Source of the DNA: Williamsia limnetica
Lineage (GTDB): Bacteria; Actinomycetota; Actinomycetes; Mycobacteriales; Mycobacteriaceae
NCBI RefSeq assembly: GCF_003217475.1
Contig: NZ_QJSP01000002.1
Location: 1 to 64,000 of the forward strand
Direction: 5' to 3'
DNA length: 64,000 nt
Below, in pieces: positions 1 to 64,000 of this stretch (position 1 is the stretch's first letter; the number at the start of each line of letters is the position of its first letter). The notes beneath the pieces are model-generated. The model saw only the letters and a list, made by a program, of their open reading frames with translations. It had not been told where the DNA came from and ran no database searches. Both the position numbers and the translations under genes were made by a program.

Positions 1-357
1 AATGGTCACGGTGGGTGGAAACATCCGCCGCGGGGTGCGTTGAAGTACAAGCCGGGGCGCAAGCTGGCCCGGATCATTCGGATGTTGGATGGGACCTGCC
101 GATTCACCGGCTGCCAGAAACCGTCGGAGGACTGCGAGATCGACCATATCGTTCCGTTCAACCATGCCGACCCCATGGCGGGTGGGTGGACGATCGAGTC
201 GAATCTGGCGTGTCTGTGTAAGGAGCATCATGATCTGAAGACCCGGGGGATCATCCGGGTGGAGATGCGCTGCAACCGGGAGTACTGGATCGACACCAGA
301 GCCGGCCAGCAGGCGCGGACCAAGCCCGCGGTCCGCCGAAAACGACGGGTGGCCTGA
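1..357 (+). CDS. HNH endonuclease, C-terminal part (DUF222/HNH family), 5' truncated by window
   Basis: The reading frame is open from base 1 and ends with TGA at 355-357, so only the last 118 residues are present. The visible part has the HNH pattern of actinobacterial DUF222/HNH proteins: two Cys in CRFTGC, the metal-site EIDHIVPF, then NLACLCKEHHDLK. The C-terminus is basic. These proteins occur in many copies in Mycobacteriales genomes. They are presumed to be nucleases, often linked to mobile DNA, but cellular roles are mostly unknown. The true start lies upstream of the window. Confidence 0.85.
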   Translation, partial: NGHGGWKHPPRGALKYKPGRKLARIIRMLDGTCRFTGCQKPSEDCEIDHIVPFNHADPMAGGWTIESNLACLCKEHHDLKTRGIIRVEMRCNREYWIDTRAGQQARTKPAVRRKRRVA

Positions 358-401
358 CAGCCGGTGCTTGCAACGTCGAGGGTTCGGTATTTGCCGAAGA
401 T

Positions 402-1424
402 TCACTCGGTGGGCGGTGACTGGAACTGTGTGCGCTTCCAGTCACCGTTGATCTCGTCGCGTTCGCGGACGGACTCCCGGAAACCCACTGTTGCCGAACG
501 ATTCTGAAACTCGTAGCCCTCGCGCGTGTGGCGAGAGATGCCATCGAAGACGGTGCTGATCATTCCTGAGTTCCCAACCCCTTGAGTCAGCAATGCACTG
601 TTGAGCGCCAGCTTGCTCATGATCAGTTGATTGATCGGCACCCGTGAGATGCGTTGCAACAGGTCTTCGGTTCGCTCGTCGAGTTCGTCGGCAGGGGGTG
701 CTTCGACAGCAAGCCCCCACTCGTGAGCCTGCTTTCCTGACAGGCAATCTCCGGTGAAGAGCAGGCGCTTGGCTCGCTGATCGCCGAGGCGATGTGCCCA
801 CATTCCGGCCGCGGGGATGCCCCACACCCTGGTCGGTGGATATCCGATCTTGGTGTCGTCGGCGCAGATGATCTGATCGGCGTAGAGCGCGATATCGGTG
901 CCGCCCGCGACGGCGAAGCCGTGCAACTTGGCGACAGTCGGCTTGTCGGCATGGAGCAGGCTCGCGAAACCACGGTTGAAACGGCTCATCATCGCGTAGT
1001 CGATCATGGGGTCCCATGTGCGCGAAGGGTCGTGATTGCGCGCCTGCACAACCGGATCGACGACGGTGCCTTCATGCGGGTCTGGTCCCGAATCCGGCTT
1101 GCCCCCGTTCTCCGCGAAGATCGACAGGTCATAGCCGCCGCAGAAGCCCTTGCCTCGACCCGAAACCACCATGACGTGAACGCGCGGATCAAGATCGGCT
1201 CGTTCGACGACGCGAGCCAATTCGACAGGTGTGTCGGCTGTGATGGCATTGCCCTGCTCAGGGCGGTTGAACGTGATCCGGGCGATATGACCGGTCACCT
1301 CGTACGTCAATGTCCGGTAAGTCTCCGTGTTGTCGGCGGGTCTTCGGCCGGCGAAGAGCGAGTTTCTGCCCGAGGTGAGGTCGTCGCGCCACCCGGCCGG
1401 CTGTGTCCCGGCTTGCTCGGACAT
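402..1424 (-). CDS. Crotonase-family enoyl-CoA hydratase/isomerase
   Basis: This 340-residue protein has the crotonase fold signature: ITFNRPEQGNAI near residue 52, the oxyanion-hole segment GRGKGFCGGYDLS near 110, and LHGFAVAGGTDIALYAD near 168. It is longer than the usual 260 residues, with an extra N-terminal stretch and an insert after the first oxyanion segment. It should act on an acyl-CoA in the cytoplasm, but the substrate cannot be read from the sequence. It starts 4 nt after the stop of the AidB-like acyl-CoA dehydrogenase, so the two are almost certainly one transcript, probably controlled by the divergent PaaX-type regulator. Confidence 0.88.
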   Translation of the reverse strand: MSEQAGTQPAGWRDDLTSGRNSLFAGRRPADNTETYRTLTYEVTGHIARITFNRPEQGNAITADTPVELARVVERADLDPRVHVMVVSGRGKGFCGGYDLSIFAENGGKPDSGPDPHEGTVVDPVVQARNHDPSRTWDPMIDYAMMSRFNRGFASLLHADKPTVAKLHGFAVAGGTDIALYADQIICADDTKIGYPPTRVWGIPAAGMWAHRLGDQRAKRLLFTGDCLSGKQAHEWGLAVEAPPADELDERTEDLLQRISRVPINQLIMSKLALNSALLTQGVGNSGMISTVFDGISRHTREGYEFQNRSATVGFRESVRERDEINGDWKRTQFQSPPTE

Positions 1425-1428
1425 GTCG

Positions 1429-3072
1429 TCACCCCTGACGGTTCTCGAGTTTGGGTGTCACCCGTTCAACGATCGCGGCGGTGTCGACGCCGGTCGGCAG
1501 TGTGCCGAAAACGTCACCGTGATCGTGTCCGAGGCGGCTGACCGTGAAAGCGTCTGCGACAGCTGGGTTTCCGTATCGAACCAGCAGCGAGCCCTGCAGC
1601 ACCTGAGCCATCTGGCCGACCACCCGGCGTGCTCGATGCTGGAGGCTGTCGAAGTCGATGAACTGGTTTTCGAGATCTGAGATCGCGTGATCGAGATGTG
1701 CGTCAGCGCCCGAGGCGAGCTTCACCTCGTCCAAGAAGGCAGTGAGCGTCTCTGGTTGTTTGGCCATCGCCCGCAGCGCATCGAGGGCAGCGACGTTGCC
1801 TGACCCCTCCCAGATCGACATCAGCGGCGCCTCCCGGTACAGCCGCGGCATACGTGACTCCTCGACATACCCGTTGCCGCCCAGGCACTCCAGTGCTTCG
1901 GCGGCATGGATGGGTGCGCGCTTGCAGACGTAATATTTGCTCACCGCCAAAGAGATACGTCGCAGTGCGTCGGCGTCTGCATCGCCTGCGGCCGACTTGT
2001 CGGTCAGATCGGCGAGCCACAGGCCGACCGAGGTCGCTGCCTCGGCCTCCACCGCGAGGTCTGCGATCACGTTGCGCATCAACGGTTGATCGATCAACGT
2101 GGCTCCGAACGCTGTGCGGTGGTTGGCGTGGTGAGCTGCTTGCGCGACACCGTTGCGCATTCCAGACGCCGATCCGAGCGTGCAGTCGAGACGGGTCATG
2201 TTCACCATCTCGATGATGGTCCGCACCCCGCGGCCTTCGTCGCCGACCAGCCAGCCCACGGTGTTGTCGTATTCGACCTCGCTACTGGCGTTGGACCGAT
2301 TGCCCAACTTGTCCTTGAGGCGTTGCAACGCAAAGGTGTTGCGCGTTCCGTCCGGGAGGATGCGCGGAACCAGGAAGCACGACAGACCGCCGGGTGCCTG
2401 CGCCAAAACCAGGAAGACGTCGCACATCGGAGCCGACGTGAACCACTTGTGTCCGGTGATCCGGTAAGTCCCGTCAGCGGTGACGGTGGCTGTCGTGGTG
2501 TTGGCGCGGACGTCGGAGCCGCCCTGTTTCTCGGTCATCGACATACCGGCCAGCAGTCCTGCCTTCGACTGCGGCGGACGCAAGCCCGGGTCGTAGGTGG
2601 TCGACGTCAGCCCGGGTTCGTACAGCGCCGCCAGTTCTGGGTTCGCGCGCAGGGCCGGCACCGCGCCGTACGTCATCGATATCGGGCAGCTGTGGCCGGC
2701 GTCGACCTGGCTCCACACGGCCATCTTCACGGCCCGGACGAAATGCGGGTTGGGTGTCGACTGCGTCCACGGCGTGCCCCCCAGCCCGAATCCGACTGCC
2801 TCGGTCATCAGGTGGTGGTACGCGGGGTCGTAGTCCACTTCGTCGATCCGATTGCCATATCGATCGTGTGTCCTGAGCGTCGGGGGATTGGCTTCCGCGC
2901 GGTCACCCCATTGGATGGCTTCGGCACTACCGGCGAGTCGGCCGATCCGGTGTAGCTCGTCGAGGATGTGATCAGCGCCGGCGCGGTGAACCGCGTCGAG
3001 GATCGACGGGGTGTTGGCCGCGTCGTAACCGACCAGTTCAGGGACCTGATTCGTGACGAGGTGAGTAGGCAT
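1429..3072 (-). CDS. AidB-like acyl-CoA dehydrogenase
   Basis: This 547-residue flavoprotein resembles E. coli AidB (541 residues) along its whole length. Shared blocks are NPPTLRTHDRYGNRIDEV, CPISMTYGAVPAL, MTEKQGGSDVRANTT, GLSCFLVPRILPDG, RLKDKLGNRSNASSEVE, and near the C-terminus LGGNGYVEESRMPRLYREAPLMSIWEGSGN. AidB binds FAD and DNA and is induced by alkylation in E. coli. Actinobacterial members next to crotonases are more likely catabolic isovaleryl-CoA-dehydrogenase-like enzymes, so its role stays open. It is the first gene of a minus-strand pair and is divergent from a PaaX-family gene 75 bp away. Confidence 0.88.
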   Translation of the reverse strand: MPTHLVTNQVPELVGYDAANTPSILDAVHRAGADHILDELHRIGRLAGSAEAIQWGDRAEANPPTLRTHDRYGNRIDEVDYDPAYHHLMTEAVGFGLGGTPWTQSTPNPHFVRAVKMAVWSQVDAGHSCPISMTYGAVPALRANPELAALYEPGLTSTTYDPGLRPPQSKAGLLAGMSMTEKQGGSDVRANTTTATVTADGTYRITGHKWFTSAPMCDVFLVLAQAPGGLSCFLVPRILPDGTRNTFALQRLKDKLGNRSNASSEVEYDNTVGWLVGDEGRGVRTIIEMVNMTRLDCTLGSASGMRNGVAQAAHHANHRTAFGATLIDQPLMRNVIADLAVEAEAATSVGLWLADLTDKSAAGDADADALRRISLAVSKYYVCKRAPIHAAEALECLGGNGYVEESRMPRLYREAPLMSIWEGSGNVAALDALRAMAKQPETLTAFLDEVKLASGADAHLDHAISDLENQFIDFDSLQHRARRVVGQMAQVLQGSLLVRYGNPAVADAFTVSRLGHDHGDVFGTLPTGVDTAAIVERVTPKLENRQG

Positions 3073-3090
3073 GTCTCGATTATATTACAT

Positions 3091-3102
3091 ATGTGGTCAC
3101 AT
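3091..3102. promoter_or_regulatory. Candidate operator, ATGTG-N2-CACAT palindrome
   Basis: The 75-bp divergent spacer between the AidB-like gene and the PaaX-family gene holds ATGTGGTCACAT, two inverted 5-bp arms with a 2-bp gap, inside an AT-rich patch (3080-3094) that could carry promoter elements. By position it is the natural site for the adjacent PaaX-type repressor. The assignment is inference; PaaX sites vary between species. Confidence 0.4.
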
Positions 3103-3147
3103 GCGCCAGGGAATTGTAATGATCGCGAGACGCGATAGCATCGTGCG

Positions 3148-3888
3148 ATGACTACGGGCGCTACAGGTGTTCGAAAGCTGACTGCACGCTCGGTCATACT
3201 CAGTGCATTACTCGGTTTTCAGTCCGCGCAGGCGCAGGTCCGCGGGGTCCTCGCGTTGGCCACGGAGTTAGGTTTGCAGGAATCGGCCGTTCGCGTTGCC
3301 TTGACGCGGATGGTTGCGGCCGGCGACCTCGAACGCCACGACGGCATGTATCGGTTGTCGAGTCGGCTGATCGAACGGCAGCGCCGACAGGACGAGGCAC
3401 TGCATCCCGGGGCAGGGCCCTGGGACGGCCGGTGGAGCATGGCCGTGGTCACCACCGGCGCCGCCGGTTCCACAGATCGCGCCGCTGTGCGCGACGCGCT
3501 GCGCGCCGCCCGTTTCGGTGAACTGCGGGAGGGGGTGTGGACCAGACCCGCCAACGTCGGCGTCGTACTGAGTGCGGAAGTTCGCGGCCGGCTCACCATG
3601 TTCTCCGCGGTGCCGGAGGAGTCGCAGGCCGACTTGGTGGCGCGCTTGTTCGCGCTCGAGTTGTGGGCCGACACGGCAGAGGGGTTGCTGGTAGCCATGG
3701 ACAACGCAACGGCGGTGTCCGAGCGCTTCGAGGTCGCGGCCGCGATGGTGCGACACACGCTCGACGATCCGTTGCTGCCGGCCGAACTACTGCCTGCGAA
3801 CTGGCCGGGGGAGCGCTTGCGCGAAGGCTACGAAAACTTCCGGAAGGAACTGACCGCCCTCGCGGAGAGGGTTTTTGCTGCGGGCTGA
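3148..3888 (+). CDS. PaaX-family transcriptional regulator
   Basis: This 246-residue protein begins with a winged helix (TARSVILSALLG, then LATELGLQESAVRVALTRMVAAGDLERHDGMYRLS, residues about 10-65). It continues with the PaaX central domain (GPWDGRWSMAVV at about 90) and C-terminal dimer segment. PaaX proteins repress acyl-CoA catabolic genes and are usually released by an aryl- or acyl-CoA. Its divergent position next to the acyl-CoA dehydrogenase/crotonase pair suggests local control of those genes and itself. The ATG at 3148 is used because the helix-turn-helix follows directly. Confidence 0.88.
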   Translation: MTTGATGVRKLTARSVILSALLGFQSAQAQVRGVLALATELGLQESAVRVALTRMVAAGDLERHDGMYRLSSRLIERQRRQDEALHPGAGPWDGRWSMAVVTTGAAGSTDRAAVRDALRAARFGELREGVWTRPANVGVVLSAEVRGRLTMFSAVPEESQADLVARLFALELWADTAEGLLVAMDNATAVSERFEVAAAMVRHTLDDPLLPAELLPANWPGERLREGYENFRKELTALAERVFAAG

Positions 3889-3897
3889 GATGTCACC

Positions 3898-3928
3898 CGA
3901 ACTCGCATTGCTTCGGAGCGCAAGTTCG
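3898..3928 (+). terminator. Weak candidate terminator after the PaaX-family gene
   Basis: Inverted arms CGAACT (3898-3903) and AGTTCG (3923-3928) enclose a GC-rich loop just after the stop codon at 3888. There is no T-run, so it could be a Rho-assisted terminator or chance. Confidence 0.25.
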
Positions 3929-4052
3929 TCGGATGATTCGAGCGAATGCACTCGCCGTCTCGGCACCTCTGATTACATCAAGGTGACGGTCGGATCAGAG
4001 TAATGGTGGCTCACCACAGCCGCCGCGGCGCGCACGAATGGAGACGAACGAC

Positions 4053-5576
4053 ATGGCTGAGCAGGTGCGTGAACAGTGGTCTACCCGGACCGTTTTCATC
4101 TTGGCGGCGATCGGCTCGGCTGTCGGATTAGGCAATATCTGGCGTTTTCCGTACGTCGCCTATGACAATGGCGGTGGAGCGTTCATCATCCCGTACCTGA
4201 TTGCGTTGCTCACCGCGGGCATTCCGCTCTTGTTCTTCGACTACGCGATCGGGCACAAGTTTCGCGGATCACCGCCTCTGGCGTTCAAACGGTTGCACAA
4301 ACGTGCTGAGGTAATCGGTTGGTGGCAGGTCGGGGTTTCGTTCGTCATCGCGGTCTACTACGCGGTGATCATCGCCTGGGCCGCGCGATACACCATCTTC
4401 TCGCTCGATGAGGCGTGGGGCGACGATGCCGCCACGTTCTTCTCCACCGACTTCCTCCAGCAGGACAGTGAATCGACATTTGGGTTCAACTACGTCACCG
4501 GTGTGTGGGTACCGCTGCTCCTGGTCTGGATTGCCGTGATCGCGGTGCTGGCGCTGGGCGTCCAGAAGGGAATCGGGTCAACCGCCAAGGTCTTCGTGCC
4601 GTTGTTGGTCACCCTCTTCTCGGTTCTGGTGGTTCGTGCGCTGTTCCTTGATGGTGCCGGCCTCGGCCTTGATGCGCTCTTCACCCCGGATTGGTCTGCG
4701 CTGACCGACAGCGGAGTGTGGATAGCCGCCTACGGTCAGATATTCTTCTCGCTGTCGATCGCCTTCGGCATCATGATCACCTACGCGTCGTACCTCAAAC
4801 GTAAGACCAATATGACCGGGTCAGGCCTCGTCGTCGCGTTCTCGAACAGCGGCTTCGAGATCTTGGCCGGCATTGGCGTGTTCGCGGTGCTCGGTTACAT
4901 GGCTCAGTCCGACGGGGTCGCCGTCAGTGAGGTCGCGAGCAGCGGCATCGGATTGGCATTCATCGCTTTCCCCTCCGTCATCTCGATGATGCCGGGTGGG
5001 CCGATATTCGGTGTCTTGTTCTTCGGCTGCCTGGTCTTCGCCGGGTTCACTTCGCTCGTGAGCATCGTGCAGGTCATCATCTCAGGTCTCCAGGACAAGA
5101 CCGGCATGGCGCGTGTTCCGGCAGTCCTGCTCGTGGGCACGGTCTGCACAGCGGTGTCCATGATTCTGCTGCCGACCACCACAGGCCTCAACGTCTTGGA
5201 TGTCCTGGACAAGTTCGCCAACAACATCGGTATCGTCTCGGTGGCTGTGGTGGCCCTGGTGGTCGTCTCCTGGTTCACCCGTTCGTTGCCCGCGCTGCAG
5301 GATGACCTCAATGCGGTGTCGTCATTCAAACTGGGCATCGTCTGGCGGGTGTTCCTCGGGGTGATCACCCCTGTCGTTCTCGCCTACATGCTGATCGACG
5401 AGGTCAGCACTCTGATATCCGATGGTTATGGGGGGCTGCCCACCGGATTGGTCGTCGGGTTCGGCTGGGTGGTTCAGCTCGGCGTCGTGGCGCTGGCGAT
5501 CGTGTTGTCATTCCTCCCCTGGCAGAGATCAATCGATCTGACAGTCCCGTCCACCTCGAAGGAAGAAGCCAAATGA
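4053..5576 (+). CDS. Sodium-dependent amino-acid symporter, NSS/SNF family (MetP-like)
   Basis: This 507-residue membrane protein carries the sodium:neurotransmitter symporter signature near its start: GSAVGLGNIWRFPYVAYDNGGGAF, the TM1 sodium and substrate site. It has 11-12 hydrophobic segments. It takes up neutral amino acids (methionine or alanine in the characterised Corynebacterium MetPS) with sodium. The ATG at 4053 is preferred over 4038 because GGAG at 4040-4043 lies 9 nt upstream and family members start with this motif. It overlaps the next gene by ATGA, as expected for translation coupled to its small subunit. Confidence 0.9.
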   Translation: MAEQVREQWSTRTVFILAAIGSAVGLGNIWRFPYVAYDNGGGAFIIPYLIALLTAGIPLLFFDYAIGHKFRGSPPLAFKRLHKRAEVIGWWQVGVSFVIAVYYAVIIAWAARYTIFSLDEAWGDDAATFFSTDFLQQDSESTFGFNYVTGVWVPLLLVWIAVIAVLALGVQKGIGSTAKVFVPLLVTLFSVLVVRALFLDGAGLGLDALFTPDWSALTDSGVWIAAYGQIFFSLSIAFGIMITYASYLKRKTNMTGSGLVVAFSNSGFEILAGIGVFAVLGYMAQSDGVAVSEVASSGIGLAFIAFPSVISMMPGGPIFGVLFFGCLVFAGFTSLVSIVQVIISGLQDKTGMARVPAVLLVGTVCTAVSMILLPTTTGLNVLDVLDKFANNIGIVSVAVVALVVVSWFTRSLPALQDDLNAVSSFKLGIVWRVFLGVITPVVLAYMLIDEVSTLISDGYGGLPTGLVVGFGWVVQLGVVALAIVLSFLPWQRSIDLTVPSTSKEEAK

Positions 5577-5680
5577 GCGCCTCAGCGATCGTGATGATGC
5601 TCATCGCGTTGATCCTGGTGTGGGGCGGTCTTGCCGCGAGCCTCATCCACCTGCGAAACAACCCTGACGATCCCGACTGA
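5573..5680 (+). CDS. MetS-like small subunit of NSS transporter (35 aa)
   Basis: A 35-residue reading frame starts at ATG 5573, overlapping the symporter stop, and ends at TGA 5678-5680. It encodes one transmembrane helix (IVMMLIALILVWGGLAASL) followed by a short polar tail HLRNNPDDPD. This is the organisation of the methionine/alanine-import small subunit MetS in Corynebacterium, which is essential for transport by its NSS partner. The following minus-strand gene ends at the very next base. Position and topology make the call firm; the substrate is inferred. Confidence 0.82.
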   Translation: MSASAIVMMLIALILVWGGLAASLIHLRNNPDDPD

Positions 5681-7135
5681 TCAGCTCCGTCCGTGGGGGA
5701 CTACTTCCTCCTTGTCCTCCACGGCGTCCCACACATGCCCTGGGAGATCTCCCGGCAGATACTTGTTGCCGCGACCGACGAATCGGTCGTCGCGACCAAG
5801 TTTTCGCATCGCTTCGAAGTCTTTCAGGGCGCCGAAGGCCCATTTGCCGAGCAACAAAATAGCAATGAGGTTGACTGTGGCCATTCCGGCCATGGCGACA
5901 TCAGCCAGGGCCCATACCGTGCTCAACGCGGTCAGTGAACCGAATCCGATGGCCGCCAGCACCAGCGTCCGTAGTGCCTGCAGGGAGTTGCCCTTGATGC
6001 CGAGGAAGTGCAGGTTGATCTCGGCGTACGAGTAGTTGCCGAGAATCGACGAGAACGCGAAGACGAAGATCAGGATCGTCATCGGGAGGGTCGTCCAGCT
6101 GCCGAGCTGATCGGCGACCGATTCCTGGGTCAGGGTCGCACCCTCGACGGATTGTTCCGCTGCCGTTGGGTCGTAGACACCAGAGACCAGAACGATGAAA
6201 GCCGTCGCGGAACAGATGACAATTGTGTCGACGAAGACGCCCAGAGACTGGATGAGCCCCTGCTTCGCCGGGTGCGACACGGTCGCTGTGGCAGCGGTGT
6301 TGGGTGCGCTGCCCATACCGGCTTCGTTGGAGAACAGGCCGCGTTTGACGCCGTTGAGCATCGCAGCGAGGATGCCGCCGGCGGTCCCGCCGATGGCTTC
6401 GTTGAGTCCGAACGCGCTGGAGATGATGTCCCCGAAGACCGAAGGGAGCTCGCCGACGTTCATCAGCACGATCACCACGGCAAGGAGCACGTAGACCCCT
6501 GCCATGATCGGCAACAGGTACTCGGCGATGCGTGCGATCCTGCGGATGCCGCCGAAGAGGATGGGTGCGGAAATCACTACGAGTACGACAGCGATCCAGC
6601 CGGCGTCGATGTCGGTGGTGTCGCTGACTGTGGTGGCGATCGTGTTGGCCTGGACCATGTTGAAGGCGAATCCGAAAGCGAAGATGAGCAACACCGCGAA
6701 GACTGCGCCCCATGTGCGCGAACCGAGTCCCCGTTGGATGTAGTAAGCAGGGCCGCCGCGGAAGCTGCCGTCGTCAGCGCGCACCTTGAACATCTGCGCC
6801 AGGGTTGCCTCGATGAACGCCGTCGACATCCCGACGAGCGCAACCACCCACATCCAGAATATTGCTCCCGGGCCACCCAGAGTCAGTGCCACGGCGACCC
6901 CGGCGATGTTGCCGGTGCCGACGCGCGAGGCGAGGCCGACACAGAAAGCCTGGAACGAGGAGATGCCCCCTTCCGCGTCGGAGCGAGAAGCGGCGATGCT
7001 TTTGAGCATCGCGGGAAACAGGCGCACCTGTACGAACTTGGATCGCACGGTGAAGTAGATGCCGGCGCCGAGAAGTAAGTAGATCAGGAAGACGCTGTAC
7101 AACTTGTCTGCCAGGAAGTCGATGACGGCGTTCAC
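5681..7135 (-). CDS. Alanine/sodium symporter, AGCS family
   Basis: This protein of about 484 residues has ten or more membrane segments and the AGCS hallmarks: GLASRVGTGNIAGVAVAL, GGPAYYIQRGLGSRTWG, and GLFSNEAGMGSAPNTAATA. AGCS carriers import alanine or glycine with sodium. The GTG at 7135 is preferred because AGGAAAGAAGG lies just upstream and the extra 15 residues from an ATG at 7180 are not transporter-like. It is convergent with the NSS/MetS pair with no spacer, so the locus holds two unrelated sodium-driven amino-acid carriers. Confidence 0.9.
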   Translation of the reverse strand: MNAVIDFLADKLYSVFLIYLLLGAGIYFTVRSKFVQVRLFPAMLKSIAASRSDAEGGISSFQAFCVGLASRVGTGNIAGVAVALTLGGPGAIFWMWVVALVGMSTAFIEATLAQMFKVRADDGSFRGGPAYYIQRGLGSRTWGAVFAVLLIFAFGFAFNMVQANTIATTVSDTTDIDAGWIAVVLVVISAPILFGGIRRIARIAEYLLPIMAGVYVLLAVVIVLMNVGELPSVFGDIISSAFGLNEAIGGTAGGILAAMLNGVKRGLFSNEAGMGSAPNTAATATVSHPAKQGLIQSLGVFVDTIVICSATAFIVLVSGVYDPTAAEQSVEGATLTQESVADQLGSWTTLPMTILIFVFAFSSILGNYSYAEINLHFLGIKGNSLQALRTLVLAAIGFGSLTALSTVWALADVAMAGMATVNLIAILLLGKWAFGALKDFEAMRKLGRDDRFVGRGNKYLPGDLPGHVWDAVEDKEEVVPHGRS

Positions 7136-7277
7136 GGACCTTCTTTCCTGCACACATGTAGCACTCGGCACGGCATGCATACGTTGTATCGACAGTTAGC
7201 CTAGGCAATCGTCACATACCGCACGGCGTTGGTTCTGCGGAGATCACTGGACTGTGGCAGCGACGGCTCGATCAATA

Positions 7278-7296
7278 TTGAGCGGAACAGACTCAA
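7278..7296. promoter_or_regulatory. HAIR element (HspR binding site) upstream of clpB
   Basis: TTGAG (7278-7282), nine bases, then CTCAA (7292-7296) match the core of the actinobacterial HAIR consensus CTTGAGT-N7-ACTCAAG. It lies about 80 bp before the clpB start. In mycobacteria and Streptomyces HspR binds this element to repress dnaK and clpB until heat shock. No CIRCE element was seen. Confidence 0.8.
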
Positions 7297-7376
7297 CTCT
7301 TCGTGCGTTACACCTTCTGAACGGGCACAATGAGGCCCGTACCTACTTGCATTAGGACCAGAAGGAAGGTGCACGA

Positions 7377-9929
7377 GTGGACAGTTTCAACCCCACCACC
7401 AAGTCGCAGGCGGCTTTGTCGTCGGCAATCCAAGCGGCGGCTGCAGCCGGTAACCCGGACGTTCGGCCTGCTCACGTACTCGTCGCGCTGCTCGACCAAT
7501 CTGACGGGATCGCTTCGCCGCTGCTCAAGGCGGTCGGCGTTGATCCTGCTCAGACCCGTGCAGCAGCTCAACAGCTCGTCGATCGGATGCCCACGGCCTC
7601 CGGTGCGAGCTCGACCCCGCAGCTCAGCCGGGAGTCGATCACTGCGATCTCTGCAGCACAGCAGCTGGCCGGCGAACTCGACGACGAGTTCGTCTCAACC
7701 GAGCATCTCGTTGTCGGTCTGGCGACCGGCGACTCCGATGTCGCAAAGTTGTTGGCTGATGTCGGTGCTACTCCGCAGGCCCTGCGGGAGGCATTCGTCG
7801 CCGTTCGCGGTAGCGCTCGCGTGACCTCGGCCGACCCGGAGAACACCTATCAGGCTTTGGAGAAGTACTCCACCGACCTGACCGCGGCCGCACGTGAAGG
7901 CAAGCTCGATCCGGTCATCGGCCGCGACACCGAGATCCGTCGCGTCGTCCAGGTGCTCAGCCGTCGTACCAAGAACAACCCGGTTCTCATCGGTGAGCCC
8001 GGCGTCGGTAAGACTGCCATCGTCGAAGGGCTGGCCCAGCGGATCATCGCGGGCGATGTCCCCGAGAGCCTGCGCGGAAAGACCGTCGTCTCCCTCGACA
8101 TGGGATCGATGGTCGCCGGTGCGAAGTACCGCGGTGAGTTCGAGGAGCGGCTCAAGGCCGTCCTCGAGGAGATCAAAGGCTCTGCCGGACAGGTCATCAC
8201 GTTCATCGACGAGCTGCACACCATCGTGGGTGCCGGCGCGACCGGTGATTCGGCGATGGATGCCGGCAACATGATCAAGCCGATGCTCGCCCGTGGTGAG
8301 CTGCGGCTGGTCGGTGCCACGACCCTCAGTGAGTATCGCCAGTACATCGAGAAGGATGCAGCTCTCGAACGTCGGTTCCAGCAGGTGTACGTCGGTGAGC
8401 CGTCGGTCGAAGACGCCGTCGGCATCCTGCGTGGCCTCAAGGATCGTTACGAGGTACACCACGGCGTCCGCATCACGGACTCCGCGTTGGTGGCTGCCGC
8501 GACCCTGAGCGACCGCTACATCACGTCCCGGTTCCTCCCCGACAAGGCCATCGACCTGGTCGACGAGGCCGCGTCGCGTCTGCGCATGGAGATCGACTCT
8601 CGCCCTGTCGAAGTCGACGAGGTCGAGCGTATCGTGCGCCGACTCGAAGTCGAAGAGGTCGCCTTGGAGAAGGAGACCGACGAGGCATCGAAGATTCGTC
8701 TCGACAAGCTCCGCTCGGAGCTGGCCGACCAGCGAGAGAAGCTCAACGAGCTCTCTGCTCGCTGGCAGTCCGAGAAGAACGCCATCAACTCGGTGCGCGA
8801 CCTCAAAGAGCGTCTGGAACACCTGCGTGGTGAGTCCGAGCGTGCTGAGCGCGATGGTGATCTCGGTCGTGCCGCCGAGCTACGTTACGGCCAGATCCCC
8901 ACGCTGGAAAAAGAACTCGAGGTCGCTGCGGCGAAGTCGGGTGCCACCGGCGGTGGCGACGTGATGTTGCAGGAAGAGGTCGGACCCGACGATGTGGCCC
9001 AGGTGGTCTCGTCGTGGACCGGCATTCCATCGGGACGCATGCTCGAGGGCGAAACCGCGAAGCTGCTCCGGATGGAGGACGAACTCGGCTCCCGCGTCAT
9101 CGGACAGAAGCTGGCCGTGGAAGCGGTATCGGATGCGGTACGTCGTGCCCGGGCCGGTGTTGCCGACCCGAACCGGCCGCTGGGATCCTTCCTATTCCTC
9201 GGCCCGACCGGCGTCGGTAAGACGGAGTTGGCCAAGGCGCTCGCGGAGTTCCTGTTCGACGACGAGCACGCCATGGTTCGCATCGACATGAGCGAGTACG
9301 GCGAAAAGCACAGCGTTGCACGGCTCGTGGGTGCTCCGCCGGGCTACGTCGGATACGAATCCGGTGGCCAGCTGACCGAGGCCGTTCGGCGTCGCCCTTA
9401 CACGGTGGTGCTGTTCGACGAAGTCGAGAAGGCTCACCCGGACGTCTTCGACATCCTGCTCCAGGTACTCGACGAAGGTCGGTTGACCGATGGTCAGGGT
9501 CGCACCGTGGACTTCCGCAACACGATCCTGATCCTCACGTCCAACCTCGGCGCCGGCGGTGACAAGGACCAGGTGATGAACGCGGTCCGGATGGCCTTCA
9601 AGCCGGAGTTCATCAACCGCCTCGACGATGTCGTGGTGTTCGATGCGCTCACCCCGGACGAACTGGTCTCGATCGTCGACATCCAGATCGGTCAGCTGGG
9701 CAAGCGCCTCGCACAGCGTCGACTGACCCTCGATGTGTCCGACGACGCCAAGAAGTGGCTCGCCACACGTGGTTTCGACGCGCTGTATGGGGCCCGGCCA
9801 TTGCGGCGCCTCGTCCAGCAGGCCATCGGCGACCAGCTCGCCCGCGCGCTGCTGGCGGGCAAGATCACCGACGGCGACACGGTCTCGGTGACCACGAGCG
9901 ACGACGGCGAGACCCTCGTCGTCGGGTAA
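7377..9929 (+). CDS. clpB: ATP-dependent disaggregase ClpB
   Basis: This 850-residue Hsp100 chaperone has a Clp N-domain (1-145), a first AAA module with Walker A GEPGVGKT at 206-213, the coiled-coil middle domain (about 400-520), and a second AAA module with Walker A GPTGVGKT at 609-616. It extracts polypeptides from aggregates together with DnaK. The GTG at 7377 follows AAGGAAGG with good spacing. Length and motifs are normal, and there is no ClpP-binding IGF loop as in ClpA/C. The HAIR box upstream predicts heat-shock control by HspR, encoded elsewhere. Confidence 0.98.
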
Positions 9930-9938
9930 CCGCCAGAC

Positions 9939-9973
9939 AAGGACCCCGGCACCCATTGGGTGCCGGGGTCCTT
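9939..9973. terminator. Strong hairpin terminator between clpB and GPP34 gene
   Basis: A perfect 16-bp stem (9939-9954 with 9958-9973) closes a 3-nt ATT loop. The AA start and TT end of the stem allow it to work in both directions. It separates the convergent clpB and GPP34-family genes. Confidence 0.88.
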
Positions 9974-9992
9974 GCCGCGTGGGTAGAGTCGC

Positions 9993-10682
9993 TCAACCTT
10001 TGATGAGTCCGACAGCGACCATCGAGTTGACGACGCTCGCCGCGACAGTCCGAGCGACCGCGGCACCGACAGCATCGGCGCCCCATTCGCCACGCTCGAG
10101 TTCCTTGCCGCGCGTGTACACATCACCCGACCACGGGATGTCGCGATAGAAGGTGGGGAGCGTACCGCTCGCCGACAGCAATGCTCCGAGCGCTGCGATC
10201 CGGGACTGCGGGCTGACTCCGTCGACAAAGACCGCCCGAACCTGCGCCAACAAATCACTGCGTCGTCTCCCGTCGCCCTCGCGCAACGACGTTGTGGTGA
10301 ACAGCCGCAACCTCTTCTTGCGTTCGGCAACGATGTACCCGCGTTCGACCAACCGGTCGAGGACGATCGGTCGCAGCGTCGGACCGATGGACGCCAGGAG
10401 GGTCTGTGGGTCCCGTGGCTTCTCGGCGATTCGGTCCCACGCCGACCTCAGCAGCGGGTCCGTCAGAGGGGTGTCCTCGACAGCGCTGACGAGACTCCCA
10501 CGCACGCCACCCCGGTTCTCGATGGCGATCTGATTGGTGAAGGCGAGTTCGGTCAGAACCGCACCACCGAGAACATAGAACAGGGTGCCTTCGCCGGCGA
10601 TCGTCCCGGATCGGGGGTCAAACAGCAGCAACAGGAGGTCTTCGGCGATCAACGGATCCTTGGACGAGTTCGGCGTGCTCAT
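9993..10682 (-). CDS. GPP34 (GOLPH3/Vps74) family protein
   Basis: This protein of about 229 residues matches the GPP34 family seen in actinobacteria: LIAEDLLLLLFDPRSGTIAGEGTLFYVLGGAVLTELAF at the start, LVERGYIVAERKKRLRLF in the middle, and repeated alanine-rich helices at the end. Eukaryotic GOLPH3 binds PI4P on Golgi membranes; the bacterial role is unknown. The ATG at 10682 is chosen because its A is shared with the upstream cupin stop codon (TGATG). It is the last gene of a MerR-cupin-GPP34 operon and ends before the clpB terminator. Confidence 0.88.
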   Translation of the reverse strand: MSTPNSSKDPLIAEDLLLLLFDPRSGTIAGEGTLFYVLGGAVLTELAFTNQIAIENRGGVRGSLVSAVEDTPLTDPLLRSAWDRIAEKPRDPQTLLASIGPTLRPIVLDRLVERGYIVAERKKRLRLFTTTSLREGDGRRRSDLLAQVRAVFVDGVSPQSRIAALGALLSASGTLPTFYRDIPWSGDVYTRGKELERGEWGADAVGAAVARTVAASVVNSMVAVGLIKG

Positions 10683-11089
10683 CAAGCTTGGTTGTATTCG
10701 TCATCGGTGACGGGCGACAGCCACTCGACGGCGGCGTTGTCGTCGTCGGCCTCGTTGATGGCCAGGTGCACCATCAACCGAGTCGGTGCGGCGCCATGCC
10801 AGTGCTCCTCGTTTGCTTCGAACAGCACCCGGTCGCCGGGCCTGATGACCTCGACGGGTCCACCCCGGCGCTGGCACAGCCCGACTCCTTCTGTCACGAA
10901 CACGGATTGACTGAGCGCGTGACGGTGCCAATGTGTGCGGGCGCCGGGCATGAAGTGAACGAGATTGGCTGACACCCGTGACGGCGCCGGAGCGGCTGCC
11001 ACCGCGTCGATGTACACGTCCCCGGTGAACCAGTCCTTCGGGCCTTTGGCGGTGTCGATCGAGCTGCGAACTATGTGCATGCTCTCCAT
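10682..11089 (-). CDS. Cupin-domain protein
   Basis: This small 135-residue beta-barrel protein has both cupin motifs: HWHRH at residues 53-57 within motif 1 and PGDRVLFEANEEHWHGA (about 84-100) as motif 2. Several His side chains are placed to hold a metal ion. The compact form resembles quercetinase-like or carboxymuconolactone-decarboxylase-associated cupins, but no reaction can be assigned. It lies 21 nt after the MerR-type gene and shares a base with the GPP34 gene, so the three are co-transcribed. ATG 11080 is an alternative start. Confidence 0.8.
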   Translation of the reverse strand: MESMHIVRSSIDTAKGPKDWFTGDVYIDAVAAAPAPSRVSANLVHFMPGARTHWHRHALSQSVFVTEGVGLCQRRGGPVEVIRPGDRVLFEANEEHWHGAAPTRLMVHLAINEADDDNAAVEWLSPVTDDEYNQA

Positions 11090-11110
11090 TGTCCTCGCGT
11101 TCGAGGGTGC

Positions 11111-11926
11111 TCAGCGCACGAAGTCGACCTGCACCTCGGTGACCCAGTCCGCCTGATCGTCGGACATCTCCAGATAGATCTCCCGGGCCTGGCCGTTCAA
11201 GGCGAAACCTTGCTCGGACACCCAGCGGTTGAGCTCCTGATACGTCGAGTCGATGGAGTCCATCGAGCCCTGATGGATCATCGATGCGACCTCACCGCCG
11301 GGGATGTCGAAGGTGTCGAGCCCGGTCACGGGTCCGGACGCCACGGGGAAGGTCGCATGCACCCAGACCGCGTCCTCGGATTGCTCGGGTGCGGGGGAGT
11401 AGAAGGCCACGCTGGGGCCGACCGGGGTGACTGCGGTGGCCCCGAAGGCGGCCATGATCTGCGGGTAGAGCGACTGGATGACGGGTCCGATGTCGTCGCT
11501 GGTCTGGCTGGAAGCAAGGGCTCGTAGCCCGACGTTCTTGATCGGCTCGACGGTTTTGGTGAGAACGGTGGGTGTGGACATGTCTGTCTCCATTTCGATG
11601 AGTCGGAGTCTCGCTTCCACCTGGGCGAGCCGGTACTGGTCGTGGCGGATCTGGGACTGGATCTCCGCGTGGCGCAGGCGCAACATCGCTCGCAGATCAG
11701 ACCCGGTGAGTTCGTCGTCGACGATCCGCCGCACCTCTTCGAGGCGCAGGCCCAGGTCTTTGAGTGCGACGACGCGGTTGAGTCGCTGCAGCTGGGACAC
11801 CTCGTAGTACCGGTAACCCGTATGAGGGTCCGTGCGCTGGGGTGTCAGCAGTCCGATCGAGTCATAGTGCCGCAACATCCGGACCGATACCCGGCCCAGT
11901 TTGGCGAAATCTCCGATGGTGATCAT
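11111..11926 (-). CDS. MerR-family regulator with GyrI-like effector domain
   Basis: Residues 1-70 form a MerR winged helix (MITIGDFAKLGRVSVRMLRHYDSIGLL, then HTGYRYYEVSQL). A dimerisation helix follows (about 75-115), then a C-terminal GyrI/BmrR-like ligand domain (120-271). BmrR-type proteins bind cationic or lipophilic drugs and activate promoters with wide spacers. It probably controls its own operon with the cupin and GPP34 genes. No metal-binding Cys pair like that of metal-sensing MerR proteins is present. Confidence 0.88.
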   Translation of the reverse strand: MITIGDFAKLGRVSVRMLRHYDSIGLLTPQRTDPHTGYRYYEVSQLQRLNRVVALKDLGLRLEEVRRIVDDELTGSDLRAMLRLRHAEIQSQIRHDQYRLAQVEARLRLIEMETDMSTPTVLTKTVEPIKNVGLRALASSQTSDDIGPVIQSLYPQIMAAFGATAVTPVGPSVAFYSPAPEQSEDAVWVHATFPVASGPVTGLDTFDIPGGEVASMIHQGSMDSIDSTYQELNRWVSEQGFALNGQAREIYLEMSDDQADWVTEVQVDFVR

Positions 11927-12062
11927 TGCGCTCTCTACGTTGCGGTCTCACACAGTGTCAGGGTCAAGGGTGCCGCATCCGAATGTGGTCGACAAGGGCA
12001 CGCTCGGTCGAAACAAAGTCCCGGTCAACGGCTTTAAGGGCCCGCTCGGCGTCTGGAACGGC

Positions 12063-12099
12063 AAAAACCGGGCCGCGCCGATGATGGCACGACCCGGTT
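12063..12099 (-). terminator. Terminator of the DHA2 transporter gene
   Basis: Read on the minus strand, AACCGGG (12099-12093), an interrupted GC-rich inner stem and CCCGGTT (12072-12066) form a hairpin followed by TTT. It lies just after the stop codon at 12115 and before the MerR gene promoter region. Confidence 0.7.
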
Positions 12100-12114
12100 C
12101 TTCGGCCGAGAGGT

Positions 12115-13656
12115 TCAGGCAGCGACGGGCACTGCGTTCTGGGTTTCGTCACCGAGGGCGTGTCGATTCATCCGGATCATGAAGACGGTGACGGCCAGGG
12201 CGAGAGCCATGAAGCCGGCGCCCCAGTAGAACGCCACGTCGTAGCTGTGGATGCTGGCCGCCATGAATGCCGCCGGATCGGCCGGAACGGGGTTGCCGTC
12301 GGCGCCGGCAGTCATTGCACTGCCCGAGCTGTTCGAGAAGACCTGAGCCACAATCGTGCTCAGAAGCGCGACACCCACCGAACCGCCGACCTGCTGAGCG
12401 GTGTTGACCAGTGCGCTGGCGACTCCGGAGTCCTTCTCGTCGATCCGGTGCAGGGCGACCGCCTGCATGGAGACGAACACCAGGCCCATGCCGAGGGCGA
12501 TCAGGAGCTCGCTGGGCAGGACGTGGGCGAGCCACGTCGAATCCGAATCCAGTTGCGCCAGGTACAGATATCCCAGGACGCCGGAAACGGTGCCGGCAAT
12601 CATCAGGGGCCTCGGTCCGAAGCGCGGAAGCAGTGAGCTGGCCGAGGCCGCGGAGATGATCAGCGCGATCGGGAACGGCAGGAACAAGATCCCGGCCCTC
12701 AGCGGCGTTTCTCCGAGGGTGTTCTGGAAGTAGTAGCTCAAGAACAGGAACATCGCGAACATGGCGGTCGGGATGATGAAGGCCACCAGGTAGGCGCCGC
12801 CCCGGTTGAGTTCACCCGGGATGCGCAGTGGCAGTAGCGGATGTGTGGTTCGCATCTCGATTGCGACGAATGCGGCAAGCAACGCGGCTCCGGCGACGAA
12901 CAGCAGGATGGTCGACGGTGCGCCCCAGCCCGATTCGGCGGCCTTGGTGAATGCGTAGACAATGGCGATCAGGCCGAGGGTGACCGTGACGGCACCGGGA
13001 ATGTCGTAGCCGCCGGTTCGTTTGGCAGGCCGATCCTTGATGACCAACCAGAGGCCGCCGATGGCCGCGATGATCGCGATCGGGGTGTTGACCAGCAGTG
13101 TCCAACGCCAGGACATGTACTCGGTGAGTGCGCCGCCTGCGATCAGGCCGATGGCGGCACCGCCGCCGGACACTGCTGCGTAGACGGCGAAAGCGCGTGC
13201 CCGTTCGCGGTGTTCGGTGAAGGTCACGGTGATCAGGGACAGAGCCGCGGGTGCGAGCATCGCTGCGAACACACCCTGTAGGGCGCGACCACCGAAGAAC
13301 GACATCTGATCCCAGGCGAACCCGGCCATGGCCGAGGAAGCCGCGAAGCCCGCGAGTCCGATCAGGAACATGCGGCGACGGCCCAGGTAGTCGGCCATAC
13401 GTCCCCCGAGGAGCAGTAGTCCACCGAACAGCAGGGTGTATGCCGTCAGTGCCCACTGCCGATTGGCATCCGAGATGTCCAGGTCGACCTGCGCATAGGG
13501 CAGGGCAATGGTGATGATGCTGGCGTCGAGAACCACCATGAGCTGGGCGAGGGCGATGATCCCCAGCGCCCACCAGCGGCGTGAGTCGCCGGTCGATTTA
13601 GGTGCGGTGTCGCGGTCAGGAAGGTCCTGCGCGATGACGGTGTTGGGTGAAGCCAC
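12115..13656 (-). CDS. MFS multidrug efflux transporter, DHA2 (14-TMS) family
   Basis: This protein of about 513 residues has 14 predicted membrane segments. DHA2 motifs include LDASIITIALPYAQVDL in TM1, the loop motif GGRMADYLGRRRMFLIG, and ALQGVFAAMLAPAALSL in TM4. It should export toxic organic compounds using the proton gradient. The GTG at 13656 is preferred because GAGG sits 5 nt upstream; in-frame starts further up add a non-conserved leader. The divergent TetR gene 146 bp away is the likely repressor. Confidence 0.9.
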   Translation of the reverse strand: MASPNTVIAQDLPDRDTAPKSTGDSRRWWALGIIALAQLMVVLDASIITIALPYAQVDLDISDANRQWALTAYTLLFGGLLLLGGRMADYLGRRRMFLIGLAGFAASSAMAGFAWDQMSFFGGRALQGVFAAMLAPAALSLITVTFTEHRERARAFAVYAAVSGGGAAIGLIAGGALTEYMSWRWTLLVNTPIAIIAAIGGLWLVIKDRPAKRTGGYDIPGAVTVTLGLIAIVYAFTKAAESGWGAPSTILLFVAGAALLAAFVAIEMRTTHPLLPLRIPGELNRGGAYLVAFIIPTAMFAMFLFLSYYFQNTLGETPLRAGILFLPFPIALIISAASASSLLPRFGPRPLMIAGTVSGVLGYLYLAQLDSDSTWLAHVLPSELLIALGMGLVFVSMQAVALHRIDEKDSGVASALVNTAQQVGGSVGVALLSTIVAQVFSNSSGSAMTAGADGNPVPADPAAFMAASIHSYDVAFYWGAGFMALALAVTVFMIRMNRHALGDETQNAVPVAA

Positions 13657-13742
13657 GAGATCCTCAAATCTGGAAGAGGGTGGATGCTGAATCGATCTGT
13701 CGCCCAATAGTGGCAGGCTCAGACAGAAGTCGTCAAGCGACA

Positions 13743-13762
13743 AAATGCACAATCGGACATTT
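13743..13762. promoter_or_regulatory. Candidate TetR operator in DHA2/TetR divergent spacer
   Basis: AAATG (13743-13747) and CATTT (13758-13762) form an inverted repeat with a 10-nt spacer, centred between the divergent starts at 13656 and 13803. A second short dyad, GTCG-N5-CGAC, lies about 15 bp away. Either could be the TetR site; only the symmetry supports it. Confidence 0.35.
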
Positions 13763-13802
13763 GGCGCACGAAGCAGCAATTTCGCCGAAGCGGAGTTATC
13801 AT

Positions 13803-14459
13803 GTGGACGTGAGTATCGCGGAAATCGGAACAGGCCAGGTCAAGGCAGGTCTCCGTGAACGGAAGAAGCTTCAGACGCGCGACCGGCTGATTGCCGCCGC
13901 GCTGGAGCTGTGTGACCAGCAAGGTTTCGACGCGACCACGGTCGAGCAGATCTCGGATGCCGCAGACATCTCGCCTCGGACGTTCAACCGCTACTTCGCC
14001 ACCAAAGAGGACGTTGTCCTCGCTCCGATCGAGGACATGATCGTCGCGATGGCGAACTCCCTCGAGGCGCAGCCGCGCTCCGACAATCAAATCGAGGCCC
14101 TGGTGAATGCGCAGGTCCAGATCTTGGGTGGACAATGCCCGACCGGGAGTGTGGATCTCACGCGGTTCGAGACGATGAACCGGATCATCCAGAACGCGCC
14201 GTCGGTGAATGCGCGCAGCATCGAACTGGGCGACCGGAAGATGAGGAGCATCACCGACCTGGTCGCCAAACGGATGGGCGAGCCGGCGGATGACCCGACG
14301 GTGCGGGTGACCGTCTCGGTCTACATGGCACTGATGCACATCTCGATGGATGAGTGGCGATGCGGCCAGGTCGGGTCAGCACCCGCAGACACCGCTGTTG
14401 CCGCCGACACCCTCAAATCGACGTACGAGATCTTCCGCGGGATCGCCAAAACCGTCTGA
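13803..14459 (+). CDS. TetR-family transcriptional repressor
   Basis: This 218-residue protein has a TetR DNA-binding domain (TRDRLIAAALELCDQQGFDATTVEQISDAADISPRTFNRYFATKEDVV, about residues 20-70). It has a helical C-terminal ligand domain with no close match that I can name. The GTG at 13803 has GGAG 7 nt upstream; a second in-frame GTG lies at 13809. Its divergent position next to the DHA2 pump is the classic efflux-regulator arrangement, so it probably represses the pump and itself until a drug binds. Confidence 0.88.
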   Translation: MDVSIAEIGTGQVKAGLRERKKLQTRDRLIAAALELCDQQGFDATTVEQISDAADISPRTFNRYFATKEDVVLAPIEDMIVAMANSLEAQPRSDNQIEALVNAQVQILGGQCPTGSVDLTRFETMNRIIQNAPSVNARSIELGDRKMRSITDLVAKRMGEPADDPTVRVTVSVYMALMHISMDEWRCGQVGSAPADTAVAADTLKSTYEIFRGIAKTV

Positions 14460-14468
14460 GGTCCAGGT

Positions 14469-15536
14469 TCAGTTGCTGTCGTCGTACTTGTTCTTCGAGT
14501 TCGTTCGCCAGTCGGAGAACTTACGGTTGACGCTCTCTGCCACATCCGAGGCAGCCTGACCAACGCCGTCGACCACCCCTCCGAGCCCGTCGCGGATCCC
14601 CTTGATCAATGGGTCTTCGGACTCGTCGAAGTTGTCGCGGTACGCCTTTCGCGCCGCGCCGATATCGTCGGCGACCTTGGCGCTGTCGTCGTCCTCGCGC
14701 CGCGGGTAGAGGCCGGCCACGATCTTTCCGTAACCACCGCGATCGACCCAGCGGTTGAGCTCTGCAGCTCGTAGCACCGAGAACGGGTGCGATTGCATCT
14801 CCAGGTTCAGCAACTTGAGGACGCCGTCGCGCAGGTCGCCGGTCCGCTCGTACTCTTTCGCCTGGGCGATGAACGCCTGGGTGTCCATCTGGTCGAGGTG
14901 CTTGCCGCCCGCCAGTTTCAGTTCCACGCGCAGCGCCACATCGAGGTCTTGGCTGCAGAGTAGTCCGGCGCGGTCGCCCGACAGCTCGGACTTGCGTTGC
15001 CACTCCATCAGTGCGGCGACGATCGCTCTCAAGGCCCACCCGCCGAGCGGGATGAACCCGATCGACGCGGCGATCCGGGTCAGGTGCATCAACATCGTTC
15101 GGTACACCGCGTGCCCCGACAGTGCGTGCCCGAGTTCGTGCCCGATGACAAAGCGCAGCTCGTCGTGGTCCATCAACTCGTACATGCCGGAGGTGACGAC
15201 GATGAAGGGCTTGTCCATCCCGATGCAGACGGCGTTCACCAGCGGCGATTGGGAGATGTAGAGCTCAGGCTTGACCGGCGCGTCGAGCGTTCTCACGCAC
15301 TCGTCGAGCAGAGCGTCGAGATCGGCGAATTGCCTCGGGCCCACCCGCGCAGAACTGGCGAGGTACAGCAACCGGTGCTGCCGTTCCCTCAGCAGACCCG
15401 ACAACGTCTTGAGGACCTGATCGAAACCTTTGAGTCTGCGCAGGGCGGTCAGCGCGGTGCGATCGGCGGGGTGTTCCCACGCCCGCGAACTTATGCCCGG
15501 AAACGGGGCGCGCACGGATACGGGTACATGGGTCAT
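14469..15536 (-). CDS. M48-family zinc metallopeptidase
   Basis: This 355-residue protein carries HELGH in VIGHELGHALSGHAVY and the downstream Glu segment ELSGDRAGLLCSQD, the zinc-site pattern of M48 (HtpX/Oma1-like) proteases. A central hydrophobic stretch (IAASIGFIPLGGWALRAIVAALM) could be membrane-embedded. The C-terminal 80 residues form an acidic, low-complexity helical tail. The ATG at 15536 has GGAGG 10 nt upstream. It probably degrades damaged membrane or surface-associated proteins. It stands alone, convergent with the TetR gene. Confidence 0.88.
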   Translation of the reverse strand: MTHVPVSVRAPFPGISSRAWEHPADRTALTALRRLKGFDQVLKTLSGLLRERQHRLLYLASSARVGPRQFADLDALLDECVRTLDAPVKPELYISQSPLVNAVCIGMDKPFIVVTSGMYELMDHDELRFVIGHELGHALSGHAVYRTMLMHLTRIAASIGFIPLGGWALRAIVAALMEWQRKSELSGDRAGLLCSQDLDVALRVELKLAGGKHLDQMDTQAFIAQAKEYERTGDLRDGVLKLLNLEMQSHPFSVLRAAELNRWVDRGGYGKIVAGLYPRREDDDSAKVADDIGAARKAYRDNFDESEDPLIKGIRDGLGGVVDGVGQAASDVAESVNRKFSDWRTNSKNKYDDSN

Positions 15537-15712
15537 CGTCGCTGGTCCTCCCTGTGCCGGATGAGACTGGTGCCCGGCAACCCGATCAACCGTAGCGAAA
15601 CCCGCGTTCACAGACCGCGAATGTAGTTCTTTCAGACGACCGAGCCGGACGCCACCGACAGGCGTTCCCCTGGCCGGTGGGAGGTGTCGGTTCCCTGGGT
15701 TAGTTTAGGACC

Positions 15713-17032
15713 GTGGGGACACAGCGATGGCGGGCCGATCAGGTGCTGGCGCTGGCCCCTGATGCGGGGTCCCAGGCAGCTGGTCGCAAGCTGGCCATCC
15801 CGACGCCGTGGTCGTCGACGGGCAGCGCGGACAACGTGGTGTGGGGACTGTGTACGGGCAGCGGCAGGAACCCGTATCAAACGATCGTCGACCTCAGCGG
15901 CCCCGCGTACAGGTGTTCATGCCCGTCCCGGAAGTTCCCGTGCAAGCACGCACTCGGTCTGCTGCTGCTCTGGGCAGCAGGCAGCGTTCCGGACGCGGCG
16001 GCGGTTGGTGATTTCGCCAGGCCGTGGATCGAGGAACGTGCCGCAAAGGCTGCAGCCGCAGTGCCCCGCCCCGAACGCGCCGAACCCAAGGATCCCGAGC
16101 GTGCGGCCCGAACCGCGGAGCAACGGGCAGTTCGGGTCGCAGGCGGGCTCGACGAGTTCGAGATGTGGCTCTCCGACCAGGTACGTAATGGACTCGCCGG
16201 CGCGGAGGCGGACCCGTATCGCCGATTCGACCCGGTGGCCGCACGACTCGTCGATGCCCAGGCGCCGGGGCTGGCCCGCCGGGTCCGGGAACTCCCCTCA
16301 TTGGTCACCGGTGCCCGGTGGCCTGAGCGGCTTCTGCGCGAACTCGCGATGCTGAGGCTGCTCGCACGCGCTCATGGACGCATCGATGAACTCGACCCGG
16401 CAATGGCCGCCAACGTTCGCCGACATCTCGGCTATCCGGTGGCGCGAGCCGACGTGTTGGCGACCGACCCGGTGCTCGACACCTGGCAGATCGTCGCGGT
16501 GCGTGACCGCGACGACGAACAGCTGATCACCCGCAGGGTCTGGTTGTGGGGCCACGCCACGGGCAGATGCGCTGTGGTGCTGTCGTTCTCGCCCACGGCG
16601 GCCGGCCTCGACGGTCGTTTGATCCCGGGGATGTCCTTTGCCGGACCGTTGCACTTCTATCCTGGAGCGCCGCCGCTGCGGGCATTGGTGCCCGAGGGCG
16701 ACCTGGGATTGAGAACCGCGACGCGCGGATCGGTCGTCGGGACAACAGTGCAGACCGCCCTCGCTCAGCGCGCCGACGCTATTGCGAAGGATCCTTGGCT
16801 GCAGAGTTTCCCGGTGGTCATCGTCGGCAGGCCGGCACTCGCCGATGGTCGCAGGCTGCTCGTGGATGACGACGGCGTGTCCATCGACCTCGACACCAGC
16901 GACGACCGTTGGTTCGCCTTGCTGGCAGTATCAGGAGGTCATCCGGTGCAGGTGTTCGGTGAACTCGGTACCGAGGGGCTCGACCCGGTCGCCACCGAGG
17001 CTTTCGCGGCGCACCGGTTCGGCGCGGCGTGA
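15713..17032 (+). CDS. SWIM zinc-finger protein (first gene of SWIM/DUF5691/MoxR/DUF5682/VWA cassette)
   Basis: This 439-residue protein has a SWIM motif CxC-x6-CxH near its N-terminus (C68, C70, C77, H79, in YRCSCPSRKFPCKHALGLLLLWA). The motif is predicted to bind zinc and contact DNA or protein. The remainder is helical, then beta-rich, and lacks a recognised catalytic motif. It is the first of five plus-strand genes, each overlapping the next. Its stop overlaps the following start as GTGA. The start GTG 15713 is weakly supported by ribosome-binding sequence. It is probably the nucleic-acid or substrate recognition part of the system. Confidence 0.85.
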   Translation: MGTQRWRADQVLALAPDAGSQAAGRKLAIPTPWSSTGSADNVVWGLCTGSGRNPYQTIVDLSGPAYRCSCPSRKFPCKHALGLLLLWAAGSVPDAAAVGDFARPWIEERAAKAAAAVPRPERAEPKDPERAARTAEQRAVRVAGGLDEFEMWLSDQVRNGLAGAEADPYRRFDPVAARLVDAQAPGLARRVRELPSLVTGARWPERLLRELAMLRLLARAHGRIDELDPAMAANVRRHLGYPVARADVLATDPVLDTWQIVAVRDRDDEQLITRRVWLWGHATGRCAVVLSFSPTAAGLDGRLIPGMSFAGPLHFYPGAPPLRALVPEGDLGLRTATRGSVVGTTVQTALAQRADAIAKDPWLQSFPVVIVGRPALADGRRLLVDDDGVSIDLDTSDDRWFALLAVSGGHPVQVFGELGTEGLDPVATEAFAAHRFGAA

Positions 17033-18531
17033 ACGGCTGGGACGAGTTGGTCTCGGCAGCGACGGTCGGCGTCGGCGGCAAGGCTCTCGACCTCGGTGAG
17101 CTCGATCCTGCGATCGCCTCCGCGGCGGCCATGGTCGATCGCAAAGACCCTGTGTCTGCCGTACTTTCGATCGCCGCACTCGACACCATCGCCACGCGGG
17201 CCGGCATGCCGACCGGTCCGCCGGTGCAGGTGATACCTCCCGCACCGGACGATCAGGGCCGGGTCATGAGCGACCGTCTTGCCGGATTGCTCGGACAAGC
17301 ACTGGATTCGGGTGACGAGATGGCCACGTGGGCGATCGAGGCGATGGCTGCACGCGACGTGCGGGTGCCGCCTGAACTGATCCCGATGCTGTTGCAGCGC
17401 ACCAGACGGCACGTCAGAATACGGCCCGCTGTCGCAGTCCTGGTGGGCGCCAGAGGCCGGTGGCTCGCCGAGGTCAGCGGCATCTCATCGGTGTTGCCAC
17501 CCAAAGATCTGGGTGTGCAACCCGAAAGCGCCGCTGATTTCGAGGAGACCTGGGCGTACGGAAGCACGCCCGCCCGGGTGGAGGTGCTCCGTCTGTGGCG
17601 ATCGGAGGATGCCGCGGGCGCGCTGCGGCGACTGGAAACGGTCTGGCCCTGCGAACCGGGTGATACCCGGGCCGCACTGATCGGCGCGCTCGAGATCGGA
17701 CTGTCGGCGGCCGATGAGGTGTTCCTCGATCAGGCACTCGACGATCGCAAGGGGTCGGTGCGTGCGGTGGCCGCGCGACTGCTGAAGGACATCCCGGGCT
17801 CCCGGTTGCAGCAACGGATGATCGAACGTTCCCGGCGTCTGCTCGTCGCATCCGGCCGTGGCCGTCGGCTGACGTTGTCACTGGTGTTGCCCGCAGGCGT
17901 TGACGACTCGGCACAGAGAGACGGCATCAACCCCAAGCCACCGCGAGGCACGGGCGCCGGCACCTGGCTGGCGGGGCAGGTCTTGCAGAACACCCCACTG
18001 GGACTGTGGGAGAGCATGTTCGAGAAGACTCCCGAGATACTCGTCGGGGCGGTGGCGGATGACGACGCCGAGACCGTGCTGGGTGCCTGGGGCGAGGCAG
18101 CCGTCGCGCAACGCAACGCGACGTGGGCGGCCGCGCTGTACCGTGCGCCCGGCGCCGACCCCGCACTGATCGGCGTCCTCGACGACCCGAAGCGGAGTGA
18201 GGCGGCTGTGTGGTGGCTACGCAACCGCCGACCACCCGGCAATGTGCTGGCCCATGTGCCGGCGCCCTGGACCGATGAGGTCGCCGCGACTGCCTTGAAT
18301 GCAGCACTGCGTGAATCGATCTCACCGTCGGCGTCCCCGCTGTGGCACTGGCGCGGTCTCGTCGACCTGCTCCGGCTCGGACTGCCGGTCGGCCCTGCGT
18401 ATCGCTGGATCGAACAGATCGACGCGGCGCGCGACCGGATGAAGGGCGGCTGGCCGCAGCTGCTCGAACCACTCAAGTGGGCGCTGATCTTGCGCACCGC
18501 GATCACCGAGGAGATGCATGACGAATCCTGA
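17029..18531 (+). CDS. DUF5691 protein (cassette gene 2)
   Basis: This 500-residue protein matches the DUF5691 family, which I recognise mainly from this gene context. It is leucine- and alanine-rich and probably made of helical repeats (HEAT-like segments such as LDDRKGSVRAVAARLLKDIP). A conserved centre ends in GAGTWLAGQVLQNTPLGLWE. No enzyme motif is visible, so it may be a scaffold. It overlaps the SWIM gene by 4 nt and the MoxR ATPase gene by 14 nt, implying coupled translation and a shared complex. Confidence 0.8.
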   Translation: MNGWDELVSAATVGVGGKALDLGELDPAIASAAAMVDRKDPVSAVLSIAALDTIATRAGMPTGPPVQVIPPAPDDQGRVMSDRLAGLLGQALDSGDEMATWAIEAMAARDVRVPPELIPMLLQRTRRHVRIRPAVAVLVGARGRWLAEVSGISSVLPPKDLGVQPESAADFEETWAYGSTPARVEVLRLWRSEDAAGALRRLETVWPCEPGDTRAALIGALEIGLSAADEVFLDQALDDRKGSVRAVAARLLKDIPGSRLQQRMIERSRRLLVASGRGRRLTLSLVLPAGVDDSAQRDGINPKPPRGTGAGTWLAGQVLQNTPLGLWESMFEKTPEILVGAVADDDAETVLGAWGEAAVAQRNATWAAALYRAPGADPALIGVLDDPKRSEAAVWWLRNRRPPGNVLAHVPAPWTDEVAATALNAALRESISPSASPLWHWRGLVDLLRLGLPVGPAYRWIEQIDAARDRMKGGWPQLLEPLKWALILRTAITEEMHDES

Positions 18532-19612
18532 ACAGGACATCCTGCGCCCGCACGCCGAACAGCTCTACGCCGACGAACTGGAGGCGCTTGCCCGATCCGA
18601 CGACAGGCCGCGGCCGCAGCGGTGGAACATGTCGCCGCCGGCGGTGGTGACCTATCTGCTCGGCGGCACGCTGAGTGACGGAACGGTCATCTCCCCTAAA
18701 TACGTCGGTCCGCGACGCCTGATGGAAGTCGCGGTCGCCACGCTCGCCACCGACCGGGCACTGCTGCTTCTCGGTGTTCCGGGTACCGCGAAGACCTGGG
18801 TGTCCGAACACCTCAGCGCGGCGATCAGCGGACGCTCGACCCTGCTGATCCAGGGCACCGCGGGCACCCCCGAAGAAGCGATTCGCTACGGATGGAACTA
18901 CGCGCGTCTCCTCGCCGAAGGGCCGAGTGAGCAGGCGCTGGTGCCCTCGCCGGTGATGACCGCGATGCGCGAGGGCAAGATCGCGCGCATCGAAGAACTC
19001 ACCCGCATCCCCTCCGATGTTCAGGACGCGCTGATCACGGTGCTGTCGGAAAAGTCGCTGCCCATCCCCGAACTCGGCACCGAAGTGCAAGCCGCCAAAG
19101 GCTTTTCCGTGATCGCCACGGCGAACAATCGCGACCGCGGTGTCAACGAACTGTCGTCGGCGTTGCGCAGGCGGTTCAACACCGTCGTGCTGCCGCTTCC
19201 TGCGACGGCTGACGAAGAGGTGTCCATCGTGACCCAGCGGGTCCAGGCACTCGGCCAGACGCTGGATCTGCCAGAGATCCCGAGTGCGTCCGAGGAGATC
19301 CGCCGCGTGGTCACGGTGTTCCGCGAACTGCGGTCAGGGCTCACCTCCGACGGCCGCACCCGCGTCAAACAACCCTCGGGCACCCTGTCGACCGCCGAGG
19401 CGATCTCGGTGGTCACCCACGGGGTGGTGATGTCGGCGCACTTCGGCGACGGGGTTCTGCGGCCGTCCGACACGGCGGCAGGCATCCTCGGTGCCGTGGT
19501 CAAGGATCCGGTCGCGGACGCCGTCGTGTGGACCGAGTACCTCGAAGCCGTTGTGCGCGAGCGCAAGGACTGGGCCGACTTTTACCGGGCGTGCCGCGAG
19601 GTCGACCATTGA
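18518..19612 (+). CDS. MoxR-type AAA+ ATPase (cassette gene 3)
   Basis: This 364-residue ATPase has Walker A GVPGTAKT at 86-93, a Walker B-like block ARIEELTRIP at 156-165 where the usual Asp-Glu is Glu-Glu, sensor-1 ATANNRD, and an arginine-finger region LSSALRRRFN. The MoxR class works with VWA proteins as chaperone-like remodelers that insert cofactors or activate partners. Here the VWA gene lies two positions downstream. The start overlaps DUF5691, and the stop overlaps the next start as TTGA. Confidence 0.93.
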   Translation: MTNPEQDILRPHAEQLYADELEALARSDDRPRPQRWNMSPPAVVTYLLGGTLSDGTVISPKYVGPRRLMEVAVATLATDRALLLLGVPGTAKTWVSEHLSAAISGRSTLLIQGTAGTPEEAIRYGWNYARLLAEGPSEQALVPSPVMTAMREGKIARIEELTRIPSDVQDALITVLSEKSLPIPELGTEVQAAKGFSVIATANNRDRGVNELSSALRRRFNTVVLPLPATADEEVSIVTQRVQALGQTLDLPEIPSASEEIRRVVTVFRELRSGLTSDGRTRVKQPSGTLSTAEAISVVTHGVVMSAHFGDGVLRPSDTAAGILGAVVKDPVADAVVWTEYLEAVVRERKDWADFYRACREVDH

Positions 19613-21912
19613 CGACGGTGTCCGTCCTGGGGGTACGCCATCACGGGCCGGGGTCGGCCCGTGGCGTACTCGCCGAACTCGACCGGATCGACCCCGACAT
19701 CATCTTGATCGAAGGGCCGGCAGATGCTGATCCGCTCGTCGGTTTCGTAGGATCCGCGGACATGACGCCGCCGGTCGCGATCCTCGCGTATGCGGTCGAT
19801 CGTCCTGCCGTCGCCGCATTTTGGCCGTTCGCGGCGTTCTCGCCGGAATGGCAGGCCATGCAATGGGCCGCCCGTTCGGAGGTACCTGTCCGGTTCTGCG
19901 ATCTGCCCGCCGCGATGGTGCTCGCCCACGGTCGTCGTGGCGACAAGGAGGCCGCCGACATTCCGGATGATGACCTCACCCTCGACCTGGCCGAGCCGGA
20001 CGGCCTCGACGCGAGCGCACCGGTACGTACCGACCCCATCGGCGTGCTTGCCGACGCCGCCGGATACGACGATCCGGAACGCTGGTGGGACGACGTCATC
20101 GAAACCCGTACCGATGGTGGAGGCTTCGACGCGATAGCCGAGGCCATGGCCGCGCTGCGGGGCGAGCTACCGCCGGTGGGTGACCTCGGCGAGCGGCTCC
20201 ACGAGGAACGCCGCGAAGCACAGATGCGGCAAGTGCTCCGCAAGGCGTTGAAAGAACCGGGCGTGGAGCGGGTCGTGGTCGTCTGTGGGGCCTGGCACGC
20301 ACCGGCGCTGATGGGCAAGTTGCCGCCCGCGTCCGCCGACGCGAAAGTGCTGCGCGGCACCCCCAAGGTCCGGGTGAAGCTCGCCTGGGTGCCCTGGACG
20401 CATTCGCGGCTGGCCTTTGCCTCCGGATACGGCGCGGGCGTGGTCTCGCCCGGCTGGTATCACCATCTGTTCACCCAGCCGCAGGAGGTGATCACCCGCT
20501 GGCTCATCAAGGTGGCCCGACTGTTGCGGGACAAAGACATTGCGATCTCCTCGGCGCACGTCATCGAAAGCGCCCGCCTGGCCGAAGCCCTCTCGTCGCT
20601 ACGCCGCCGGCCGTTGCCCGGGCTCGCCGAGGTCACCGAGGCCATCGAGGCGGTGATGTGCGATGGCGACGACTCCGTGATGGCGCTCATCAACGACGAA
20701 CTGGTGATCGGCGAACTGCTGGGCTCGACGCCTGCCGATGCCCCGACCGTCCCACTCGAGGCGGATCTGCGCGCCACCGCCCGGTCGGCCAGACTCAAGA
20801 TCGACCCCATGATCAAGCAAGTCGTCCTCGATCTCCGAAAACCGACGGATCTGGCGAAATCTGTATTGCTGCATCGGCTCGCATCCCTCGACATCGACTG
20901 GGGCGTGCCCGAAGACGTCAGCGGTTCGGGCACCTTCAAGGAAGGCTGGCGACTTGCGTGGAAGCCGGACTTCGCGATCGACATCGTCGTCGCGGCGGTG
21001 TGGGGCACCACCGTCGAGGCCGCCTCGACCAGCAGACTGATCGACCGCGCCACGACCGCGTCGCGTCTGGCCGAGATCACCTCCGTCCTAGAGCAGGCGT
21101 TACTGGCCGACCTCCCGGAGGCCGTCAGCCGGGTGCTCGGCGCCCTGCGAGACCGCGCTGCCATCGATCGCGACGTCGAGCATCTGATGAACGCGCTGCC
21201 CGCACTGTCGCGGGCTCTGCGATACGGCGACGTGCGCGGCACCGACACGCGGGCGCTCGCCGAGGTCACCACATCTCTGCTCACCCGGGTGTGCGCCGGC
21301 CTGCCCGCTGCCGTCACCGGCCTCGGAGCCGAGGCGGCTGCGGAGTTCCGCACCCTGATCGATCAGGTGCAGGAGGTCACCGATCTTCTCGAGCAGGGCG
21401 GGATCGCCGGTGAGGAGGCGGCGAGCTGGCGCACAGTGCTCCGAGCGCTGGCCGACCGGCGGGACCTGCACGGCTCACTGGTCGGTCGAATCGTGCGTAT
21501 TCTCTTGGACTCTCGGGAGATCGACGCCGACGAGGCCGCGACCAGGCTGCACCGGGCACTGTCGGTGGGTGCGGTCCCGGCCGAGAAGGCGGCCTGGATC
21601 GACGGCTTCATCGGTGGGGGCGGGCTGCTGCTGGTGCACGACCGGTCGCTGCTCGCCGTCATCGACCACTGGCTCGCAGGACTGCCCGACGAGCAGTTCG
21701 ACGAGTTGGTTCCCTTGCTGCGGCGCACGTTCAGCTTGTTCGAAGCGGGTATCCGCCGCAACATCGCGGAGTCGGTGAAGGGAATAGGTGGCGGCGTGAT
21801 CGCGGTGGCCGCACCCTCGCAGATCGATGCAGACCGTGCGGCGCCGGCCGTGGCTGTCGTCGCGGACCTGCTGGGTCTGCAGCAGGCAGTGGAGGACAGT
21901 GCTGATGTCTGA
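19609..21912 (+). CDS. DUF5682 protein (cassette gene 4)
   Basis: This protein of about 767 residues belongs to DUF5682, of unknown function. Its first 240 residues show conserved polar motifs: VRHHGPGSA (His 11-12), LIEGP (Glu 35) and GAWHAPAL (His 230). Together they resemble the His/Glu pattern of the EreA/ChaN/TraB-Tiki fold, suggesting a catalytic or metal-binding N-terminal domain (inference). The rest is long and helical. TTG 19609 overlaps the MoxR stop; GTG 19618 is the alternative start. It overlaps the VWA gene by 8 nt. Confidence 0.85.
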   Translation: MTTVSVLGVRHHGPGSARGVLAELDRIDPDIILIEGPADADPLVGFVGSADMTPPVAILAYAVDRPAVAAFWPFAAFSPEWQAMQWAARSEVPVRFCDLPAAMVLAHGRRGDKEAADIPDDDLTLDLAEPDGLDASAPVRTDPIGVLADAAGYDDPERWWDDVIETRTDGGGFDAIAEAMAALRGELPPVGDLGERLHEERREAQMRQVLRKALKEPGVERVVVVCGAWHAPALMGKLPPASADAKVLRGTPKVRVKLAWVPWTHSRLAFASGYGAGVVSPGWYHHLFTQPQEVITRWLIKVARLLRDKDIAISSAHVIESARLAEALSSLRRRPLPGLAEVTEAIEAVMCDGDDSVMALINDELVIGELLGSTPADAPTVPLEADLRATARSARLKIDPMIKQVVLDLRKPTDLAKSVLLHRLASLDIDWGVPEDVSGSGTFKEGWRLAWKPDFAIDIVVAAVWGTTVEAASTSRLIDRATTASRLAEITSVLEQALLADLPEAVSRVLGALRDRAAIDRDVEHLMNALPALSRALRYGDVRGTDTRALAEVTTSLLTRVCAGLPAAVTGLGAEAAAEFRTLIDQVQEVTDLLEQGGIAGEEAASWRTVLRALADRRDLHGSLVGRIVRILLDSREIDADEAATRLHRALSVGAVPAEKAAWIDGFIGGGGLLLVHDRSLLAVIDHWLAGLPDEQFDELVPLLRRTFSLFEAGIRRNIAESVKGIGGGVIAVAAPSQIDADRAAPAVAVVADLLGLQQAVEDSADV

Positions 21913-23080
21913 GCAACCCGAGCCGGATCAGGCAGAGGACGCGCGCCTGCGCCGCTGGCGGATGGTCGTCGGGTCGCAGGCCGATGAGGCACTCGGCAAG
22001 CCCGGTGGCAGACAGATGCAGGAGATGGACAGCTCGCTCGCCGCGCTGTACGAGGCGCCCCGCAGCCGCCGGGGAGGCCTCGGCGGATCGGCGCCGTCGG
22101 TCGCGCGCTGGCTCGGAGACATCCGGAAGTATTTCCCGTCCAACGTCGTTCAGGTGATGCAACGCGATGCCGTCGAACGGCTGGGGATCACCGCACTGCT
22201 CGCCGAGCCAGAGCTGATGGACACCGTCGAAGCGAACATCGACATGGTGAGCACCTTGATCGGTCTGGGCAAGGCGATTCCCGAGACCTCACGAGCTTCG
22301 GCCCGCACTCTCGTGCGCAAGGTGGTCGACGACGTCGAACGCCGGATCGCCGATCAGACCAGGGCGGCGATCACCGGAGCGCTCAATCGGGCTGCGACGA
22401 CACATCGGCCCAGACCTGCTGACATCGACTGGAATCGGACGATCGCGAAGAACCTCAAACACTATCTGCCCGAGTATCGAACGGTCATCCCGCAGCAGCT
22501 GGTGGGACACGGACGCCGTTCGCAGCAGCTGGGTCGCGATGTGGTGGTCGCCATCGATCAATCCGGGTCGATGGCGGCGTCGATCGTCTACGCATCGATC
22601 TTCGGTTCGGTGCTCGCCTCGATGCGATCGATCCGTACGTCCTTGGTGCTCTTCGACACCGAGGTCGTTGATCTGACCGACGAATTGGACGACCCGGTGG
22701 ATGTCCTGTTCGGGGCCACTCTCGGGGGCGGTACCGATATCAACCAGGCGATCGCCTACTGCCAGGGCCTGATCACCCGGCCGACCGAATCGATTTTCGT
22801 GCTCATCTCGGACCTGTACGAGGGTGGTCTCCGGGACAAGATGCTTGCCCGGGTCGCGGCGATGACCGCCGCCGGTATCACAGTGATAGTGCTGCTGGCG
22901 CTGTCTGACGAGGGTGCCCCCGCTTTTGACCGTGACATCGCAACGGCGTTGGCCGACATGGGTATTCCGGCCTTTGCCTGTACGCCCGACGCCTTCCCGG
23001 AATTGCTGGCGGTGGCGATCGGGCGCGGCGACATCACGGCCTGGGCGGCCTCGAAAGAGCTGGAGCAGCGCGGGATGTGA
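21905..23080 (+). CDS. VWA-domain protein (cassette gene 5)
   Basis: This 391-residue protein has a helical N-terminal half and a C-terminal von Willebrand A domain. The MIDAS metal site is complete: DQSGS at 218-222, GGGTD near 275, and SDLYEG further on. VWA proteins of this CoxE-like class pair with MoxR ATPases, the VWA part holding a target through a metal-bridged contact. ATG 21905 has GGAGG 9 nt upstream. It closes the five-gene operon and is convergent, 3 bp away, with the iron-binding lipoprotein gene; no terminator hairpin was seen. Confidence 0.92.
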   Translation: MSEQPEPDQAEDARLRRWRMVVGSQADEALGKPGGRQMQEMDSSLAALYEAPRSRRGGLGGSAPSVARWLGDIRKYFPSNVVQVMQRDAVERLGITALLAEPELMDTVEANIDMVSTLIGLGKAIPETSRASARTLVRKVVDDVERRIADQTRAAITGALNRAATTHRPRPADIDWNRTIAKNLKHYLPEYRTVIPQQLVGHGRRSQQLGRDVVVAIDQSGSMAASIVYASIFGSVLASMRSIRTSLVLFDTEVVDLTDELDDPVDVLFGATLGGGTDINQAIAYCQGLITRPTESIFVLISDLYEGGLRDKMLARVAAMTAAGITVIVLLALSDEGAPAFDRDIATALADMGIPAFACTPDAFPELLAVAIGRGDITAWAASKELEQRGM

Positions 23081-23083
23081 ACG

Positions 23084-24064
23084 TCAGGCGGGGATCTTCT
23101 CTGCTGCCGTCGCGATCAGGTCGAGCGAATAGGGAACCGAGTAGACCGTCGGGGTGCCCAGGGCGCTTGCGTTGTTGTTGTCCAGGAAGACGGTGGCGCC
23201 CGACTTCACCGCGGTCCGGTTCGCCCAGCCCGGCAGGGCGTCGAAAGCGGCGGGGTCGCCGCCGAGTGGCCACAGGACCAACAGGTCGGAGTCGAGTAGG
23301 TCGGTGCGCTCGGCCGACACCAGCACACGGCTCTGACCCTGCGCGACTTCCTTGATCTTGGGGTCGAGGACAAAGCCCATCTGGGTCATGAGTTTGGCGC
23401 TCGGGTCGTTTTCGTCGGCAACCAAACCGATCTGACCCTCATTGGTCAACTGCCCGAACGAGAAGGTCTTGCCCTGTGAGTTCGGGTGCGCGGCCTTGAA
23501 GTCGGCAATGTCTTTCTCGACTCCGTCGACCAGGGATTGGGCTTTCTCCTGCTTGCCGAAGATCTTGCCGGCGGTGAGGGTGACGTCTTGCCATGAATCC
23601 ATGACCGCGTCTTTCTGCATCACCGGGATGACCGGGGCGACCTGGCTCAGGCGTTTGTACTCGTCTTCACTGCCCAGGTATCCGGCCAGGATGAGATCCG
23701 GCTCGAATGCAGCGAGCTGGGGAACACCGATCGAGTCGACTCCGAAGAAGGGGACGATCTCGGACTCGTGCGCCGGCGTCCACTCGAACTTGTTGTTCTC
23801 GCCGGAGTACCCCTCGGTGACGTACTCGGCCCTGATCGGCACGTCCAGGGCGACCAGCGCATCGGTCCAGTTGCCCAGCATGGTGACCACCACCTTCGGC
23901 TCGGAGTCGATGGTGGTGGAGCCGAACTCGTGCGCGATCGTGATCGGTTCGAACCCGGTGCTCTCGGACTTCTCGTCGTCCGGAGAACTGCAGCCCGCGA
24001 CCACGAGCGCCATCGTCATCAGTGCGGTTCCCACCACACCGGCCCGACGTGAGAACTTACTCAA
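23084..24064 (-). CDS. Iron-siderophore ABC transporter substrate-binding lipoprotein
   Basis: This 326-residue lipoprotein has a signal peptide and lipobox VVAGC (Cys 25), followed by the FecB/FepB-type two-lobed fold: EPKVVVTMLGNWTDALVALDVP, then FEPDLILAGYLGSEDEYKRLSQVAPVIP. It should sit on the outer face of the membrane and deliver Fe(III)-siderophore to a permease/ATPase, none of which is encoded nearby. A probable IdeR/DtxR iron box precedes it, so expression is expected under iron starvation. Confidence 0.9.
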   Translation of the reverse strand: MSKFSRRAGVVGTALMTMALVVAGCSSPDDEKSESTGFEPITIAHEFGSTTIDSEPKVVVTMLGNWTDALVALDVPIRAEYVTEGYSGENNKFEWTPAHESEIVPFFGVDSIGVPQLAAFEPDLILAGYLGSEDEYKRLSQVAPVIPVMQKDAVMDSWQDVTLTAGKIFGKQEKAQSLVDGVEKDIADFKAAHPNSQGKTFSFGQLTNEGQIGLVADENDPSAKLMTQMGFVLDPKIKEVAQGQSRVLVSAERTDLLDSDLLVLWPLGGDPAAFDALPGWANRTAVKSGATVFLDNNNASALGTPTVYSVPYSLDLIATAAEKIPA

Positions 24065-24096
24065 TGCTTACCCCTTTGTGCGTACCGCTGCGTTGC

Positions 24097-24117
24097 GGTT
24101 AGGGGAGCCTAACCAAT
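24097..24117. promoter_or_regulatory. Probable IdeR/DtxR iron box
   Basis: GGTTAGG (24097-24103) and CCTAACC (24108-24114) form a perfect 7-bp inverted repeat. Aligned from 24099, 14 of 19 positions match the actinobacterial iron-box consensus TTAGGTTAGGCTAACCTAA (my alignment by eye). It lies about 35 bp before the siderophore-binding lipoprotein start, consistent with iron-dependent repression. Confidence 0.7.
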
Positions 24118-24152
24118 AGTGCGATGTCGAGGCAAGGCCAGGTCGGCAGCTC

Positions 24153-25574
24153 CTACTGGGTGCGCGATTTCTGGGTCGCGGCCGGCGAGGCGTCGGTGTT
24201 GCCGTACTTCTTCTGCCGCCAGACTCCGATGGCTACGATGACCACAGCAGAGATGGTCGAGAGGGTGATCGCATCGCGCTGGTCGGAGTCGAAGGCCATC
24301 AACAACAGAACCGCGACGATGAACACGATCACCGCGACGGTCAGGTACGGGAACAGCCACATGGTGACCGCGGGTTTGTCGCCGCGCGCCCGCATCGTCC
24401 GACCGAGGACGAATTGGCTCACGGCAATCGACAGATAGACGAAGAGGGCCACGGCACCGCTGGTGGCCAGCAGGTAGCCGAAGATCTTGTCCGGCAGCAC
24501 GTAGTTGCCGACGACCGCGAGAAATCCAAGGGCCATCGAGGCGATCACCGACACCCACGGCACCCCGTTTCCGGTCAGCTTCGTCACCGCAGAAGGGGCC
24601 TCACCACGCTCGCCGAGCGAGAACAACATCCTCGACGCGGTGTAGAGAGCGGAGTTGAGGCAGGACGCCACCGCGGTGAGTACGACGACGTCCATGATCT
24701 GTGCCGACGCAGGGATGCCGATGGCCTCCAGCACCGTCTGGTAGGAGCCGTCGTCGAGTTGGTTGTACGGGACCAGGGCCACCACCACGAAGATCGAACC
24801 GATGTAGAAGATGCTGATGCGCCAGATCACAGAGTTGACCGCTTTCCGAATCCCCTTCTCCGGGTTGGGTGATTCGGCTGCGGCGATCGTGACGATCTCG
24901 GTACCCATGAACGAGAACATCGTCACCAGCATGGCGGAGATGATCGCGGTGTACCCATTGGCGAAGAAGCCGTCCGGTTCCCACAGATGGCTGACCCCAC
25001 TGGTCTCCGACCCGGGGAACAGGCCCAGGATCGCGACCACGCCGATGGCGATGAAGGCAACGATGGCAACGACTTTGATGAGTGCGAACCAGAACTCGAA
25101 CTCGCCGTAGTTCCCGACGCTGACGAGGTTGGTCGCGGTCAGGAGCAAGGTCACCGCCAGTGCCCAGATCCACTGTTCACCGCCGATGAGCTTGCTGAAG
25201 ATCTCTGCGGCCGCGGTGGCTTCCACCGGGATGACGAGGACCCAGAACCACCAGTAGAGCCAGCCGACGGAGAAGCCCGCCCAACGGCCCATCGCGCGGT
25301 GGGAGTAGACGGAAAACGATCCGGTGTCGGGGTTGGCGGTGGCCATCTCGCCGAGCATTCGCATCACCAAGATCACCAGCGTGCCCGCGAGGGCATAGGA
25401 GATGAGGACGGCGGGGCCGGCCTTCTCGATGGCGGTGGCCGATCCGACGAACAGACCGGCGCCGATGACGCCTGCGATCGAGATCATGGTGATGTGTCGC
25501 GGTTTGAGCGAAGTACCCAGCTGTCCCGGTGCCGCGTTTGTGCTGCCGGCCGCGTGCTGATCCTCGGTTGTCAT
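24153..25574 (-). CDS. Amino-acid permease, APC superfamily (GabP/AnsP-like)
   Basis: This 473-residue protein has 12 membrane segments and the amino-acid-transporter signature: KPRHITMISIAGVIGAGLFVGSATAI in TM1, then MLGEMATANPDTGSFSVYSHRAMGRWAGFSVGWLYWWFW. Related carriers import GABA, asparagine, phenylalanine or proline with protons; the exact substrate is not readable. ATG 25574 has GGAGG 6 nt upstream and is preferred over 25628. It is divergent from an Asp/Glu-racemase-family gene, so the two may be co-regulated. Confidence 0.9.
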   Translation of the reverse strand: MTTEDQHAAGSTNAAPGQLGTSLKPRHITMISIAGVIGAGLFVGSATAIEKAGPAVLISYALAGTLVILVMRMLGEMATANPDTGSFSVYSHRAMGRWAGFSVGWLYWWFWVLVIPVEATAAAEIFSKLIGGEQWIWALAVTLLLTATNLVSVGNYGEFEFWFALIKVVAIVAFIAIGVVAILGLFPGSETSGVSHLWEPDGFFANGYTAIISAMLVTMFSFMGTEIVTIAAAESPNPEKGIRKAVNSVIWRISIFYIGSIFVVVALVPYNQLDDGSYQTVLEAIGIPASAQIMDVVVLTAVASCLNSALYTASRMLFSLGERGEAPSAVTKLTGNGVPWVSVIASMALGFLAVVGNYVLPDKIFGYLLATSGAVALFVYLSIAVSQFVLGRTMRARGDKPAVTMWLFPYLTVAVIVFIVAVLLLMAFDSDQRDAITLSTISAVVIVAIGVWRQKKYGNTDASPAATQKSRTQ

Positions 25575-25645
25575 GTCCGACCTCCGGTTTGTCCCTGCAA
25601 GGTTGTCCCCGGGGTCGCGCGGGATCAAACAACGGACATTTAGTT

Positions 25646-25661
25646 CACATGGACCGATGTG
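25646..25661. promoter_or_regulatory. Candidate operator, CACAT-N6-ATGTG
   Basis: A 5-bp inverted repeat CACAT/ATGTG with a 6-bp gap lies in the divergent spacer between the permease (start 25574) and the racemase-family gene (start 25685). Only symmetry and position support it. Confidence 0.3.
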
Positions 25662-25684
25662 TTGCGCTATGCGAACATCAACGC

Positions 25685-26455
25685 ATGGACAGCAACATCC
25701 TGTCTCTGGTGCCCGAACCCGAGACGCCCGGTGCGACCACCGGCATCGGCATGGTGTGCCCCTTCGACATGGCCCTGGACAGAGAGCTGTGGCGATGGAT
25801 GCCGTGGTCGGTGTCGCTGTATTTCACCCGCACCCCGATGCCGCCGTTGTCGCTGGTGGATGTCGACATGGTCAGCGCGCTCGGGGAGCATTCGCAGATT
25901 CGGGATGCTGTCCGCAGTGTCCTCGGGGTGCGGCCCGCCGCTGTTGGCTATGCCTGCGCGTCGGGAAGTTTTGTGCACGGTGTCGCAGGTGCCAAGGCCT
26001 TGTCGGACTGCATGCGCGACGCCGGAGCCCCGGCGGCGATCACGACGTCCGAGGCGCTGCTGCGAGCCCTCGACGTGCTCGATCTCGGGCGGGTCGCTGT
26101 CGCGACACCTTATGTCGCATCGCTGACCGACCTGCTCTGCGACTTTCTCGCCGAAGCGGGCCGGACCGTGGTCTCGCAGGCAGGACTGGGCTACGACCAC
26201 GACATCTGGACCATTCCTTACCGCGCGACCGCGGATCTGATCCGGGCCGCCGACAGCCCCGAGGCCGACGCCATCTTTGTCTCCTGCACCAATCTGCCGA
26301 CCTACGACATCCTGTCAACGCTCGAGGCCGAGCTCGGCAAACCCGTGTTGTCAGCAAACCAGGTGACCGCGTGGGCGACGTTGCAGGAGGCCGGCGTCGT
26401 CGACCACGCCGCCGAACCCTGCTCGGTGCAGTCGCTCTTCGGTCGCGTCGCCTGA
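25685..26455 (+). CDS. Asp/Glu racemase superfamily protein, maleate isomerase/arylmalonate decarboxylase type (two-Cys)
   Basis: This 256-residue protein has both cysteines expected of the maleate isomerase/Asp-Glu racemase fold: Cys 91 in GYACASGSFV and Cys 201 in SCTNLPTYD, each next to its conserved Ser/Thr. Such enzymes isomerise, racemise or decarboxylate small dicarboxylates. A homologue, EutA, occurs in ectoine-use clusters. A paralogue lies 0.4 kb downstream on the other strand. ATG 25685 is chosen at the conserved start; ATG 25649 would add 12 residues. Confidence 0.82.
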   Translation: MDSNILSLVPEPETPGATTGIGMVCPFDMALDRELWRWMPWSVSLYFTRTPMPPLSLVDVDMVSALGEHSQIRDAVRSVLGVRPAAVGYACASGSFVHGVAGAKALSDCMRDAGAPAAITTSEALLRALDVLDLGRVAVATPYVASLTDLLCDFLAEAGRTVVSQAGLGYDHDIWTIPYRATADLIRAADSPEADAIFVSCTNLPTYDILSTLEAELGKPVLSANQVTAWATLQEAGVVDHAAEPCSVQSLFGRVA

Positions 26456-26469
26456 GTAGTGTTCTGCAC

Positions 26470-26856
26470 ATGACCGCACCGTTTGGGCAGGCAGGCACCG
26501 CGAAGTACGTGCAACTGACGACGTTCCGAAATGACGGCACCCCGGTCGCGACCCCGCTGTGGGCCGCACTGGACGGCGACAAGCTCGTGATGTGGACGGT
26601 GACCGATTCGTGGAAGGTCAAGCGGATCCGCCGCAATCCGGAGGTGCTGGTGCAGGCGTGTGATGCCCGCGGCAAAAAGGCCTTCGGCGACATCGTGAAG
26701 GGCACTGCGGAGATCCAGGACGCCGGCGGCACCGAGCGCACGCGTAAGGCGATAGCCAAGAAGTACGGGATTCTCGGGTGGATCACCGTCAAAGGCAGTC
26801 AGTTGCGCCGTGGCGACGGTGGCACCATCGGGCTGGCGATCACCCCGCGCGAGTAG
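26470..26856 (+). CDS. PPOX-class F420-dependent oxidoreductase
   Basis: This 128-residue split-barrel protein matches the pyridoxamine-phosphate-oxidase-like F420 family: AKYVQLTTFRNDGTPVATPLWAALDGDKLVMWTVTDSWKVKRIRRNPEVLVQACDARG. Members use F420 or a flavin to reduce varied substrates. It lies 14 nt after the two-Cys racemase-family gene. A 17-bp tandem duplication starts inside its last codons and runs past the stop. Confidence 0.86.
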   Translation: MTAPFGQAGTAKYVQLTTFRNDGTPVATPLWAALDGDKLVMWTVTDSWKVKRIRRNPEVLVQACDARGKKAFGDIVKGTAEIQDAGGTERTRKAIAKKYGILGWITVKGSQLRRGDGGTIGLAITPRE

Positions 26857-26873
26857 TCACCCCGCGCGAGTAC
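26840..26873. repeat. 17-bp tandem duplication across the PPOX stop codon
   Basis: Two adjacent copies of a 17-bp unit (26840-26856 and 26857-26873) differ at one base. The first copy ends with the TAG stop of the PPOX gene; the second fills the spacer before the convergent racemase-family stop. It looks like a recent slippage or duplication event. Confidence 0.8.
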
Positions 26874-27590
26874 TCACCCTCGGAAGAGTGTGCCCAGCTT
26901 GTCGCTGCTGATCGTGGTGTCGGCGAGTTTCAGTCCGTGCCAGGCCGTCACTTGATTGGCGGTCAGTACGGGCTTGCCCAGGGTCTCTTCGAGTTCGGGG
27001 ATCCAGGCGACGGTGTGCAGCGCGGTGTCGGGGATCAGCACCGCCTGGGCATCGGGTGAATCGTTGCTCTTGGCCAGTTCGAGGACGGCGTCGTGGTCGA
27101 GTCGGCCGGCCATCGCCGCGGTCGGGATGTCATGAGATACCAACTCGGTGACCTCGATGCCGGCGTGCCCGAGAAAGTCCGCGAAGTGCGACGCGACGTC
27201 GTCGGGATACGTCGCGGCGATCGCCACCCGTTGCACGTCCAACTCGCGGCACGCAGCGGCGAACGCAATGGATGTCGACGCCGCAGGTCGCCCCACCTCC
27301 TCGCTGATCTCGGCGACCTGCTGATGCGCGCCGTCCCAGCCGAAGACGAAACTGCCGGAGGTACACGCCCACATCACCACGTCCGGGGAGAACGCGGCGA
27401 CTTCGCGGGCACCCTCGATCAGGCGGTCACTGCTACCCAGGTCGAGCAGGGCGCCCACCTCATGCGCGTCGACGCCGACGGTCGTGAGTATGACGGGCAG
27501 CGAAACCTCTTGGCCCAGTATTCGTTCCATGAGCGGGTAGTCGTCTTCGGCGGCGCTGCCCGGGTACAGGATCCCAATGGTGACCGACAT
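26874..27590 (-). CDS. Asp/Glu racemase superfamily protein, EutA-like, with second Cys replaced by Asp
   Basis: This 238-residue paralogue of the 25.7-kb gene keeps the first catalytic Cys (Cys 76 in WACTSGSFVFG). At the second site it has Asp 188 (LIPDTALHT), where the paralogue has SCTNLPT. The end LGKPVLTANQVTAWHGL is nearly identical to the paralogue. Its N-terminus MSVTIGILYPGSAAEDDYP resembles EutA proteins of ectoine-use clusters. The Cys/Asp pair argues against a simple racemase. ATG 27590 has GAGG 6 nt upstream. It is divergent from the amidase across a shared palindrome. Confidence 0.82.
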   Translation of the reverse strand: MSVTIGILYPGSAAEDDYPLMERILGQEVSLPVILTTVGVDAHEVGALLDLGSSDRLIEGAREVAAFSPDVVMWACTSGSFVFGWDGAHQQVAEISEEVGRPAASTSIAFAAACRELDVQRVAIAATYPDDVASHFADFLGHAGIEVTELVSHDIPTAAMAGRLDHDAVLELAKSNDSPDAQAVLIPDTALHTVAWIPELEETLGKPVLTANQVTAWHGLKLADTTISSDKLGTLFRG

Positions 27591-27676
27591 CGTCGTCCTC
27601 TCTGCTCGGTCCTCGACCTGTTGTCGGATCTGGACAGGGCTGGTCTGTCCACTTCGAGACCGGTACATTACGGTAA

Positions 27677-27688
27677 ATTGTCAACAAT
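27677..27688. promoter_or_regulatory. Shared operator palindrome ATTGTCAACAAT, copy 1
   Basis: ATTGT-CA-ACAAT sits in the divergent spacer between the racemase-family gene (start 27590) and the amidase (start about 27728); outer bases TA/TA extend the symmetry. The identical 12-mer occurs at 46318-46329. The form suits a FadR-type GntR/FCD dimer, and such a gene lies 2 kb downstream (29637). Confidence 0.65.
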
Positions 27689-27727
27689 CTACCAAGAGGT
27701 TCGCCGGATGCGGAGGTGAGTACGGAC

Positions 27728-29143
27728 GTGGAATCGCGACAGAACTGGGGCATCCGCAGCCACGGCGCCTCCGAACTGACCACGCACTACCGCAGCGGTG
27801 AGCTCTCGCCGCTGACCATTGTCGAGGAAACACTTGATGCGATTGCCCGGTACAACCCGGACCTGAATGCATTTACGCAGGTCCACGGTGATTCCGCGCG
27901 TCGCGAGGCCCTCGAGTCCCAAGAGCGCTATCGGCGGGGCGCGCCGCTCAGTGCGCTCGACGGCGTACCGGTCACCATCAAGGACCTCTTGCTGACGGCG
28001 GGCCGGCCGACACTGCGCGGATCCGAACTGATCGATCCGGATCAGCCGTGGCCAGAGGATTCTCCGGCTGTCGCGCGCCTGCACGAAGCGGGTGCGGTGA
28101 CGCTCGGGAAGGTCACCACCCCGGAGTTCGGCTGGAAGGGCGTCACCGACAGCCCGGCGTTCGGCGTGACCCGCAATCCATGGAACACCGAGCGCACATC
28201 GGGGGGCTCGAGCGGCGGCAGTGCCGCCGCCGTCGCTGCGGGTCTCGGGGTGCTCTCTGTCGGCACCGACGGTGGCGGGTCCATCCGAATCCCTGCCGCC
28301 TTCTGCGGGATCGTGGGCTTCAAGCCCACCTACGGTCGCGTGCCGATCTATCCGGCCAGCCCTTTCGGGACGCTTGCGCACGTGGGGCCGATGGGACGCA
28401 GCGTTGCCGACGTCGCAGCGATGCTCGACGTGATCAGCGGATTCGACGCCAGGGACTGGTCGGCGCTGGCGCCGGCCCCGCCGGTGGACCTCGGCACCGG
28501 ATCTTTGGACGGACTGCGGATCGCCTTCAGTCCGGACCTCGGGTACGGCACCAACAATCCCGCCGTGGAGCACAAGGTCAGGGACACGTTGGAGGTCTTC
28601 ACGGGACTCGGCGCGCAGGTCGAGGAGATCGACCTGGCGCTGAGCGACCCCGTCTGGGCCTATCACGCGCTGTGGTTCGCCGGCGCCGCTGTTGTCGTAG
28701 CCGCACACGGCCCCCAGGCGCCGGCAAAGATCGATCCGGCACTGGCACGGGCCCTGGATCGGCACAGCGGTTTCTCGGCCGGCGATTTCATCGACGCCAC
28801 CACCGTGCGGATGGACCTCGGCCGGCGAATGGGATTGCTGCATCAGGAGTACGACCTGCTCATCACGCCTTCGATGCCCGACGTCGCATTCGAGGCCGGC
28901 GTCGATGTGCCCGCGGGCAGTGAGAATCCGGACTGGACGAGCTGGACCCCGTACACCTATCCCTTCAACCTGACCCAGCAGCCGGCTATCACGGTGCCGT
29001 GCGGGTTCGTCGACGGTCTGCCCGTCGGCGTCCAGATCGTCGGGCCCCGGCACGCCGACGAGCGGGTCCTGCAGGCAGCACACGCTTTTGAACGACAGAC
29101 CGCTGCACACTCGAGTGCGCCGAAAGGTGGGGAATATGAGTAG
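27728..29143 (+). CDS. Amidase, amidase-signature family
   Basis: This protein of about 471 residues has the complete Ser-cisSer-Lys triad: Lys 85 (PVTIKD), Ser 161 in TSGGSSGGSAAAVAAG, and nucleophile Ser 185 in VGTDGGGSIRIPA. It hydrolyses an amide in the cytoplasm; the substrate is unknown. Context (racemase-like protein, DUF3830, GntR, MHS importer) points to a small amide imported as nutrient. GTG 27728 is preferred since GGAGG at 27712-27716 lies 11 nt upstream; GTG 27716 is possible. It overlaps DUF3830 by 8 nt. Confidence 0.9.
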   Translation: MESRQNWGIRSHGASELTTHYRSGELSPLTIVEETLDAIARYNPDLNAFTQVHGDSARREALESQERYRRGAPLSALDGVPVTIKDLLLTAGRPTLRGSELIDPDQPWPEDSPAVARLHEAGAVTLGKVTTPEFGWKGVTDSPAFGVTRNPWNTERTSGGSSGGSAAAVAAGLGVLSVGTDGGGSIRIPAAFCGIVGFKPTYGRVPIYPASPFGTLAHVGPMGRSVADVAAMLDVISGFDARDWSALAPAPPVDLGTGSLDGLRIAFSPDLGYGTNNPAVEHKVRDTLEVFTGLGAQVEEIDLALSDPVWAYHALWFAGAAVVVAAHGPQAPAKIDPALARALDRHSGFSAGDFIDATTVRMDLGRRMGLLHQEYDLLITPSMPDVAFEAGVDVPAGSENPDWTSWTPYTYPFNLTQQPAITVPCGFVDGLPVGVQIVGPRHADERVLQAAHAFERQTAAHSSAPKGGEYE

Positions 29144-29633
29144 GTATCTGCGGATCACGCTCGAGAAGCGGTCGGTGAGTGCCGTTGCCCGGCTGCTCGA
29201 CGACGAGGCCCCGCGTACGGCCGAGGCGGTATGGCAGGCGTTGCCGCAAGGCGGACAGGTATATCACGGCAAGTTCGCGCGCAACGAGATCTACACACTC
29301 CTACCGGCTTTCGCCGACACAGAACCGGGACCAGAGAACACCACCGTCACCCCGATCCCAGGAGACCTGTGCTACTTCACATTCGACGGAACACTCGAGA
29401 ACTCCGCATATGGGTACGACAGCGACAGCGCGGCACGGGGTCACACCTTGCTGATCGACCTGGCGGTGTTCTACGGCCGGAACAACCTGCTCATCAACGG
29501 CGACGTGGGGTGGGTTCCCGGCAACGTCTTCGCGACGATCGAAGAGGGACTGGGGGAGTTCGCCGCGGCCTGCAACGATGTCTGGATGGGCGGCGCGCGC
29601 GGTGAGACGCTCACCTATCAGAGAGTGGACTGA
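29136..29633 (+). CDS. DUF3830 family protein
   Basis: This 165-residue protein matches DUF3830, which has a cyclophilin-like barrel: RYLRITLEKRSVSAVARLLDDEAPRTAEAVWQALP, KFARNEIYTLLP, IPGDLCYFTFDG, LIDLAVFYGRNNLL. Its biochemical function is unknown. It is usually found beside amidases, Asp/Glu racemases and importers, as here. ATG 29136 follows GGTGGGG and overlaps the amidase stop; the GntR gene begins 3 nt after its stop, so the three form one operon. Confidence 0.85.
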   Translation: MSRYLRITLEKRSVSAVARLLDDEAPRTAEAVWQALPQGGQVYHGKFARNEIYTLLPAFADTEPGPENTTVTPIPGDLCYFTFDGTLENSAYGYDSDSAARGHTLLIDLAVFYGRNNLLINGDVGWVPGNVFATIEEGLGEFAAACNDVWMGGARGETLTYQRVD

Positions 29634-29636
29634 GCA

Positions 29637-30440
29637 ATGACCGAACCGATGAAGGCTCCCGACACCGCACGAAAACGCGCGGCTCGGTCCAGGGTCCTCG
29701 AGCCGCTCGTGCAGGAGTCGACGCCGGCAATCATCGCCAGGCAGCTACGCGCGGCCATCGCCGGTGGCGACTTCGCTCCGGGATCACAGCTCACCGAATC
29801 GGGGCTCGCAGCCGATCTCGGGGTCAGCCGTGGCCCGTTGCGCGAGGCGATGCAGCGACTGACCCAGGAAGGTTTGCTGGTCAGCTACCGCAATCGCGGG
29901 TTGTTCGTCATCACGATGGACGACGACGACATCCGCGACATGTACGTCGCCCGGACGGCCATCGAACGTGCGGCGCTCGAGCAGGTCATCCTGCGCAACC
30001 CGGACGAGGCGGTGGATGTTCTCCGTGGGTGTGTCGAAGAGATGGAACGGTATGCCGATGAACCGAACGGCCCACAGATAGCGGACGCTGACATGGGCTT
30101 TCACCACGCACTTGTCGAATTGGCGGGTAGTCCGCGGCTCTCGCGCCTGCACGAGACGATCTTGGTGGAGACCCGGATGTGTCTGGGCGCGATGCGCGGG
30201 ACGTATGCTTCCTCGGAGGAACGCATCGGTGAACATCGTCGGCTGGTCGAGGCGATCGCAGTGCGCGACATCAAGGCCGCGGACGAGATCATGATCGACC
30301 ACATGCGCGATGGTTTGCGCCGCATCATTGCGGAACCGGGGGCGGTATCGCAATTCGCCGGTGCGGGGATGGCACCAAGTTCTAACGTACCCATGAACCG
30401 TCCGACAGCGGACTCGAAGCGCATCGGACCGCACACCTGA
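29637..30440 (+). CDS. GntR-family regulator, FadR/FCD subfamily
   Basis: This 267-residue protein has a GntR winged helix (residues about 25-90: IIARQLRAAIAGGDFAPGSQLTESGLAADLGVSRGPLREAMQRLTQEGLL) and an FCD ligand domain (about 100-235). FCD proteins sense small carboxylates, often through a metal site of Asp and His residues. It is the only FCD regulator in the window, co-transcribed with the amidase. It is therefore the best candidate to bind the ATTGTCAACAAT palindromes at 27677 and 46318 (inference). A disordered C-terminal tail is unusual. Confidence 0.9.
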   Translation: MTEPMKAPDTARKRAARSRVLEPLVQESTPAIIARQLRAAIAGGDFAPGSQLTESGLAADLGVSRGPLREAMQRLTQEGLLVSYRNRGLFVITMDDDDIRDMYVARTAIERAALEQVILRNPDEAVDVLRGCVEEMERYADEPNGPQIADADMGFHHALVELAGSPRLSRLHETILVETRMCLGAMRGTYASSEERIGEHRRLVEAIAVRDIKAADEIMIDHMRDGLRRIIAEPGAVSQFAGAGMAPSSNVPMNRPTADSKRIGPHT

Positions 30441-30591
30441 CCTGCAGCATCCGCGGGCCGCGTACCACCTAGGAGGCAGCCACACAGAACCGAATGGCAA
30501 CACCTGCTCTCGAGCATCCGGGGGCAGTTGCAATTTGTGGGCCTCGAAGACACCGGATCGATTGAATGTCTTCAGTTTTGAGGAGGTATCG

Positions 30592-31977
30592 ATGAGCCCA
30601 GATATACAGAAGAAGTCTGCAGTACCACCGGGTTTCCCGGATCCGGAGTCCCCGGAAGGCAAGAAGCTACTACGCAAGGCGATCGGTGCATCCGCCATCG
30701 GCAACGCGACAGAGTGGTATGACTACGGCGTCTATGCCGCGACCACCACCTACCTGACCCAGGCATTCTTCCCTGGCGACCTCGGCACCATCGGCACCAT
30801 GCTCGGCTTTGCAATCTCATTCGTACTCCGTCCGCTCGGAGGCATGGTCTGGGGTCCGATCGGTGACCGCATCGGTCGAAAAGCTGTGTTGGCAATGACG
30901 ATTCTGCTGATCTCGGGTGCCACCGCGCTCATCGGTGTACTTCCGACAGAGGCCGTGGTCGGGATCTGGGCGCCGATTCTGTTGATCACCTTGCGTGTGG
31001 TGCAGGGCTTCTCCACCGGTGGGGAGTACGGCGGCGCAGCGACGTTCATGGCCGAGTACGCGCCGGACCACAAGCGTGGCAAATACGGCAGCTTCCTCGA
31101 GTTCGGCACTCTCGCCGGCTTCGTCATGGGTACTGCGTTCGTGCTGGTCCTCGAGCTGTTCCTGACGGACGACCAGATGCAGCAATGGGGCTGGCGCGTG
31201 CCGTTCCTGTTCGCGCTGCCACTGGGGCTGATCGGTCTGTATCTGCGAAATCAGATGAACGACACCCCCGTGTTCACGGAGATGGAGCAGAAGGACGCGA
31301 TCGAGGGATCTGCGTGGCAGGCCTTCAAGAGCCTGCTGACCACCTACTGGCAGCCGATTCTGGTGATGTTCGGGCTGGTGATCGCACTCAACGTCGCGAA
31401 TTACACGTTGCTGGCCTACCAGCCGACGTATCTCAAGACCACCATCGGCATGACCGAGACCACCGGCACCATGGTGATCCTGATCGGTGAGCTCGCGATG
31501 ATGGCCTGTATCCCGTTCTTCGGGGCGTGGTCGGACAAGATCGGACGAAAACCCATGTGGTGGGGCTCGTTGATCGGATTGTTCGTCTTCGCCTTGCCGA
31601 TGTACTGGCTCATGGGCAAGGGATTGGCCTGGGCGATAGTCGGATTCGTCGTCCTCGGGTTGCTGTACATCCCGCAGCTGTCGACCATCTCGGCAACGTT
31701 CCCGGCGATGTTCCCCACGCAGGTCAGGTATGCGGGCTTCGCGATCTCATACAACGTCGCGACAGCTGCCTTTGGTGGCACCGCCCCGTTGATCAACGAT
31801 GCGGTGACCGCGAACGAGGGTTGGGAACTCTTTCCCGCTGCATACATGATGCTCGCGTGTGCGATCGGCATGATCGCGTTGCCGTTCCTGCGCGAGACCG
31901 CCGGCTGCTCTATCCGCGGGACCGAGGTCCCAGGTGATGAGACAGAGGCCGAAAAGAAGTTGATCAGCTCAAACTGA
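30592..31977 (+). CDS. MHS-family MFS transporter (ProP/ShiA-like)
   Basis: This 461-residue protein has 12 membrane segments and the metabolite:proton symporter signature: SAIGNATEWYDYGVYAATTTYLTQAFFP, then WGPIGDRIGRKAVLAMTI and STGGEYGGAATFMAEY. The MHS family takes up betaine, proline, ectoine (ProP), shikimate, citrate and similar acids. ATG 30592 has AGGAGG 5 nt upstream. It lies 151 bp after the GntR gene, so it may have its own promoter but probably imports the substrate of the amidase/M24 regulon. Confidence 0.9.
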   Translation: MSPDIQKKSAVPPGFPDPESPEGKKLLRKAIGASAIGNATEWYDYGVYAATTTYLTQAFFPGDLGTIGTMLGFAISFVLRPLGGMVWGPIGDRIGRKAVLAMTILLISGATALIGVLPTEAVVGIWAPILLITLRVVQGFSTGGEYGGAATFMAEYAPDHKRGKYGSFLEFGTLAGFVMGTAFVLVLELFLTDDQMQQWGWRVPFLFALPLGLIGLYLRNQMNDTPVFTEMEQKDAIEGSAWQAFKSLLTTYWQPILVMFGLVIALNVANYTLLAYQPTYLKTTIGMTETTGTMVILIGELAMMACIPFFGAWSDKIGRKPMWWGSLIGLFVFALPMYWLMGKGLAWAIVGFVVLGLLYIPQLSTISATFPAMFPTQVRYAGFAISYNVATAAFGGTAPLINDAVTANEGWELFPAAYMMLACAIGMIALPFLRETAGCSIRGTEVPGDETEAEKKLISSN

Positions 31978-31996
31978 GATGTTCGAGTAGGAAGGG

Positions 31997-32025
31997 CCCG
32001 GTCACCTGAGGTGACCGGGTCTTTT
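31997..32025 (+). terminator. Rho-independent terminator after the MHS transporter
   Basis: CCCGGTCACC (31997-32006), loop TGA, GGTGACCGGG (32010-32019), then TCTTTT. This 10-bp perfect stem with a T-run lies 20 nt after the stop codon. Confidence 0.92.
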
Positions 32026-32099
32026 CGTCGTCCGAGCCGAATCGCCGCCCCGACCGTGCCGAGGCTGCCGGCGACGACCGAATAGTTCGAGTCCAATCA

Positions 32100-32387
<288 letters not shown>

Positions 32388-32403
32388 TCATTCATCTTGA
32401 GGG

Positions 32404-32417
32404 TACCCCAGGGGGTA
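32404..32417. promoter_or_regulatory. CsoR/CstR-type operator 1
   Basis: TACCCC-AG-GGGGTA, a 6-bp inverted repeat with a 2-bp centre. It fits the C-stretch/G-stretch consensus of CsoR/CstR sites and is the copy nearest the repressor gene. Confidence 0.85.
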
Positions 32418-32449
32418 TGAGTTCGCGCCGCTATAGGTTGACTCCAACA

Positions 32450-32463
32450 TACCCCCGGGGGTA
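32450..32463. promoter_or_regulatory. CsoR/CstR-type operator 2
   Basis: TACCCCCGGGGGTA, a fully symmetric 14-mer, is the middle of three copies; TTGACT just upstream (32438-32443) could be a -35 element for the MMPL operon. Confidence 0.85.
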
Positions 32464-32480
32464 CCTTCGGCTGCACATAG

Positions 32481-32496
32481 ATACCCCCTGGGGTAT
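32481..32496. promoter_or_regulatory. CsoR/CstR-type operator 3
   Basis: ATACCCCCTGGGGTAT lies 35 bp before the MMPL start and would block its promoter or leader when bound. Confidence 0.85.
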
Positions 32497-32530
32497 ATGA
32501 CCTAGATTGATTCTAGAGGAGGTCCTTCGC

Positions 32531-34684
32531 ATGCCGGACACCACGACCACCGTTCACCAGCCCGGCTCACCACCCACGTCGGTGCCCGGCGTGCTGGGCC
32601 GCTGGGGGGCGGCGATGGCCGGGCGTTCCCGCTGGGTCTTCGCCATTTGGCTGTTGGTACTCGTCGGTCTGGGTGCAGTTGCGCCGTCAGTGTTTTCCTC
32701 CTTGGCAGGCGCCGGCTGGCAAGCCAACGGGTCGGAGTCGGTGCAGGTGCGAGAGCTGGCGCAGCAGCACTTCGGCGGCAACTCATCGGCTGCGGTGCAG
32801 GTCGTCATCCACTCCGATCGCGACACCATCGACAGCCCGGCCATGCAAGAAACCATCGCGAATGCCACCGCAGTGTTCGGCGGTGACTCCCGGTTCGGCG
32901 AGGTTGTACCCCCGCAACCGGGCATGAGCATCAGCCCAGATCAGCACACCGGCATCCTGATCGCCGGCGCGAACGCGAACACCGACGACATGGTTCGAGC
33001 CGTCGACGAGGTCAAGGGCGAGCTCACCGAACTCTCGCGCGATGGTGTTGAGGTGTATCCCACGGGAGCCTCGGCCTTGTGGAGCGACTTCAACAAAGCC
33101 AACCACGACGCGATGATCAAGGCCGAGCTGTTCTCGTGGCCGGTCACTCTGGCCATCATGGTCCTGGCCTTCGGGTCGCTCGTGGCCGCCGGTCTGCCAC
33201 TATTGCTCACCATCGCCGGCCTGGTCGCCTCCGCCGGTGGCCTGGTCCTACTCAATCAAGTCACGCCGATCTCGGTGTGGGCCATGAACTTTGCAATGAT
33301 GTTCGCCCTCGCACTCGGAATCGATTACGCGCTGTTCATCGTCTCCCGATTCCGGGACGCCCTCAACAACCACACCAACAAGACCCACGCGGTCGCCGAA
33401 ACGATGGACACCGCAGGTAAAGCCGTGGTGCTGTCGGGACTGACCGTGCTGGTCAGCCTGTCGGCGGTGTTGCTGGTGCCGGCGCCTGCGGTGCGGACGA
33501 TGGCTGTGGGCATCATGCTGGCGGTGACGTTTGTCCTCGCGGCCACGTTGACGTTGCTTCCGGCCACCCTGGGCGCACTCGGGCCGAACGTCAACGCTGC
33601 CTCGCTCCCGTACGCCAAACGCCAACAGCACCGTTCGCCGCTGCTCGAACGCTGGGGCAAGATCCTGCACAACCACCCATGGCCGTTCGCGCTCGGCTCC
33701 CTCGCCGTGCTGATCGCGCTGGCCATCCCGGTCATCGGCCTCAAAGTCGCCATGCCCTCGATTTCGGTGGTCCCCGAGGAGGCCCCGGTGCGCCAGGGAT
33801 ACGAATTGGTCCAGCAGCAGATGGGTGAGGGCGCCCCCGGCATGCTCCAGATCGTCGCACCCTCGGACCAGGCGCAGCAGGCTGCCACTGCAGCGGCACA
33901 GACACCCGGAATCAGCATGGTCACCCCGGCGCAACCTGCGCTCGACGGCACCGACTACGTGATAATGCAGGCGCTGCCCGCAGTTGATCCCTCCGATGCC
34001 CAACTCGGCACCATCGTCGATGACCTGCGTAGCGCATTGCCCGCGGACGCGCTGGTCGGCGGCGCCCCCGCGGAGAACCTCGATCTGCAACAGGCTCTGG
34101 ACGACTACTTCCCCCTGATCGTCGGCATCATCTTGGTTCTCGGGTTCGTCCTGCTCCTGGTCTCACTGCAAGCCCCACTGATCGCGCTGATTGGCACCGT
34201 CGTCAGCCTCCTGTCGACTGCGGCTGCGTTCGGTGTCGCCAAGCTCATCTTCCAGGACGGCCACCTGTCCGACCTGCTCGGATTCACCCCACAAGGATTT
34301 CTCGACGGCTGGGGTCCGGTGTTTTTCTTCGCGATGATCTTTGCCATCGCCATGGACTACACCGTGTTCCTCCTCGCCACCGCCAAAGAACACTACGAGC
34401 GCACCGGTGATGCCGACGTCGCGCAGATCGACGGGATGGCGCACTCGGGACGGATCATCTTCGCCGCGGCAGCGGTCATGGTCGCGGTGTTCTTCACGTT
34501 TGCGCTGGCAGAGCCGTTGCCACCCAAAGAGATGGGCATCATCCTCGGTGTTGCTGTTCTGCTCGATGCAGTACTCATCAGGCTGATGTTGCTACCAGCT
34601 CTGCTCCGCCTCACCGGACGGGCCGCATGGTGGTCACCGACCTGGCTTCGGAAAGTCCTGCCCGCGATCTCGTTCTCCCACTGA
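32531..34684 (+). CDS. MMPL-family RND transporter
   Basis: This 717-residue protein has two MMPL halves: N-terminal TM1, an exported loop (about 50-180), a TM2-6 block with FAMMFALALGIDYALFIVSRFRDAL, a second exported loop (about 400-520), and a TM block with FFAMIFAIAMDYTVFLLATAKEHYE. The paired GIDYALF and AMDYTVF segments carry the proton-relay Asp-Tyr pairs of MmpL proteins. Substrates may be lipids, drugs or thiol adducts. ATG 32531 has GAGGAGG 8 nt upstream. It is the first gene of the operon under the CstR-like repressor. Confidence 0.9.
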   Translation: MPDTTTTVHQPGSPPTSVPGVLGRWGAAMAGRSRWVFAIWLLVLVGLGAVAPSVFSSLAGAGWQANGSESVQVRELAQQHFGGNSSAAVQVVIHSDRDTIDSPAMQETIANATAVFGGDSRFGEVVPPQPGMSISPDQHTGILIAGANANTDDMVRAVDEVKGELTELSRDGVEVYPTGASALWSDFNKANHDAMIKAELFSWPVTLAIMVLAFGSLVAAGLPLLLTIAGLVASAGGLVLLNQVTPISVWAMNFAMMFALALGIDYALFIVSRFRDALNNHTNKTHAVAETMDTAGKAVVLSGLTVLVSLSAVLLVPAPAVRTMAVGIMLAVTFVLAATLTLLPATLGALGPNVNAASLPYAKRQQHRSPLLERWGKILHNHPWPFALGSLAVLIALAIPVIGLKVAMPSISVVPEEAPVRQGYELVQQQMGEGAPGMLQIVAPSDQAQQAATAAAQTPGISMVTPAQPALDGTDYVIMQALPAVDPSDAQLGTIVDDLRSALPADALVGGAPAENLDLQQALDDYFPLIVGIILVLGFVLLLVSLQAPLIALIGTVVSLLSTAAAFGVAKLIFQDGHLSDLLGFTPQGFLDGWGPVFFFAMIFAIAMDYTVFLLATAKEHYERTGDADVAQIDGMAHSGRIIFAAAAVMVAVFFTFALAEPLPPKEMGIILGVAVLLDAVLIRLMLLPALLRLTGRAAWWSPTWLRKVLPAISFSH

Positions 34685-34741
34685 CAACCGCCCCCGACCC
34701 GCTAGATCAGCACGAATACGCCCACTGGAAGGAAAGCTGTT

Positions 34742-35152
34742 ATGTCACTGTCTATCTCCACTGTTCTCAACCTCCCGTTCGACGAGGCGGTCGCACGGAC
34801 CCGTGCCGCTTTGTCCGACCAGGGTTTTGGGATCCTCACCGAGATCAACGTCAAGGACACCCTGAAAACAAAGATCGATGTGGACATGGAGGAATACCTG
34901 ATCCTAGGCGCCTGCAACCCGCCTCTGGCCCACCGTGCCCTGGGGGTCAATCGGCAGATCGGACTGCTGTTGCCGTGCAACGTCGTGGTCCGCACCGACC
35001 CCGCCAATCCATCGAACTCGATCGTCGAAGCCATGAATCCCGAACTCATGGTTGAGGTATCCGGAGAACCGGAACTCGCATCGGTAGCTGAGGACGCGTC
35101 CGTCAAGCTCACCGCCGCCATCGCCGCGTTGCAAGCCGCAGCATCCGCGTGA
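34742..35152 (+). CDS. DUF302 family protein
   Basis: This 136-residue cytoplasmic protein matches DUF302: FDEAVARTRAALSDQGFGILTEINVKDTLKTKIDVDMEEYLILGACNPPLAHRAL, then GLLLPCNVVVR. DUF302 proteins form small alpha/beta dimers; their function is unknown and they recur near sulfur- and metal-stress genes. Two cysteines are visible (GACNPP and LPCNVV). It lies 57 nt after the MMPL gene and 32 nt before the DsbA-like gene in the operon behind the three operators. Confidence 0.88.
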   Translation: MSLSISTVLNLPFDEAVARTRAALSDQGFGILTEINVKDTLKTKIDVDMEEYLILGACNPPLAHRALGVNRQIGLLLPCNVVVRTDPANPSNSIVEAMNPELMVEVSGEPELASVAEDASVKLTAAIAALQAAASA

Positions 35153-35184
35153 ACCCCAACAGCCCGCAACCTGAAGGAGTACAG

Positions 35185-35787
35185 ATGAGCGCAGTGACGA
35201 TCTATTTCGACCCGGCATGCCCGTTCGCCTGGGCCACGTCTCGGTGGCTTGTGAACACCGCGCAACGCCGCGACATCGAGATCGATTGGCGCCAGATGAG
35301 TCTTGCGGTGCTCAATGAGGGCACAGATTTTCCCGAGCATCAGCGGCACCACATGGAAGTGTCCCAGCAACTGGGCCGTGTCCTGGCCGCCGCGCAGGAC
35401 CGGGCCGGCGACAGCGCACTCGGACCGCTCTACACCGCCCTGGGCAAGCGGGTGCACCAGCAGGGCGCCGACGTCACCACAGCGATGGTGGCCCAAGCGC
35501 TCACCGAGAGCGGCCTCGATCCCCAGCTCGCCGACAGCCTCGACGACTCCACCTACGACAGTGCAGTGCGCGTGGCACACCAGCAAAGCCAAGACAGCCT
35601 CGGCGACTCCGGTGGTAGCCCCATCACTTGCATCGACGGCCAGTGCTTCTTCGGTCCCGTACTCACCGCCATTCCCGATGACCGCGAGGGTGACGAGCTG
35701 TTCGATGCCGTGCACACATTGGCGGCGACGAGTGCCTTCGCGCAACTGCAACGACCACACAGCGGACCGCCGACATTTGCTCAATGA
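35185..35787 (+). CDS. DsbA-family oxidoreductase, mycothiol-dependent nitroreductase (Rv2466c)-like
   Basis: This 200-residue thioredoxin-fold protein resembles M. tuberculosis Rv2466c over its length: FDPACPFAWATSRWL, DIEIDWRQMSLAVLNEG, LGPLYTALGKRVHQQG, FFGPVL. Rv2466c uses a CPWC site with mycothiol. Here the site is C12-P13-F14-A15, so the second Cys is lost, while Cys 149 and Cys 154 near the cis-Pro (SPITCIDGQC) are added. A monothiol mechanism is likely. ATG 35185 has AAGGAG 5 nt upstream. Co-regulation with the CstR-like sensor suggests a thiol/persulfide stress role. Confidence 0.87.
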   Translation: MSAVTIYFDPACPFAWATSRWLVNTAQRRDIEIDWRQMSLAVLNEGTDFPEHQRHHMEVSQQLGRVLAAAQDRAGDSALGPLYTALGKRVHQQGADVTTAMVAQALTESGLDPQLADSLDDSTYDSAVRVAHQQSQDSLGDSGGSPITCIDGQCFFGPVLTAIPDDREGDELFDAVHTLAATSAFAQLQRPHSGPPTFAQ

Positions 35788-35958
35788 GATCTGCGCACCG
35801 CCGGGTGAGTGCGTCGGTCCTTCAGAAGTAACGCAGGTGATTCGCGGCTATTGAGGTGTCGGGTGTGTCGCTGACGGCAACAACCCGGTGAACAGGCAGG
35901 ATCGTCCACGAGGGCGTTGCGTTGCGCCGCCGAAGACACCGACTGATCGGGAGATCCA

Positions 35959-36852
35959 ATGGAGCCGGCCGTCACGTACGAAATCTTCGACGATGGGCGT
36001 ATCGCCCGCGTGTCCCTCAACCGCCCCAAGGCGCGGAACGCGCAGAATCGACGGTTGCTCGTCGAACTCGACGAAGCACTACGCAAAGCCGAGGCCGACG
36101 ACACTGTGCGGGTGATCGTGCTGGCGGCCAATGGCCCGAGCTTCTCTGCCGGCCACGACATGGGGTCGGAGGAAGCCGTCGCCGAAGTCGTACCCGGGCC
36201 TGATCAACATCCGACATTTCGTATCGACGGCGGAACGAGGGGAAGCGTCGTCGAAAACAGGGCCCTTCAGGAGTGGCACTACTACTTCGAGAACACCAAG
36301 CGCTGGCGCGAATTGCGCAAGATTACGATCGCGCAGGTGCACGGGAACGTGATCTCCGCCGGGCTGATGCTGATGTGGTCGTGCGATCTCATCGTCGCGG
36401 CCGACGACACGGTGTTCTCCGACGTCGTCGCCGCACGGCTGGGGATGCCCGGTGTCGAGTATGTGGCCCACCCGTGGGAGTTCGGACCCCGCAAGGCCAA
36501 AGAGTTACTGCTGACGGGTGATTCGATCGACGCCGAAGAGGGCTACCGACTGGGAATGGTGTCGAAGATCTTCCCGTTGGATGATTTGCCCGACAAAACC
36601 CTCGACTTCGCGAAACGCATCGCGTCACGACCCACTTTTGCCGCGTTGTTGGTCAAGGACACCATCAATGGCGCCGTCGACGCGATGGGATTCCAGGAGT
36701 CCCTGAAGCACTCGTACTACATCCATCAACTCGGTCACGCGCACTGGTCGGCGTTGCACGACGACAAGGTTCCTGTCGCGAAACCGGGCCCCGACATCGA
36801 CGACTGGCGGACCGCCGGTCCGCCGAAGGCATCGGACAAGTACACGCCCTGA
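35959..36852 (+). CDS. Crotonase-family enoyl-CoA hydratase
   Basis: This 297-residue protein has crotonase motifs: RVSLNRPKARNAQNRRLL, the oxyanion segment NGPSFSAGHDMGSEE, and QVHGNVISAGLMLMWSCDLIVAADDTVFSD. It is a little longer than usual, with an insert (about 70-105). GGGAG lies 5 nt before ATG 35959. It stands alone on the plus strand, convergent with the M20 gene; no substrate can be named. Confidence 0.88.
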   Translation: MEPAVTYEIFDDGRIARVSLNRPKARNAQNRRLLVELDEALRKAEADDTVRVIVLAANGPSFSAGHDMGSEEAVAEVVPGPDQHPTFRIDGGTRGSVVENRALQEWHYYFENTKRWRELRKITIAQVHGNVISAGLMLMWSCDLIVAADDTVFSDVVAARLGMPGVEYVAHPWEFGPRKAKELLLTGDSIDAEEGYRLGMVSKIFPLDDLPDKTLDFAKRIASRPTFAALLVKDTINGAVDAMGFQESLKHSYYIHQLGHAHWSALHDDKVPVAKPGPDIDDWRTAGPPKASDKYTP

Positions 36853-36858
36853 TCGTGC

Positions 36859-38046
36859 CTAGAGCAGGCGCAAGGCCAACAGGGCGTACGCCTTTGCCGC
36901 GATGACCAGCTCGGCGATCGAGACCGACTCGTCGGGCCGGTGCGCCTGATCATTCAGACCGCCCGGGCCGAGCACGATGGCGGGAATACCGAGATCACGA
37001 TTGATGAAGCCACCGTCGCAGGCTGCGGTCCAGCCGGTGATGGAGGTGGCACCGCCTGCATCGACGACCGACGCGGCGGCCTGGGCGGCCAGTGGGTGAT
37101 CGCGGTCGGTCTCGAAGCCGGGCATCGCCATCGTGACCTCGACGTCGACGGTGATGCCGTCGGAGTCGATACCCGCTTCGCTGATGGCGCCCCGCAACCA
37201 CTTGGCGACCTCGAAGGCGTCTTCACCTGGCATGAGGCGGCGGTCGAAGCTGACGGTGGCGCTGGGCGCCACGACCGAAATACCTTGACCGCCCTCGATC
37301 AAGCCGGTGTTCCAGGTGCCGGTACCGAGCAGGGGATCGGGCGATTCGAGCATGCTCCGTTGATCTGCGCGGACCAGGTCGATGATCGCGGCCGCCGCAT
37401 CGATGGCGTTGCGGCCATCGGCGGGACGGCCCGAATGTGCTGCGCGACCGGTGATCCGGACCTCGATGTACGACGCGCCCCGGCAAGCGACGACGGTTTC
37501 GAGGTCGGTGGGCTCGGCGACCACACAGCCGGCGAACCGGTACGGCGACGAGCGCGTCACGAAGTCCCGGATACCGATCCCGAGGTCCTCCTCATCGACG
37601 GTGCAGACGAGCTGCACCGGCCCGGGGAGCTGGATTCCAGATCGTGACAGCGCCGCCATCGCGATGACGGCGGCGGCAAGCCCGCCCTTCATGTCGGTGG
37701 CGCCGCGGCCGAAGATACGGCCACCCGCAACGCTCGCCTCGAATGGCCTGCGAGTCCAGCCGTCGCCGGCTGGAACGACGTCGGAGTGGCCCAGCACCAT
37801 CAGGCCGGGGCCATCCCCGGCCCCCGGCAATGTCGCGGTCAGGTTCGGTCGTCCCGGGGCGACGTCCAAAGTCTCGACTGTGAAACGCAGCGCATGGCAG
37901 GCTCGTTCGAGCACGGCGACTGTCTGACCTTCGGTACCTCCGGGATTCTCACCGCCGGCGTCTATCAACGACCGGGTCAGGCCCACCAACTCTGTCTCGT
38001 CGATGAGATCGAGTACGACGGTTTCTCGCGCCGCGAGCTCGGTCAC
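36859..38046 (-). CDS. M20-family deacylase (ArgE/DapE/ACY1-like)
   Basis: This 395-residue enzyme has the dinuclear-zinc ligands of M20 amidohydrolases: His 87 (LGHSDVVPAGDGW), Asp 118 (FGRGATDMKGG), DEED near 152, AEPTD, and the C-terminal His in GLNDQAHRPDESV. Such enzymes remove N-acyl groups from amino acids. GTG 38046 overlaps the aminotransferase stop as GTGA. As the last gene of the six-gene operon, it could deacetylate an N-acetyl-diamino acid released by the M24 enzyme (inference). Confidence 0.9.
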   Translation of the reverse strand: MTELAARETVVLDLIDETELVGLTRSLIDAGGENPGGTEGQTVAVLERACHALRFTVETLDVAPGRPNLTATLPGAGDGPGLMVLGHSDVVPAGDGWTRRPFEASVAGGRIFGRGATDMKGGLAAAVIAMAALSRSGIQLPGPVQLVCTVDEEDLGIGIRDFVTRSSPYRFAGCVVAEPTDLETVVACRGASYIEVRITGRAAHSGRPADGRNAIDAAAAIIDLVRADQRSMLESPDPLLGTGTWNTGLIEGGQGISVVAPSATVSFDRRLMPGEDAFEVAKWLRGAISEAGIDSDGITVDVEVTMAMPGFETDRDHPLAAQAAASVVDAGGATSITGWTAACDGGFINRDLGIPAIVLGPGGLNDQAHRPDESVSIAELVIAAKAYALLALRLL

Positions 38047-39275
38047 GAGGCGGCCAGCGCCAGATCCAGTGCACTCTTGAGGCGACGGACACCCTCGTCG
38101 ATCCGTTCCGGGGTGCTGGAGGCGAAACACAGGCGCAAGGCATTGCGGAAATGACCGCCGGGCGAGAGAGCCGGACCCGGGATGAACGCGACACCCTGAG
38201 CGAGGGCGATCTCGAACAGTTCGCGGGTGTCCAGGCCCTCGTATTTGCCCTGCAACGTGACCCAGAGGAAGAAGCCGCCGTCGGGATTGGTGCTGGTGTA
38301 GTCCTCGCCGAGGTGGCTCTGCAAAGACGTGAGCATGGCGTCGCGCCGGATGCGGTAGAGCTCGCGGATCGACACGAGGTGGTCGTCGAGGCCACCGCGG
38401 GAGATGTACTCGGCGACGATGTGCTGGTTGGGCACGTTGGTGCAGGTGTCCATGGCCTGTTTGCCGTTGATCAGTAGTTGGCGCAGCGCAGGGTCTGCGT
38501 CCACCCAGCCCACGCGCCAACCCGGCGCGAGGATCTTGGAGAAGGTCCGTACCGAGAAGAGCAGGGGATCATCGGGACTCAGGGTCCGGAAGGTCGGGAT
38601 CTCCTCACCGGAAAAGCGCAGCAACGCGTACGGATCGTCATCGATGATGACCGCTCCCCACTTGTGGGCCATCTCCAGCAACGCCTTTCGGCGCTCGAGG
38701 GACAGCGTCACACCGGAGGGATTCTGGAAGTTCGGGATGGTGTAGATCGCCTTGGGGGTGCGATGGGTGCGTGCCACCAGATCGGGCAGCAGGTCGACCA
38801 TCATGCCCTCGTCGTCGACGGGGACCTCGAGTAGCTGCGCACCGTAGGAGAGCGCCGTCGCACTACCGTTGGTGTAGGTGGGAGATTCGGTGATGACCAG
38901 GTCGCCCGGATCGACGAAGAGCTTGCACGCCAGATCGAGGCCTTGCATGCCCCCGGTGGTGATGACCAACCGGTCTTCGCTCGCCGGATCCGGTGTCCCG
39001 GCGAGATATTTGACGAGCAGATCGAGCAGCCGAGGTTCGCCCTCGGAGGCGCCGTATGTGAACGACGTGTGGTCGAGGATGCTGCCGGCGATCTCGCGGA
39101 ACTCCTCGGCGGGCACTGCCTCATCGGCCGGTGACCCCATCGCGAATCGCACGATGTCGTGCTGTTGAGCTGCGAGCAGTGAGGTCGACGAGTCGATCAT
39201 CGATCCCACGAGATCCTTGGCCCGGCCGGCGAGCGGGAAGGTGGGTGAGTGGTGGGAGAGTTCGGTCGCTGTCAT
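38043..39275 (-). CDS. PLP-dependent aminotransferase, class I/II (2-aminoadipate/MocR-like fold)
   Basis: This 410-residue fold-type I enzyme has the PLP lysine in SVRTFSKILAPGWRVGW, IYTIPNFQNPSGVTLSLERR, IIDDDPYALLRF, and TTGGMQGLDLACKLF for phosphate contact. No helix-turn-helix is attached, so it is an enzyme and not a MocR regulator. It resembles alpha-aminoadipate/aromatic aminotransferases. It lies 7 nt after the M24 gene and overlaps the M20 gene. It is one of two different-fold aminotransferases in this operon. Confidence 0.9.
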   Translation of the reverse strand: MTATELSHHSPTFPLAGRAKDLVGSMIDSSTSLLAAQQHDIVRFAMGSPADEAVPAEEFREIAGSILDHTSFTYGASEGEPRLLDLLVKYLAGTPDPASEDRLVITTGGMQGLDLACKLFVDPGDLVITESPTYTNGSATALSYGAQLLEVPVDDEGMMVDLLPDLVARTHRTPKAIYTIPNFQNPSGVTLSLERRKALLEMAHKWGAVIIDDDPYALLRFSGEEIPTFRTLSPDDPLLFSVRTFSKILAPGWRVGWVDADPALRQLLINGKQAMDTCTNVPNQHIVAEYISRGGLDDHLVSIRELYRIRRDAMLTSLQSHLGEDYTSTNPDGGFFLWVTLQGKYEGLDTRELFEIALAQGVAFIPGPALSPGGHFRNALRLCFASSTPERIDEGVRRLKSALDLALAAS

Positions 39276-39282
39276 GGTTCTC

Positions 39283-40476
39283 TCACTTTCTGATCAGGTC
39301 GCGGGGAAAGCTGGTGAAGGTCTCGACTCCGGTGGCACTCACCCGAACCGACTCGGACAACTCGAATCCATAGCCGTCCATCCACATGCCGCAGACGATG
39401 TGGAACGTCATGTTCTCTTCGAGGATCGACTCGTCTTCGGTGCGGATGCTGATGGTGCGTTCACCCCAGTCCGGCGGATAGCCGATACCGATCGAATAGC
39501 CCAGACGCGAATGCTTCTCGAGGCCGTACTTGGCCAACGTCCAGTTCCAGGTGGACGCGAGTTCGCGGGTCGGAACCCCGGGAGCGATGGCTTCGAGGAC
39601 GTTGTTGAGCCCTTCGGCGGTCGCGCCGGCGACGTAGTCGACGTCCTTGTTCACCGGGCCAAGGGCCACGGTCCGGGCGAGTGGGCAGTGGTAGCGATTG
39701 TGGGCTCCGGTCAACTCGACGACCACCGCCTCACCGCTGATGAACGTGCCCTGGTGCCAGGTCAGATGCGGGGTGTCAGCAGCAGCGCCCGTCGGCATCA
39801 TCGGGACGATGGCCGGGTAGTCACCACCGAACTTGTCGGTGCCGGTGATTTGCGCCTGCGAGATCGCCGCTGCCGCATCACATTGCCGGACGCCGATGTC
39901 GATGGTGTCGATGGCTGCGCGCATGGCTTCCGAACACACCATCCCCGCTTGACGCATGAGCTGGATCTCCGCGTCGGACTTCACCGATCGCACCCAGTTC
40001 ACCAACTCGAAGCAGTCGACCAGCTTCCATTCGGGGATTGCGTTGAACAGGGCCCGGTAGGCCTTGGGAGAGAAAAAGTGTGAATCCATCTCCATGCCGA
40101 CCGAACCGCCACGTGACGCCGGGGCGATGAGGTGGCGTTGGCGCAGAGCGAATGCCACCCAATCGAAAGGATGCACGTGTGGGCGGTGCACGTAGCTCTC
40201 GGGATAGCCGACGATCTGCTCGGCAGGCAGCCACGTGGTGCGATGCGCACCGTGGGCATCCATCTCCCTGGCGAAGAACACCATCTCGCCGTCCATCGGG
40301 ACGAACAGCATCTGCGGGGTGTAGAACGACCAGGCGTTGTAGCCGATGAGGTAGAAGATGTTGGCCGGGTCCGTGACGATGATGGCCGACAGACCCTGCC
40401 GATCCATCATCGTCCGAACGTTCGCCAGCCGGGTCTCGTATTCGGCATCGGTGAACAGCTGTGATCCGAGGTACAT
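39283..40476 (-). CDS. M24-family hydrolase, ectoine hydrolase (DoeA/EutD)-like
   Basis: This 397-residue pita-bread protein matches, from memory, the DoeA/EutD ectoine hydrolase group: VTDPANIFYLIGYNAWSFYTPQ, LVNWVRSVKSDAEI, FGGDYPAIVPMMPTGAAADTPHLTW, GYSIGIGYPPDWGERTISIR. The metal-binding Asp pair of aminopeptidase P is replaced (VELTGAHNRYHCPLARTV), as in metal-free creatinase-like enzymes. DoeA opens the ectoine ring to N-acetyl-diaminobutyrate. An excellent ribosome site, AAAGGAGGTG, precedes ATG 40476. Related subgroup members may use other substrates. Confidence 0.8.
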   Translation of the reverse strand: MYLGSQLFTDAEYETRLANVRTMMDRQGLSAIIVTDPANIFYLIGYNAWSFYTPQMLFVPMDGEMVFFAREMDAHGAHRTTWLPAEQIVGYPESYVHRPHVHPFDWVAFALRQRHLIAPASRGGSVGMEMDSHFFSPKAYRALFNAIPEWKLVDCFELVNWVRSVKSDAEIQLMRQAGMVCSEAMRAAIDTIDIGVRQCDAAAAISQAQITGTDKFGGDYPAIVPMMPTGAAADTPHLTWHQGTFISGEAVVVELTGAHNRYHCPLARTVALGPVNKDVDYVAGATAEGLNNVLEAIAPGVPTRELASTWNWTLAKYGLEKHSRLGYSIGIGYPPDWGERTISIRTEDESILEENMTFHIVCGMWMDGYGFELSESVRVSATGVETFTSFPRDLIRK

Positions 40477-40523
40477 GCTTCTTCACACCTCCTTTGGTCG
40501 TGGTCGTTTCTGGTACGGGCCCT

Positions 40524-42011
40524 CTACGTGCGGGGGATTGCCAGATACTTGATCTCGAGGAACTCGTCGATCCCGATCTTGCCGCCCTCTCGACCGAGCC
40601 CGGATTGTTTGACGCCACCGAACGGGGCTGCCGGATTCGACACGAGACCGGTGTTGAGTCCGACCATGCCGACCTCGAGCGCCGAGGACACGCGGAGTCC
40701 ACGATCGATGTCCTGGGTGAAGAGGTAACCGACGAGCCCCCACGGGGTGTCGTTGGCGAGCGCGACGACCTCGTCCTCGTCGTCGAACGGAATGATCGGT
40801 GCGACGGGCCCGAAGATCTCGGTTCCCATCAGATCGGAGTTCGGGTCGACTCCCGACAACACTGTCGGCTGATAGAAGTATCCGTCTGCAGCGTTGCTTT
40901 CGCCACCGCAGATCATCGTTGCGCCGCGTTCGACGGCGTCGGCCACCAGCGACCGCACTTTGTCGACTGCCTTCTTCTCGACCAGCGGTCCGACATCGGT
41001 GCCGTCGACGGCACCGTCGCCGACAGTCAACGCGCTCATCCGTTCGGCGAGTTTGCTGCCGAACTCACCTGCGACGCTGCGGTGTACGAAGATCCGGTTG
41101 GCGGCGGTACATGCCTCACCCATGTTGCGCATCTTCGCGACCATGGCGCCGTCGACGGCCTTGTCGATGTCGGCGTCGTCGAAGACGAGGAAGGGGGCGT
41201 TGCCGCCGAGTTCCATCGATGTGCGCATCACCGACCGCGACGCCTGCTCGAGCAGGAGTTTGCCGACCTGGGTGGAGCCGGTGAAACTGACCTTGCGGGC
41301 CAGTCCGCTGTCCATCCAGGTCTCGACGACCGAACCTGGATCGTCGGTGGTGACGACGTTGAGCACTCCCTCAGGAAGACCTGCCTCCGTGAGGATCTCA
41401 GTCAGCGCGAGGATGGTGAGTGGGGTCAGCTCTGCCGGCTTGAACACCATGGTGCATCCGGCCGCGATGGCGGGCCCGATCTTGCGGGTGCCCATCGCGA
41501 GAGGAAAATTCCAGGGCGTGATGAGGATGCACGGACCGACAGGTTCTCTCGTGACCAGGATGCGGTTCTTGCCGTCCCCGGTGGTGGTGTGATCGCCACC
41601 GATGCGGACGGCCTCCTCGGAGAACCAGCGGAAGAACTCGGCGGCGTACGCGACTTCACCTTTGGCCTCGGCCAGCGGCTTTCCCATCTCGGTGGTCATG
41701 ATCAGCGCCAGGTCGTCCTGGCGATCGAGGATGAGCTCGTACGCGCGTCGCAGGATCTCGCTGCGTTCGCGGGGAGGGGTTGCAGCCCAACTCTTCTGAT
41801 GTGCCGCTGCGGACTCGATCGCGGCGGTGGCATCGGCGTTCCCGCCTTTGGAGACGGTGGCGATCACCTCGCCCGTGGCGGGGTTCTCGACCTCGAATGT
41901 CGCGCCGTCTGCTGCCGGGACCCAGTTCCCGTCGATGTAGAGCCCCGTGGGTAGTGCACCGATGAGGTCGGCAGCCCGGCTCTTGCGGTCGGTGACGGTG
42001 GACGCTGTCAT
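40524..42011 (-). CDS. NAD(P)-dependent semialdehyde dehydrogenase (succinate/aspartate-semialdehyde type)
   Basis: This 495-residue ALDH-superfamily protein has general base Glu 267 (SMELGGNAPF), nucleophile Cys 301 (GEACTAANR), and cofactor segments ITPWNFPLAM and FTGSTQVGK. It is closest in style to GabD/SSADH and to DoeC of ectoine catabolism. It oxidises a semialdehyde formed by the upstream aminotransferase. ATG 42011 overlaps the FAD/Fe-S stop as ATGA. It sits third in the six-gene operon. Confidence 0.92.
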   Translation of the reverse strand: MTASTVTDRKSRAADLIGALPTGLYIDGNWVPAADGATFEVENPATGEVIATVSKGGNADATAAIESAAAHQKSWAATPPRERSEILRRAYELILDRQDDLALIMTTEMGKPLAEAKGEVAYAAEFFRWFSEEAVRIGGDHTTTGDGKNRILVTREPVGPCILITPWNFPLAMGTRKIGPAIAAGCTMVFKPAELTPLTILALTEILTEAGLPEGVLNVVTTDDPGSVVETWMDSGLARKVSFTGSTQVGKLLLEQASRSVMRTSMELGGNAPFLVFDDADIDKAVDGAMVAKMRNMGEACTAANRIFVHRSVAGEFGSKLAERMSALTVGDGAVDGTDVGPLVEKKAVDKVRSLVADAVERGATMICGGESNAADGYFYQPTVLSGVDPNSDLMGTEIFGPVAPIIPFDDEDEVVALANDTPWGLVGYLFTQDIDRGLRVSSALEVGMVGLNTGLVSNPAAPFGGVKQSGLGREGGKIGIDEFLEIKYLAIPRT

Positions 42012-45000
42012 ATCGAACCTCCTTGTTCGGCGACGTGTGTCGCGGTCGCCTGCTGTGTCGTCTGTGGGATGAGCAGAGCGGGGTCGAGCAGTTCGGCCAG
42101 ATGGACCGACTGCACATCGGGAATGGTGTCGTCGGTGGCGGTCAGGTGCTGTACGGCCATGGCGCAGCTGAAACCGTCGGTCAGGACCGGGGTATCTGCG
42201 ACGCGGCTGCGTAGCGCCGGGGCCAGAGCTTGCTCGGAGACGCCCATGCTGACGTCGTAGTGCCCCTTTTCGAAACCGAAATTACCTGCAACGCCGCAGC
42301 AACCATCGGCCTGGTGCACGGTCGCGGCGCCGAGTCGCTTCAGGACCGCGGGCTGGGTATTGGGTCCGAACGACGCGTATTCATGGCAGTGGGTTTGCAC
42401 GGTGACGTCGGTGGGCAATGGCACCGGCGGCACCCAGCCGTCGTCGAGCAGATGTCCCACCTCCACGGCGAAGCTGCGGACCCGGGCTGCGACGCGCCGG
42501 GCGGCGTCGGTGTGCACGAGTTCGGGCAGATCCTTGCGCAGGGCGGCGGCGCAACTCGGCTCGGGCACCACGATCGGCCGGTCGGTGCCGTCGTCGAGCG
42601 CGGCAGCCGTGCGAGCCAGCACCTTTCGGGCATGTCCGAGTTGCCCTGTCGAGATCCAGGTGAGCCCGCAGCACTGATCGGCTTCACAGCTGACGGTGCG
42701 GCCCGCGCTGCCGAGGACGTTGGCCGTCGCCGCTGCGACGTGCGGTCGAAAGGCCTTGGTGAACGAATCGACGAAGAGCACGGTATCGGCGGACGGGTCG
42801 GTGTGCAGTCCGACCATCCCCGCACGGACCTGTTTCCGTCTGGCGAAGGCGGGCATGGTGCGTCGGGGATCGATGCCTCCGGCCTTGGCGGCCAACGTCG
42901 ACAGTTTGCTCGACAGCGTCTTGTTGATCAGCGGCGCCAGTGTGCCCGCCACTGCGAGCCAGGCCGGCATCCAGCCCAGCGAATAGTGCGACAGGGGGCG
43001 CATCCGGCCGCGATAGTAGTTGGAGAAGAACTCCGACTTGTAGGTCGCCATGTCGACGCCCACCGGACAGTCGGTCGAGCACGCCTTGCATGACAAGCAG
43101 AGGTCGAGGGCTTCGCGCGAATTCTCGTCTCGCCAGCCAGATTTGATGTCAGGTGCGGTGCGCACCATTTCTTGCAGCACGCGGGCACGCCCGCGGGTGG
43201 AGTCCTTCTCGTCCCGGGTTGCGCGGTAGCTCGGGCACATGACACCGCCGGAGTCCGAACGGCAGCGGCCGACGCCGATGCAACCTTGGACGGCATGGAT
43301 GAAGGGGTCGAGGCCCGGTTGTCCGTCGGCGCCCACCCCAGGGGTTCCGAGGTCGAAGCTCGTCTGCCACCGACGATTCGGCACGTCTGCGAGGACCAGG
43401 TTCTCATCGAGCGGTTCCGGGTCGACGATGCTGCCCGGGTTGAGGATGCCGGTCGGATCCCAGATCTTCTTGAAGTCGCCGAAGGCCGAGATCATCTGCG
43501 GCGAGTACATGATCGGCAGCAACTCCGACCGCGCACGACCGTCGCCGTGCTCTCCCGACAGCGAACCGCCGTGTGCGACCACCAACGCGGCAGCGTCGGT
43601 GCAGAACGCCCGCATGACGGCCCGACCTTCCGCGCTCCGTAGGTCGAAGGTGATGCGCACGTGCATGCAGCCGGCGCCGAAGTGGCCGTACATGACGCCG
43701 GTCAGCCCGTGGTGATCGAGCAGATCGGTGAAACCCTCGAGGTAGTCGGCGAGGTTCTCCGGCGCGACCGCGGAATCCTCCCAGCCGGGCCAGGACTCGT
43801 AGGTGCCGCCGTGCCCACCCTCTTCGGGGTTGATCTCTTCGGAGCTGACGAGTCGCGACGAGAGCCCGGCACCGTCCTCCCGAACGCGCCAGAGCGAGAT
43901 ACGCTGCGCGGGATCGGGAACGGTGCGACCGTCGACGAGGCGCCCGTTGGCCCACAGTTTCTCGAGCAGATCAGCCGCGGCCTGTTCGACGTCCACGGCG
44001 CTTTCCTCGTCGAGGTCGATGTAGAGCCAGGCGTTGCCGTCGGGCAAACCCGCCACCGAGTCGTCGCCGCGCCGAGCCCGCATCGTCTGCACGATCCGTT
44101 CATCGATGCCCTCGATGGCCGACGGCGCGAACTCGAGCAGGGTGGGGACGTCGCGGGCAGCATCGACCACGTTGCGATATCCGAGGCACAAGAGCAGTGC
44201 GCGGGTGGGAGCGGTGACGAGACGGACCCTGGCGGACACCACGATGGCGCAGGTGCCTTCGGTGCCGACCAACGCTCGGGCGACGTCGAAACCATTCTCG
44301 GGCAGTAGTTTACCCAGATGATATCCGGAGACCTGGCGCGGGATCTGCTCCATCTCGGTGCGCAGGGCGCTCAGGTTTGCCGAGGTCAGCTCGCGCATTG
44401 CCGCTGTCAGCTCCGCGGCCCGCGCCGCAGCGGCACCGTCGGACGGATCGGTTGCCACGAGTCCGTCTCGTAGGGCGGTCAGCCGTAGCCCTTCGGCGGT
44501 CACCAGATTCAGGGACTCGACGTGATCGGTGGTGCGGCCATAGCGCACGGAGTGGTTGCCGCACGCATCGTTGCCGATGGCGCCTCCGAGGGTGGCACGC
44601 GACTGACTCGACGGGTCGGGTGCGAACGTGAGGGCGCCACCGGTGGCGCCCCGCACCTCTCGCTGGAGAGTGGTCAGGACGATGCCTGACTGGGCCAGCG
44701 CAGTTTTTCCCTCGGGGTCGACATCGAGCACCTTGTCCATGTAACGGGAGAAGTCGAGCACGACTCCTTTCCCGATCGCGTTGCCGCCCATGCCGGTACC
44801 ACCGCCACGAGCGGTGAGGGTGAGGCCGTTGCGGTGACAGTAGGCGGCGACCGAGGCCACGTCCTGATCGGTGCGCGGGAACACCACCACCAGTGGCGTG
44901 AGCCGATAGTTGGAGGCGTCGTAGGAGTATTCGGTGAGACGGCGCGATGAGGCGTCGGCGCTCAGTCCGAGCGCCTGGAGGTCGGCGCTGATGCGAGTCC

Positions 45001-45019
45001 CGGTCGATGCGGGGTCCAT
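42008..45019 (-). CDS. FAD- and Fe-S-containing dehydrogenase (GlcD-GlpC fusion, D-2-hydroxyacid type)
   Basis: This 1003-residue fusion has an N-terminal FAD_binding_4 domain (PP-loop RGGGTGMGGN at 71-80), FAD-oxidase C domain (to about 530), ferredoxin-like region with CLSCKACSTDCP near 640, and two CCG domains (ADQCCGLTW, DGCCGVAGNFG). It resembles E. coli YdiJ-type D-2-hydroxyglutarate/D-lactate dehydrogenases, which pass electrons to the quinone pool. Its role in the operon may be to oxidise a D-2-hydroxyacid by-product. It begins 8 nt after the aminotransferase. Confidence 0.9.
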   Translation of the reverse strand: MDPASTGTRISADLQALGLSADASSRRLTEYSYDASNYRLTPLVVVFPRTDQDVASVAAYCHRNGLTLTARGGGTGMGGNAIGKGVVLDFSRYMDKVLDVDPEGKTALAQSGIVLTTLQREVRGATGGALTFAPDPSSQSRATLGGAIGNDACGNHSVRYGRTTDHVESLNLVTAEGLRLTALRDGLVATDPSDGAAAARAAELTAAMRELTSANLSALRTEMEQIPRQVSGYHLGKLLPENGFDVARALVGTEGTCAIVVSARVRLVTAPTRALLLCLGYRNVVDAARDVPTLLEFAPSAIEGIDERIVQTMRARRGDDSVAGLPDGNAWLYIDLDEESAVDVEQAAADLLEKLWANGRLVDGRTVPDPAQRISLWRVREDGAGLSSRLVSSEEINPEEGGHGGTYESWPGWEDSAVAPENLADYLEGFTDLLDHHGLTGVMYGHFGAGCMHVRITFDLRSAEGRAVMRAFCTDAAALVVAHGGSLSGEHGDGRARSELLPIMYSPQMISAFGDFKKIWDPTGILNPGSIVDPEPLDENLVLADVPNRRWQTSFDLGTPGVGADGQPGLDPFIHAVQGCIGVGRCRSDSGGVMCPSYRATRDEKDSTRGRARVLQEMVRTAPDIKSGWRDENSREALDLCLSCKACSTDCPVGVDMATYKSEFFSNYYRGRMRPLSHYSLGWMPAWLAVAGTLAPLINKTLSSKLSTLAAKAGGIDPRRTMPAFARRKQVRAGMVGLHTDPSADTVLFVDSFTKAFRPHVAAATANVLGSAGRTVSCEADQCCGLTWISTGQLGHARKVLARTAAALDDGTDRPIVVPEPSCAAALRKDLPELVHTDAARRVAARVRSFAVEVGHLLDDGWVPPVPLPTDVTVQTHCHEYASFGPNTQPAVLKRLGAATVHQADGCCGVAGNFGFEKGHYDVSMGVSEQALAPALRSRVADTPVLTDGFSCAMAVQHLTATDDTIPDVQSVHLAELLDPALLIPQTTQQATATHVAEQGGSI

Positions 45020-45027
45020 GACCCTCG

Positions 45028-46290
45028 CTACCCGAGGGCCGCGGTCAGCGCCGCTTCAAACCTGTTGAGGCCGGTGGCCATTTCCTCTTCGGTGACAACC
45101 AGTGCTGGGATGAGCCGCACGACGTTGCCCATGGGACCGCACGTGAGGGTGAGCAGCTTCTCGGGTATCGCAGCCTGCTGAACCGCGGCAGCCGCGACCG
45201 CATCGGGCTTGCCGTCGCCATCGATGAACTCGATGCCCGCCATGAGGCCGAGGCCGCGGACGTCACCGATCTGCGGAAACTTCGGGGCCAGCTCAGACAG
45301 GCCACGCAGCATCTGGTCACCGCGTATCCGTGCGTTCTCGACCAGGTTCTCCTCGGCGATCACCTGCAACGTCGCGACCCCGGCCGCGGCAGCGACCGCG
45401 TTGCCGCCGTACGTGCCGCCCTGCGATCCCGGCCAGGCCTTGGCCATCAATGACGTCGGGGCCGCGATGGCCGAGATCGGGAAACCGGAGGCGATGCCCT
45501 TGGCGGTGATGAGGATGTCGGGGATCAAGCCTTCGCTGTGCTGGTGTCCCCAGAACTTGCCGGTACGGCCCACACCGGCTTGCACCTCGTCGAGGATCAG
45601 GATGATGCCGTGTTTGTCGGCGCGCTCGCGCAGCCCGGCCAGGAACGCGGGCGGGGTCGGGAGATAGCCGCCGTCGCCGAGCACCGGCTCGATCAGGAAC
45701 GCGGCGGTGTCGTTCGGTGCGACACGGGACGCGAACAGATAGTCGAGCTCACGTAAGGCGAACGCGACCGCGGTCGCCTCGTCCCAGCCGTAGCGGTACG
45801 CGTAGGGGAACGGCGCCATGTGGACCCCGCCCATGAGCGGGGAGAAGCCTGCCGAGAACTTGGTGCCTGCGGTGGTCAGCGTCGCCGCGGCCACGGTGCG
45901 ACCGTGGAAGCCGCCCTGGAAGACGACGATGTTCGGGCGTTCGGTGGCCATCCGGGCGAGCCGGACCGAGGCCTCGACGGCCTCGGATCCCGAGTTCGCG
46001 TAGAAGACGGAGTCGAGCCCGGCCGGCAGGTGCTCGCCGAGCTTGTCCGTCAGCTCCAGCAACGGCTTGTGCATCACCGTCGTGTACTGGGCGTGAATGA
46101 TCTTCCCGCACTGCTCTTGTGCGGCAGTGACGACCTTGGGATGGCAGTGACCGGTGCTGGTGACGCCGATGCCGGTGGTGAAGTCCAGATAGTCGATGCC
46201 GTCGGTGCCGTGGATCCACGATCCCTTCGCATGATCGACCACCACCGGGGTGGCTTGTTTGAGGGCAGGGCTCAGGGTGGCGGAACTCAT
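45028..46290 (-). CDS. Class-III aminotransferase (GabT/DoeD-like)
   Basis: This 420-residue PLP enzyme has class-III hallmarks: LDFTTGIGVTSTGHCHPKV, NSGSEAVEASVRLARMAT, GGFHGRTVAAATLT, LILDEVQAGVGRTGKF, and PLP lysine in ITAKGIASGFPISA. It moves an omega-amino group (GABA, diaminobutyrate) to 2-oxoglutarate, giving a semialdehyde for the downstream dehydrogenase. ATG 46290 has no clear ribosome site, so it may be near-leaderless. The shared palindrome lies 28 bp upstream, so this first gene carries the operon promoter. Confidence 0.92.
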   Translation of the reverse strand: MSSATLSPALKQATPVVVDHAKGSWIHGTDGIDYLDFTTGIGVTSTGHCHPKVVTAAQEQCGKIIHAQYTTVMHKPLLELTDKLGEHLPAGLDSVFYANSGSEAVEASVRLARMATERPNIVVFQGGFHGRTVAAATLTTAGTKFSAGFSPLMGGVHMAPFPYAYRYGWDEATAVAFALRELDYLFASRVAPNDTAAFLIEPVLGDGGYLPTPPAFLAGLRERADKHGIILILDEVQAGVGRTGKFWGHQHSEGLIPDILITAKGIASGFPISAIAAPTSLMAKAWPGSQGGTYGGNAVAAAAGVATLQVIAEENLVENARIRGDQMLRGLSELAPKFPQIGDVRGLGLMAGIEFIDGDGKPDAVAAAAVQQAAIPEKLLTLTCGPMGNVVRLIPALVVTEEEMATGLNRFEAALTAALG

Positions 46291-46317
46291 GGCTACACGG
46301 TGACTGTCGATTGCACG

Positions 46318-46329
46318 ATTGTCAACAAT
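46318..46329. promoter_or_regulatory. Shared operator palindrome ATTGTCAACAAT, copy 2
   Basis: The same 12-mer as at 27677-27688, in the divergent spacer between the aminotransferase (start 46290) and the D-2-hydroxyacid dehydrogenase (start 46379). Outer arms GACTGTC (46302-46308) and GACAGTC (46332-46338) give a further inverted repeat around it. Confidence 0.65.
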
Positions 46330-46378
46330 TAGACAGTCGATCCCGGGAGGCCGGAGCACGTGCCCTAGCGTGGGGCGC

Positions 46379-47383
46379 ATGGGAACTGCGAAAACGAAGC
46401 CGAAAGTCGTGATCTTGGGTCGTGACGGACTCGAGAACCCGGGCAATCTGCAGCAGCTCAGGGACGTCGCCGAGGTGCGGCTCGCCACCACCGCCGACCT
46501 CGGTGAAGCGCTCGGCGCCGACGGTGGCGCCGACGTCCTGATGCTGTGGGACTTCTTCTCAGCGGCGTTGCGGGACAATTGGGACAACGCGCAGGCACTG
46601 AAATGGGTGCACGTGTGCGCGGCGGGCGTCGACGCGATGATGTTCGACGAGTTGCGTGCATCGTCGATCACGGTCACCAATGCCCACGGAGTCTTCGACG
46701 GGCCCATCGCGGAGTTCGTCCTCGGCTCGATCATCGCCCAGGACAAACAGTTCCACCTGTCCAAGAAGTATCAGCAGGTCAAACATTGGGAGCGGCGCGA
46801 CACCATCCGCACCGCCGGTCGCAGCGCGTTGGTCATCGGTACCGGGGGAATCGGCAGGGCCGTCGCACGGCTGCTGAAGGGCGCGGGACTGGAGGTCACC
46901 GGTGCGGGCCGCACGGCGCGGGCCGAGGACCCCGACTTCGGCACGGTATTGCGCACCGACGAGTTGGCGACCTACGCAGGCGAGTTCGACAACATCGTGA
47001 CCATCGCGCCGTTGACCGAACAGACCGCCCGGATGATCGACGCCGAGGTACTCGCGGCCATGAAGCCGTCAGCGCACCTGATCAATGTCGGGCGCGGCCA
47101 GCTGATCGACGAGCCTGCTCTGATCGCCGCGCTGCGCGAGGGGCAGATAGGTGCCGCCAGTCTCGACGTCTTCGAAACCGAACCTCTCCCCGCCGACAGC
47201 CCGTTGTGGGACATGGAGAACGTGCACATCTCCGCCCACATGAGTGGTGACGTGGTCGGTTGGCGCGATGAACTCGCGGACTTGTTCCTGACGAATCTTC
47301 AGCGCTACGCGGCGTCCCAGCCACTGGCCAACGAGGTGGACAAAGACGCTGGATATGTCCGCGTCATCCCGGCTCAGGGCTGA
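46379..47383 (+). CDS. D-2-hydroxyacid dehydrogenase (NAD-dependent)
   Basis: This 334-residue Rossmann enzyme has the nucleotide loop VIGTGGIGRAVARLL and the catalytic trio: Arg in INVGRGQLIDE, Glu in VFETEPLPADSPLW, and His in VHISAHMSG. It interconverts a 2-oxoacid and a D-2-hydroxyacid, as in glyoxylate or phosphoglycerate dehydrogenases. The divergent partner operon contains the FAD/Fe-S D-2-hydroxyacid oxidase, so the two may handle one hydroxyacid. ATG 46379 fits the conserved N-terminus. It shares the 46318 operator. Confidence 0.9.
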   Translation: MGTAKTKPKVVILGRDGLENPGNLQQLRDVAEVRLATTADLGEALGADGGADVLMLWDFFSAALRDNWDNAQALKWVHVCAAGVDAMMFDELRASSITVTNAHGVFDGPIAEFVLGSIIAQDKQFHLSKKYQQVKHWERRDTIRTAGRSALVIGTGGIGRAVARLLKGAGLEVTGAGRTARAEDPDFGTVLRTDELATYAGEFDNIVTIAPLTEQTARMIDAEVLAAMKPSAHLINVGRGQLIDEPALIAALREGQIGAASLDVFETEPLPADSPLWDMENVHISAHMSGDVVGWRDELADLFLTNLQRYAASQPLANEVDKDAGYVRVIPAQG

Positions 47384-47467
47384 TCCCACCTGTGCCCCGG
47401 CCCGGCGCAGTCAACATGTTGTGCGCGTGTTTCGGCTATTCACAGGCCGATCTCAGACTCGGCTTCT

Positions 47468-47965
47468 ATGTTCGGACACGTGTCGCAATCCCAACCGCGT
47501 TCGACGAGGGTCGTGACGTTGTTGTGTGTGGCGGGGCTGGCAGTGGCCGGCGTGGCCCTCGGATACTGCATCCACCTCGGGGCGCAGCGCAGCGACTCCG
47601 ACCAGGCGTCGACGCAGATCCAGTACGTGAGTCCCAGTGAGGTCGCGCCGAACCAGGCGGGCCTGACCGCGGTCGAACCGTCGGCCGAGGCAGTGCCCGA
47701 CGACCTCGACACCGAGCGGTCGAAGGTGGTGCTGTGCACCATCGACAAGATAGAAGCCGGTTCACTGTCCGTGCACACCGCGGACGGTCGTAAACACCAC
47801 CTGATCCTGAGCCCGGACGCCCACGTCCAATCCACGCGAGGCGACACCGTCGATGTCCTCGACGTCGGCGACCTGGTGGTCGTGAGGGTGATCAAATCGA
47901 ACGGCGAAACCACCGCTGACCTCATCGTCGACGGCCGGGTGTCGGGCTCGATCCCGGAGAATTAG
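47468..47965 (+). CDS. Single-pass membrane or secreted protein of unknown function
   Basis: This 165-residue protein has a basic N-terminus, one hydrophobic helix (VVTLLCVAGLAVAGVALGYCI, about 15-35), a Thr/Pro/acidic linker, and a small beta domain (VLCTIDKIEAGSLSVHTADGRKHHLIL... DVGDLVVVRVIKSNGETTADLIVDG). The beta domain resembles DUF5666-type OB-like repeats. It is expected to lie outside the membrane. No function can be assigned. It may be co-transcribed with the following Rv0383c-like gene, 55 bp away. Confidence 0.75.
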   Translation: MFGHVSQSQPRSTRVVTLLCVAGLAVAGVALGYCIHLGAQRSDSDQASTQIQYVSPSEVAPNQAGLTAVEPSAEAVPDDLDTERSKVVLCTIDKIEAGSLSVHTADGRKHHLILSPDAHVQSTRGDTVDVLDVGDLVVVRVIKSNGETTADLIVDGRVSGSIPEN

Positions 47966-48020
47966 CGAAGCGTCAGCCGCTCGACTCCGATTCGGACGCC
48001 CCACGGTAAGCTGACCAGTG

Positions 48021-48914
48021 ATGACTGCCGTCTACTTCCTGATCGCCGCTGTTGCGTTGGCCGGCGCCGTGGCGCTGCTCCTGCTCGACCGCAGGCGCAC
48101 CACCGGCGTGCGCCGTGAGCGCGCCGTCTGGGGAGATCAACACGGGTTCAAATATCGCGAAACCGACCCCGAGCTCAAGTCTGAGTTCGGGCGGGCCGCG
48201 ATGGACGTACCGGACCATGTCGCCGTGCAGGATCTGGCGTACGGCACCTACTACGGCGAGGAGACGCTGGTCTTCGACCTCGCCGACACCGCAACCGTCG
48301 TAGCGATCCGGCGCACCACGGAGTCGAATGTGACCATCGACATGCGGCACGAGAAGACACTCGCACCCACCGAGGACGACGTCGAACTGCTCGGGGCGAT
48401 GGGCAGGCGCGTGATGTTCTCGAGCCACCTGGATGTGGCCCGGCGGGTCTGCGACCGGCGCATGGTGGCGCTCGCGACGAATGCTCCCGACTACATCCAG
48501 ATCCTGTGGAACGAGGGCGCCTGGTCGCTGGGGTCGATGCCGATCACCAATGACCCCGAGCGCCTGGACACCGCACTCGAAACCGTCCGACGCTTCACCG
48601 ATCTGCTGCGCGTCCTGCCACCGATCGTCGACCCCCAGGGCGCGCCGGATCCCCGTGATCCGTCGAGTCCGACCGGTCGCTCGCGGCAAGGTCTCGCCGA
48701 GCCTCGCACCGAGAACATCCGTCGGGAGGACCTGCCGCAGCGCGCAGCGCGTCCCGCACCGTGGGATTCCGGTGCGCACGCACGCAATTCCGGCCCCATC
48801 GGGCGCAGTCCGGTCCCACCGGTCGGTGGATCCGGGCCGATCCCACGTCAGCCCGGCCCCACATCGCCCCAACCCGGGCAGCCGGGAGCACGCCGAGCAG
48901 GAGGACCCCAGTGA
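48021..48914 (+). CDS. Conserved mycobacterial membrane-anchored protein (Rv0383c-like)
   Basis: This 297-residue protein has an N-terminal membrane helix (VYFLIAAVALAGAVALLLL), a folded central domain (about 40-205), and a long Pro/Gly/Arg-rich disordered tail. From gene order (directly before pyrE and a SpoU methyltransferase) it corresponds to Rv0383c of M. tuberculosis. Its function is unknown. GTG 48018 directly before ATG 48021 is an alternative start. Its stop overlaps the pyrE GTG. Confidence 0.78.
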   Translation: MTAVYFLIAAVALAGAVALLLLDRRRTTGVRRERAVWGDQHGFKYRETDPELKSEFGRAAMDVPDHVAVQDLAYGTYYGEETLVFDLADTATVVAIRRTTESNVTIDMRHEKTLAPTEDDVELLGAMGRRVMFSSHLDVARRVCDRRMVALATNAPDYIQILWNEGAWSLGSMPITNDPERLDTALETVRRFTDLLRVLPPIVDPQGAPDPRDPSSPTGRSRQGLAEPRTENIRREDLPQRAARPAPWDSGAHARNSGPIGRSPVPPVGGSGPIPRQPGPTSPQPGQPGARRAGGPQ

Positions 48915-49444
48915 GCGATCGTGACCGGTTGTCGGACTTGGTCAAAGAGCTCGCCGTCGTCCACGGGAAAGTCACCCTGTCATCAGGTGCCGAAGCCGAC
49001 TACTACGTCGACCTGCGCCGCGCGACGCTGCACCACGAGGCGTCGCCGCTGATCGGCCGGCTGCTGCGCGAACTCACCGCCGACTGGGATTTCGAGGCGG
49101 TCGGTGGACTGACATTGGGCGCCGATCCGGTGGCGACCGCAATCATGCATTCGCCCGGCCGCCCCATCAACTCGTTCGTGGTACGCAAGACCGCCAAAGC
49201 CCACGGAATGCAACGGCAGATCGAAGGCCCGGACATCGTCGGCAAACGAGTTCTCGTCGTCGAGGACACCACCACGACCGGCAATTCGCCGCTGACCGCG
49301 GTGCGCGCGCTGCGTGATGCGGGCGCCATCGTGGTGGGGGTTGCGACCGTGGTGGACCGGGCGACCGGCGCAGACGCCGTCATCGCAGCCGAGGGTGTCG
49401 AGTACCGGTCGCTGCTGGGGCTGAGCGACATCGGCCTGAGCTGA
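48911..49444 (+). CDS. pyrE: Orotate phosphoribosyltransferase
   Basis: This 177-residue enzyme has the PRPP-binding motif VLVVEDTTTTGNSPL and the SSGAEADYYVDLR substrate segment. It makes orotidine-5-phosphate in pyrimidine synthesis. GTG 48911 overlaps the preceding stop. The following methyltransferase starts at the next base after its stop. The arrangement is the conserved mycobacterial one. Confidence 0.96.
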   Translation: MSDRDRLSDLVKELAVVHGKVTLSSGAEADYYVDLRRATLHHEASPLIGRLLRELTADWDFEAVGGLTLGADPVATAIMHSPGRPINSFVVRKTAKAHGMQRQIEGPDIVGKRVLVVEDTTTTGNSPLTAVRALRDAGAIVVGVATVVDRATGADAVIAAEGVEYRSLLGLSDIGLS

Positions 49445-50134
49445 GTGGGCCACGAGGCCGGTCCCCCCGAATCTGGTCGACCCGAATCCGGTCCGACCGA
49501 GTGGGGTGAGCCACTCGTAGGTGTGGGTCCATGGACCGAAGAACACCGGGGCGAGATCCCTGACGACCCACACTACGACCCGCAGTTGCTGGCCGAGGGT
49601 GACCGTCGCAACGTCGTCGACCGGTACCGCTACTGGACGCGTGAGGCGATCGTCGCCGACCTCGACACCCGGCGGCATCCGTTTCACGTGGCCATCGAGA
49701 ACTTCGGTCACGACGGCAACATCGGCACGGTCGTCCGGACCGCCAATGCCTTCCTGGCCGAGGCGGTCCACATCGTCGGAAGGCGGCGCTGGAACCGGCG
49801 GGGCGCGATGGTGACCGATCGCTATCAACATGTTCTGCACCATGATTCGGTGGAGGCGCTGATGGTGTGGGCCCGCGAGAACGGACTGGCCGTGGTCGCG
49901 GTGGACAACACCCCGGGGTCGGTGCCGCTCGAAACCGCGGATCTCCCGCGGCAGTGTGTACTGCTGTTCGGGCAAGAAGGCCCGGGTATCAGTCCGGACG
50001 CTCAGAAGCAGGCCGACCTGACCGTGTCGATCGCACAATTCGGGTCGACCCGCTCCATCAACGCCGGTGTCGCGGCGGGTATCGCAATGCACGCCTGGGT
50101 GCGGCAGCATGCGGACGTGGACCAGGCTTGGTGA
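49445..50134 (+). CDS. SpoU/TrmH-family RNA 2'-O-methyltransferase
   Basis: This 229-residue SPOUT protein has the three family motifs: FHVAIENFGHDGNIGTVVRTANAF (motif 1), CVLLFGQEGPGIS (motif 2) and STRSINAGVAAGIAMHAW (motif 3, the knotted SAM site). It probably methylates a tRNA or rRNA ribose. GTG 49445 directly follows pyrE. In M. tuberculosis the equivalent is Rv0380c. It ends 6 bp before the convergent SDR stop. Confidence 0.92.
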   Translation: MGHEAGPPESGRPESGPTEWGEPLVGVGPWTEEHRGEIPDDPHYDPQLLAEGDRRNVVDRYRYWTREAIVADLDTRRHPFHVAIENFGHDGNIGTVVRTANAFLAEAVHIVGRRRWNRRGAMVTDRYQHVLHHDSVEALMVWARENGLAVVAVDNTPGSVPLETADLPRQCVLLFGQEGPGISPDAQKQADLTVSIAQFGSTRSINAGVAAGIAMHAWVRQHADVDQAW

Positions 50135-50140
50135 GAGCTG

Positions 50141-50980
50141 TCAGTAGATGTAGTCGTCGCCGCTGGCGCGTACCGTGATGTCGCTGATGCTGATGCCCCA
50201 CGGTTGATCGATGACGTAGACAACCGATTTCGCGAGCTCGACAGGGGTCATCGCCCAGTACTGGACGTTGTCCGGGTCGGCCTCTGCCGGATCGAGGTCA
50301 CCGCTGGCGAACTTCGCTCCGCTACTCAGGTAGTGCGCGCTGCGGTTGCCGACCAGGCCGAGCAGGGCGGCCTCGTTGACCACGGCGCTCGCAAGGTTGG
50401 TGCCGGGGACGCCCGTCGGTTTGACCGTGGTGACCTTGATCTTGCCCTTGGCCTCGATACGCAGTGAGTCGGAAATGGTGGTGACGGCGGCCTTGGTTGC
50501 GCTGTAGACGCCGGAACCCTCGATGCCGGCGTTGCCGTAGATCGACGAGATGTTCACGACCTGCCCACGACCCTGCGAGATCATCTGGTCGTAGACGGCC
50601 GAAATGCCGTTGACGACACCCTTGATGTTGATGTCGATTGCCTTGTCCCAGCCGCGCCAGGCACTGGCGTGGTCGGCGAAGTACGCCAACGGCATGATGC
50701 CTGCGTTGTTCACGAGAACGTCGACGGCGCCGAACTTCTCGACCGTGAAGGCAGCCAGGCGATCCATCTGTTCCTTGTCGGTGACATCGGTGACCAAGTA
50801 CTCGGCGATGTTGCCCGCGGCGCGGATCCCCTCGACGGTCTCTGTGAGGCCCGCCTCGTTGATGTCGGCTCCGACGACTTTGGCCCCGGCCGCCGACGTC
50901 ATCTCGGCGACGAGCTTGCCGAATCCGCTTCCTGCGCCGGTGATGACGATGACCTTGTCGGCGATGTGGTTGGTGCTCAA
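50141..50980 (-). CDS. Short-chain dehydrogenase/reductase (SDR)
   Basis: This 279-residue classical SDR has the cofactor motif TGAGSGFG, NNAG (VDVLVNNAGIM), and catalytic Ser-Tyr-Lys (VVNISSIYG ... VYSATKAA). Asp in VVGADINE suggests NAD preference. It oxidises an alcohol or reduces a ketone; the substrate is unknown. It lies 26 nt after the mycothiol-dependent-isomerase-family gene, in a two-gene operon divergent from the aldehyde dehydrogenase operon. Confidence 0.92.
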   Translation of the reverse strand: MSTNHIADKVIVITGAGSGFGKLVAEMTSAAGAKVVGADINEAGLTETVEGIRAAGNIAEYLVTDVTDKEQMDRLAAFTVEKFGAVDVLVNNAGIMPLAYFADHASAWRGWDKAIDINIKGVVNGISAVYDQMISQGRGQVVNISSIYGNAGIEGSGVYSATKAAVTTISDSLRIEAKGKIKVTTVKPTGVPGTNLASAVVNEAALLGLVGNRSAHYLSSGAKFASGDLDPAEADPDNVQYWAMTPVELAKSVVYVIDQPWGISISDITVRASGDDYIY

Positions 50981-51006
50981 AATGATTCCTGACTCTTGTG
51001 GGCGGA

Positions 51007-51801
51007 TCAGATGATGTTGATGGTGTCGAGGACCGGCGAGACGAACTCGCGGTCCCCGGTGATCGTCACGGCATGGCGCCAGTCACTGCGCTTGGTCGAC
51101 CAGCGCAAGAAGTCGACGGTCGAGGACGTCGCCACGTCGGCGGGCAGGTCTGCTGCCACGTCGACCAGAAGGTGGTCGCCACCCCAAGAGATGACGAACG
51201 AGCGGGCGCCGGGACCGGTGAGGTCGAAACCCAGTGGCCGGGTGAGGGGCTCACGAAGTGCGTCGGCATACATGTTCGGCAGTCCCGCGAGCATCCAGTC
51301 GAGAGCAGGCCCGACGCGTGCGGCGTCGACGTCGATGGCCGTGCGATCGAGTGGTCCGTGGGGTGCGAGCAGGTCGGACGTCAGATGCACCAGGTGGTCG
51401 AACGCGAAGGCGTTGCTCAGTTCTGCGAGGCGATAGGTACCCAGGTCGGCGAGGGGGATGGTCGCCTCGGAATATTCGGGCCCCTGCAGCGCGGCGAGTG
51501 TCGCGAGCGCAGCGTTCGACTGGGCCTGGTAGTAGTCGACCGCCTCCGCTGCGGTCCAGTGCCTACGCTCGTCGACGAGCGCATCGTTGAGACGCTCGGA
51601 GGTCGACGGTGCGTTTTCCGGCATCGTCATCTCGGGGTCTGCGATGAGGTTGCAGAACGTACCGAGGTGCACGATGACGTCCTGCACCCGCCAGCCGACA
51701 GCGGCGCTCTCGAGTTCCCACTCGTCGGCACTCAGGCCGTGAGCGAGTTCGGAGAGCTCCTTCATGAGTGATTCGGTGGCGGCTACGCCTTGGAGTGACA
51801 T
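51007..51801 (-). CDS. DinB-like maleylpyruvate-isomerase/mycothiol-dependent family protein
   Basis: This 264-residue protein fits the MDMPI/DinB-like family: ELAHGLSADEWELESAAVGWRVQDVIVHLGTFCNLIADPE, AFDHLVHLTSDLL, ending with a small SCP2-like C-terminal domain. The His of VHLGTF and the paired His residues of DHLVHL can hold zinc in this fold. Members are mycothiol-dependent transferases or isomerases. ATG 51801 has AGGAAAC upstream. The substrate is unknown. Confidence 0.8.
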   Translation of the reverse strand: MSLQGVAATESLMKELSELAHGLSADEWELESAAVGWRVQDVIVHLGTFCNLIADPEMTMPENAPSTSERLNDALVDERRHWTAAEAVDYYQAQSNAALATLAALQGPEYSEATIPLADLGTYRLAELSNAFAFDHLVHLTSDLLAPHGPLDRTAIDVDAARVGPALDWMLAGLPNMYADALREPLTRPLGFDLTGPGARSFVISWGGDHLLVDVAADLPADVATSSTVDFLRWSTKRSDWRHAVTITGDREFVSPVLDTINII

Positions 51802-52144
51802 GTTTCCTGCTTTCTCGACGAGGTCGGGCAGAAGTCGAAGCGGTGGCCGGCGTCTGGATTGCGCGGCGACTCCGCTTCTCACGCCCGGATTGCAGCCAAC
51901 TACCGAACGAGCGATCTGTCAACCGGCCGAAACAACGGGTCGATGACCCGTGTGATTGTCCGCGGTCGGCCACGATCGGCACTTTGACAAGCGTCTGAGG
52001 GCGGATTACCGTCGGAAATGTGGCGGGCCACACACCTGCTCCGATGACGCCCGGGTGTTCAGGAAAGCTGAACACCGCAGTAACTGAACGACCTCGCCGG
52101 ATCTGTCCGGCCCCGCGGCTCGCCGATAGAGAAAGTTGGACCCA
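51802..52144. other. 343-bp divergent spacer without a gene
   Basis: This spacer between the minus-strand isomerase-family gene and the plus-strand aldehyde dehydrogenase holds a good plus-strand promoter candidate (51984-52012). I found no credible gene or RNA in it; short open frames on both strands lack ribosome sites and family-like sequence. Confidence 0.6.
51984..52012 (+). promoter_or_regulatory. Candidate sigma-A promoter of the aldehyde dehydrogenase operon
   Basis: A perfect -35 TTGACA (51984-51989), a 17-bp spacer and a TACCGT -10 (52007-52012). It would give a leader of about 125 nt before the aldehyde dehydrogenase. Confidence 0.5.
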
Positions 52145-53590
52145 GTGGAGTACTCGTACCCGAAACTGTTCATCGGTGGACGTTGGCAGGAGCCGTCGAC
52201 CACCGACGTCCTCGCTGTCCACTCCGCTGCCACCGAGGAGCAGATCGGTCAGGTGCCGGCGTCGGCGCCCGCGGATGTCGACAACGCTGTCGCGGCGGCC
52301 GGCGCCGCTCTTGTCGACCCTGCCTGGGCGGGTATCTCACAGGCGGCGCGTGCCGACCTGATCGAACGGTTCGCGGACGCCGTCGACAAGCGTGCGGACG
52401 AGCGGGCGACCATCGTGTCGCGGCAGAACGGGATGCCGATCGCGATCGCCGGAATGGCCGAGGGACCCATGCCCGCGTTGCTGCTCCGCTACTTCGCGGG
52501 GCTGATCCGTGACGCCTCCCTGGAAGAGCGACGCGTCGCGTTCCCCGGCCCGGGCACCACGGTGGTCCGCAAGGAGCCGGTCGGCGTGGTCGCCGCCATC
52601 GCCCCGTGGAACTTCCCGTCGGTACTCGCAGCTTTCAAGATCGCCCCGGCGCTCGCTGCCGGATGCTCGGTGGTCCTCAAGCCTTCCCCGGAGACCGTCC
52701 TGGACTCCTTCCTGCTGGCCGATGCCGCCATCGAGGCGGGATTGCCTGCCGGAGTCCTGAACGTCGTGACCGGCGGTCCCGACATCGGCAAGTACCTGGT
52801 GGCGCACGAGGGTGTCCAGAAGGTCGCGTTCACAGGATCGACGGCTGCCGGTCGCCAGATCGGCGAGGTCTGCGGACGACTGCTGCGCCCGGTCACCCTG
52901 GAGCTCGGAGGCAAGTCCGCGGCACTCATCCTCGACGACGCCGACATCACCTCGACCGTCACCGGTTTGGCGACCGCCTCTTTGCTCAACAGCGGCCAAA
53001 CCTGTTACATGTCAACGAGAATCCTTGCCCCCAAGGGTCGCTACCAAGATTTCGTCGACGCGATCACCGCGATGGTCGGCTCGCTGCCGGTCGGTGACCC
53101 GCTCGATCCCTCTACCTTCATCGGGCCCCTCGTCAGCGAGAAACAGCGTGACCGGGTGTTGTCCTACGTCGATGCCGGACGCAACGAAGGTGCGACCTTG
53201 ACCACCGGTGGTGGCCGGCCCAGCGGACTCGACCGCGGATGGTTCGTCGAGCCGACCGTCTTCGCGAACACTGACAACACCACCACCATCGCCCGTGAGG
53301 AGATCTTCGGGCCGGTGCTGACTGTCATGCCTTATGACGGCGAGGCAGAGGCCATCTCGATGGCCAACGACTCCGAGTTCGGACTCGGCGGCACGGTGTG
53401 GACAGCCGACCCCTCTCGCGGACTCGATGTGGCCCGTCAGATCCAGACCGGATCCTTTGGCGTGAACAGCTATGCGCTCGACTTCGGGTCGCCGTTCGGT
53501 GGGGTCAAGTCGAGTGGACTCGGGCGTGAACTGGGCCCTGAGGGCCTGGCCGCCTATTACAGTCTGAAGTCGATCTTCCTCGCCGAGTGA
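52145..53590 (+). CDS. Aldehyde dehydrogenase
   Basis: This 481-residue ALDH has base Glu 253 (TLELGGKSAA), nucleophile Cys 287 (NSGQTCYMSTR), and cofactor segments IAPWNFPSVL and FTGSTAAGR. It oxidises an aldehyde with NAD(P). GTG 52145 has GAGAAAG 9 nt upstream; TTG 52136 is possible. Its stop shares a base with the XRE-TetR gene (TGATG), so it is the first gene of a three-gene operon ending in an acyl-CoA ligase. This suggests aldehyde to acid to acyl-CoA. Confidence 0.92.
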   Translation: MEYSYPKLFIGGRWQEPSTTDVLAVHSAATEEQIGQVPASAPADVDNAVAAAGAALVDPAWAGISQAARADLIERFADAVDKRADERATIVSRQNGMPIAIAGMAEGPMPALLLRYFAGLIRDASLEERRVAFPGPGTTVVRKEPVGVVAAIAPWNFPSVLAAFKIAPALAAGCSVVLKPSPETVLDSFLLADAAIEAGLPAGVLNVVTGGPDIGKYLVAHEGVQKVAFTGSTAAGRQIGEVCGRLLRPVTLELGGKSAALILDDADITSTVTGLATASLLNSGQTCYMSTRILAPKGRYQDFVDAITAMVGSLPVGDPLDPSTFIGPLVSEKQRDRVLSYVDAGRNEGATLTTGGGRPSGLDRGWFVEPTVFANTDNTTTIAREEIFGPVLTVMPYDGEAEAISMANDSEFGLGGTVWTADPSRGLDVARQIQTGSFGVNSYALDFGSPFGGVKSSGLGRELGPEGLAAYYSLKSIFLAE

Positions 53591-54468
53591 TGGGTGCTCC
53601 CAGCGACCAGGAAGTCGGCCGCCGGATCCGGACCCATCGTGAACGACGGCAGGTCTCGCTGCGGGAGATGGCGCGCCGCCTCGACGTCAGTCCGGCCACG
53701 TTGTCGGCGCTCGAAAACGGCCGGACCGCGGTGAGCGTGAGCCGGATGTTCGCTGTCAGTGAGATTCTCGACATTTCGGTTGCTGAACTGTTCGACGAGG
53801 ACGGGCTGGTCGGTACGATTGACTTGCCGATGAGCACGGCCACCGTCGCGGGATGGCGTGAATACGGGCCGACACCGAACGACCCGATCCTGGATGCTGC
53901 GCTGGTGTGCATCATGGCCAAGGGGTACCACGGTTGCTCTGTCAGGGACATCGCCGAAGCCGCCAACCTCAGTGTCCCTGCGCTCTATCACCATCATGCG
54001 AGCAAACAAGCCATGCTGTATTCGCTGATGGACGCCACGATGACCGACCTCATCGGCCGGATGACGGCAGCGCGCAATGACGGCGGTGATTGTGCGGCAC
54101 AACGTTTCGCCCTGATGGTCGAGTGCTTGGTGCTCTATCACACCTATCGCCGCGAGCTGTCGTTCGTGTGCGGTAGTGAGATGCGCAGCCTCGAGCCGGT
54201 GAGCCGGGCGAGTATTGCTGCCAAAAGAACTGCAGTGCAACGACTCGTCGACATCGAGGTGCTGGACGCAGTCGACGCAGGTGAGTTCGGGACGACGCAA
54301 CCGAAGGAGTCGTCCCGGGCCGTCGTGACGATGTGCATGAGCGTCGCCAACTGGTTCCGGCCGGACGGGCCTGCCAGACCGGCGGACATCGCACGTTCCT
54401 ACACGCAATTTTCCCTGGACATCGTGCGGGGCACAATGTCGACCGACCCCCGGAAAGGAGCCCTCTGA
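53590..54468 (+). CDS. XRE-TetR fusion regulator
   Basis: This 292-residue protein has two DNA-binding domains: an XRE helix-turn-helix (residues 10-68, RRIRTHRERRQVSLREMARRLDVSPATLSALENGRTAVS) and a TetR helix-turn-helix (98-144, ILDAALVCIMAKGYHGCSVRDIAEAANLSVPALYHHHASKQAML). A TetR-like helical ligand domain follows. Both are complete in one frame. It lies inside the aldehyde dehydrogenase/CoA-ligase operon and is translationally coupled on both sides. It may sense an acyl-CoA. Confidence 0.88.
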   Translation: MGAPSDQEVGRRIRTHRERRQVSLREMARRLDVSPATLSALENGRTAVSVSRMFAVSEILDISVAELFDEDGLVGTIDLPMSTATVAGWREYGPTPNDPILDAALVCIMAKGYHGCSVRDIAEAANLSVPALYHHHASKQAMLYSLMDATMTDLIGRMTAARNDGGDCAAQRFALMVECLVLYHTYRRELSFVCGSEMRSLEPVSRASIAAKRTAVQRLVDIEVLDAVDAGEFGTTQPKESSRAVVTMCMSVANWFRPDGPARPADIARSYTQFSLDIVRGTMSTDPRKGAL

Positions 54469-56003
54469 TGTATCCGGGCGCTCATTCGATCTCCAGTCCG
54501 GACAAGCCGGCAGTGATCATGGCCGGCACGGGCGAGGTACTCACCTACGCCGACCTCGAGAGTCGTTCGGTGAAGCTGGCCAGGTACTTCCGGTCACTGG
54601 GACTGCGGCGCGGCGACCACGTCGCCCTCCTCAGTGACAACAACCCACGTATCTTCGAAACCTACTGGGCGGCAATGCGGTCGGGCCTCTACCTGACCGC
54701 GATCAATCGGCATCTGACGCCGGCCGAGGTCGCGTACATCATCGAGGACTCCCAGGCGACGGGCCTTGTCGTATCTGCGTCTCTGGGTGCGCTCGCCGGC
54801 GAGATCGTGGCCTCGACACCCGATGTTCTCCACCGCTTCTCGTTCGGCGGGACGGTGGCCGGACACGTCGACCTCGACGAGGCGTGCGCAGACGTCACCG
54901 ACGATCCGCTGGATGATCAACCTCGCGGTGCCGACATGCTGTACTCGTCCGGCACGACCGGAAAACCGAAGGGCATTGCGCCTTCCCTGCCGGATCGACA
55001 GGTGGGCGACGAGGGCGACACGATGGTGCACATGGTCCGGGACCTGTGGCGAATGGATGCCCAGACCGTCTATCTTTCACCTGCGCCTCTGTATCACGCT
55101 GCTCCGCTGCGCACCGCCGCCGCGATCCAGGCCATCGGCGGCACCGCGGTCATCATGGACCGCTTCGATGCCGAGGCCGCGCTCGGCTACATCGAGCAGT
55201 ACCGGGTCACCCACAGTCAGTGGGTGCCGACGATGTTCGTGCGGATGCTGCGTTTGCCGGCCGATGTCCGCAGCAAGTACGACCACTCCAGCCTCGTCCA
55301 GGCCATCCACGCCGCCGCCCCGTGTCCCGTCGACGTCAAACGCGCGATGATCGACTGGTGGGGACCGATTTTGTTGGAATACTATTCGTCGACCGAGCTC
55401 GCCGGGATGACCATGATCGACAGTGAGGAATGGCTGCGTAAGCCGGGCTCGGTCGGTCGCGACGGCTGGATCGGTACCGTCCACATCTGCGGCGACGACG
55501 GCAGTGACCTGGCGGCAGGAGAGGTCGGCGTCATCTACTTCGAGCGGGAGACCATGCCGTTCGAGTATTTCAATGATCCCGCGAAGACGAAGTCGGCGCA
55601 GCACCCTGAACACGACAACTGGGCCACCACGGGCGACGTCGGGTACCTCGATGAGGATCGGTATCTGTTTCTCACAGACCGTTCGACGTCTCTGATCATC
55701 TCCGGCGGGGTGAACATCTACCCGCAGGAGATCGAGAACGTCATGACCGGACACGAGTCGGTCCTCGACGTCGCCGTGATCGGTATCCCGGACGAGGAGA
55801 TGGGAGAGACGGTTCTGGCTGCAGTCCAGACCGTGGACGGCGTCGACGGAACGTCAGAACTCTCCGAGGAACTCCTGCGGTTCACCGGCGAGCGGCTCGC
55901 GCGGTTCAAGGTCCCTCGCTCGCTGGTCTTCGTCGACAGCCTGCCCCGCACCCCGACGGGCAAACTCGTCAAACGCGACCTCAAGACCCAGCTCGTCGGC
56001 TGA
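54468..56003 (+). CDS. AMP-dependent acyl-CoA ligase
   Basis: This 511-residue adenylate-forming enzyme has the P-loop YSSGTTGKPKG, YYSSTELAGMT, the core ATTGDVGYLDEDRYLFLTDR, and C-terminal Lys in PRTPTGKLVKRDL. It activates a carboxylic acid with ATP and CoA. ATG 54468 has AAAGGAG 7 nt upstream and shares a base with the regulator stop. The acid is probably the product of the upstream aldehyde dehydrogenase; class and length fit a short- or medium-chain or aryl acid. Confidence 0.92.
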   Translation: MYPGAHSISSPDKPAVIMAGTGEVLTYADLESRSVKLARYFRSLGLRRGDHVALLSDNNPRIFETYWAAMRSGLYLTAINRHLTPAEVAYIIEDSQATGLVVSASLGALAGEIVASTPDVLHRFSFGGTVAGHVDLDEACADVTDDPLDDQPRGADMLYSSGTTGKPKGIAPSLPDRQVGDEGDTMVHMVRDLWRMDAQTVYLSPAPLYHAAPLRTAAAIQAIGGTAVIMDRFDAEAALGYIEQYRVTHSQWVPTMFVRMLRLPADVRSKYDHSSLVQAIHAAAPCPVDVKRAMIDWWGPILLEYYSSTELAGMTMIDSEEWLRKPGSVGRDGWIGTVHICGDDGSDLAAGEVGVIYFERETMPFEYFNDPAKTKSAQHPEHDNWATTGDVGYLDEDRYLFLTDRSTSLIISGGVNIYPQEIENVMTGHESVLDVAVIGIPDEEMGETVLAAVQTVDGVDGTSELSEELLRFTGERLARFKVPRSLVFVDSLPRTPTGKLVKRDLKTQLVG

Positions 56004-56023
56004 CGTTCGGTCCGCGCACAAAA

Positions 56024-56081
56024 GCACCTCGTTAGGTCATATGCACACGTTCAAACGTGTGCATATGACCTAACGAGGTGC
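56024..56081. repeat. Perfect 28-bp inverted repeat with 2-nt loop
   Basis: Bases 56024-56051 are the exact reverse complement of 56054-56081, separated only by CA. The 58-bp element fills the space between the convergent CoA-ligase and dedA genes, ending 9 bp before the dedA stop. It is much longer than a normal terminator stem and has no T-run. It could act as a two-way terminator or be a palindromic mobile repeat. Confidence 0.95.
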
Positions 56082-56089
56082 ACCTGATG

Positions 56090-56800
56090 TCAGGTGGGGG
56101 AGTCCGACGGCGCCTCGGTCGCGGGTTGCGGCTGATCTCCGCGGCGGCGGTAGCGCTTGACGATCTCGCTGATGATCGGGAGCACGGAGACGAAAACGAT
56201 CAACAGGAAGATGTAATCGATGTTCTCCTGGATGAACGTGATCTGTCCGAGCCAGTAGCCGAGCAGTGTCACGCCCGCGCCCCAGACGATCGCGCCGATG
56301 ACGTTGTAGGTCAAGAACGTCGTGTACTTCATTCGGGCGGCACCGGCGACCAGCGGGGCGAACGTCCGCACGATGGGGACGAACCGCGCCAAGAAGATGG
56401 TGATCGGTCCATGCTTCTCGAAGAACTCGTGGGCCTCTTCGATGTACTTCGTCTTGAGGACCTTGGCGTCCGGCTTGAACAGGGAATACCCGAAGCGGTT
56501 GCCGAGGAAATAGCCCACCTGGTCACCGAGGAACGCGGCGATCGGGATCGTCACCAGCAACACCCACAGCGGGGCGAAGGGTTCGATCTCGGACGACTTC
56601 GCGGCCACGATCAGGCCGGCGGTGAAGAGCAGGGAGTCGCCGGGCAACAGCGGGAACAGCAATCCGGACTCGATGAACACGACGAGCAGCAAGCCGCCCA
56701 ACATCCAGGTCCCGAACGAATTCAGCAGGTTGACCGGGTCCAAGAACCCAGGCAGTAACGCCACTTCAGTGGTGGTCTGGGCAAGCACAGTCTCGATCAC
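56090..56800 (-). CDS. DedA-family membrane protein
   Basis: This protein of about 236 residues has the DedA/VTT core: ESGLLFPLLPGDSLLFTAGLIVA, FLGDQVGYFLGNRFG, FFEKHGPITIFLARFVPIVRTFAPLVAGAARMKYTTFLTYNVIGAIVWG. DedA proteins are flippases for undecaprenyl phosphate or phosphatidyl lipids and support proton balance. GTG 56800 is chosen because longer starts run into fba sequence and are not membrane-like; GTG 56788 is an alternative. It is divergent from fba, 121 bp away, as in M. tuberculosis (Rv0364). Confidence 0.9.
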   Translation of the reverse strand: MIETVLAQTTTEVALLPGFLDPVNLLNSFGTWMLGGLLLVVFIESGLLFPLLPGDSLLFTAGLIVAAKSSEIEPFAPLWVLLVTIPIAAFLGDQVGYFLGNRFGYSLFKPDAKVLKTKYIEEAHEFFEKHGPITIFLARFVPIVRTFAPLVAGAARMKYTTFLTYNVIGAIVWGAGVTLLGYWLGQITFIQENIDYIFLLIVFVSVLPIISEIVKRYRRRGDQPQPATEAPSDSPT

Positions 56801-56921
56801 AGGGCCCAAGGGTACCGGTTGCAGCTGTCCGAATCCCAAACCGTTGATCCGGGGGGCACGGCAACCGGACACACTTGCCATACTTGGGCGGAGAAAACAA
56901 CGAACCGCAGCTGGAGGACAT

Positions 56922-57959
56922 ATGCCCATCGCAACGCCCGAACAATATGCACAGATGCTCAACGCGGCGAAAGAAGGCGGGTTCGCTTTTCCCGCGATCA
57001 ACTGCACCTCGTCGAACACCATCAACGCCGCCCTCAAGGGTTTCGCGGATGCAGGCAGTGACGGCATCATCCAGTTCTCCACCGGTGGTGCCGAGTTCGG
57101 GTCGGGCCTGGGAGTCAAGGACATGGTCACCGGCGCGGTCGCTCTGGCCGAGTTCGCGCATGTGGTCGCCGAGAAGTACGGCGTGACGGTGGCGCTGCAC
57201 ACCGATCATTGCCCCAAGGACAAGCTCGACACCTATGTTCGTCCGCTGCTCGCGATCTCTCAGGAGCGCGTGGACGCAGGCAAGAACCCGTTGTTCCAGT
57301 CACACATGTGGGACGGCAGCGCGGTGCCGCTCGACGAGAACCTGGAGATCGCGAAGGACCTGCTGGCCAAGGCCGCCGCCGCCAAGATCATCCTCGAGAT
57401 CGAAATCGGTGTCGTCGGCGGTGAAGAGGACGGCGTCGAGAACGAGATCAACGACAAGTTGTTCACCACGGCCGAAGACTTCGAAGCAACCATCGCGGCC
57501 CTCGGTGCCGGCGACTCCGGTAGCCGCTACCTGCTGGCCGCGACCTTCGGCAACGTCCACGGCGTCTACAAGCCGGGCAACGTCAAGCTGCGCCCGGAGG
57601 TCCTCAAGATCGGCCAGGAAGTGGCTGTGAAGAAGCTGGGTCTGGCCGAGGGCGCCAAGCCCTTCGACTTCGTCTTCCACGGCGGATCGGGCTCACTCAA
57701 GAGCGAGATCGAAGAGGCCCTGGGTTACGGCGTCATCAAGATGAACGTCGACACCGACACCCAGTACGCCTACACCCGGCCGATCGCCGGTCACATGTTC
57801 GCCAACTACGACGGCGTCCTCAAGGTCGACGGCGACGTGGGCAACAAGAAGGTCTATGACCCCCGCGTCTACAACAAGAAGGCCGAGGCGTCGATGACCG
57901 AGCGTGTCATCGAGGCCTGCACCGACCTCAAGTCGACGGGTAAATCCATCAGCGCCTGA
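56922..57959 (+). CDS. fba: Class II fructose-bisphosphate aldolase
   Basis: This 345-residue zinc enzyme has metal and substrate motifs ALHTDHCPKDK, LEIEIGVVGGEEDGVEN, ATFGNVHGVYKPG and FHGGSGS, and DTDTQYAYTRP. It splits fructose-1,6-bisphosphate in glycolysis. ATG 56922 has GGAGG 4 nt upstream. The length is standard for actinobacterial class IIA enzymes. Confidence 0.97.
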   Translation: MPIATPEQYAQMLNAAKEGGFAFPAINCTSSNTINAALKGFADAGSDGIIQFSTGGAEFGSGLGVKDMVTGAVALAEFAHVVAEKYGVTVALHTDHCPKDKLDTYVRPLLAISQERVDAGKNPLFQSHMWDGSAVPLDENLEIAKDLLAKAAAAKIILEIEIGVVGGEEDGVENEINDKLFTTAEDFEATIAALGAGDSGSRYLLAATFGNVHGVYKPGNVKLRPEVLKIGQEVAVKKLGLAEGAKPFDFVFHGGSGSLKSEIEEALGYGVIKMNVDTDTQYAYTRPIAGHMFANYDGVLKVDGDVGNKKVYDPRVYNKKAEASMTERVIEACTDLKSTGKSISA

Positions 57960-57966
57960 TCGGCAC

Positions 57967-58410
57967 CTAGAGGAGAACCCCCACCAGGACGGCGACTCCC
58001 AACAGCACCAGCGCAGCGGCCGCACACAAGACCGAGGTATCCACCCGGCGGTGTGGCCGCTGTGTCGTTGTGATGCGCGGCGGGTCGAACGGGTACGGAT
58101 CGGCCGCGGGCGGGAACTGTTGCGCCGGCGGGGCGATGTACTGCTCGGGCCGCTGGACGTAATGCCGGGGTGGGCCCTGCGGGGGATAGGGCGCCGGTCG
58201 AGGTGCGGCCTGCGGTGGAGTCGGGCGCCTGACCGGTGCCGGCCCTCGAGGGACCGGATTCGGTTGCGTCGGTGGCTCATACGCGCGCGGCGACGCAGGT
58301 GCGGGAGGCCGTTGCGACGCGATGGGCATCGTTGCGGCATTGACGACCCGCTGAGCGGGTCGCTGAGGACGAACCGGTTGCCACGGCGGCCGATCTTCCG
58401 GAGAGGACAC
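57967..58410 (-). CDS. Proline-rich protein with C-terminal membrane anchor
   Basis: This 147-residue protein has about 120 disordered residues rich in Pro, Gln and Arg, then one helix at the very end (SVLCAAAALVLLGVAVLVGVLL). Such tail-anchored proteins are common but unassigned in Mycobacteriales. It lies 7 bp after the convergent fba stop. Expected membrane topology: N-terminus in the cytoplasm. Confidence 0.7.
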   Translation of the reverse strand: MSSPEDRPPWQPVRPQRPAQRVVNAATMPIASQRPPAPASPRAYEPPTQPNPVPRGPAPVRRPTPPQAAPRPAPYPPQGPPRHYVQRPEQYIAPPAQQFPPAADPYPFDPPRITTTQRPHRRVDTSVLCAAAALVLLGVAVLVGVLL

Positions 58411-58485
58411 TCCGAAAGCCTATCTGCCGCGCCCCGCCCGCGTGTCAACATGCGGGCGGGGGGTCATTCGGTCAGTGGTACGCAC

Positions 58486-59994
58486 CTACGCCTTGCAGAC
58501 TTTCCATTCGCCGTCGATCTTGCTGAGAGTCAGGGCGACATCGAGCTTTTCGTCGGGCGTCGCCGTCTTGAACGCGATCACCTCGACCACGGCGCTGTTT
58601 CCGTCTTCGACAATCTTGGACGCCTTGACGCCGTCGACCCCGACCAATTCGTTGTTGGCCTCCTGGATCCGGTGATCTTCGGCGAACTCCTCGTCGGACA
58701 TCGCCGCAAAACGTGCCTGCGCTTCGCCGCAGGTGATGGAGCGGAGTACGACGATGTCACCGTCGCGAAGCGCCGTCGCGTATTCCAGCGCGGTGTTCGC
58801 GGCGACATCGGCAGCGGGTACCGGCTCGTCCTTGTTCGCAGCGGCCACGCCGATTACGGCGGCCACCACTCCGACGATCACGATCAGCGCCGCGAGGCCG
58901 ATCCACAGGCCTTTCTTGGATTTCTTGGGTGGGCCGCCGGTCGGCCGATCCTGCGGGGTGCCGCCAGGCGCGATGTACTTCGGTGCAGACGGCTCGGCTT
59001 TCCACCCGGACTCCGGGGCCGGTCGCTGCTGGGGTCGGGTCGCCTTGGTGACGCTGATCCGCTCGGTTTGTGCGTCGATGACCTCAGTCGGTGCGGAGGA
59101 GTCGGTCGCGATCACCTGCGTCTCGGTCTCGTCGGCCGGCGACCCGACCGCCGGCGGTCGTGGCTCCTCGGGTTTTGTCTTCTTCTGGAGGCCGGCCGGC
59201 ACAGCCGCTGCTGCGATTTCGGTGGTGGGCTCGGCTGTCTCGCCGGCGACGATCGCGGCGGTGTCTGCGTCGGATTCTGCGGTGGCGGTCGATTCCGTTT
59301 CGGCGGTGTCGTCGACTGCATCGGTGGCTGCGACCTCTGCGGGCGACGGTTCCGGGGGCAGAGCTTCTGTGGTCTCTGGAACCTCGACAGGCTCTGCTTT
59401 CTCGCCGGTCTCTGCTGCCGCGACAGGCTCTGCTTTCTCGCCGGTCTCTGCTGGCTCGACAGGCTCTGCTTTCTCGCCGGTCTCTGCTGGCTCGACAGGC
59501 TCTGCTTTCTCGCCGGTCTCTGGTGCCTCGACAGTCGCTTCGTCCTCGACCTCGGCTTCTGCGTCACCGTTGGCTTCGTCGACCCCGACCACGTCGTCGG
59601 CCTCAGTTACTTCCTCGGCCTCAGCTACTTTCTCGACCCCGGCTTCCTCGTCGACCCCGGCTTCTTCGTCGCCCCGAGCTTCTTCGTCCGAGATCTGCGG
59701 GTTTCCATCGAGCGCGGTGTCATCGTCGGCGGACTCCGGTTCCGCGGAGCCGGGAGCGGCGGCCCCGGATTCGGTCGCCGGAATGTCGGTCGAATCGACG
59801 ACCGGTTCCGTCGGCTGATCCCGGTCCGGTTCTTCCTGCGACAACTGTTCCCCCTGTGGTGAGTGATCCGGACCTGGAGCAGGCTCCCGTTGCAACGAGG
59901 CCTGACCCGGGCCCGTTTTTACTTCGCGACGCTTACGGATTGCCGAAAGTGCGCGGCTGACAACAGAATTGCCTTCATCGTTAGGATGTGACAT
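58486..59994 (-). CDS. Acidic repeat membrane protein with C-terminal DUF4878-like domain
   Basis: This 502-residue protein has a long acidic, low-complexity N-terminal half (about 40-300). It contains four tandem 12-residue repeats (consensus EPVEPAETGEKA), then a single membrane helix (about 365-388: GLWIGLAALIVIVGVVAAVIGVAAA) and a globular outer domain of about 110 residues. The outer domain resembles DUF4878/lipoprotein-type NTF2-like folds, with two cysteines. The homologous place beside fba in M. tuberculosis holds membrane protein Rv0361. Function unknown. Confidence 0.78.
   Translation of the reverse strand: MSHPNDEGNSVVSRALSAIRKRREVKTGPGQASLQREPAPGPDHSPQGEQLSQEEPDRDQPTEPVVDSTDIPATESGAAAPGSAEPESADDDTALDGNPQISDEEARGDEEAGVDEEAGVEKVAEAEEVTEADDVVGVDEANGDAEAEVEDEATVEAPETGEKAEPVEPAETGEKAEPVEPAETGEKAEPVAAAETGEKAEPVEVPETTEALPPEPSPAEVAATDAVDDTAETESTATAESDADTAAIVAGETAEPTTEIAAAAVPAGLQKKTKPEEPRPPAVGSPADETETQVIATDSSAPTEVIDAQTERISVTKATRPQQRPAPESGWKAEPSAPKYIAPGGTPQDRPTGGPPKKSKKGLWIGLAALIVIVGVVAAVIGVAAANKDEPVPAADVAANTALEYATALRDGDIVVLRSITCGEAQARFAAMSDEEFAEDHRIQEANNELVGVDGVKASKIVEDGNSAVVEVIAFKTATPDEKLDVALTLSKIDGEWKVCKA
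59385..59534 (-). repeat. 36-bp tandem repeat inside the acidic protein gene
   Basis: Units starting near 59385, 59421, 59457 and 59493 repeat with a 36-bp period (12 codons), and a partial fifth unit follows at 59529. All are in frame, so copy number can change without breaking the gene. Confidence 0.9.
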
Positions 59995-60152
59995 GCACCA
60001 AGCCTCGTCCTCGAGCGAAATCGATTGCGACCTGCGAGGTCGCGGCCGATGATCGGCTCGACGTTCCCGCGCAGCGTCGGGCCCACCCTATCGAATCGAT
60101 CGACGACCGGACGGGTCGCCCGGGCCGCGACCGAAGCTGCGACAATGGGCCG

Positions 60153-60569
60153 ATGACGTCGTTCGGAGATCTTCTCGGCCCCCAGCCCACCTTGTTGACC
60201 GGAGACGATGAGGCGGAGTCGGAATTGCTCAATGGAGCCGACCCTGCCGCCGTCGCAGCCGCCCACCCCACCGCGTCCGTGGCGTGGGGCGCCCTCGCCG
60301 AAGCGGCCCTGAACGACGGCGCGACCATCACCGCGTACGCGTATGCGCGCACCGGATATCACCGCGGACTCGATCAGTTGCGTCGCCACGGCTGGAAGGG
60401 TTTCGGTCCGGTGCCGTGGAGCCACGAACCGAACCAGGGATTCCTGCGTTGCGTCGGGGTCCTGGCGCGCGCTGCGCAGATCATCGGTGAAGAAGACGAA
60501 TACCTCCGCTGCCTCGACCTGCTGAACGAAAGTGACCCCGCAGCCGCCGGCGAGCTCGGACTCGCCTGA
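60153..60569 (+). CDS. DUF3151 family protein
   Basis: This 138-residue soluble protein matches DUF3151, found almost only in Actinobacteria: LLGPQPTLLTGDDEAESELLNG, AAHPTASVAWGALAEAAL, AYAYARTGYHRGLDQLRRHGWKGFGPVPWSHEPNQGFLRCVGVLARAAQIIGEEDEYLRCLDLL. It is helical, resembling TPR. Function unknown. ATG 60153 is chosen at the conserved start. Its 3' end overlaps the following FUSC gene by 38 nt. Confidence 0.88.
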   Translation: MTSFGDLLGPQPTLLTGDDEAESELLNGADPAAVAAAHPTASVAWGALAEAALNDGATITAYAYARTGYHRGLDQLRRHGWKGFGPVPWSHEPNQGFLRCVGVLARAAQIIGEEDEYLRCLDLLNESDPAAAGELGLA

Positions 60570-61704
60570 GCCGCGCCCGGCCGGTCCGCCGGTCGAGCGG
60601 ATAAAGCTCCTGCCGACCCTGGGTCGCGACCGACTGCCACCGCGCGTGCGAGCGCCGCTGCATCGAGTTCGGCTGTCGCTGCTGCCCGTTCTGCAGTGCT
60701 CTCTGGCGGCTGGTCTCGCGTGGTGGATCGCAACCCAGATCTTCGATCACGAACGGCCATTCTTCGCGCCTATCGCTGCAGTTGTGTCCCTCGGGCTGTC
60801 GCTGGGGCAGCGCTGGCGTCGCGCTCTCGAGGTGGCCATCGGCGTCACCGTCGGAGTCGCGGTCGGCGACCTGATCATCTCGGTCATCGGCTCCGGGACT
60901 TGGCAGATCACGGTGGTCGTCGCCATCGCGATGTTGTGCGCGGTGCTCGTCGACAAGGGGCCGCTGGTCCCGATTCAGGCGGCCAGCTCGGCGGTGTTGG
61001 TGGCCACCCTGTTGCCGCCGGGCGGAGTCGATGGCTACCACCGGGTGATCGACGCGCTGATCGGTGGTCTGGTGGCGATCGGTGTGGTCGCGCTCATCCC
61101 AACCCACCCCGTCCTCCGCGCCCGCCGCGACGCGGCCAACGTGCTGACCACCATGTCTGACGTGCTCGCAGAGGTTGCCGAAGGTCTTCGGCGCATGGAC
61201 CATGAGCGGCTCAGCGAAGCCCTCGAGAATGCTCGGACAACGCAGGCCGGCATCGACGCGCTGCGGTCGGACATCTCCGGCGGCCAGGAGATCAGCCGGA
61301 TCTCGCCGCTGCACTGGGCACGTCGTTCGCGACTCGATCGTGTCACTGCGATGGCCGACCCGATCGACAACGCCGTCCGCAACGTCCGCGTGCTGACACG
61401 TCGCGCCGCGTCCTCGACCGAACGAGGTCAGAAGATCAAACCCGAGATCGTCGACCTCATCGGCCAGCTCGGCCATGCCTTCGACGTCCTCAACGACATG
61501 ATGCTCGCCGATCCCGGGCAGATGCCTGACCAGGCCGAGGCGGCCAGGGTGTTGCGGAGTATCGCGCGCCGGGCCAAACCCGAACTGGTCGAGGGCAGCG
61601 CGCTGTCGGAGACCGTGATCCTCGCCCAGCTCCGCTCGACGCTTGTCGATCTCCTCATGGCCTGCGGGCTTTCCCGAGTCTCTGCGATGGCGACGTTGCG
61701 GTAG
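60532..61704 (+). CDS. FUSC/aromatic-acid-exporter-like membrane protein
   Basis: This 390-residue protein has an N-terminal block of about six membrane helices with the FUSC motif (FDHERPFFAPIAAVVSLGLSLGQRWRRALEVAIGVTVGVAVGDLI). A long cytoplasmic helical domain follows (about 190-390). FUSC proteins include the E. coli AaeB hydroxybenzoate exporter. The function here is unproven. GTG 60532 overlaps the DUF3151 gene; a later start inside the frame is possible because the first 45 residues are not membrane-like. Confidence 0.82.
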   Translation: MTPQPPASSDSPEPRPAGPPVERIKLLPTLGRDRLPPRVRAPLHRVRLSLLPVLQCSLAAGLAWWIATQIFDHERPFFAPIAAVVSLGLSLGQRWRRALEVAIGVTVGVAVGDLIISVIGSGTWQITVVVAIAMLCAVLVDKGPLVPIQAASSAVLVATLLPPGGVDGYHRVIDALIGGLVAIGVVALIPTHPVLRARRDAANVLTTMSDVLAEVAEGLRRMDHERLSEALENARTTQAGIDALRSDISGGQEISRISPLHWARRSRLDRVTAMADPIDNAVRNVRVLTRRAASSTERGQKIKPEIVDLIGQLGHAFDVLNDMMLADPGQMPDQAEAARVLRSIARRAKPELVEGSALSETVILAQLRSTLVDLLMACGLSRVSAMATLR

Positions 61705-61714
61705 TTCCCTTCGG

Positions 61715-62902
61715 TCACTCGCGAATCGGGATACCTCCGGAACGGGGTGCGACGACACGCAGCAGCGGTAGGGCAACCACCAGTGCGAGTGCGACCAGTG
61801 CGCTGCTCACCCAGACCGGTCCGAGTTCACCTGTGCCTGCACCGAGAAGGACGACGGCGAGCGCCGGGCCACCGGCCGCGCCGATGTTGAGTGCAGCGGT
61901 TGCATACGATCCACCCATGGTCGGTGCGCCTTCCGCTTCATACAGAACCCGTGCGATCAGGGTGCTGCCGAGTGCGAAAGAAAGCGCTCCCTGGACGAAC
62001 ACCAGACATACGAGCAGTTCTGGGATCGCGGCCAGCATCGCCATCGCGATCCAGCCGAGCGACAGCAACGGGCCGCCGACAGCGATGAGGGTGGCAGGTC
62101 GTCGGTCCGAGACCCGCCCGGCAACGGTGATGCCGACGAACGATCCCAGCCCGAAGAGTGCCAACACCGCGGGAATCCAGATCGCATCCAGGCCCGCAGT
62201 AGCGGTCACGATGGGAGCAAGGAAGGTGAAGGTGGCGAAAGTTGCCGCGTTTATCAGCGCGCCGAGAACGATGACCAGTATCAACGTGGGTTTGGCGAGC
62301 TGTGCGATCTCGGTCCGGAGCACCGGCGACTGCCGAGCGCAGCCGGTGGTTCTCCCGACTCTCACGGGAACTCCCTTGGCCACCCCGATCGCAGCAGGCA
62401 CACAAAGCAATGCGATCGCCCAGAACGTCGCCCGATAGCCCAGCAGCTCACCGAGCACTGCACCCCCCGGGGCTCCGGCCACGGTCGCCAATGTCGTACC
62501 CGACAGCAAGATTGCCAGAGCGCGTCCCTTCTGGTCCGTAGCGACGATGGTTGCGGCAGTGGTCAGCGCGACGGCAAGGAACCCGGCGTTCGCCAGCGCC
62601 GCCACGACCCGGCCGACCACCAGTCCGGCAAAACTTGTGGTGAGCGCGCCGGTGACGTGGGCAACCGCAAAGACCGACACAAACAGCAGCAGGGTCTGTC
62701 GGGGCGGCCAATGCCGTGCCAACGCTGCCATCAGCGGCGCCCCCACGACCATGCCGACCGCAAACGCAGAGGTGAGTAGCCCGGCCGCACCGATCGATAC
62801 ATCGAGGCCGGCAGCGATGTCCGGCACCAGTCCGGCGAGCATGAATTCAGAAGTGCCCATCGCGAAGGCTGCGAGGGCAAGCATGTAGAGCGGAAAGAAC
62901 AT
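61715..62902 (-). CDS. cmx: Chloramphenicol efflux MFS transporter (Cmx/CmrA type)
   Basis: This 395-residue protein has 12 membrane segments and closely follows Cmx/CmrA proteins of Corynebacterium and Rhodococcus: MLALAAFAMGTSEFMLAGLVPDIA, LLTSAFAVGMVVGAPLMAALARHWPPRQTLL, ALANAGFLAVALTTAATIV, RVLYEAEGAPTMGGSYATAALNIGAAGGP. It exports chloramphenicol with protons. ATG 62902 follows GGAG with 5 nt spacing. A short upstream reading frame and hairpin suggest translational attenuation. Chromosomal members may have other natural substrates. Confidence 0.85.
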   Translation of the reverse strand: MFFPLYMLALAAFAMGTSEFMLAGLVPDIAAGLDVSIGAAGLLTSAFAVGMVVGAPLMAALARHWPPRQTLLLFVSVFAVAHVTGALTTSFAGLVVGRVVAALANAGFLAVALTTAATIVATDQKGRALAILLSGTTLATVAGAPGGAVLGELLGYRATFWAIALLCVPAAIGVAKGVPVRVGRTTGCARQSPVLRTEIAQLAKPTLILVIVLGALINAATFATFTFLAPIVTATAGLDAIWIPAVLALFGLGSFVGITVAGRVSDRRPATLIAVGGPLLSLGWIAMAMLAAIPELLVCLVFVQGALSFALGSTLIARVLYEAEGAPTMGGSYATAALNIGAAGGPALAVVLLGAGTGELGPVWVSSALVALALVVALPLLRVVAPRSGGIPIRE

Positions 62903-62904
62903 CG

Positions 62905-63025
62905 GAACTCCGAGGTGAGAGAACGAGTGAGGAATTTCTCGTCACCGCGGTCAGCGCCCGGATGCGTGCTCTGTCACCCCCGTGCAGCGAGGGCTGCGGG
63001 TTGCGAACTAGGGGTTCAGGAGTTC
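62905..63025 (-). promoter_or_regulatory. Putative translational attenuator of cmx
   Basis: Read on the minus strand, GAACTCC in the leader frame (63025-63019) is complementary to GGAGTTC at the cmx ribosome site (62911-62905), and could hide it. A second hairpin (62946-62914: GGTGA and GAGAA pairing with TTCTC and TCACC, one bulge, 12-nt loop) ends just before the ribosome site. Ribosome stalling on the leader could switch between them. Confidence 0.45.
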
Positions 63026-63088
63026 AGGTATGAGGGGGCTGACGGCGTGACCGAAAGCCCCGCCCCTGTCCGATTCCGGGCTCGACAT
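63008..63088 (-). CDS. Putative cmx leader peptide (26 aa)
   Basis: A 26-codon frame (ATG 63088 to TAG 63010-63008) lies 105 nt before the cmx start in the same direction and ends in PELLNP. It has no clear ribosome site, so it may be leaderless. Its last codons contain the GAACTCC segment that can pair with the cmx ribosome site. Chloramphenicol-induced stalling on leader frames is established for cmlA and cat genes; this case is inferred. Confidence 0.45.
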   Translation of the reverse strand: MSSPESDRGGAFGHAVSPLIPELLNP

Positions 63089-63136
63089 GACTGTCACGTT
63101 AGCCCATCACGACGAAGCGCGGTTCGCGCGGTTGCA

Positions 63137-63154
63137 ACTCATGCGTACTCATGC
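63137..63154. promoter_or_regulatory. Direct repeat upstream of the CDF gene
   Basis: ACTCATGC occurs at 63137-63144 and 63147-63154 with a 10-bp period, followed by an AT-rich segment. It lies 50-70 bp before the CDF start. One-turn spacing suits a regulator site, but no known metal-sensor consensus matches. Confidence 0.3.
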
Positions 63155-63205
63155 ATATATTGATGATCGGTCCTGGCGTCAGGACAAGAACAGGGGATTG
63201 AACTG

Positions 63206-64000
63206 ATGGGTCACACGCACAGCCACGGTCCTGGTGCGTCCGGCGAGGCCGACGGCACCGAGCGCAGGCTCTGGCCGATGGTGGCCGGTGCGGTCATCAT
63301 CTCGGTGTTCTTCGTCGTGGAACTGACGGTCGGCATCTCGGTCAATTCGCTTGCCCTCATCGCCGACGCCGGGCACATGCTCACCGACGTGGTGGCCATG
63401 CTGATGGGTCTCGGTGCGCTGCTCCTGAGTCGGCACGGTAGCTCGGACGGAGTGAAGACCTTCGGCTGGCATCGCGCGGAGGTCTTCACTGCCGTCGCCA
63501 ATGCGATTCTGCTCATCGGCGTGGCCGTGTTCGTGCTGTACGAGGCCATCGAGCGCATCGGCACCGACCCGCACGTTCCCGGGCTGACCCTGGTGGTCGT
63601 CGCCCTGGTCGGTCTCGCCGCGAACATCGTCGTCATGCTGCTGCTGCGCAGTGACTCCAAGGGCAGTATCGCCGTGCGCGGTGCGTACATGGAGGTTCTG
63701 GCCGACGCCGTCGGTTCGGTCGGAGTCCTGATCGCCGGCATCGTCACCATGACGACCAGTTGGCCATACGCCGACCTCGTCGTGGCCGTTCTCATCGCGC
63801 TCTGGGTGGCGCCCAGAGCCGTGCGGCTCGCGCTCGACGCGCTGCGCATCCTGGCCCAGCAGGCACCCCAACATGTGGACGTCGACAAGGTCCGCGCCGA
63901 CCTCACCGAACTCGCAGGAGTCACCGAGGTCCACGACTTGCACATCTGGACCCTGACCACCGGGATGGACGTCGCCACGGTGCACGTCACCGCCACAGCG
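63206..64000 (+). CDS. Cation diffusion facilitator metal exporter (CzcD/ZitB-like), 3' truncated by window
   Basis: The first 265 residues are present. A His-rich start (MGHTHSHG) and six membrane helices precede the cytoplasmic domain (about 205 on). TM2 has the metal site LIADAGHMLTD (His and Asp). TM5 has EVLADAVGSV with Glu where zinc exporters often have His. It should export Zn, Cd, Co or similar ions against protons. ATG 63206 has AGGGG 9 nt upstream. The end lies outside the window. Confidence 0.92.
   Translation, partial: MGHTHSHGPGASGEADGTERRLWPMVAGAVIISVFFVVELTVGISVNSLALIADAGHMLTDVVAMLMGLGALLLSRHGSSDGVKTFGWHRAEVFTAVANAILLIGVAVFVLYEAIERIGTDPHVPGLTLVVVALVGLAANIVVMLLLRSDSKGSIAVRGAYMEVLADAVGSVGVLIAGIVTMTTSWPYADLVVAVLIALWVAPRAVRLALDALRILAQQAPQHVDVDKVRADLTELAGVTEVHDLHIWTLTTGMDVATVHVTATA

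Follow-up and report, generated by a model that had tools for sequence, protein, structure and literature searches.

The 64,000 nt stretch of Williamsia limnetica DNA analysed here (the window) carries a plus-strand cassette of five genes at 15713..23080, in the order SWIM, DUF5691, MoxR, DUF5682, and VWA, with Pfam support for all five products. The genes and the motifs within them are:

15713..17032, plus strand: SWIM zinc-finger gene; GTG start, 439 aa (Pfam SWIM, E 1.9e-6)
15914..15949, plus strand: SWIM zinc ligands C68, C70, C77, and H79, each in 77/79 aligned proteins
17029..18531, plus strand: DUF5691 gene; GTG start, 500 aa (Pfam DUF5691, E 1.1e-100)
18518..19612, plus strand: MoxR AAA+ ATPase gene, YehL-like; ATG start, 364 aa (Pfam AAA_5, E 3.1e-40)
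18773..18796, plus strand: MoxR Walker A motif GVPGTAKT; 97/97 aligned rows keep G, P, G, T, and K, and 95/97 the A before K
18992..18997, plus strand: MoxR acidic pair EE of Walker B; 97/97 aligned rows
19609..21912, plus strand: DUF5682 gene; TTG start, 767 aa (Pfam DUF5682, E 4.7e-268)
19609..20424, plus strand: predicted N-terminal alpha/beta domain of DUF5682, TIKI/TraB-like by motif set, TraB profile match, and strand-helix layout
19639..19644, plus strand: H11-H12, candidate active-site His, kept in 22/22 proteins
19711..19713, plus strand: E35, candidate active-site Glu, kept in 22/22
20212..20217, plus strand: R202-E203, pairing with RN of TraB in the alignment; 22/22
20287..20298, plus strand: G227-x-x-H230, second His motif, in the TraB alignment; 22/22
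21905..23080, plus strand: VWA (CoxE-type) adaptor gene; ATG start, 391 aa (Pfam VWA_CoxE, E 1.7e-51)
22556..22570, plus strand: VWA MIDAS motif DQSGS; all three fixed positions of DxSxS kept in 97/97 aligned rows

With the starts chosen here neighbouring genes overlap by 4, 14, 4, and 8 nt, confirming the packing described in an earlier reading of this DNA made from its letters alone (the sequence-only reading). The mechanical open reading frame of DUF5682 begins earlier, at 19528, and that of VWA at 21827, with the TTG at 19609 and the ATG at 21905 chosen in their place. In alignments with the E. coli proteins, residue 1 of MoxR pairs with residue 1 of YehL, the TTG start of DUF5682 falls on YehM residue 1, and VWA begins two residues away from the YehP start. 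A later Asp of VWA (D301 in alignment numbering) is also kept in 97/97 rows, and the zinc ligands were scored over the 79 SWIM proteins that passed a length filter. The genes adjoining the cassette, scanned within the window, are ordinary.

All five genes are found in 70 of 80 loci picked by DUF5682 alone, and the gene set is therefore more than a chance association, the 80 being the best-scoring of at least 538 DUF5682 relatives, with a bias toward close kin. The window order on one strand is kept in 53 of the 70 full cassettes (52, and locus L131 with an extra DUF4132 gene), with SWIM and DUF5691 divergent in the remaining 17. In a draw by family, 61/70 DUF5691 places and 61/71 DUF5682 places have the other family no more than 5 kb away, so that the families do not occur mostly apart. 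The cassette is present in 8/9 genomes listed for the genus of the window, its own included, whilst 11 of the 80 top DUF5682 loci come from outside Actinomycetota, and the set has carriers in Cyanobacteriota, Bacteroidota, Planctomycetota, Chloroflexota, and Pseudomonadota. The recurrence proposed in the sequence-only reading is thus upheld, and the set reaches beyond the actinobacteria named there, given these phyla and the E. coli sister system described below.

Within the cassette, MoxR, DUF5682, and VWA form a constant core, present in 72 of the 80 top DUF5682 loci, in 20/20 loci of a first further set, and in all six DUF5682 loci of a second (n=11). In four of the eight loci without the full core, the contig ends where the missing genes would be expected. 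Where sequence is present, L097 holds DUF5682 without the other four genes, L102 is missing VWA, and L106 is without MoxR, SWIM, and DUF5691; in L119, VWA is absent from the remaining 1.7 kb. The outer modules, in contrast to the core, are exchanged between architectures, with SWIM plus DUF5691 in 13 of the 20 loci, DUF4132 in two, and neither in five; a Pfam search of the large ORFs adjoining this third architecture gave no match. Three architectures in all occur among the 26 further loci, in a distribution that fits the MoxR tree with the minimum possible number of changes. Divergence grows from motor to arm, with mean pairwise identities, from 62 of the 70 full cassettes, of 0.763 for MoxR, 0.676 for VWA, 0.550 for DUF5682, 0.444 for SWIM, and 0.361 for DUF5691.

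A sister system, unnoticed in the sequence-only reading, is formed by yehL-yehM-yehP-yehQ of E. coli K-12, with local identities of 41% between MoxR and YehL (across nearly the full length), 28% between DUF5682 and YehM, and 32% between VWA and YehP. The yehI-yehL-yehM-yehP-yehQ region keeps the order of the core triad with a SWIM protein adjoining, however DUF4132 (yehI, with WGR in yehF) stands where the window has DUF5691, the SWIM gene is last rather than first, and YehQ cannot be aligned to the window SWIM protein. Homology of DUF5691 to DUF4132/YehI, and of the window SWIM protein to YehQ, was considered and rejected, with no BLAST signal and profile scores no higher than the best of 15 shuffles in either case. 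In a quick 49-row MoxR tree, carrying long-branch warnings and named references for two of the seven named MoxR subfamilies, the window MoxR groups with YehL among 43 rows (support 82), separate from RavA and from a further five MoxR-like stretches encoded in its genome. Both sequence closeness (identity and tree position) and local gene structure (VWA, DUF5682, and SWIM neighbours) agree with membership of the YehL subfamily. Of 5426 E. coli genomes, 5301 have DNA matching yehLMPQ and 5162 match 80% or more of the query, figures that describe the presence of DNA, gene intactness aside. Tying the actinobacterial set to these genes makes the role of YehL-class MoxR proteins testable in a laboratory strain.

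The HH, E, RE, and GxxH motif set of the DUF5682 N-terminus is invariant in 22/22 proteins. Comparison of DUF5682 with a ten-row TraB profile aligns the RE..M..GxxH region with a score of 31.3 (P 0.0017, 41 rows) or 27.6 (P 0.0042, 35 rows), with none of 200 block shuffles reaching 31.27 (best shuffle 22.3). Around GxxHH..E, a further alignment to TraB keeps the register without reaching significance (P 0.35–0.56), and profile comparisons with the Ere family (P 0.10–0.18) and with a two-row TraB set gave no significant match. In the AF2 model of DUF5682 (mean pLDDT 85.3, pTM 0.78), HH directly follows strand 1, E35 lies within strand 2, RE is inside a long helix, and H230 directly follows a later strand. 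Foldseek and VIA-align searches with the whole model matched the helical half, to helical repeats only, with no TIKI-class chain among the matches listed for residues 1–272, a result that does not count against the fold, and a sequence search of the PDB returned 0 matches up to E 1.

TIKI members with a set of two His and two Glu, including the Glu of an ExH motif, are described in the available part of PMC6254334. Two His and one Glu in the GxxH ... E ... GxxH layout are present in 22/22 DUF5682 proteins, however the ExH Glu, which is not common to the whole superfamily and is also missing from the TraB rows, is replaced by V9/R10, and we therefore call DUF5682 TIKI/TraB-like rather than filing it within the superfamily. 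The likeness to TIKI/TraB/Ere proteins lies in GxxH ... E ... R[N/E] ... GxxH, in register with TraB, whereas DUF5682 differs in its double His, its Arg-Glu for Arg-Asn, the missing ExH Glu, its large helical C-terminal half, and its setting in a MoxR-VWA cassette. The N-terminal domain of DUF5682 is probably a TIKI/TraB-like hydrolase, presumably a peptidase or amidase. The motif set and TraB alignment bear out the enzyme-like domain suggested in the sequence-only reading, and give DUF5682 a testable candidate active site, just as the constant core can now be told apart from its exchangeable arms.

The SWIM protein is divided into a SWIM domain, a helical bundle, and a beta-rich C-terminal domain in an AF2 model built for a naturally fused SWIM-DUF5691 protein of another locus (L093), rather than for the window protein. 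This model (pTM 0.43) is helical and finds ARM/HEAT matches, and the DUF5691 sequence profile matches designed HEAT repeats (E 2.9e-4). DUF5691 is, on profile and model, a predicted ARM/HEAT-like helical solenoid, in keeping with the helical scaffold first proposed for it. Thirteen ORFs match both SWIM-protein and DUF5691 profiles, ten of these including the zinc-finger end, and three further ORFs fuse DUF5682 to VWA. The idea that the five products work as one machine is supported by these fused ORFs of both kinds and by the conserved gene order.

We predict that the cassette encodes a single ATP-driven, recognition-gated hydrolase machine, a reading to which we assign a probability of about 0.45. 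A MoxR ring, coupled to VWA, would act on DUF5682, whose putative hydrolase domain would sit on a helical platform; DUF5682 may instead be a tether. The SWIM protein and the DUF5691 solenoid may form one recognition arm that chooses the target, with ATP turnover opening the target or passing it to the hydrolase, presumably in the cytosol. In E. coli, the same core would be served by another arm, comprising WGR/DUF4132 and YehQ. The wider proposal of a new ATP-dependent proteolytic or amidase machine, in which a MoxR-VWA motor feeds a TIKI-fold hydrolase and is fitted with exchangeable SWIM+HEAT or WGR/DUF4132+SWIM arms across many phyla and in nearly every E. coli, is tentative and somewhat doubtful. 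A literature search returned mostly matches to unrelated words, PMC8940909 among the false matches, and no description of the function of the cassette, and the claim that none had been described holds within that literature.

MoxR-VWA pairs of known role mature or remodel enzymes, according to the available parts of PMC3893208 and PMC13036017, the latter describing force coupling in NorQD. MoxR/GvpN and vWA appear solely close to archaeal pili in the available part of PMC4858521. The cassette could likewise be a chaperone of the NorQD, CbbQO, or RavA-ViaA kind, remodelling or metal-loading an unlinked enzyme with DUF5682, DUF5691, and SWIM as non-catalytic platforms, as would suit the CoxE-like VWA and the long helical stretches in the models of DUF5682 and DUF5691. 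The window set shares a MoxR AAA+ protein and VWA partner with NorQ-NorD, CbbQ-CbbO, and RavA-ViaA, however it adds a constant hydrolase-like third partner and a SWIM/HEAT pair, and is without a visible linked client enzyme. No client recurs beside the cassette, with none of the 18 largest neighbour clusters shown found in more than 18 of the 80 loci, in a clustering by crude longest-ORF picks from GC-rich DNA, many of them probably in wrong frames. These clusters are mostly Streptomyces-type or Nocardia-type, and a cluster of eight loci reaches across several actinobacterial genera, its distance from the cassette and its strand differing between them. The full motif set in every DUF5682 protein would also be unusual for a mere platform, and we consider this chaperone role rather unlikely. 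SWIM and WGR domains are often linked with nucleic acid, and the presence of SWIM in both arms and of WGR in the E. coli type would fit a nucleic-acid-directed stress response, in which these domains bind DNA or RNA and the motor-hydrolase strips proteins from it, although we regard this as very unlikely.

A conflict or stress-response system was the hypothesis of the sequence-only reading. A conflict system, in which the SWIM/DUF5691 arm would sense a phage or mobile element and DUF5682 would be the effector, gains little from the near-universal presence of yehLMPQ in E. coli, the wide occurrence in the genus, and the ordinary window neighbours, and is quite unlikely. The outer modules do vary by architecture and diverge fastest, some cassette copies are borne on plasmids, one of them having IS elements and a toxin-antitoxin pair nearby, and the window MoxR scores 1.3 bits above the bpMoxR cut-off. 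PADLOC, however, gave no match better than E 0.014, this being to a 31-residue MoxR stretch around the P-loop, and none of the five proteins has a Pfam match at E 0.1 to VMAP, iSTAND, FtsH, or beta-propeller families, for which we assume Pfam to hold models. Predicted conflict systems built on a MoxR-vWA core are described in the available part of Kaur et al. 2020 (PMC7159879), and vWA-MoxR-VMAP sets near type III CRISPR loci in that of PMC10910872. The window set resembles these ternary systems, as they appear in that part of PMC7159879, in joining MoxR-vWA to a third protein that stays constant and to additional modules that vary, but differs in lacking all four of the third components named there, in being near-universal in E. 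coli, and apparently in its few architectures, with all five genes kept in most close relatives and three architectures among the 26 further loci. Phage defence is disfavoured on account of the E. coli distribution, the PADLOC result, and the ordinary window neighbours, and the predicted hydrolase machine is more likely to act in quality control of some specific target, as housekeeping or in times of stress. In the available parts of the respective reports, yehM is among genes mutated under copper (PMC12409786), and a yehQ deletion is among butanol-tolerance strains (PMC6442406).

The triad of MoxR, DUF5682 and VWA genes is the constant part of this system, occurring together in all 20 stretches opened for 33 match rows and in all six DUF5682-bearing loci among 11 stretches opened later, as judged by searches with profiles built in this analysis. 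The genes accompanying the triad are exchanged.

Architectures around the MoxR-DUF5682-VWA triad
A: triad with SWIM and DUF5691; 13 of 20 stretches
B: triad with DUF4132; 2 of 20 stretches, 3 of 6 later loci
C: MoxR with a DUF5682-VWA fusion, or VWA-MoxR-DUF5682; 5 of 20 stretches, 3 of 6 later loci

The window carries architecture A, with SWIM, DUF5691, MoxR, DUF5682 and VWA genes following one another on the plus strand at 15713-23080, all overlapping, and the overlaps of 4, 14, 4 and 8 nt proposed in the sequence-only reading agree with the gene coordinates. Among the matches listed, the nearest DUF5682 relatives share 93% and 85% identity with the window protein and come from Williamsia. 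The upstream neighbour is an M48 peptidase gene in divergent orientation and the downstream one a convergent periplasmic-binding protein gene, with nine of the ten neighbours scanned (window 9993-29158) matching ordinary Pfam families and one having no Pfam match.

DUF5682 is present in 21 of 296 genomes in an even draw of the phylum, as is DUF5691 at E 0.001 (18 above its cut-off), and within the window's family they are present in 66 (65 above cut-off) and 64 of 201 genomes respectively. The recurrence of the gene group, stated in the sequence-only reading, is upheld in this family, with DUF5691 less than 5 kb away at 61 of 71 DUF5682 places and the reverse at 61 of 70 DUF5691 places, in a list that leaves out fragments and matches under the cut-off. 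In the same linkage list DUF5682 occurs without DUF5691 in four genomes, and DUF5691 without DUF5682 in three. The nine unlinked DUF5691 copies, all of one genus, show no match to the profile before about position 42-65, and no other cassette genes were found beside them in five contexts opened. DUF5691 paralogs in L133-L136 and L143, from one genus of the window's family, are ORFs of 462-519 aa that leave the N-terminal part of the profile unmatched and stand apart from all other cassette genes; in another form, seen in one family of the phylum (L039, L040, L042, L051, L052), the ORF matches no more than roughly the first half of the profile.

Among the best 80 of at least 538 DUF5682 relatives in genome_contigs, 70 loci hold all five genes, including eight of the 11 placed outside the phylum by record title. 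Six of the ten incomplete loci (L072, L074, L090, L103, L105, L108) have a contig end on the missing side, L119 has no VWA match in its remaining 1.7 kb, and three cyanobacterial loci (L097, L102, L106) lack genes although the sequence is present. The SWIM-DUF5691 pair is divergent from the triad in 17 of these 80 loci, including Streptomyces and its kin; examples of this arrangement are L033-L036, L085 and L086.

Architecture B is represented in E. coli K-12, where yehL is annotated as MoxR, yehP as VWA, yehQ as a SWIM protein and yehM as uncharacterised, with YehM matching DUF5682 in Pfam (2.4e-98). Local identity to the window proteins is 41% for MoxR, 28% for DUF5682 and 32% for VWA, whereas YehQ and the window SWIM protein have the SWIM family alone in common. 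A YehQ relative also accompanies architecture B in L050, L140 and L141, and was not found in L045 and L137. Of 5426 E. coli genomes, 5301 contain DNA matching yehLMPQ (at least 80% query cover in 5162) and 5283 DNA matching yehI (at least 80% cover in 5177), counts which reflect DNA presence and not gene intactness. Next to yehI, yehH (L002 9411-12270), an annotated pseudogene in MG1655, has matches to the DUF4132 profile. The introduction of PMC3893208 names seven MoxR subfamilies, YehL among them, with no function given there for it.

Five architecture labels placed on a quick 49-row MoxR tree, whose deep forks are limited by long branches, require four changes, the least possible; a single branch, supported at no more than 42, sets architecture A apart from the rest, and B alone needs two changes. 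In Niastella populi a DUF4132 gene lies directly 3' of an architecture A cassette (L131 12876-15209). Large ORFs without Pfam matches are shared in the surroundings of architecture C loci (L047 387-6458 and 10278-13298; L142 3299-5207; L138 3426-5435); they could be genuine partners or the product of a wrong reading frame.

The Walker A lysine, Walker B pair and sensor Asn of MoxR, and the MIDAS DxSxS residues of VWA, are each conserved in 97 of 97 rows passing the E and length filters. Mean pairwise identity over 62 of the 70 full cassettes (from the best 80 of at least 538 relatives) is 0.763 for MoxR, 0.676 for VWA, 0.550 for DUF5682, 0.444 for SWIM and 0.361 for DUF5691. This pattern, a conserved motor surrounded by fast-evolving components, is consistent with a machine in which the arm would encounter changing targets.

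Among the residues that do not vary in an alignment of 22 DUF5682 sequences across all architectures (20 loci, E. coli and the window) are H11, H12, E35, D98, E165, R202, E203, G227 and H230. The predicted model (mean pLDDT 85.3) places H11-H12 right after strand 1, E35 within strand 2, R202-E203 on a long helix, and H230 right after a later strand. Compared with a set of ten proteins of the TraB family, the profile of the N-terminal domain aligns at R[EN]..M...GxxH, scoring 31.3 (P 0.0017, 41 rows) or 27.6 (P 0.0042, 35 rows); the highest score from 200 block shuffles was 22.3, short of 31.27, and the reversed profile scored 14.2. A second alignment at GxxH...E was not significant (P 0.35-0.56), a two-row TraB set gave nothing, and comparison with Ere gave P 0.10-0.18; for scale, TraB compared with Ere itself reaches no better than P 0.15 when these small sets are used. 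TraB and Ere are placed in one superfamily. Our reading of the domain as TIKI/TraB-like thus draws on motifs and layout, the fold search having matched the helical half only; the Glu of ExH is missing. In the phylum draw, TraB occurs in one and Ere in nine of 60 genomes.

In NorQD, according to the Discussion of PMC13036017, the AAA+ ring receives a finger of the VWA protein in its pore and exerts a pull on its partner. By analogy we infer that DUF5682, which three loci encode as a fusion with VWA, would be the pulled or gated partner, with SWIM-DUF5691 choosing the target and DUF5682, judging from its motifs, carrying out hydrolysis.

A role in defence might be suggested by the fast-evolving arms, the exchange of modules between architectures and the existence of plasmid copies, but is disfavoured because yehLMPQ DNA is near-universal in E. 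coli, the cassette (by DUF5682) is present in eight of nine genomes listed for the window's genus, the window's own included, and PADLOC gave no match to it better than E 0.014. Matches occur in 33 of 72,556 plasmid records, some chromosome-sized; in two of the three read, the genes from SWIM through DUF5682 are arranged as in architecture A, with VWA annotated in one. In the third (L175), an E. coli plasmid, two IS26 copies bracket the chromosomal stretch from yehI-yehQ to mlrA, and resistance genes lie alongside. Methylosinus plasmid pOB3b3 (L176) carries SWIM-DUF5691-AAA-DUF5682, followed by no VWA gene in its incomplete gene table, with IS elements and a Phd/VapC pair in the vicinity. The single match in 50,697 phage records, a DUF5682 relative (28%) at MT835988.1 10638-12770, lies in a 14 kb record named Bacteriophage sp. 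that may be a bacterial contig.

Neither DUF5682 nor DUF5691 was found in the open-access papers searched, within which the earlier claim of no described function holds, a paper elsewhere being possible. Co-mentions of SWIM, MoxR and vWA there do not concern the five-gene set in the portions available, and a word search found SWIM, YehL, TIKI and TraB absent from the main text of Kaur et al. 2020 (PMC7159879).

Immediately 5' of the SWIM gene's GTG start codon, at window 15700-15712, lies TTAGTTTAGGACC, which is absent from comparison locus L054 and conserved in Williamsia sp. 1135 (L053), and could be the -10 element of a leaderless SWIM-gene transcript.
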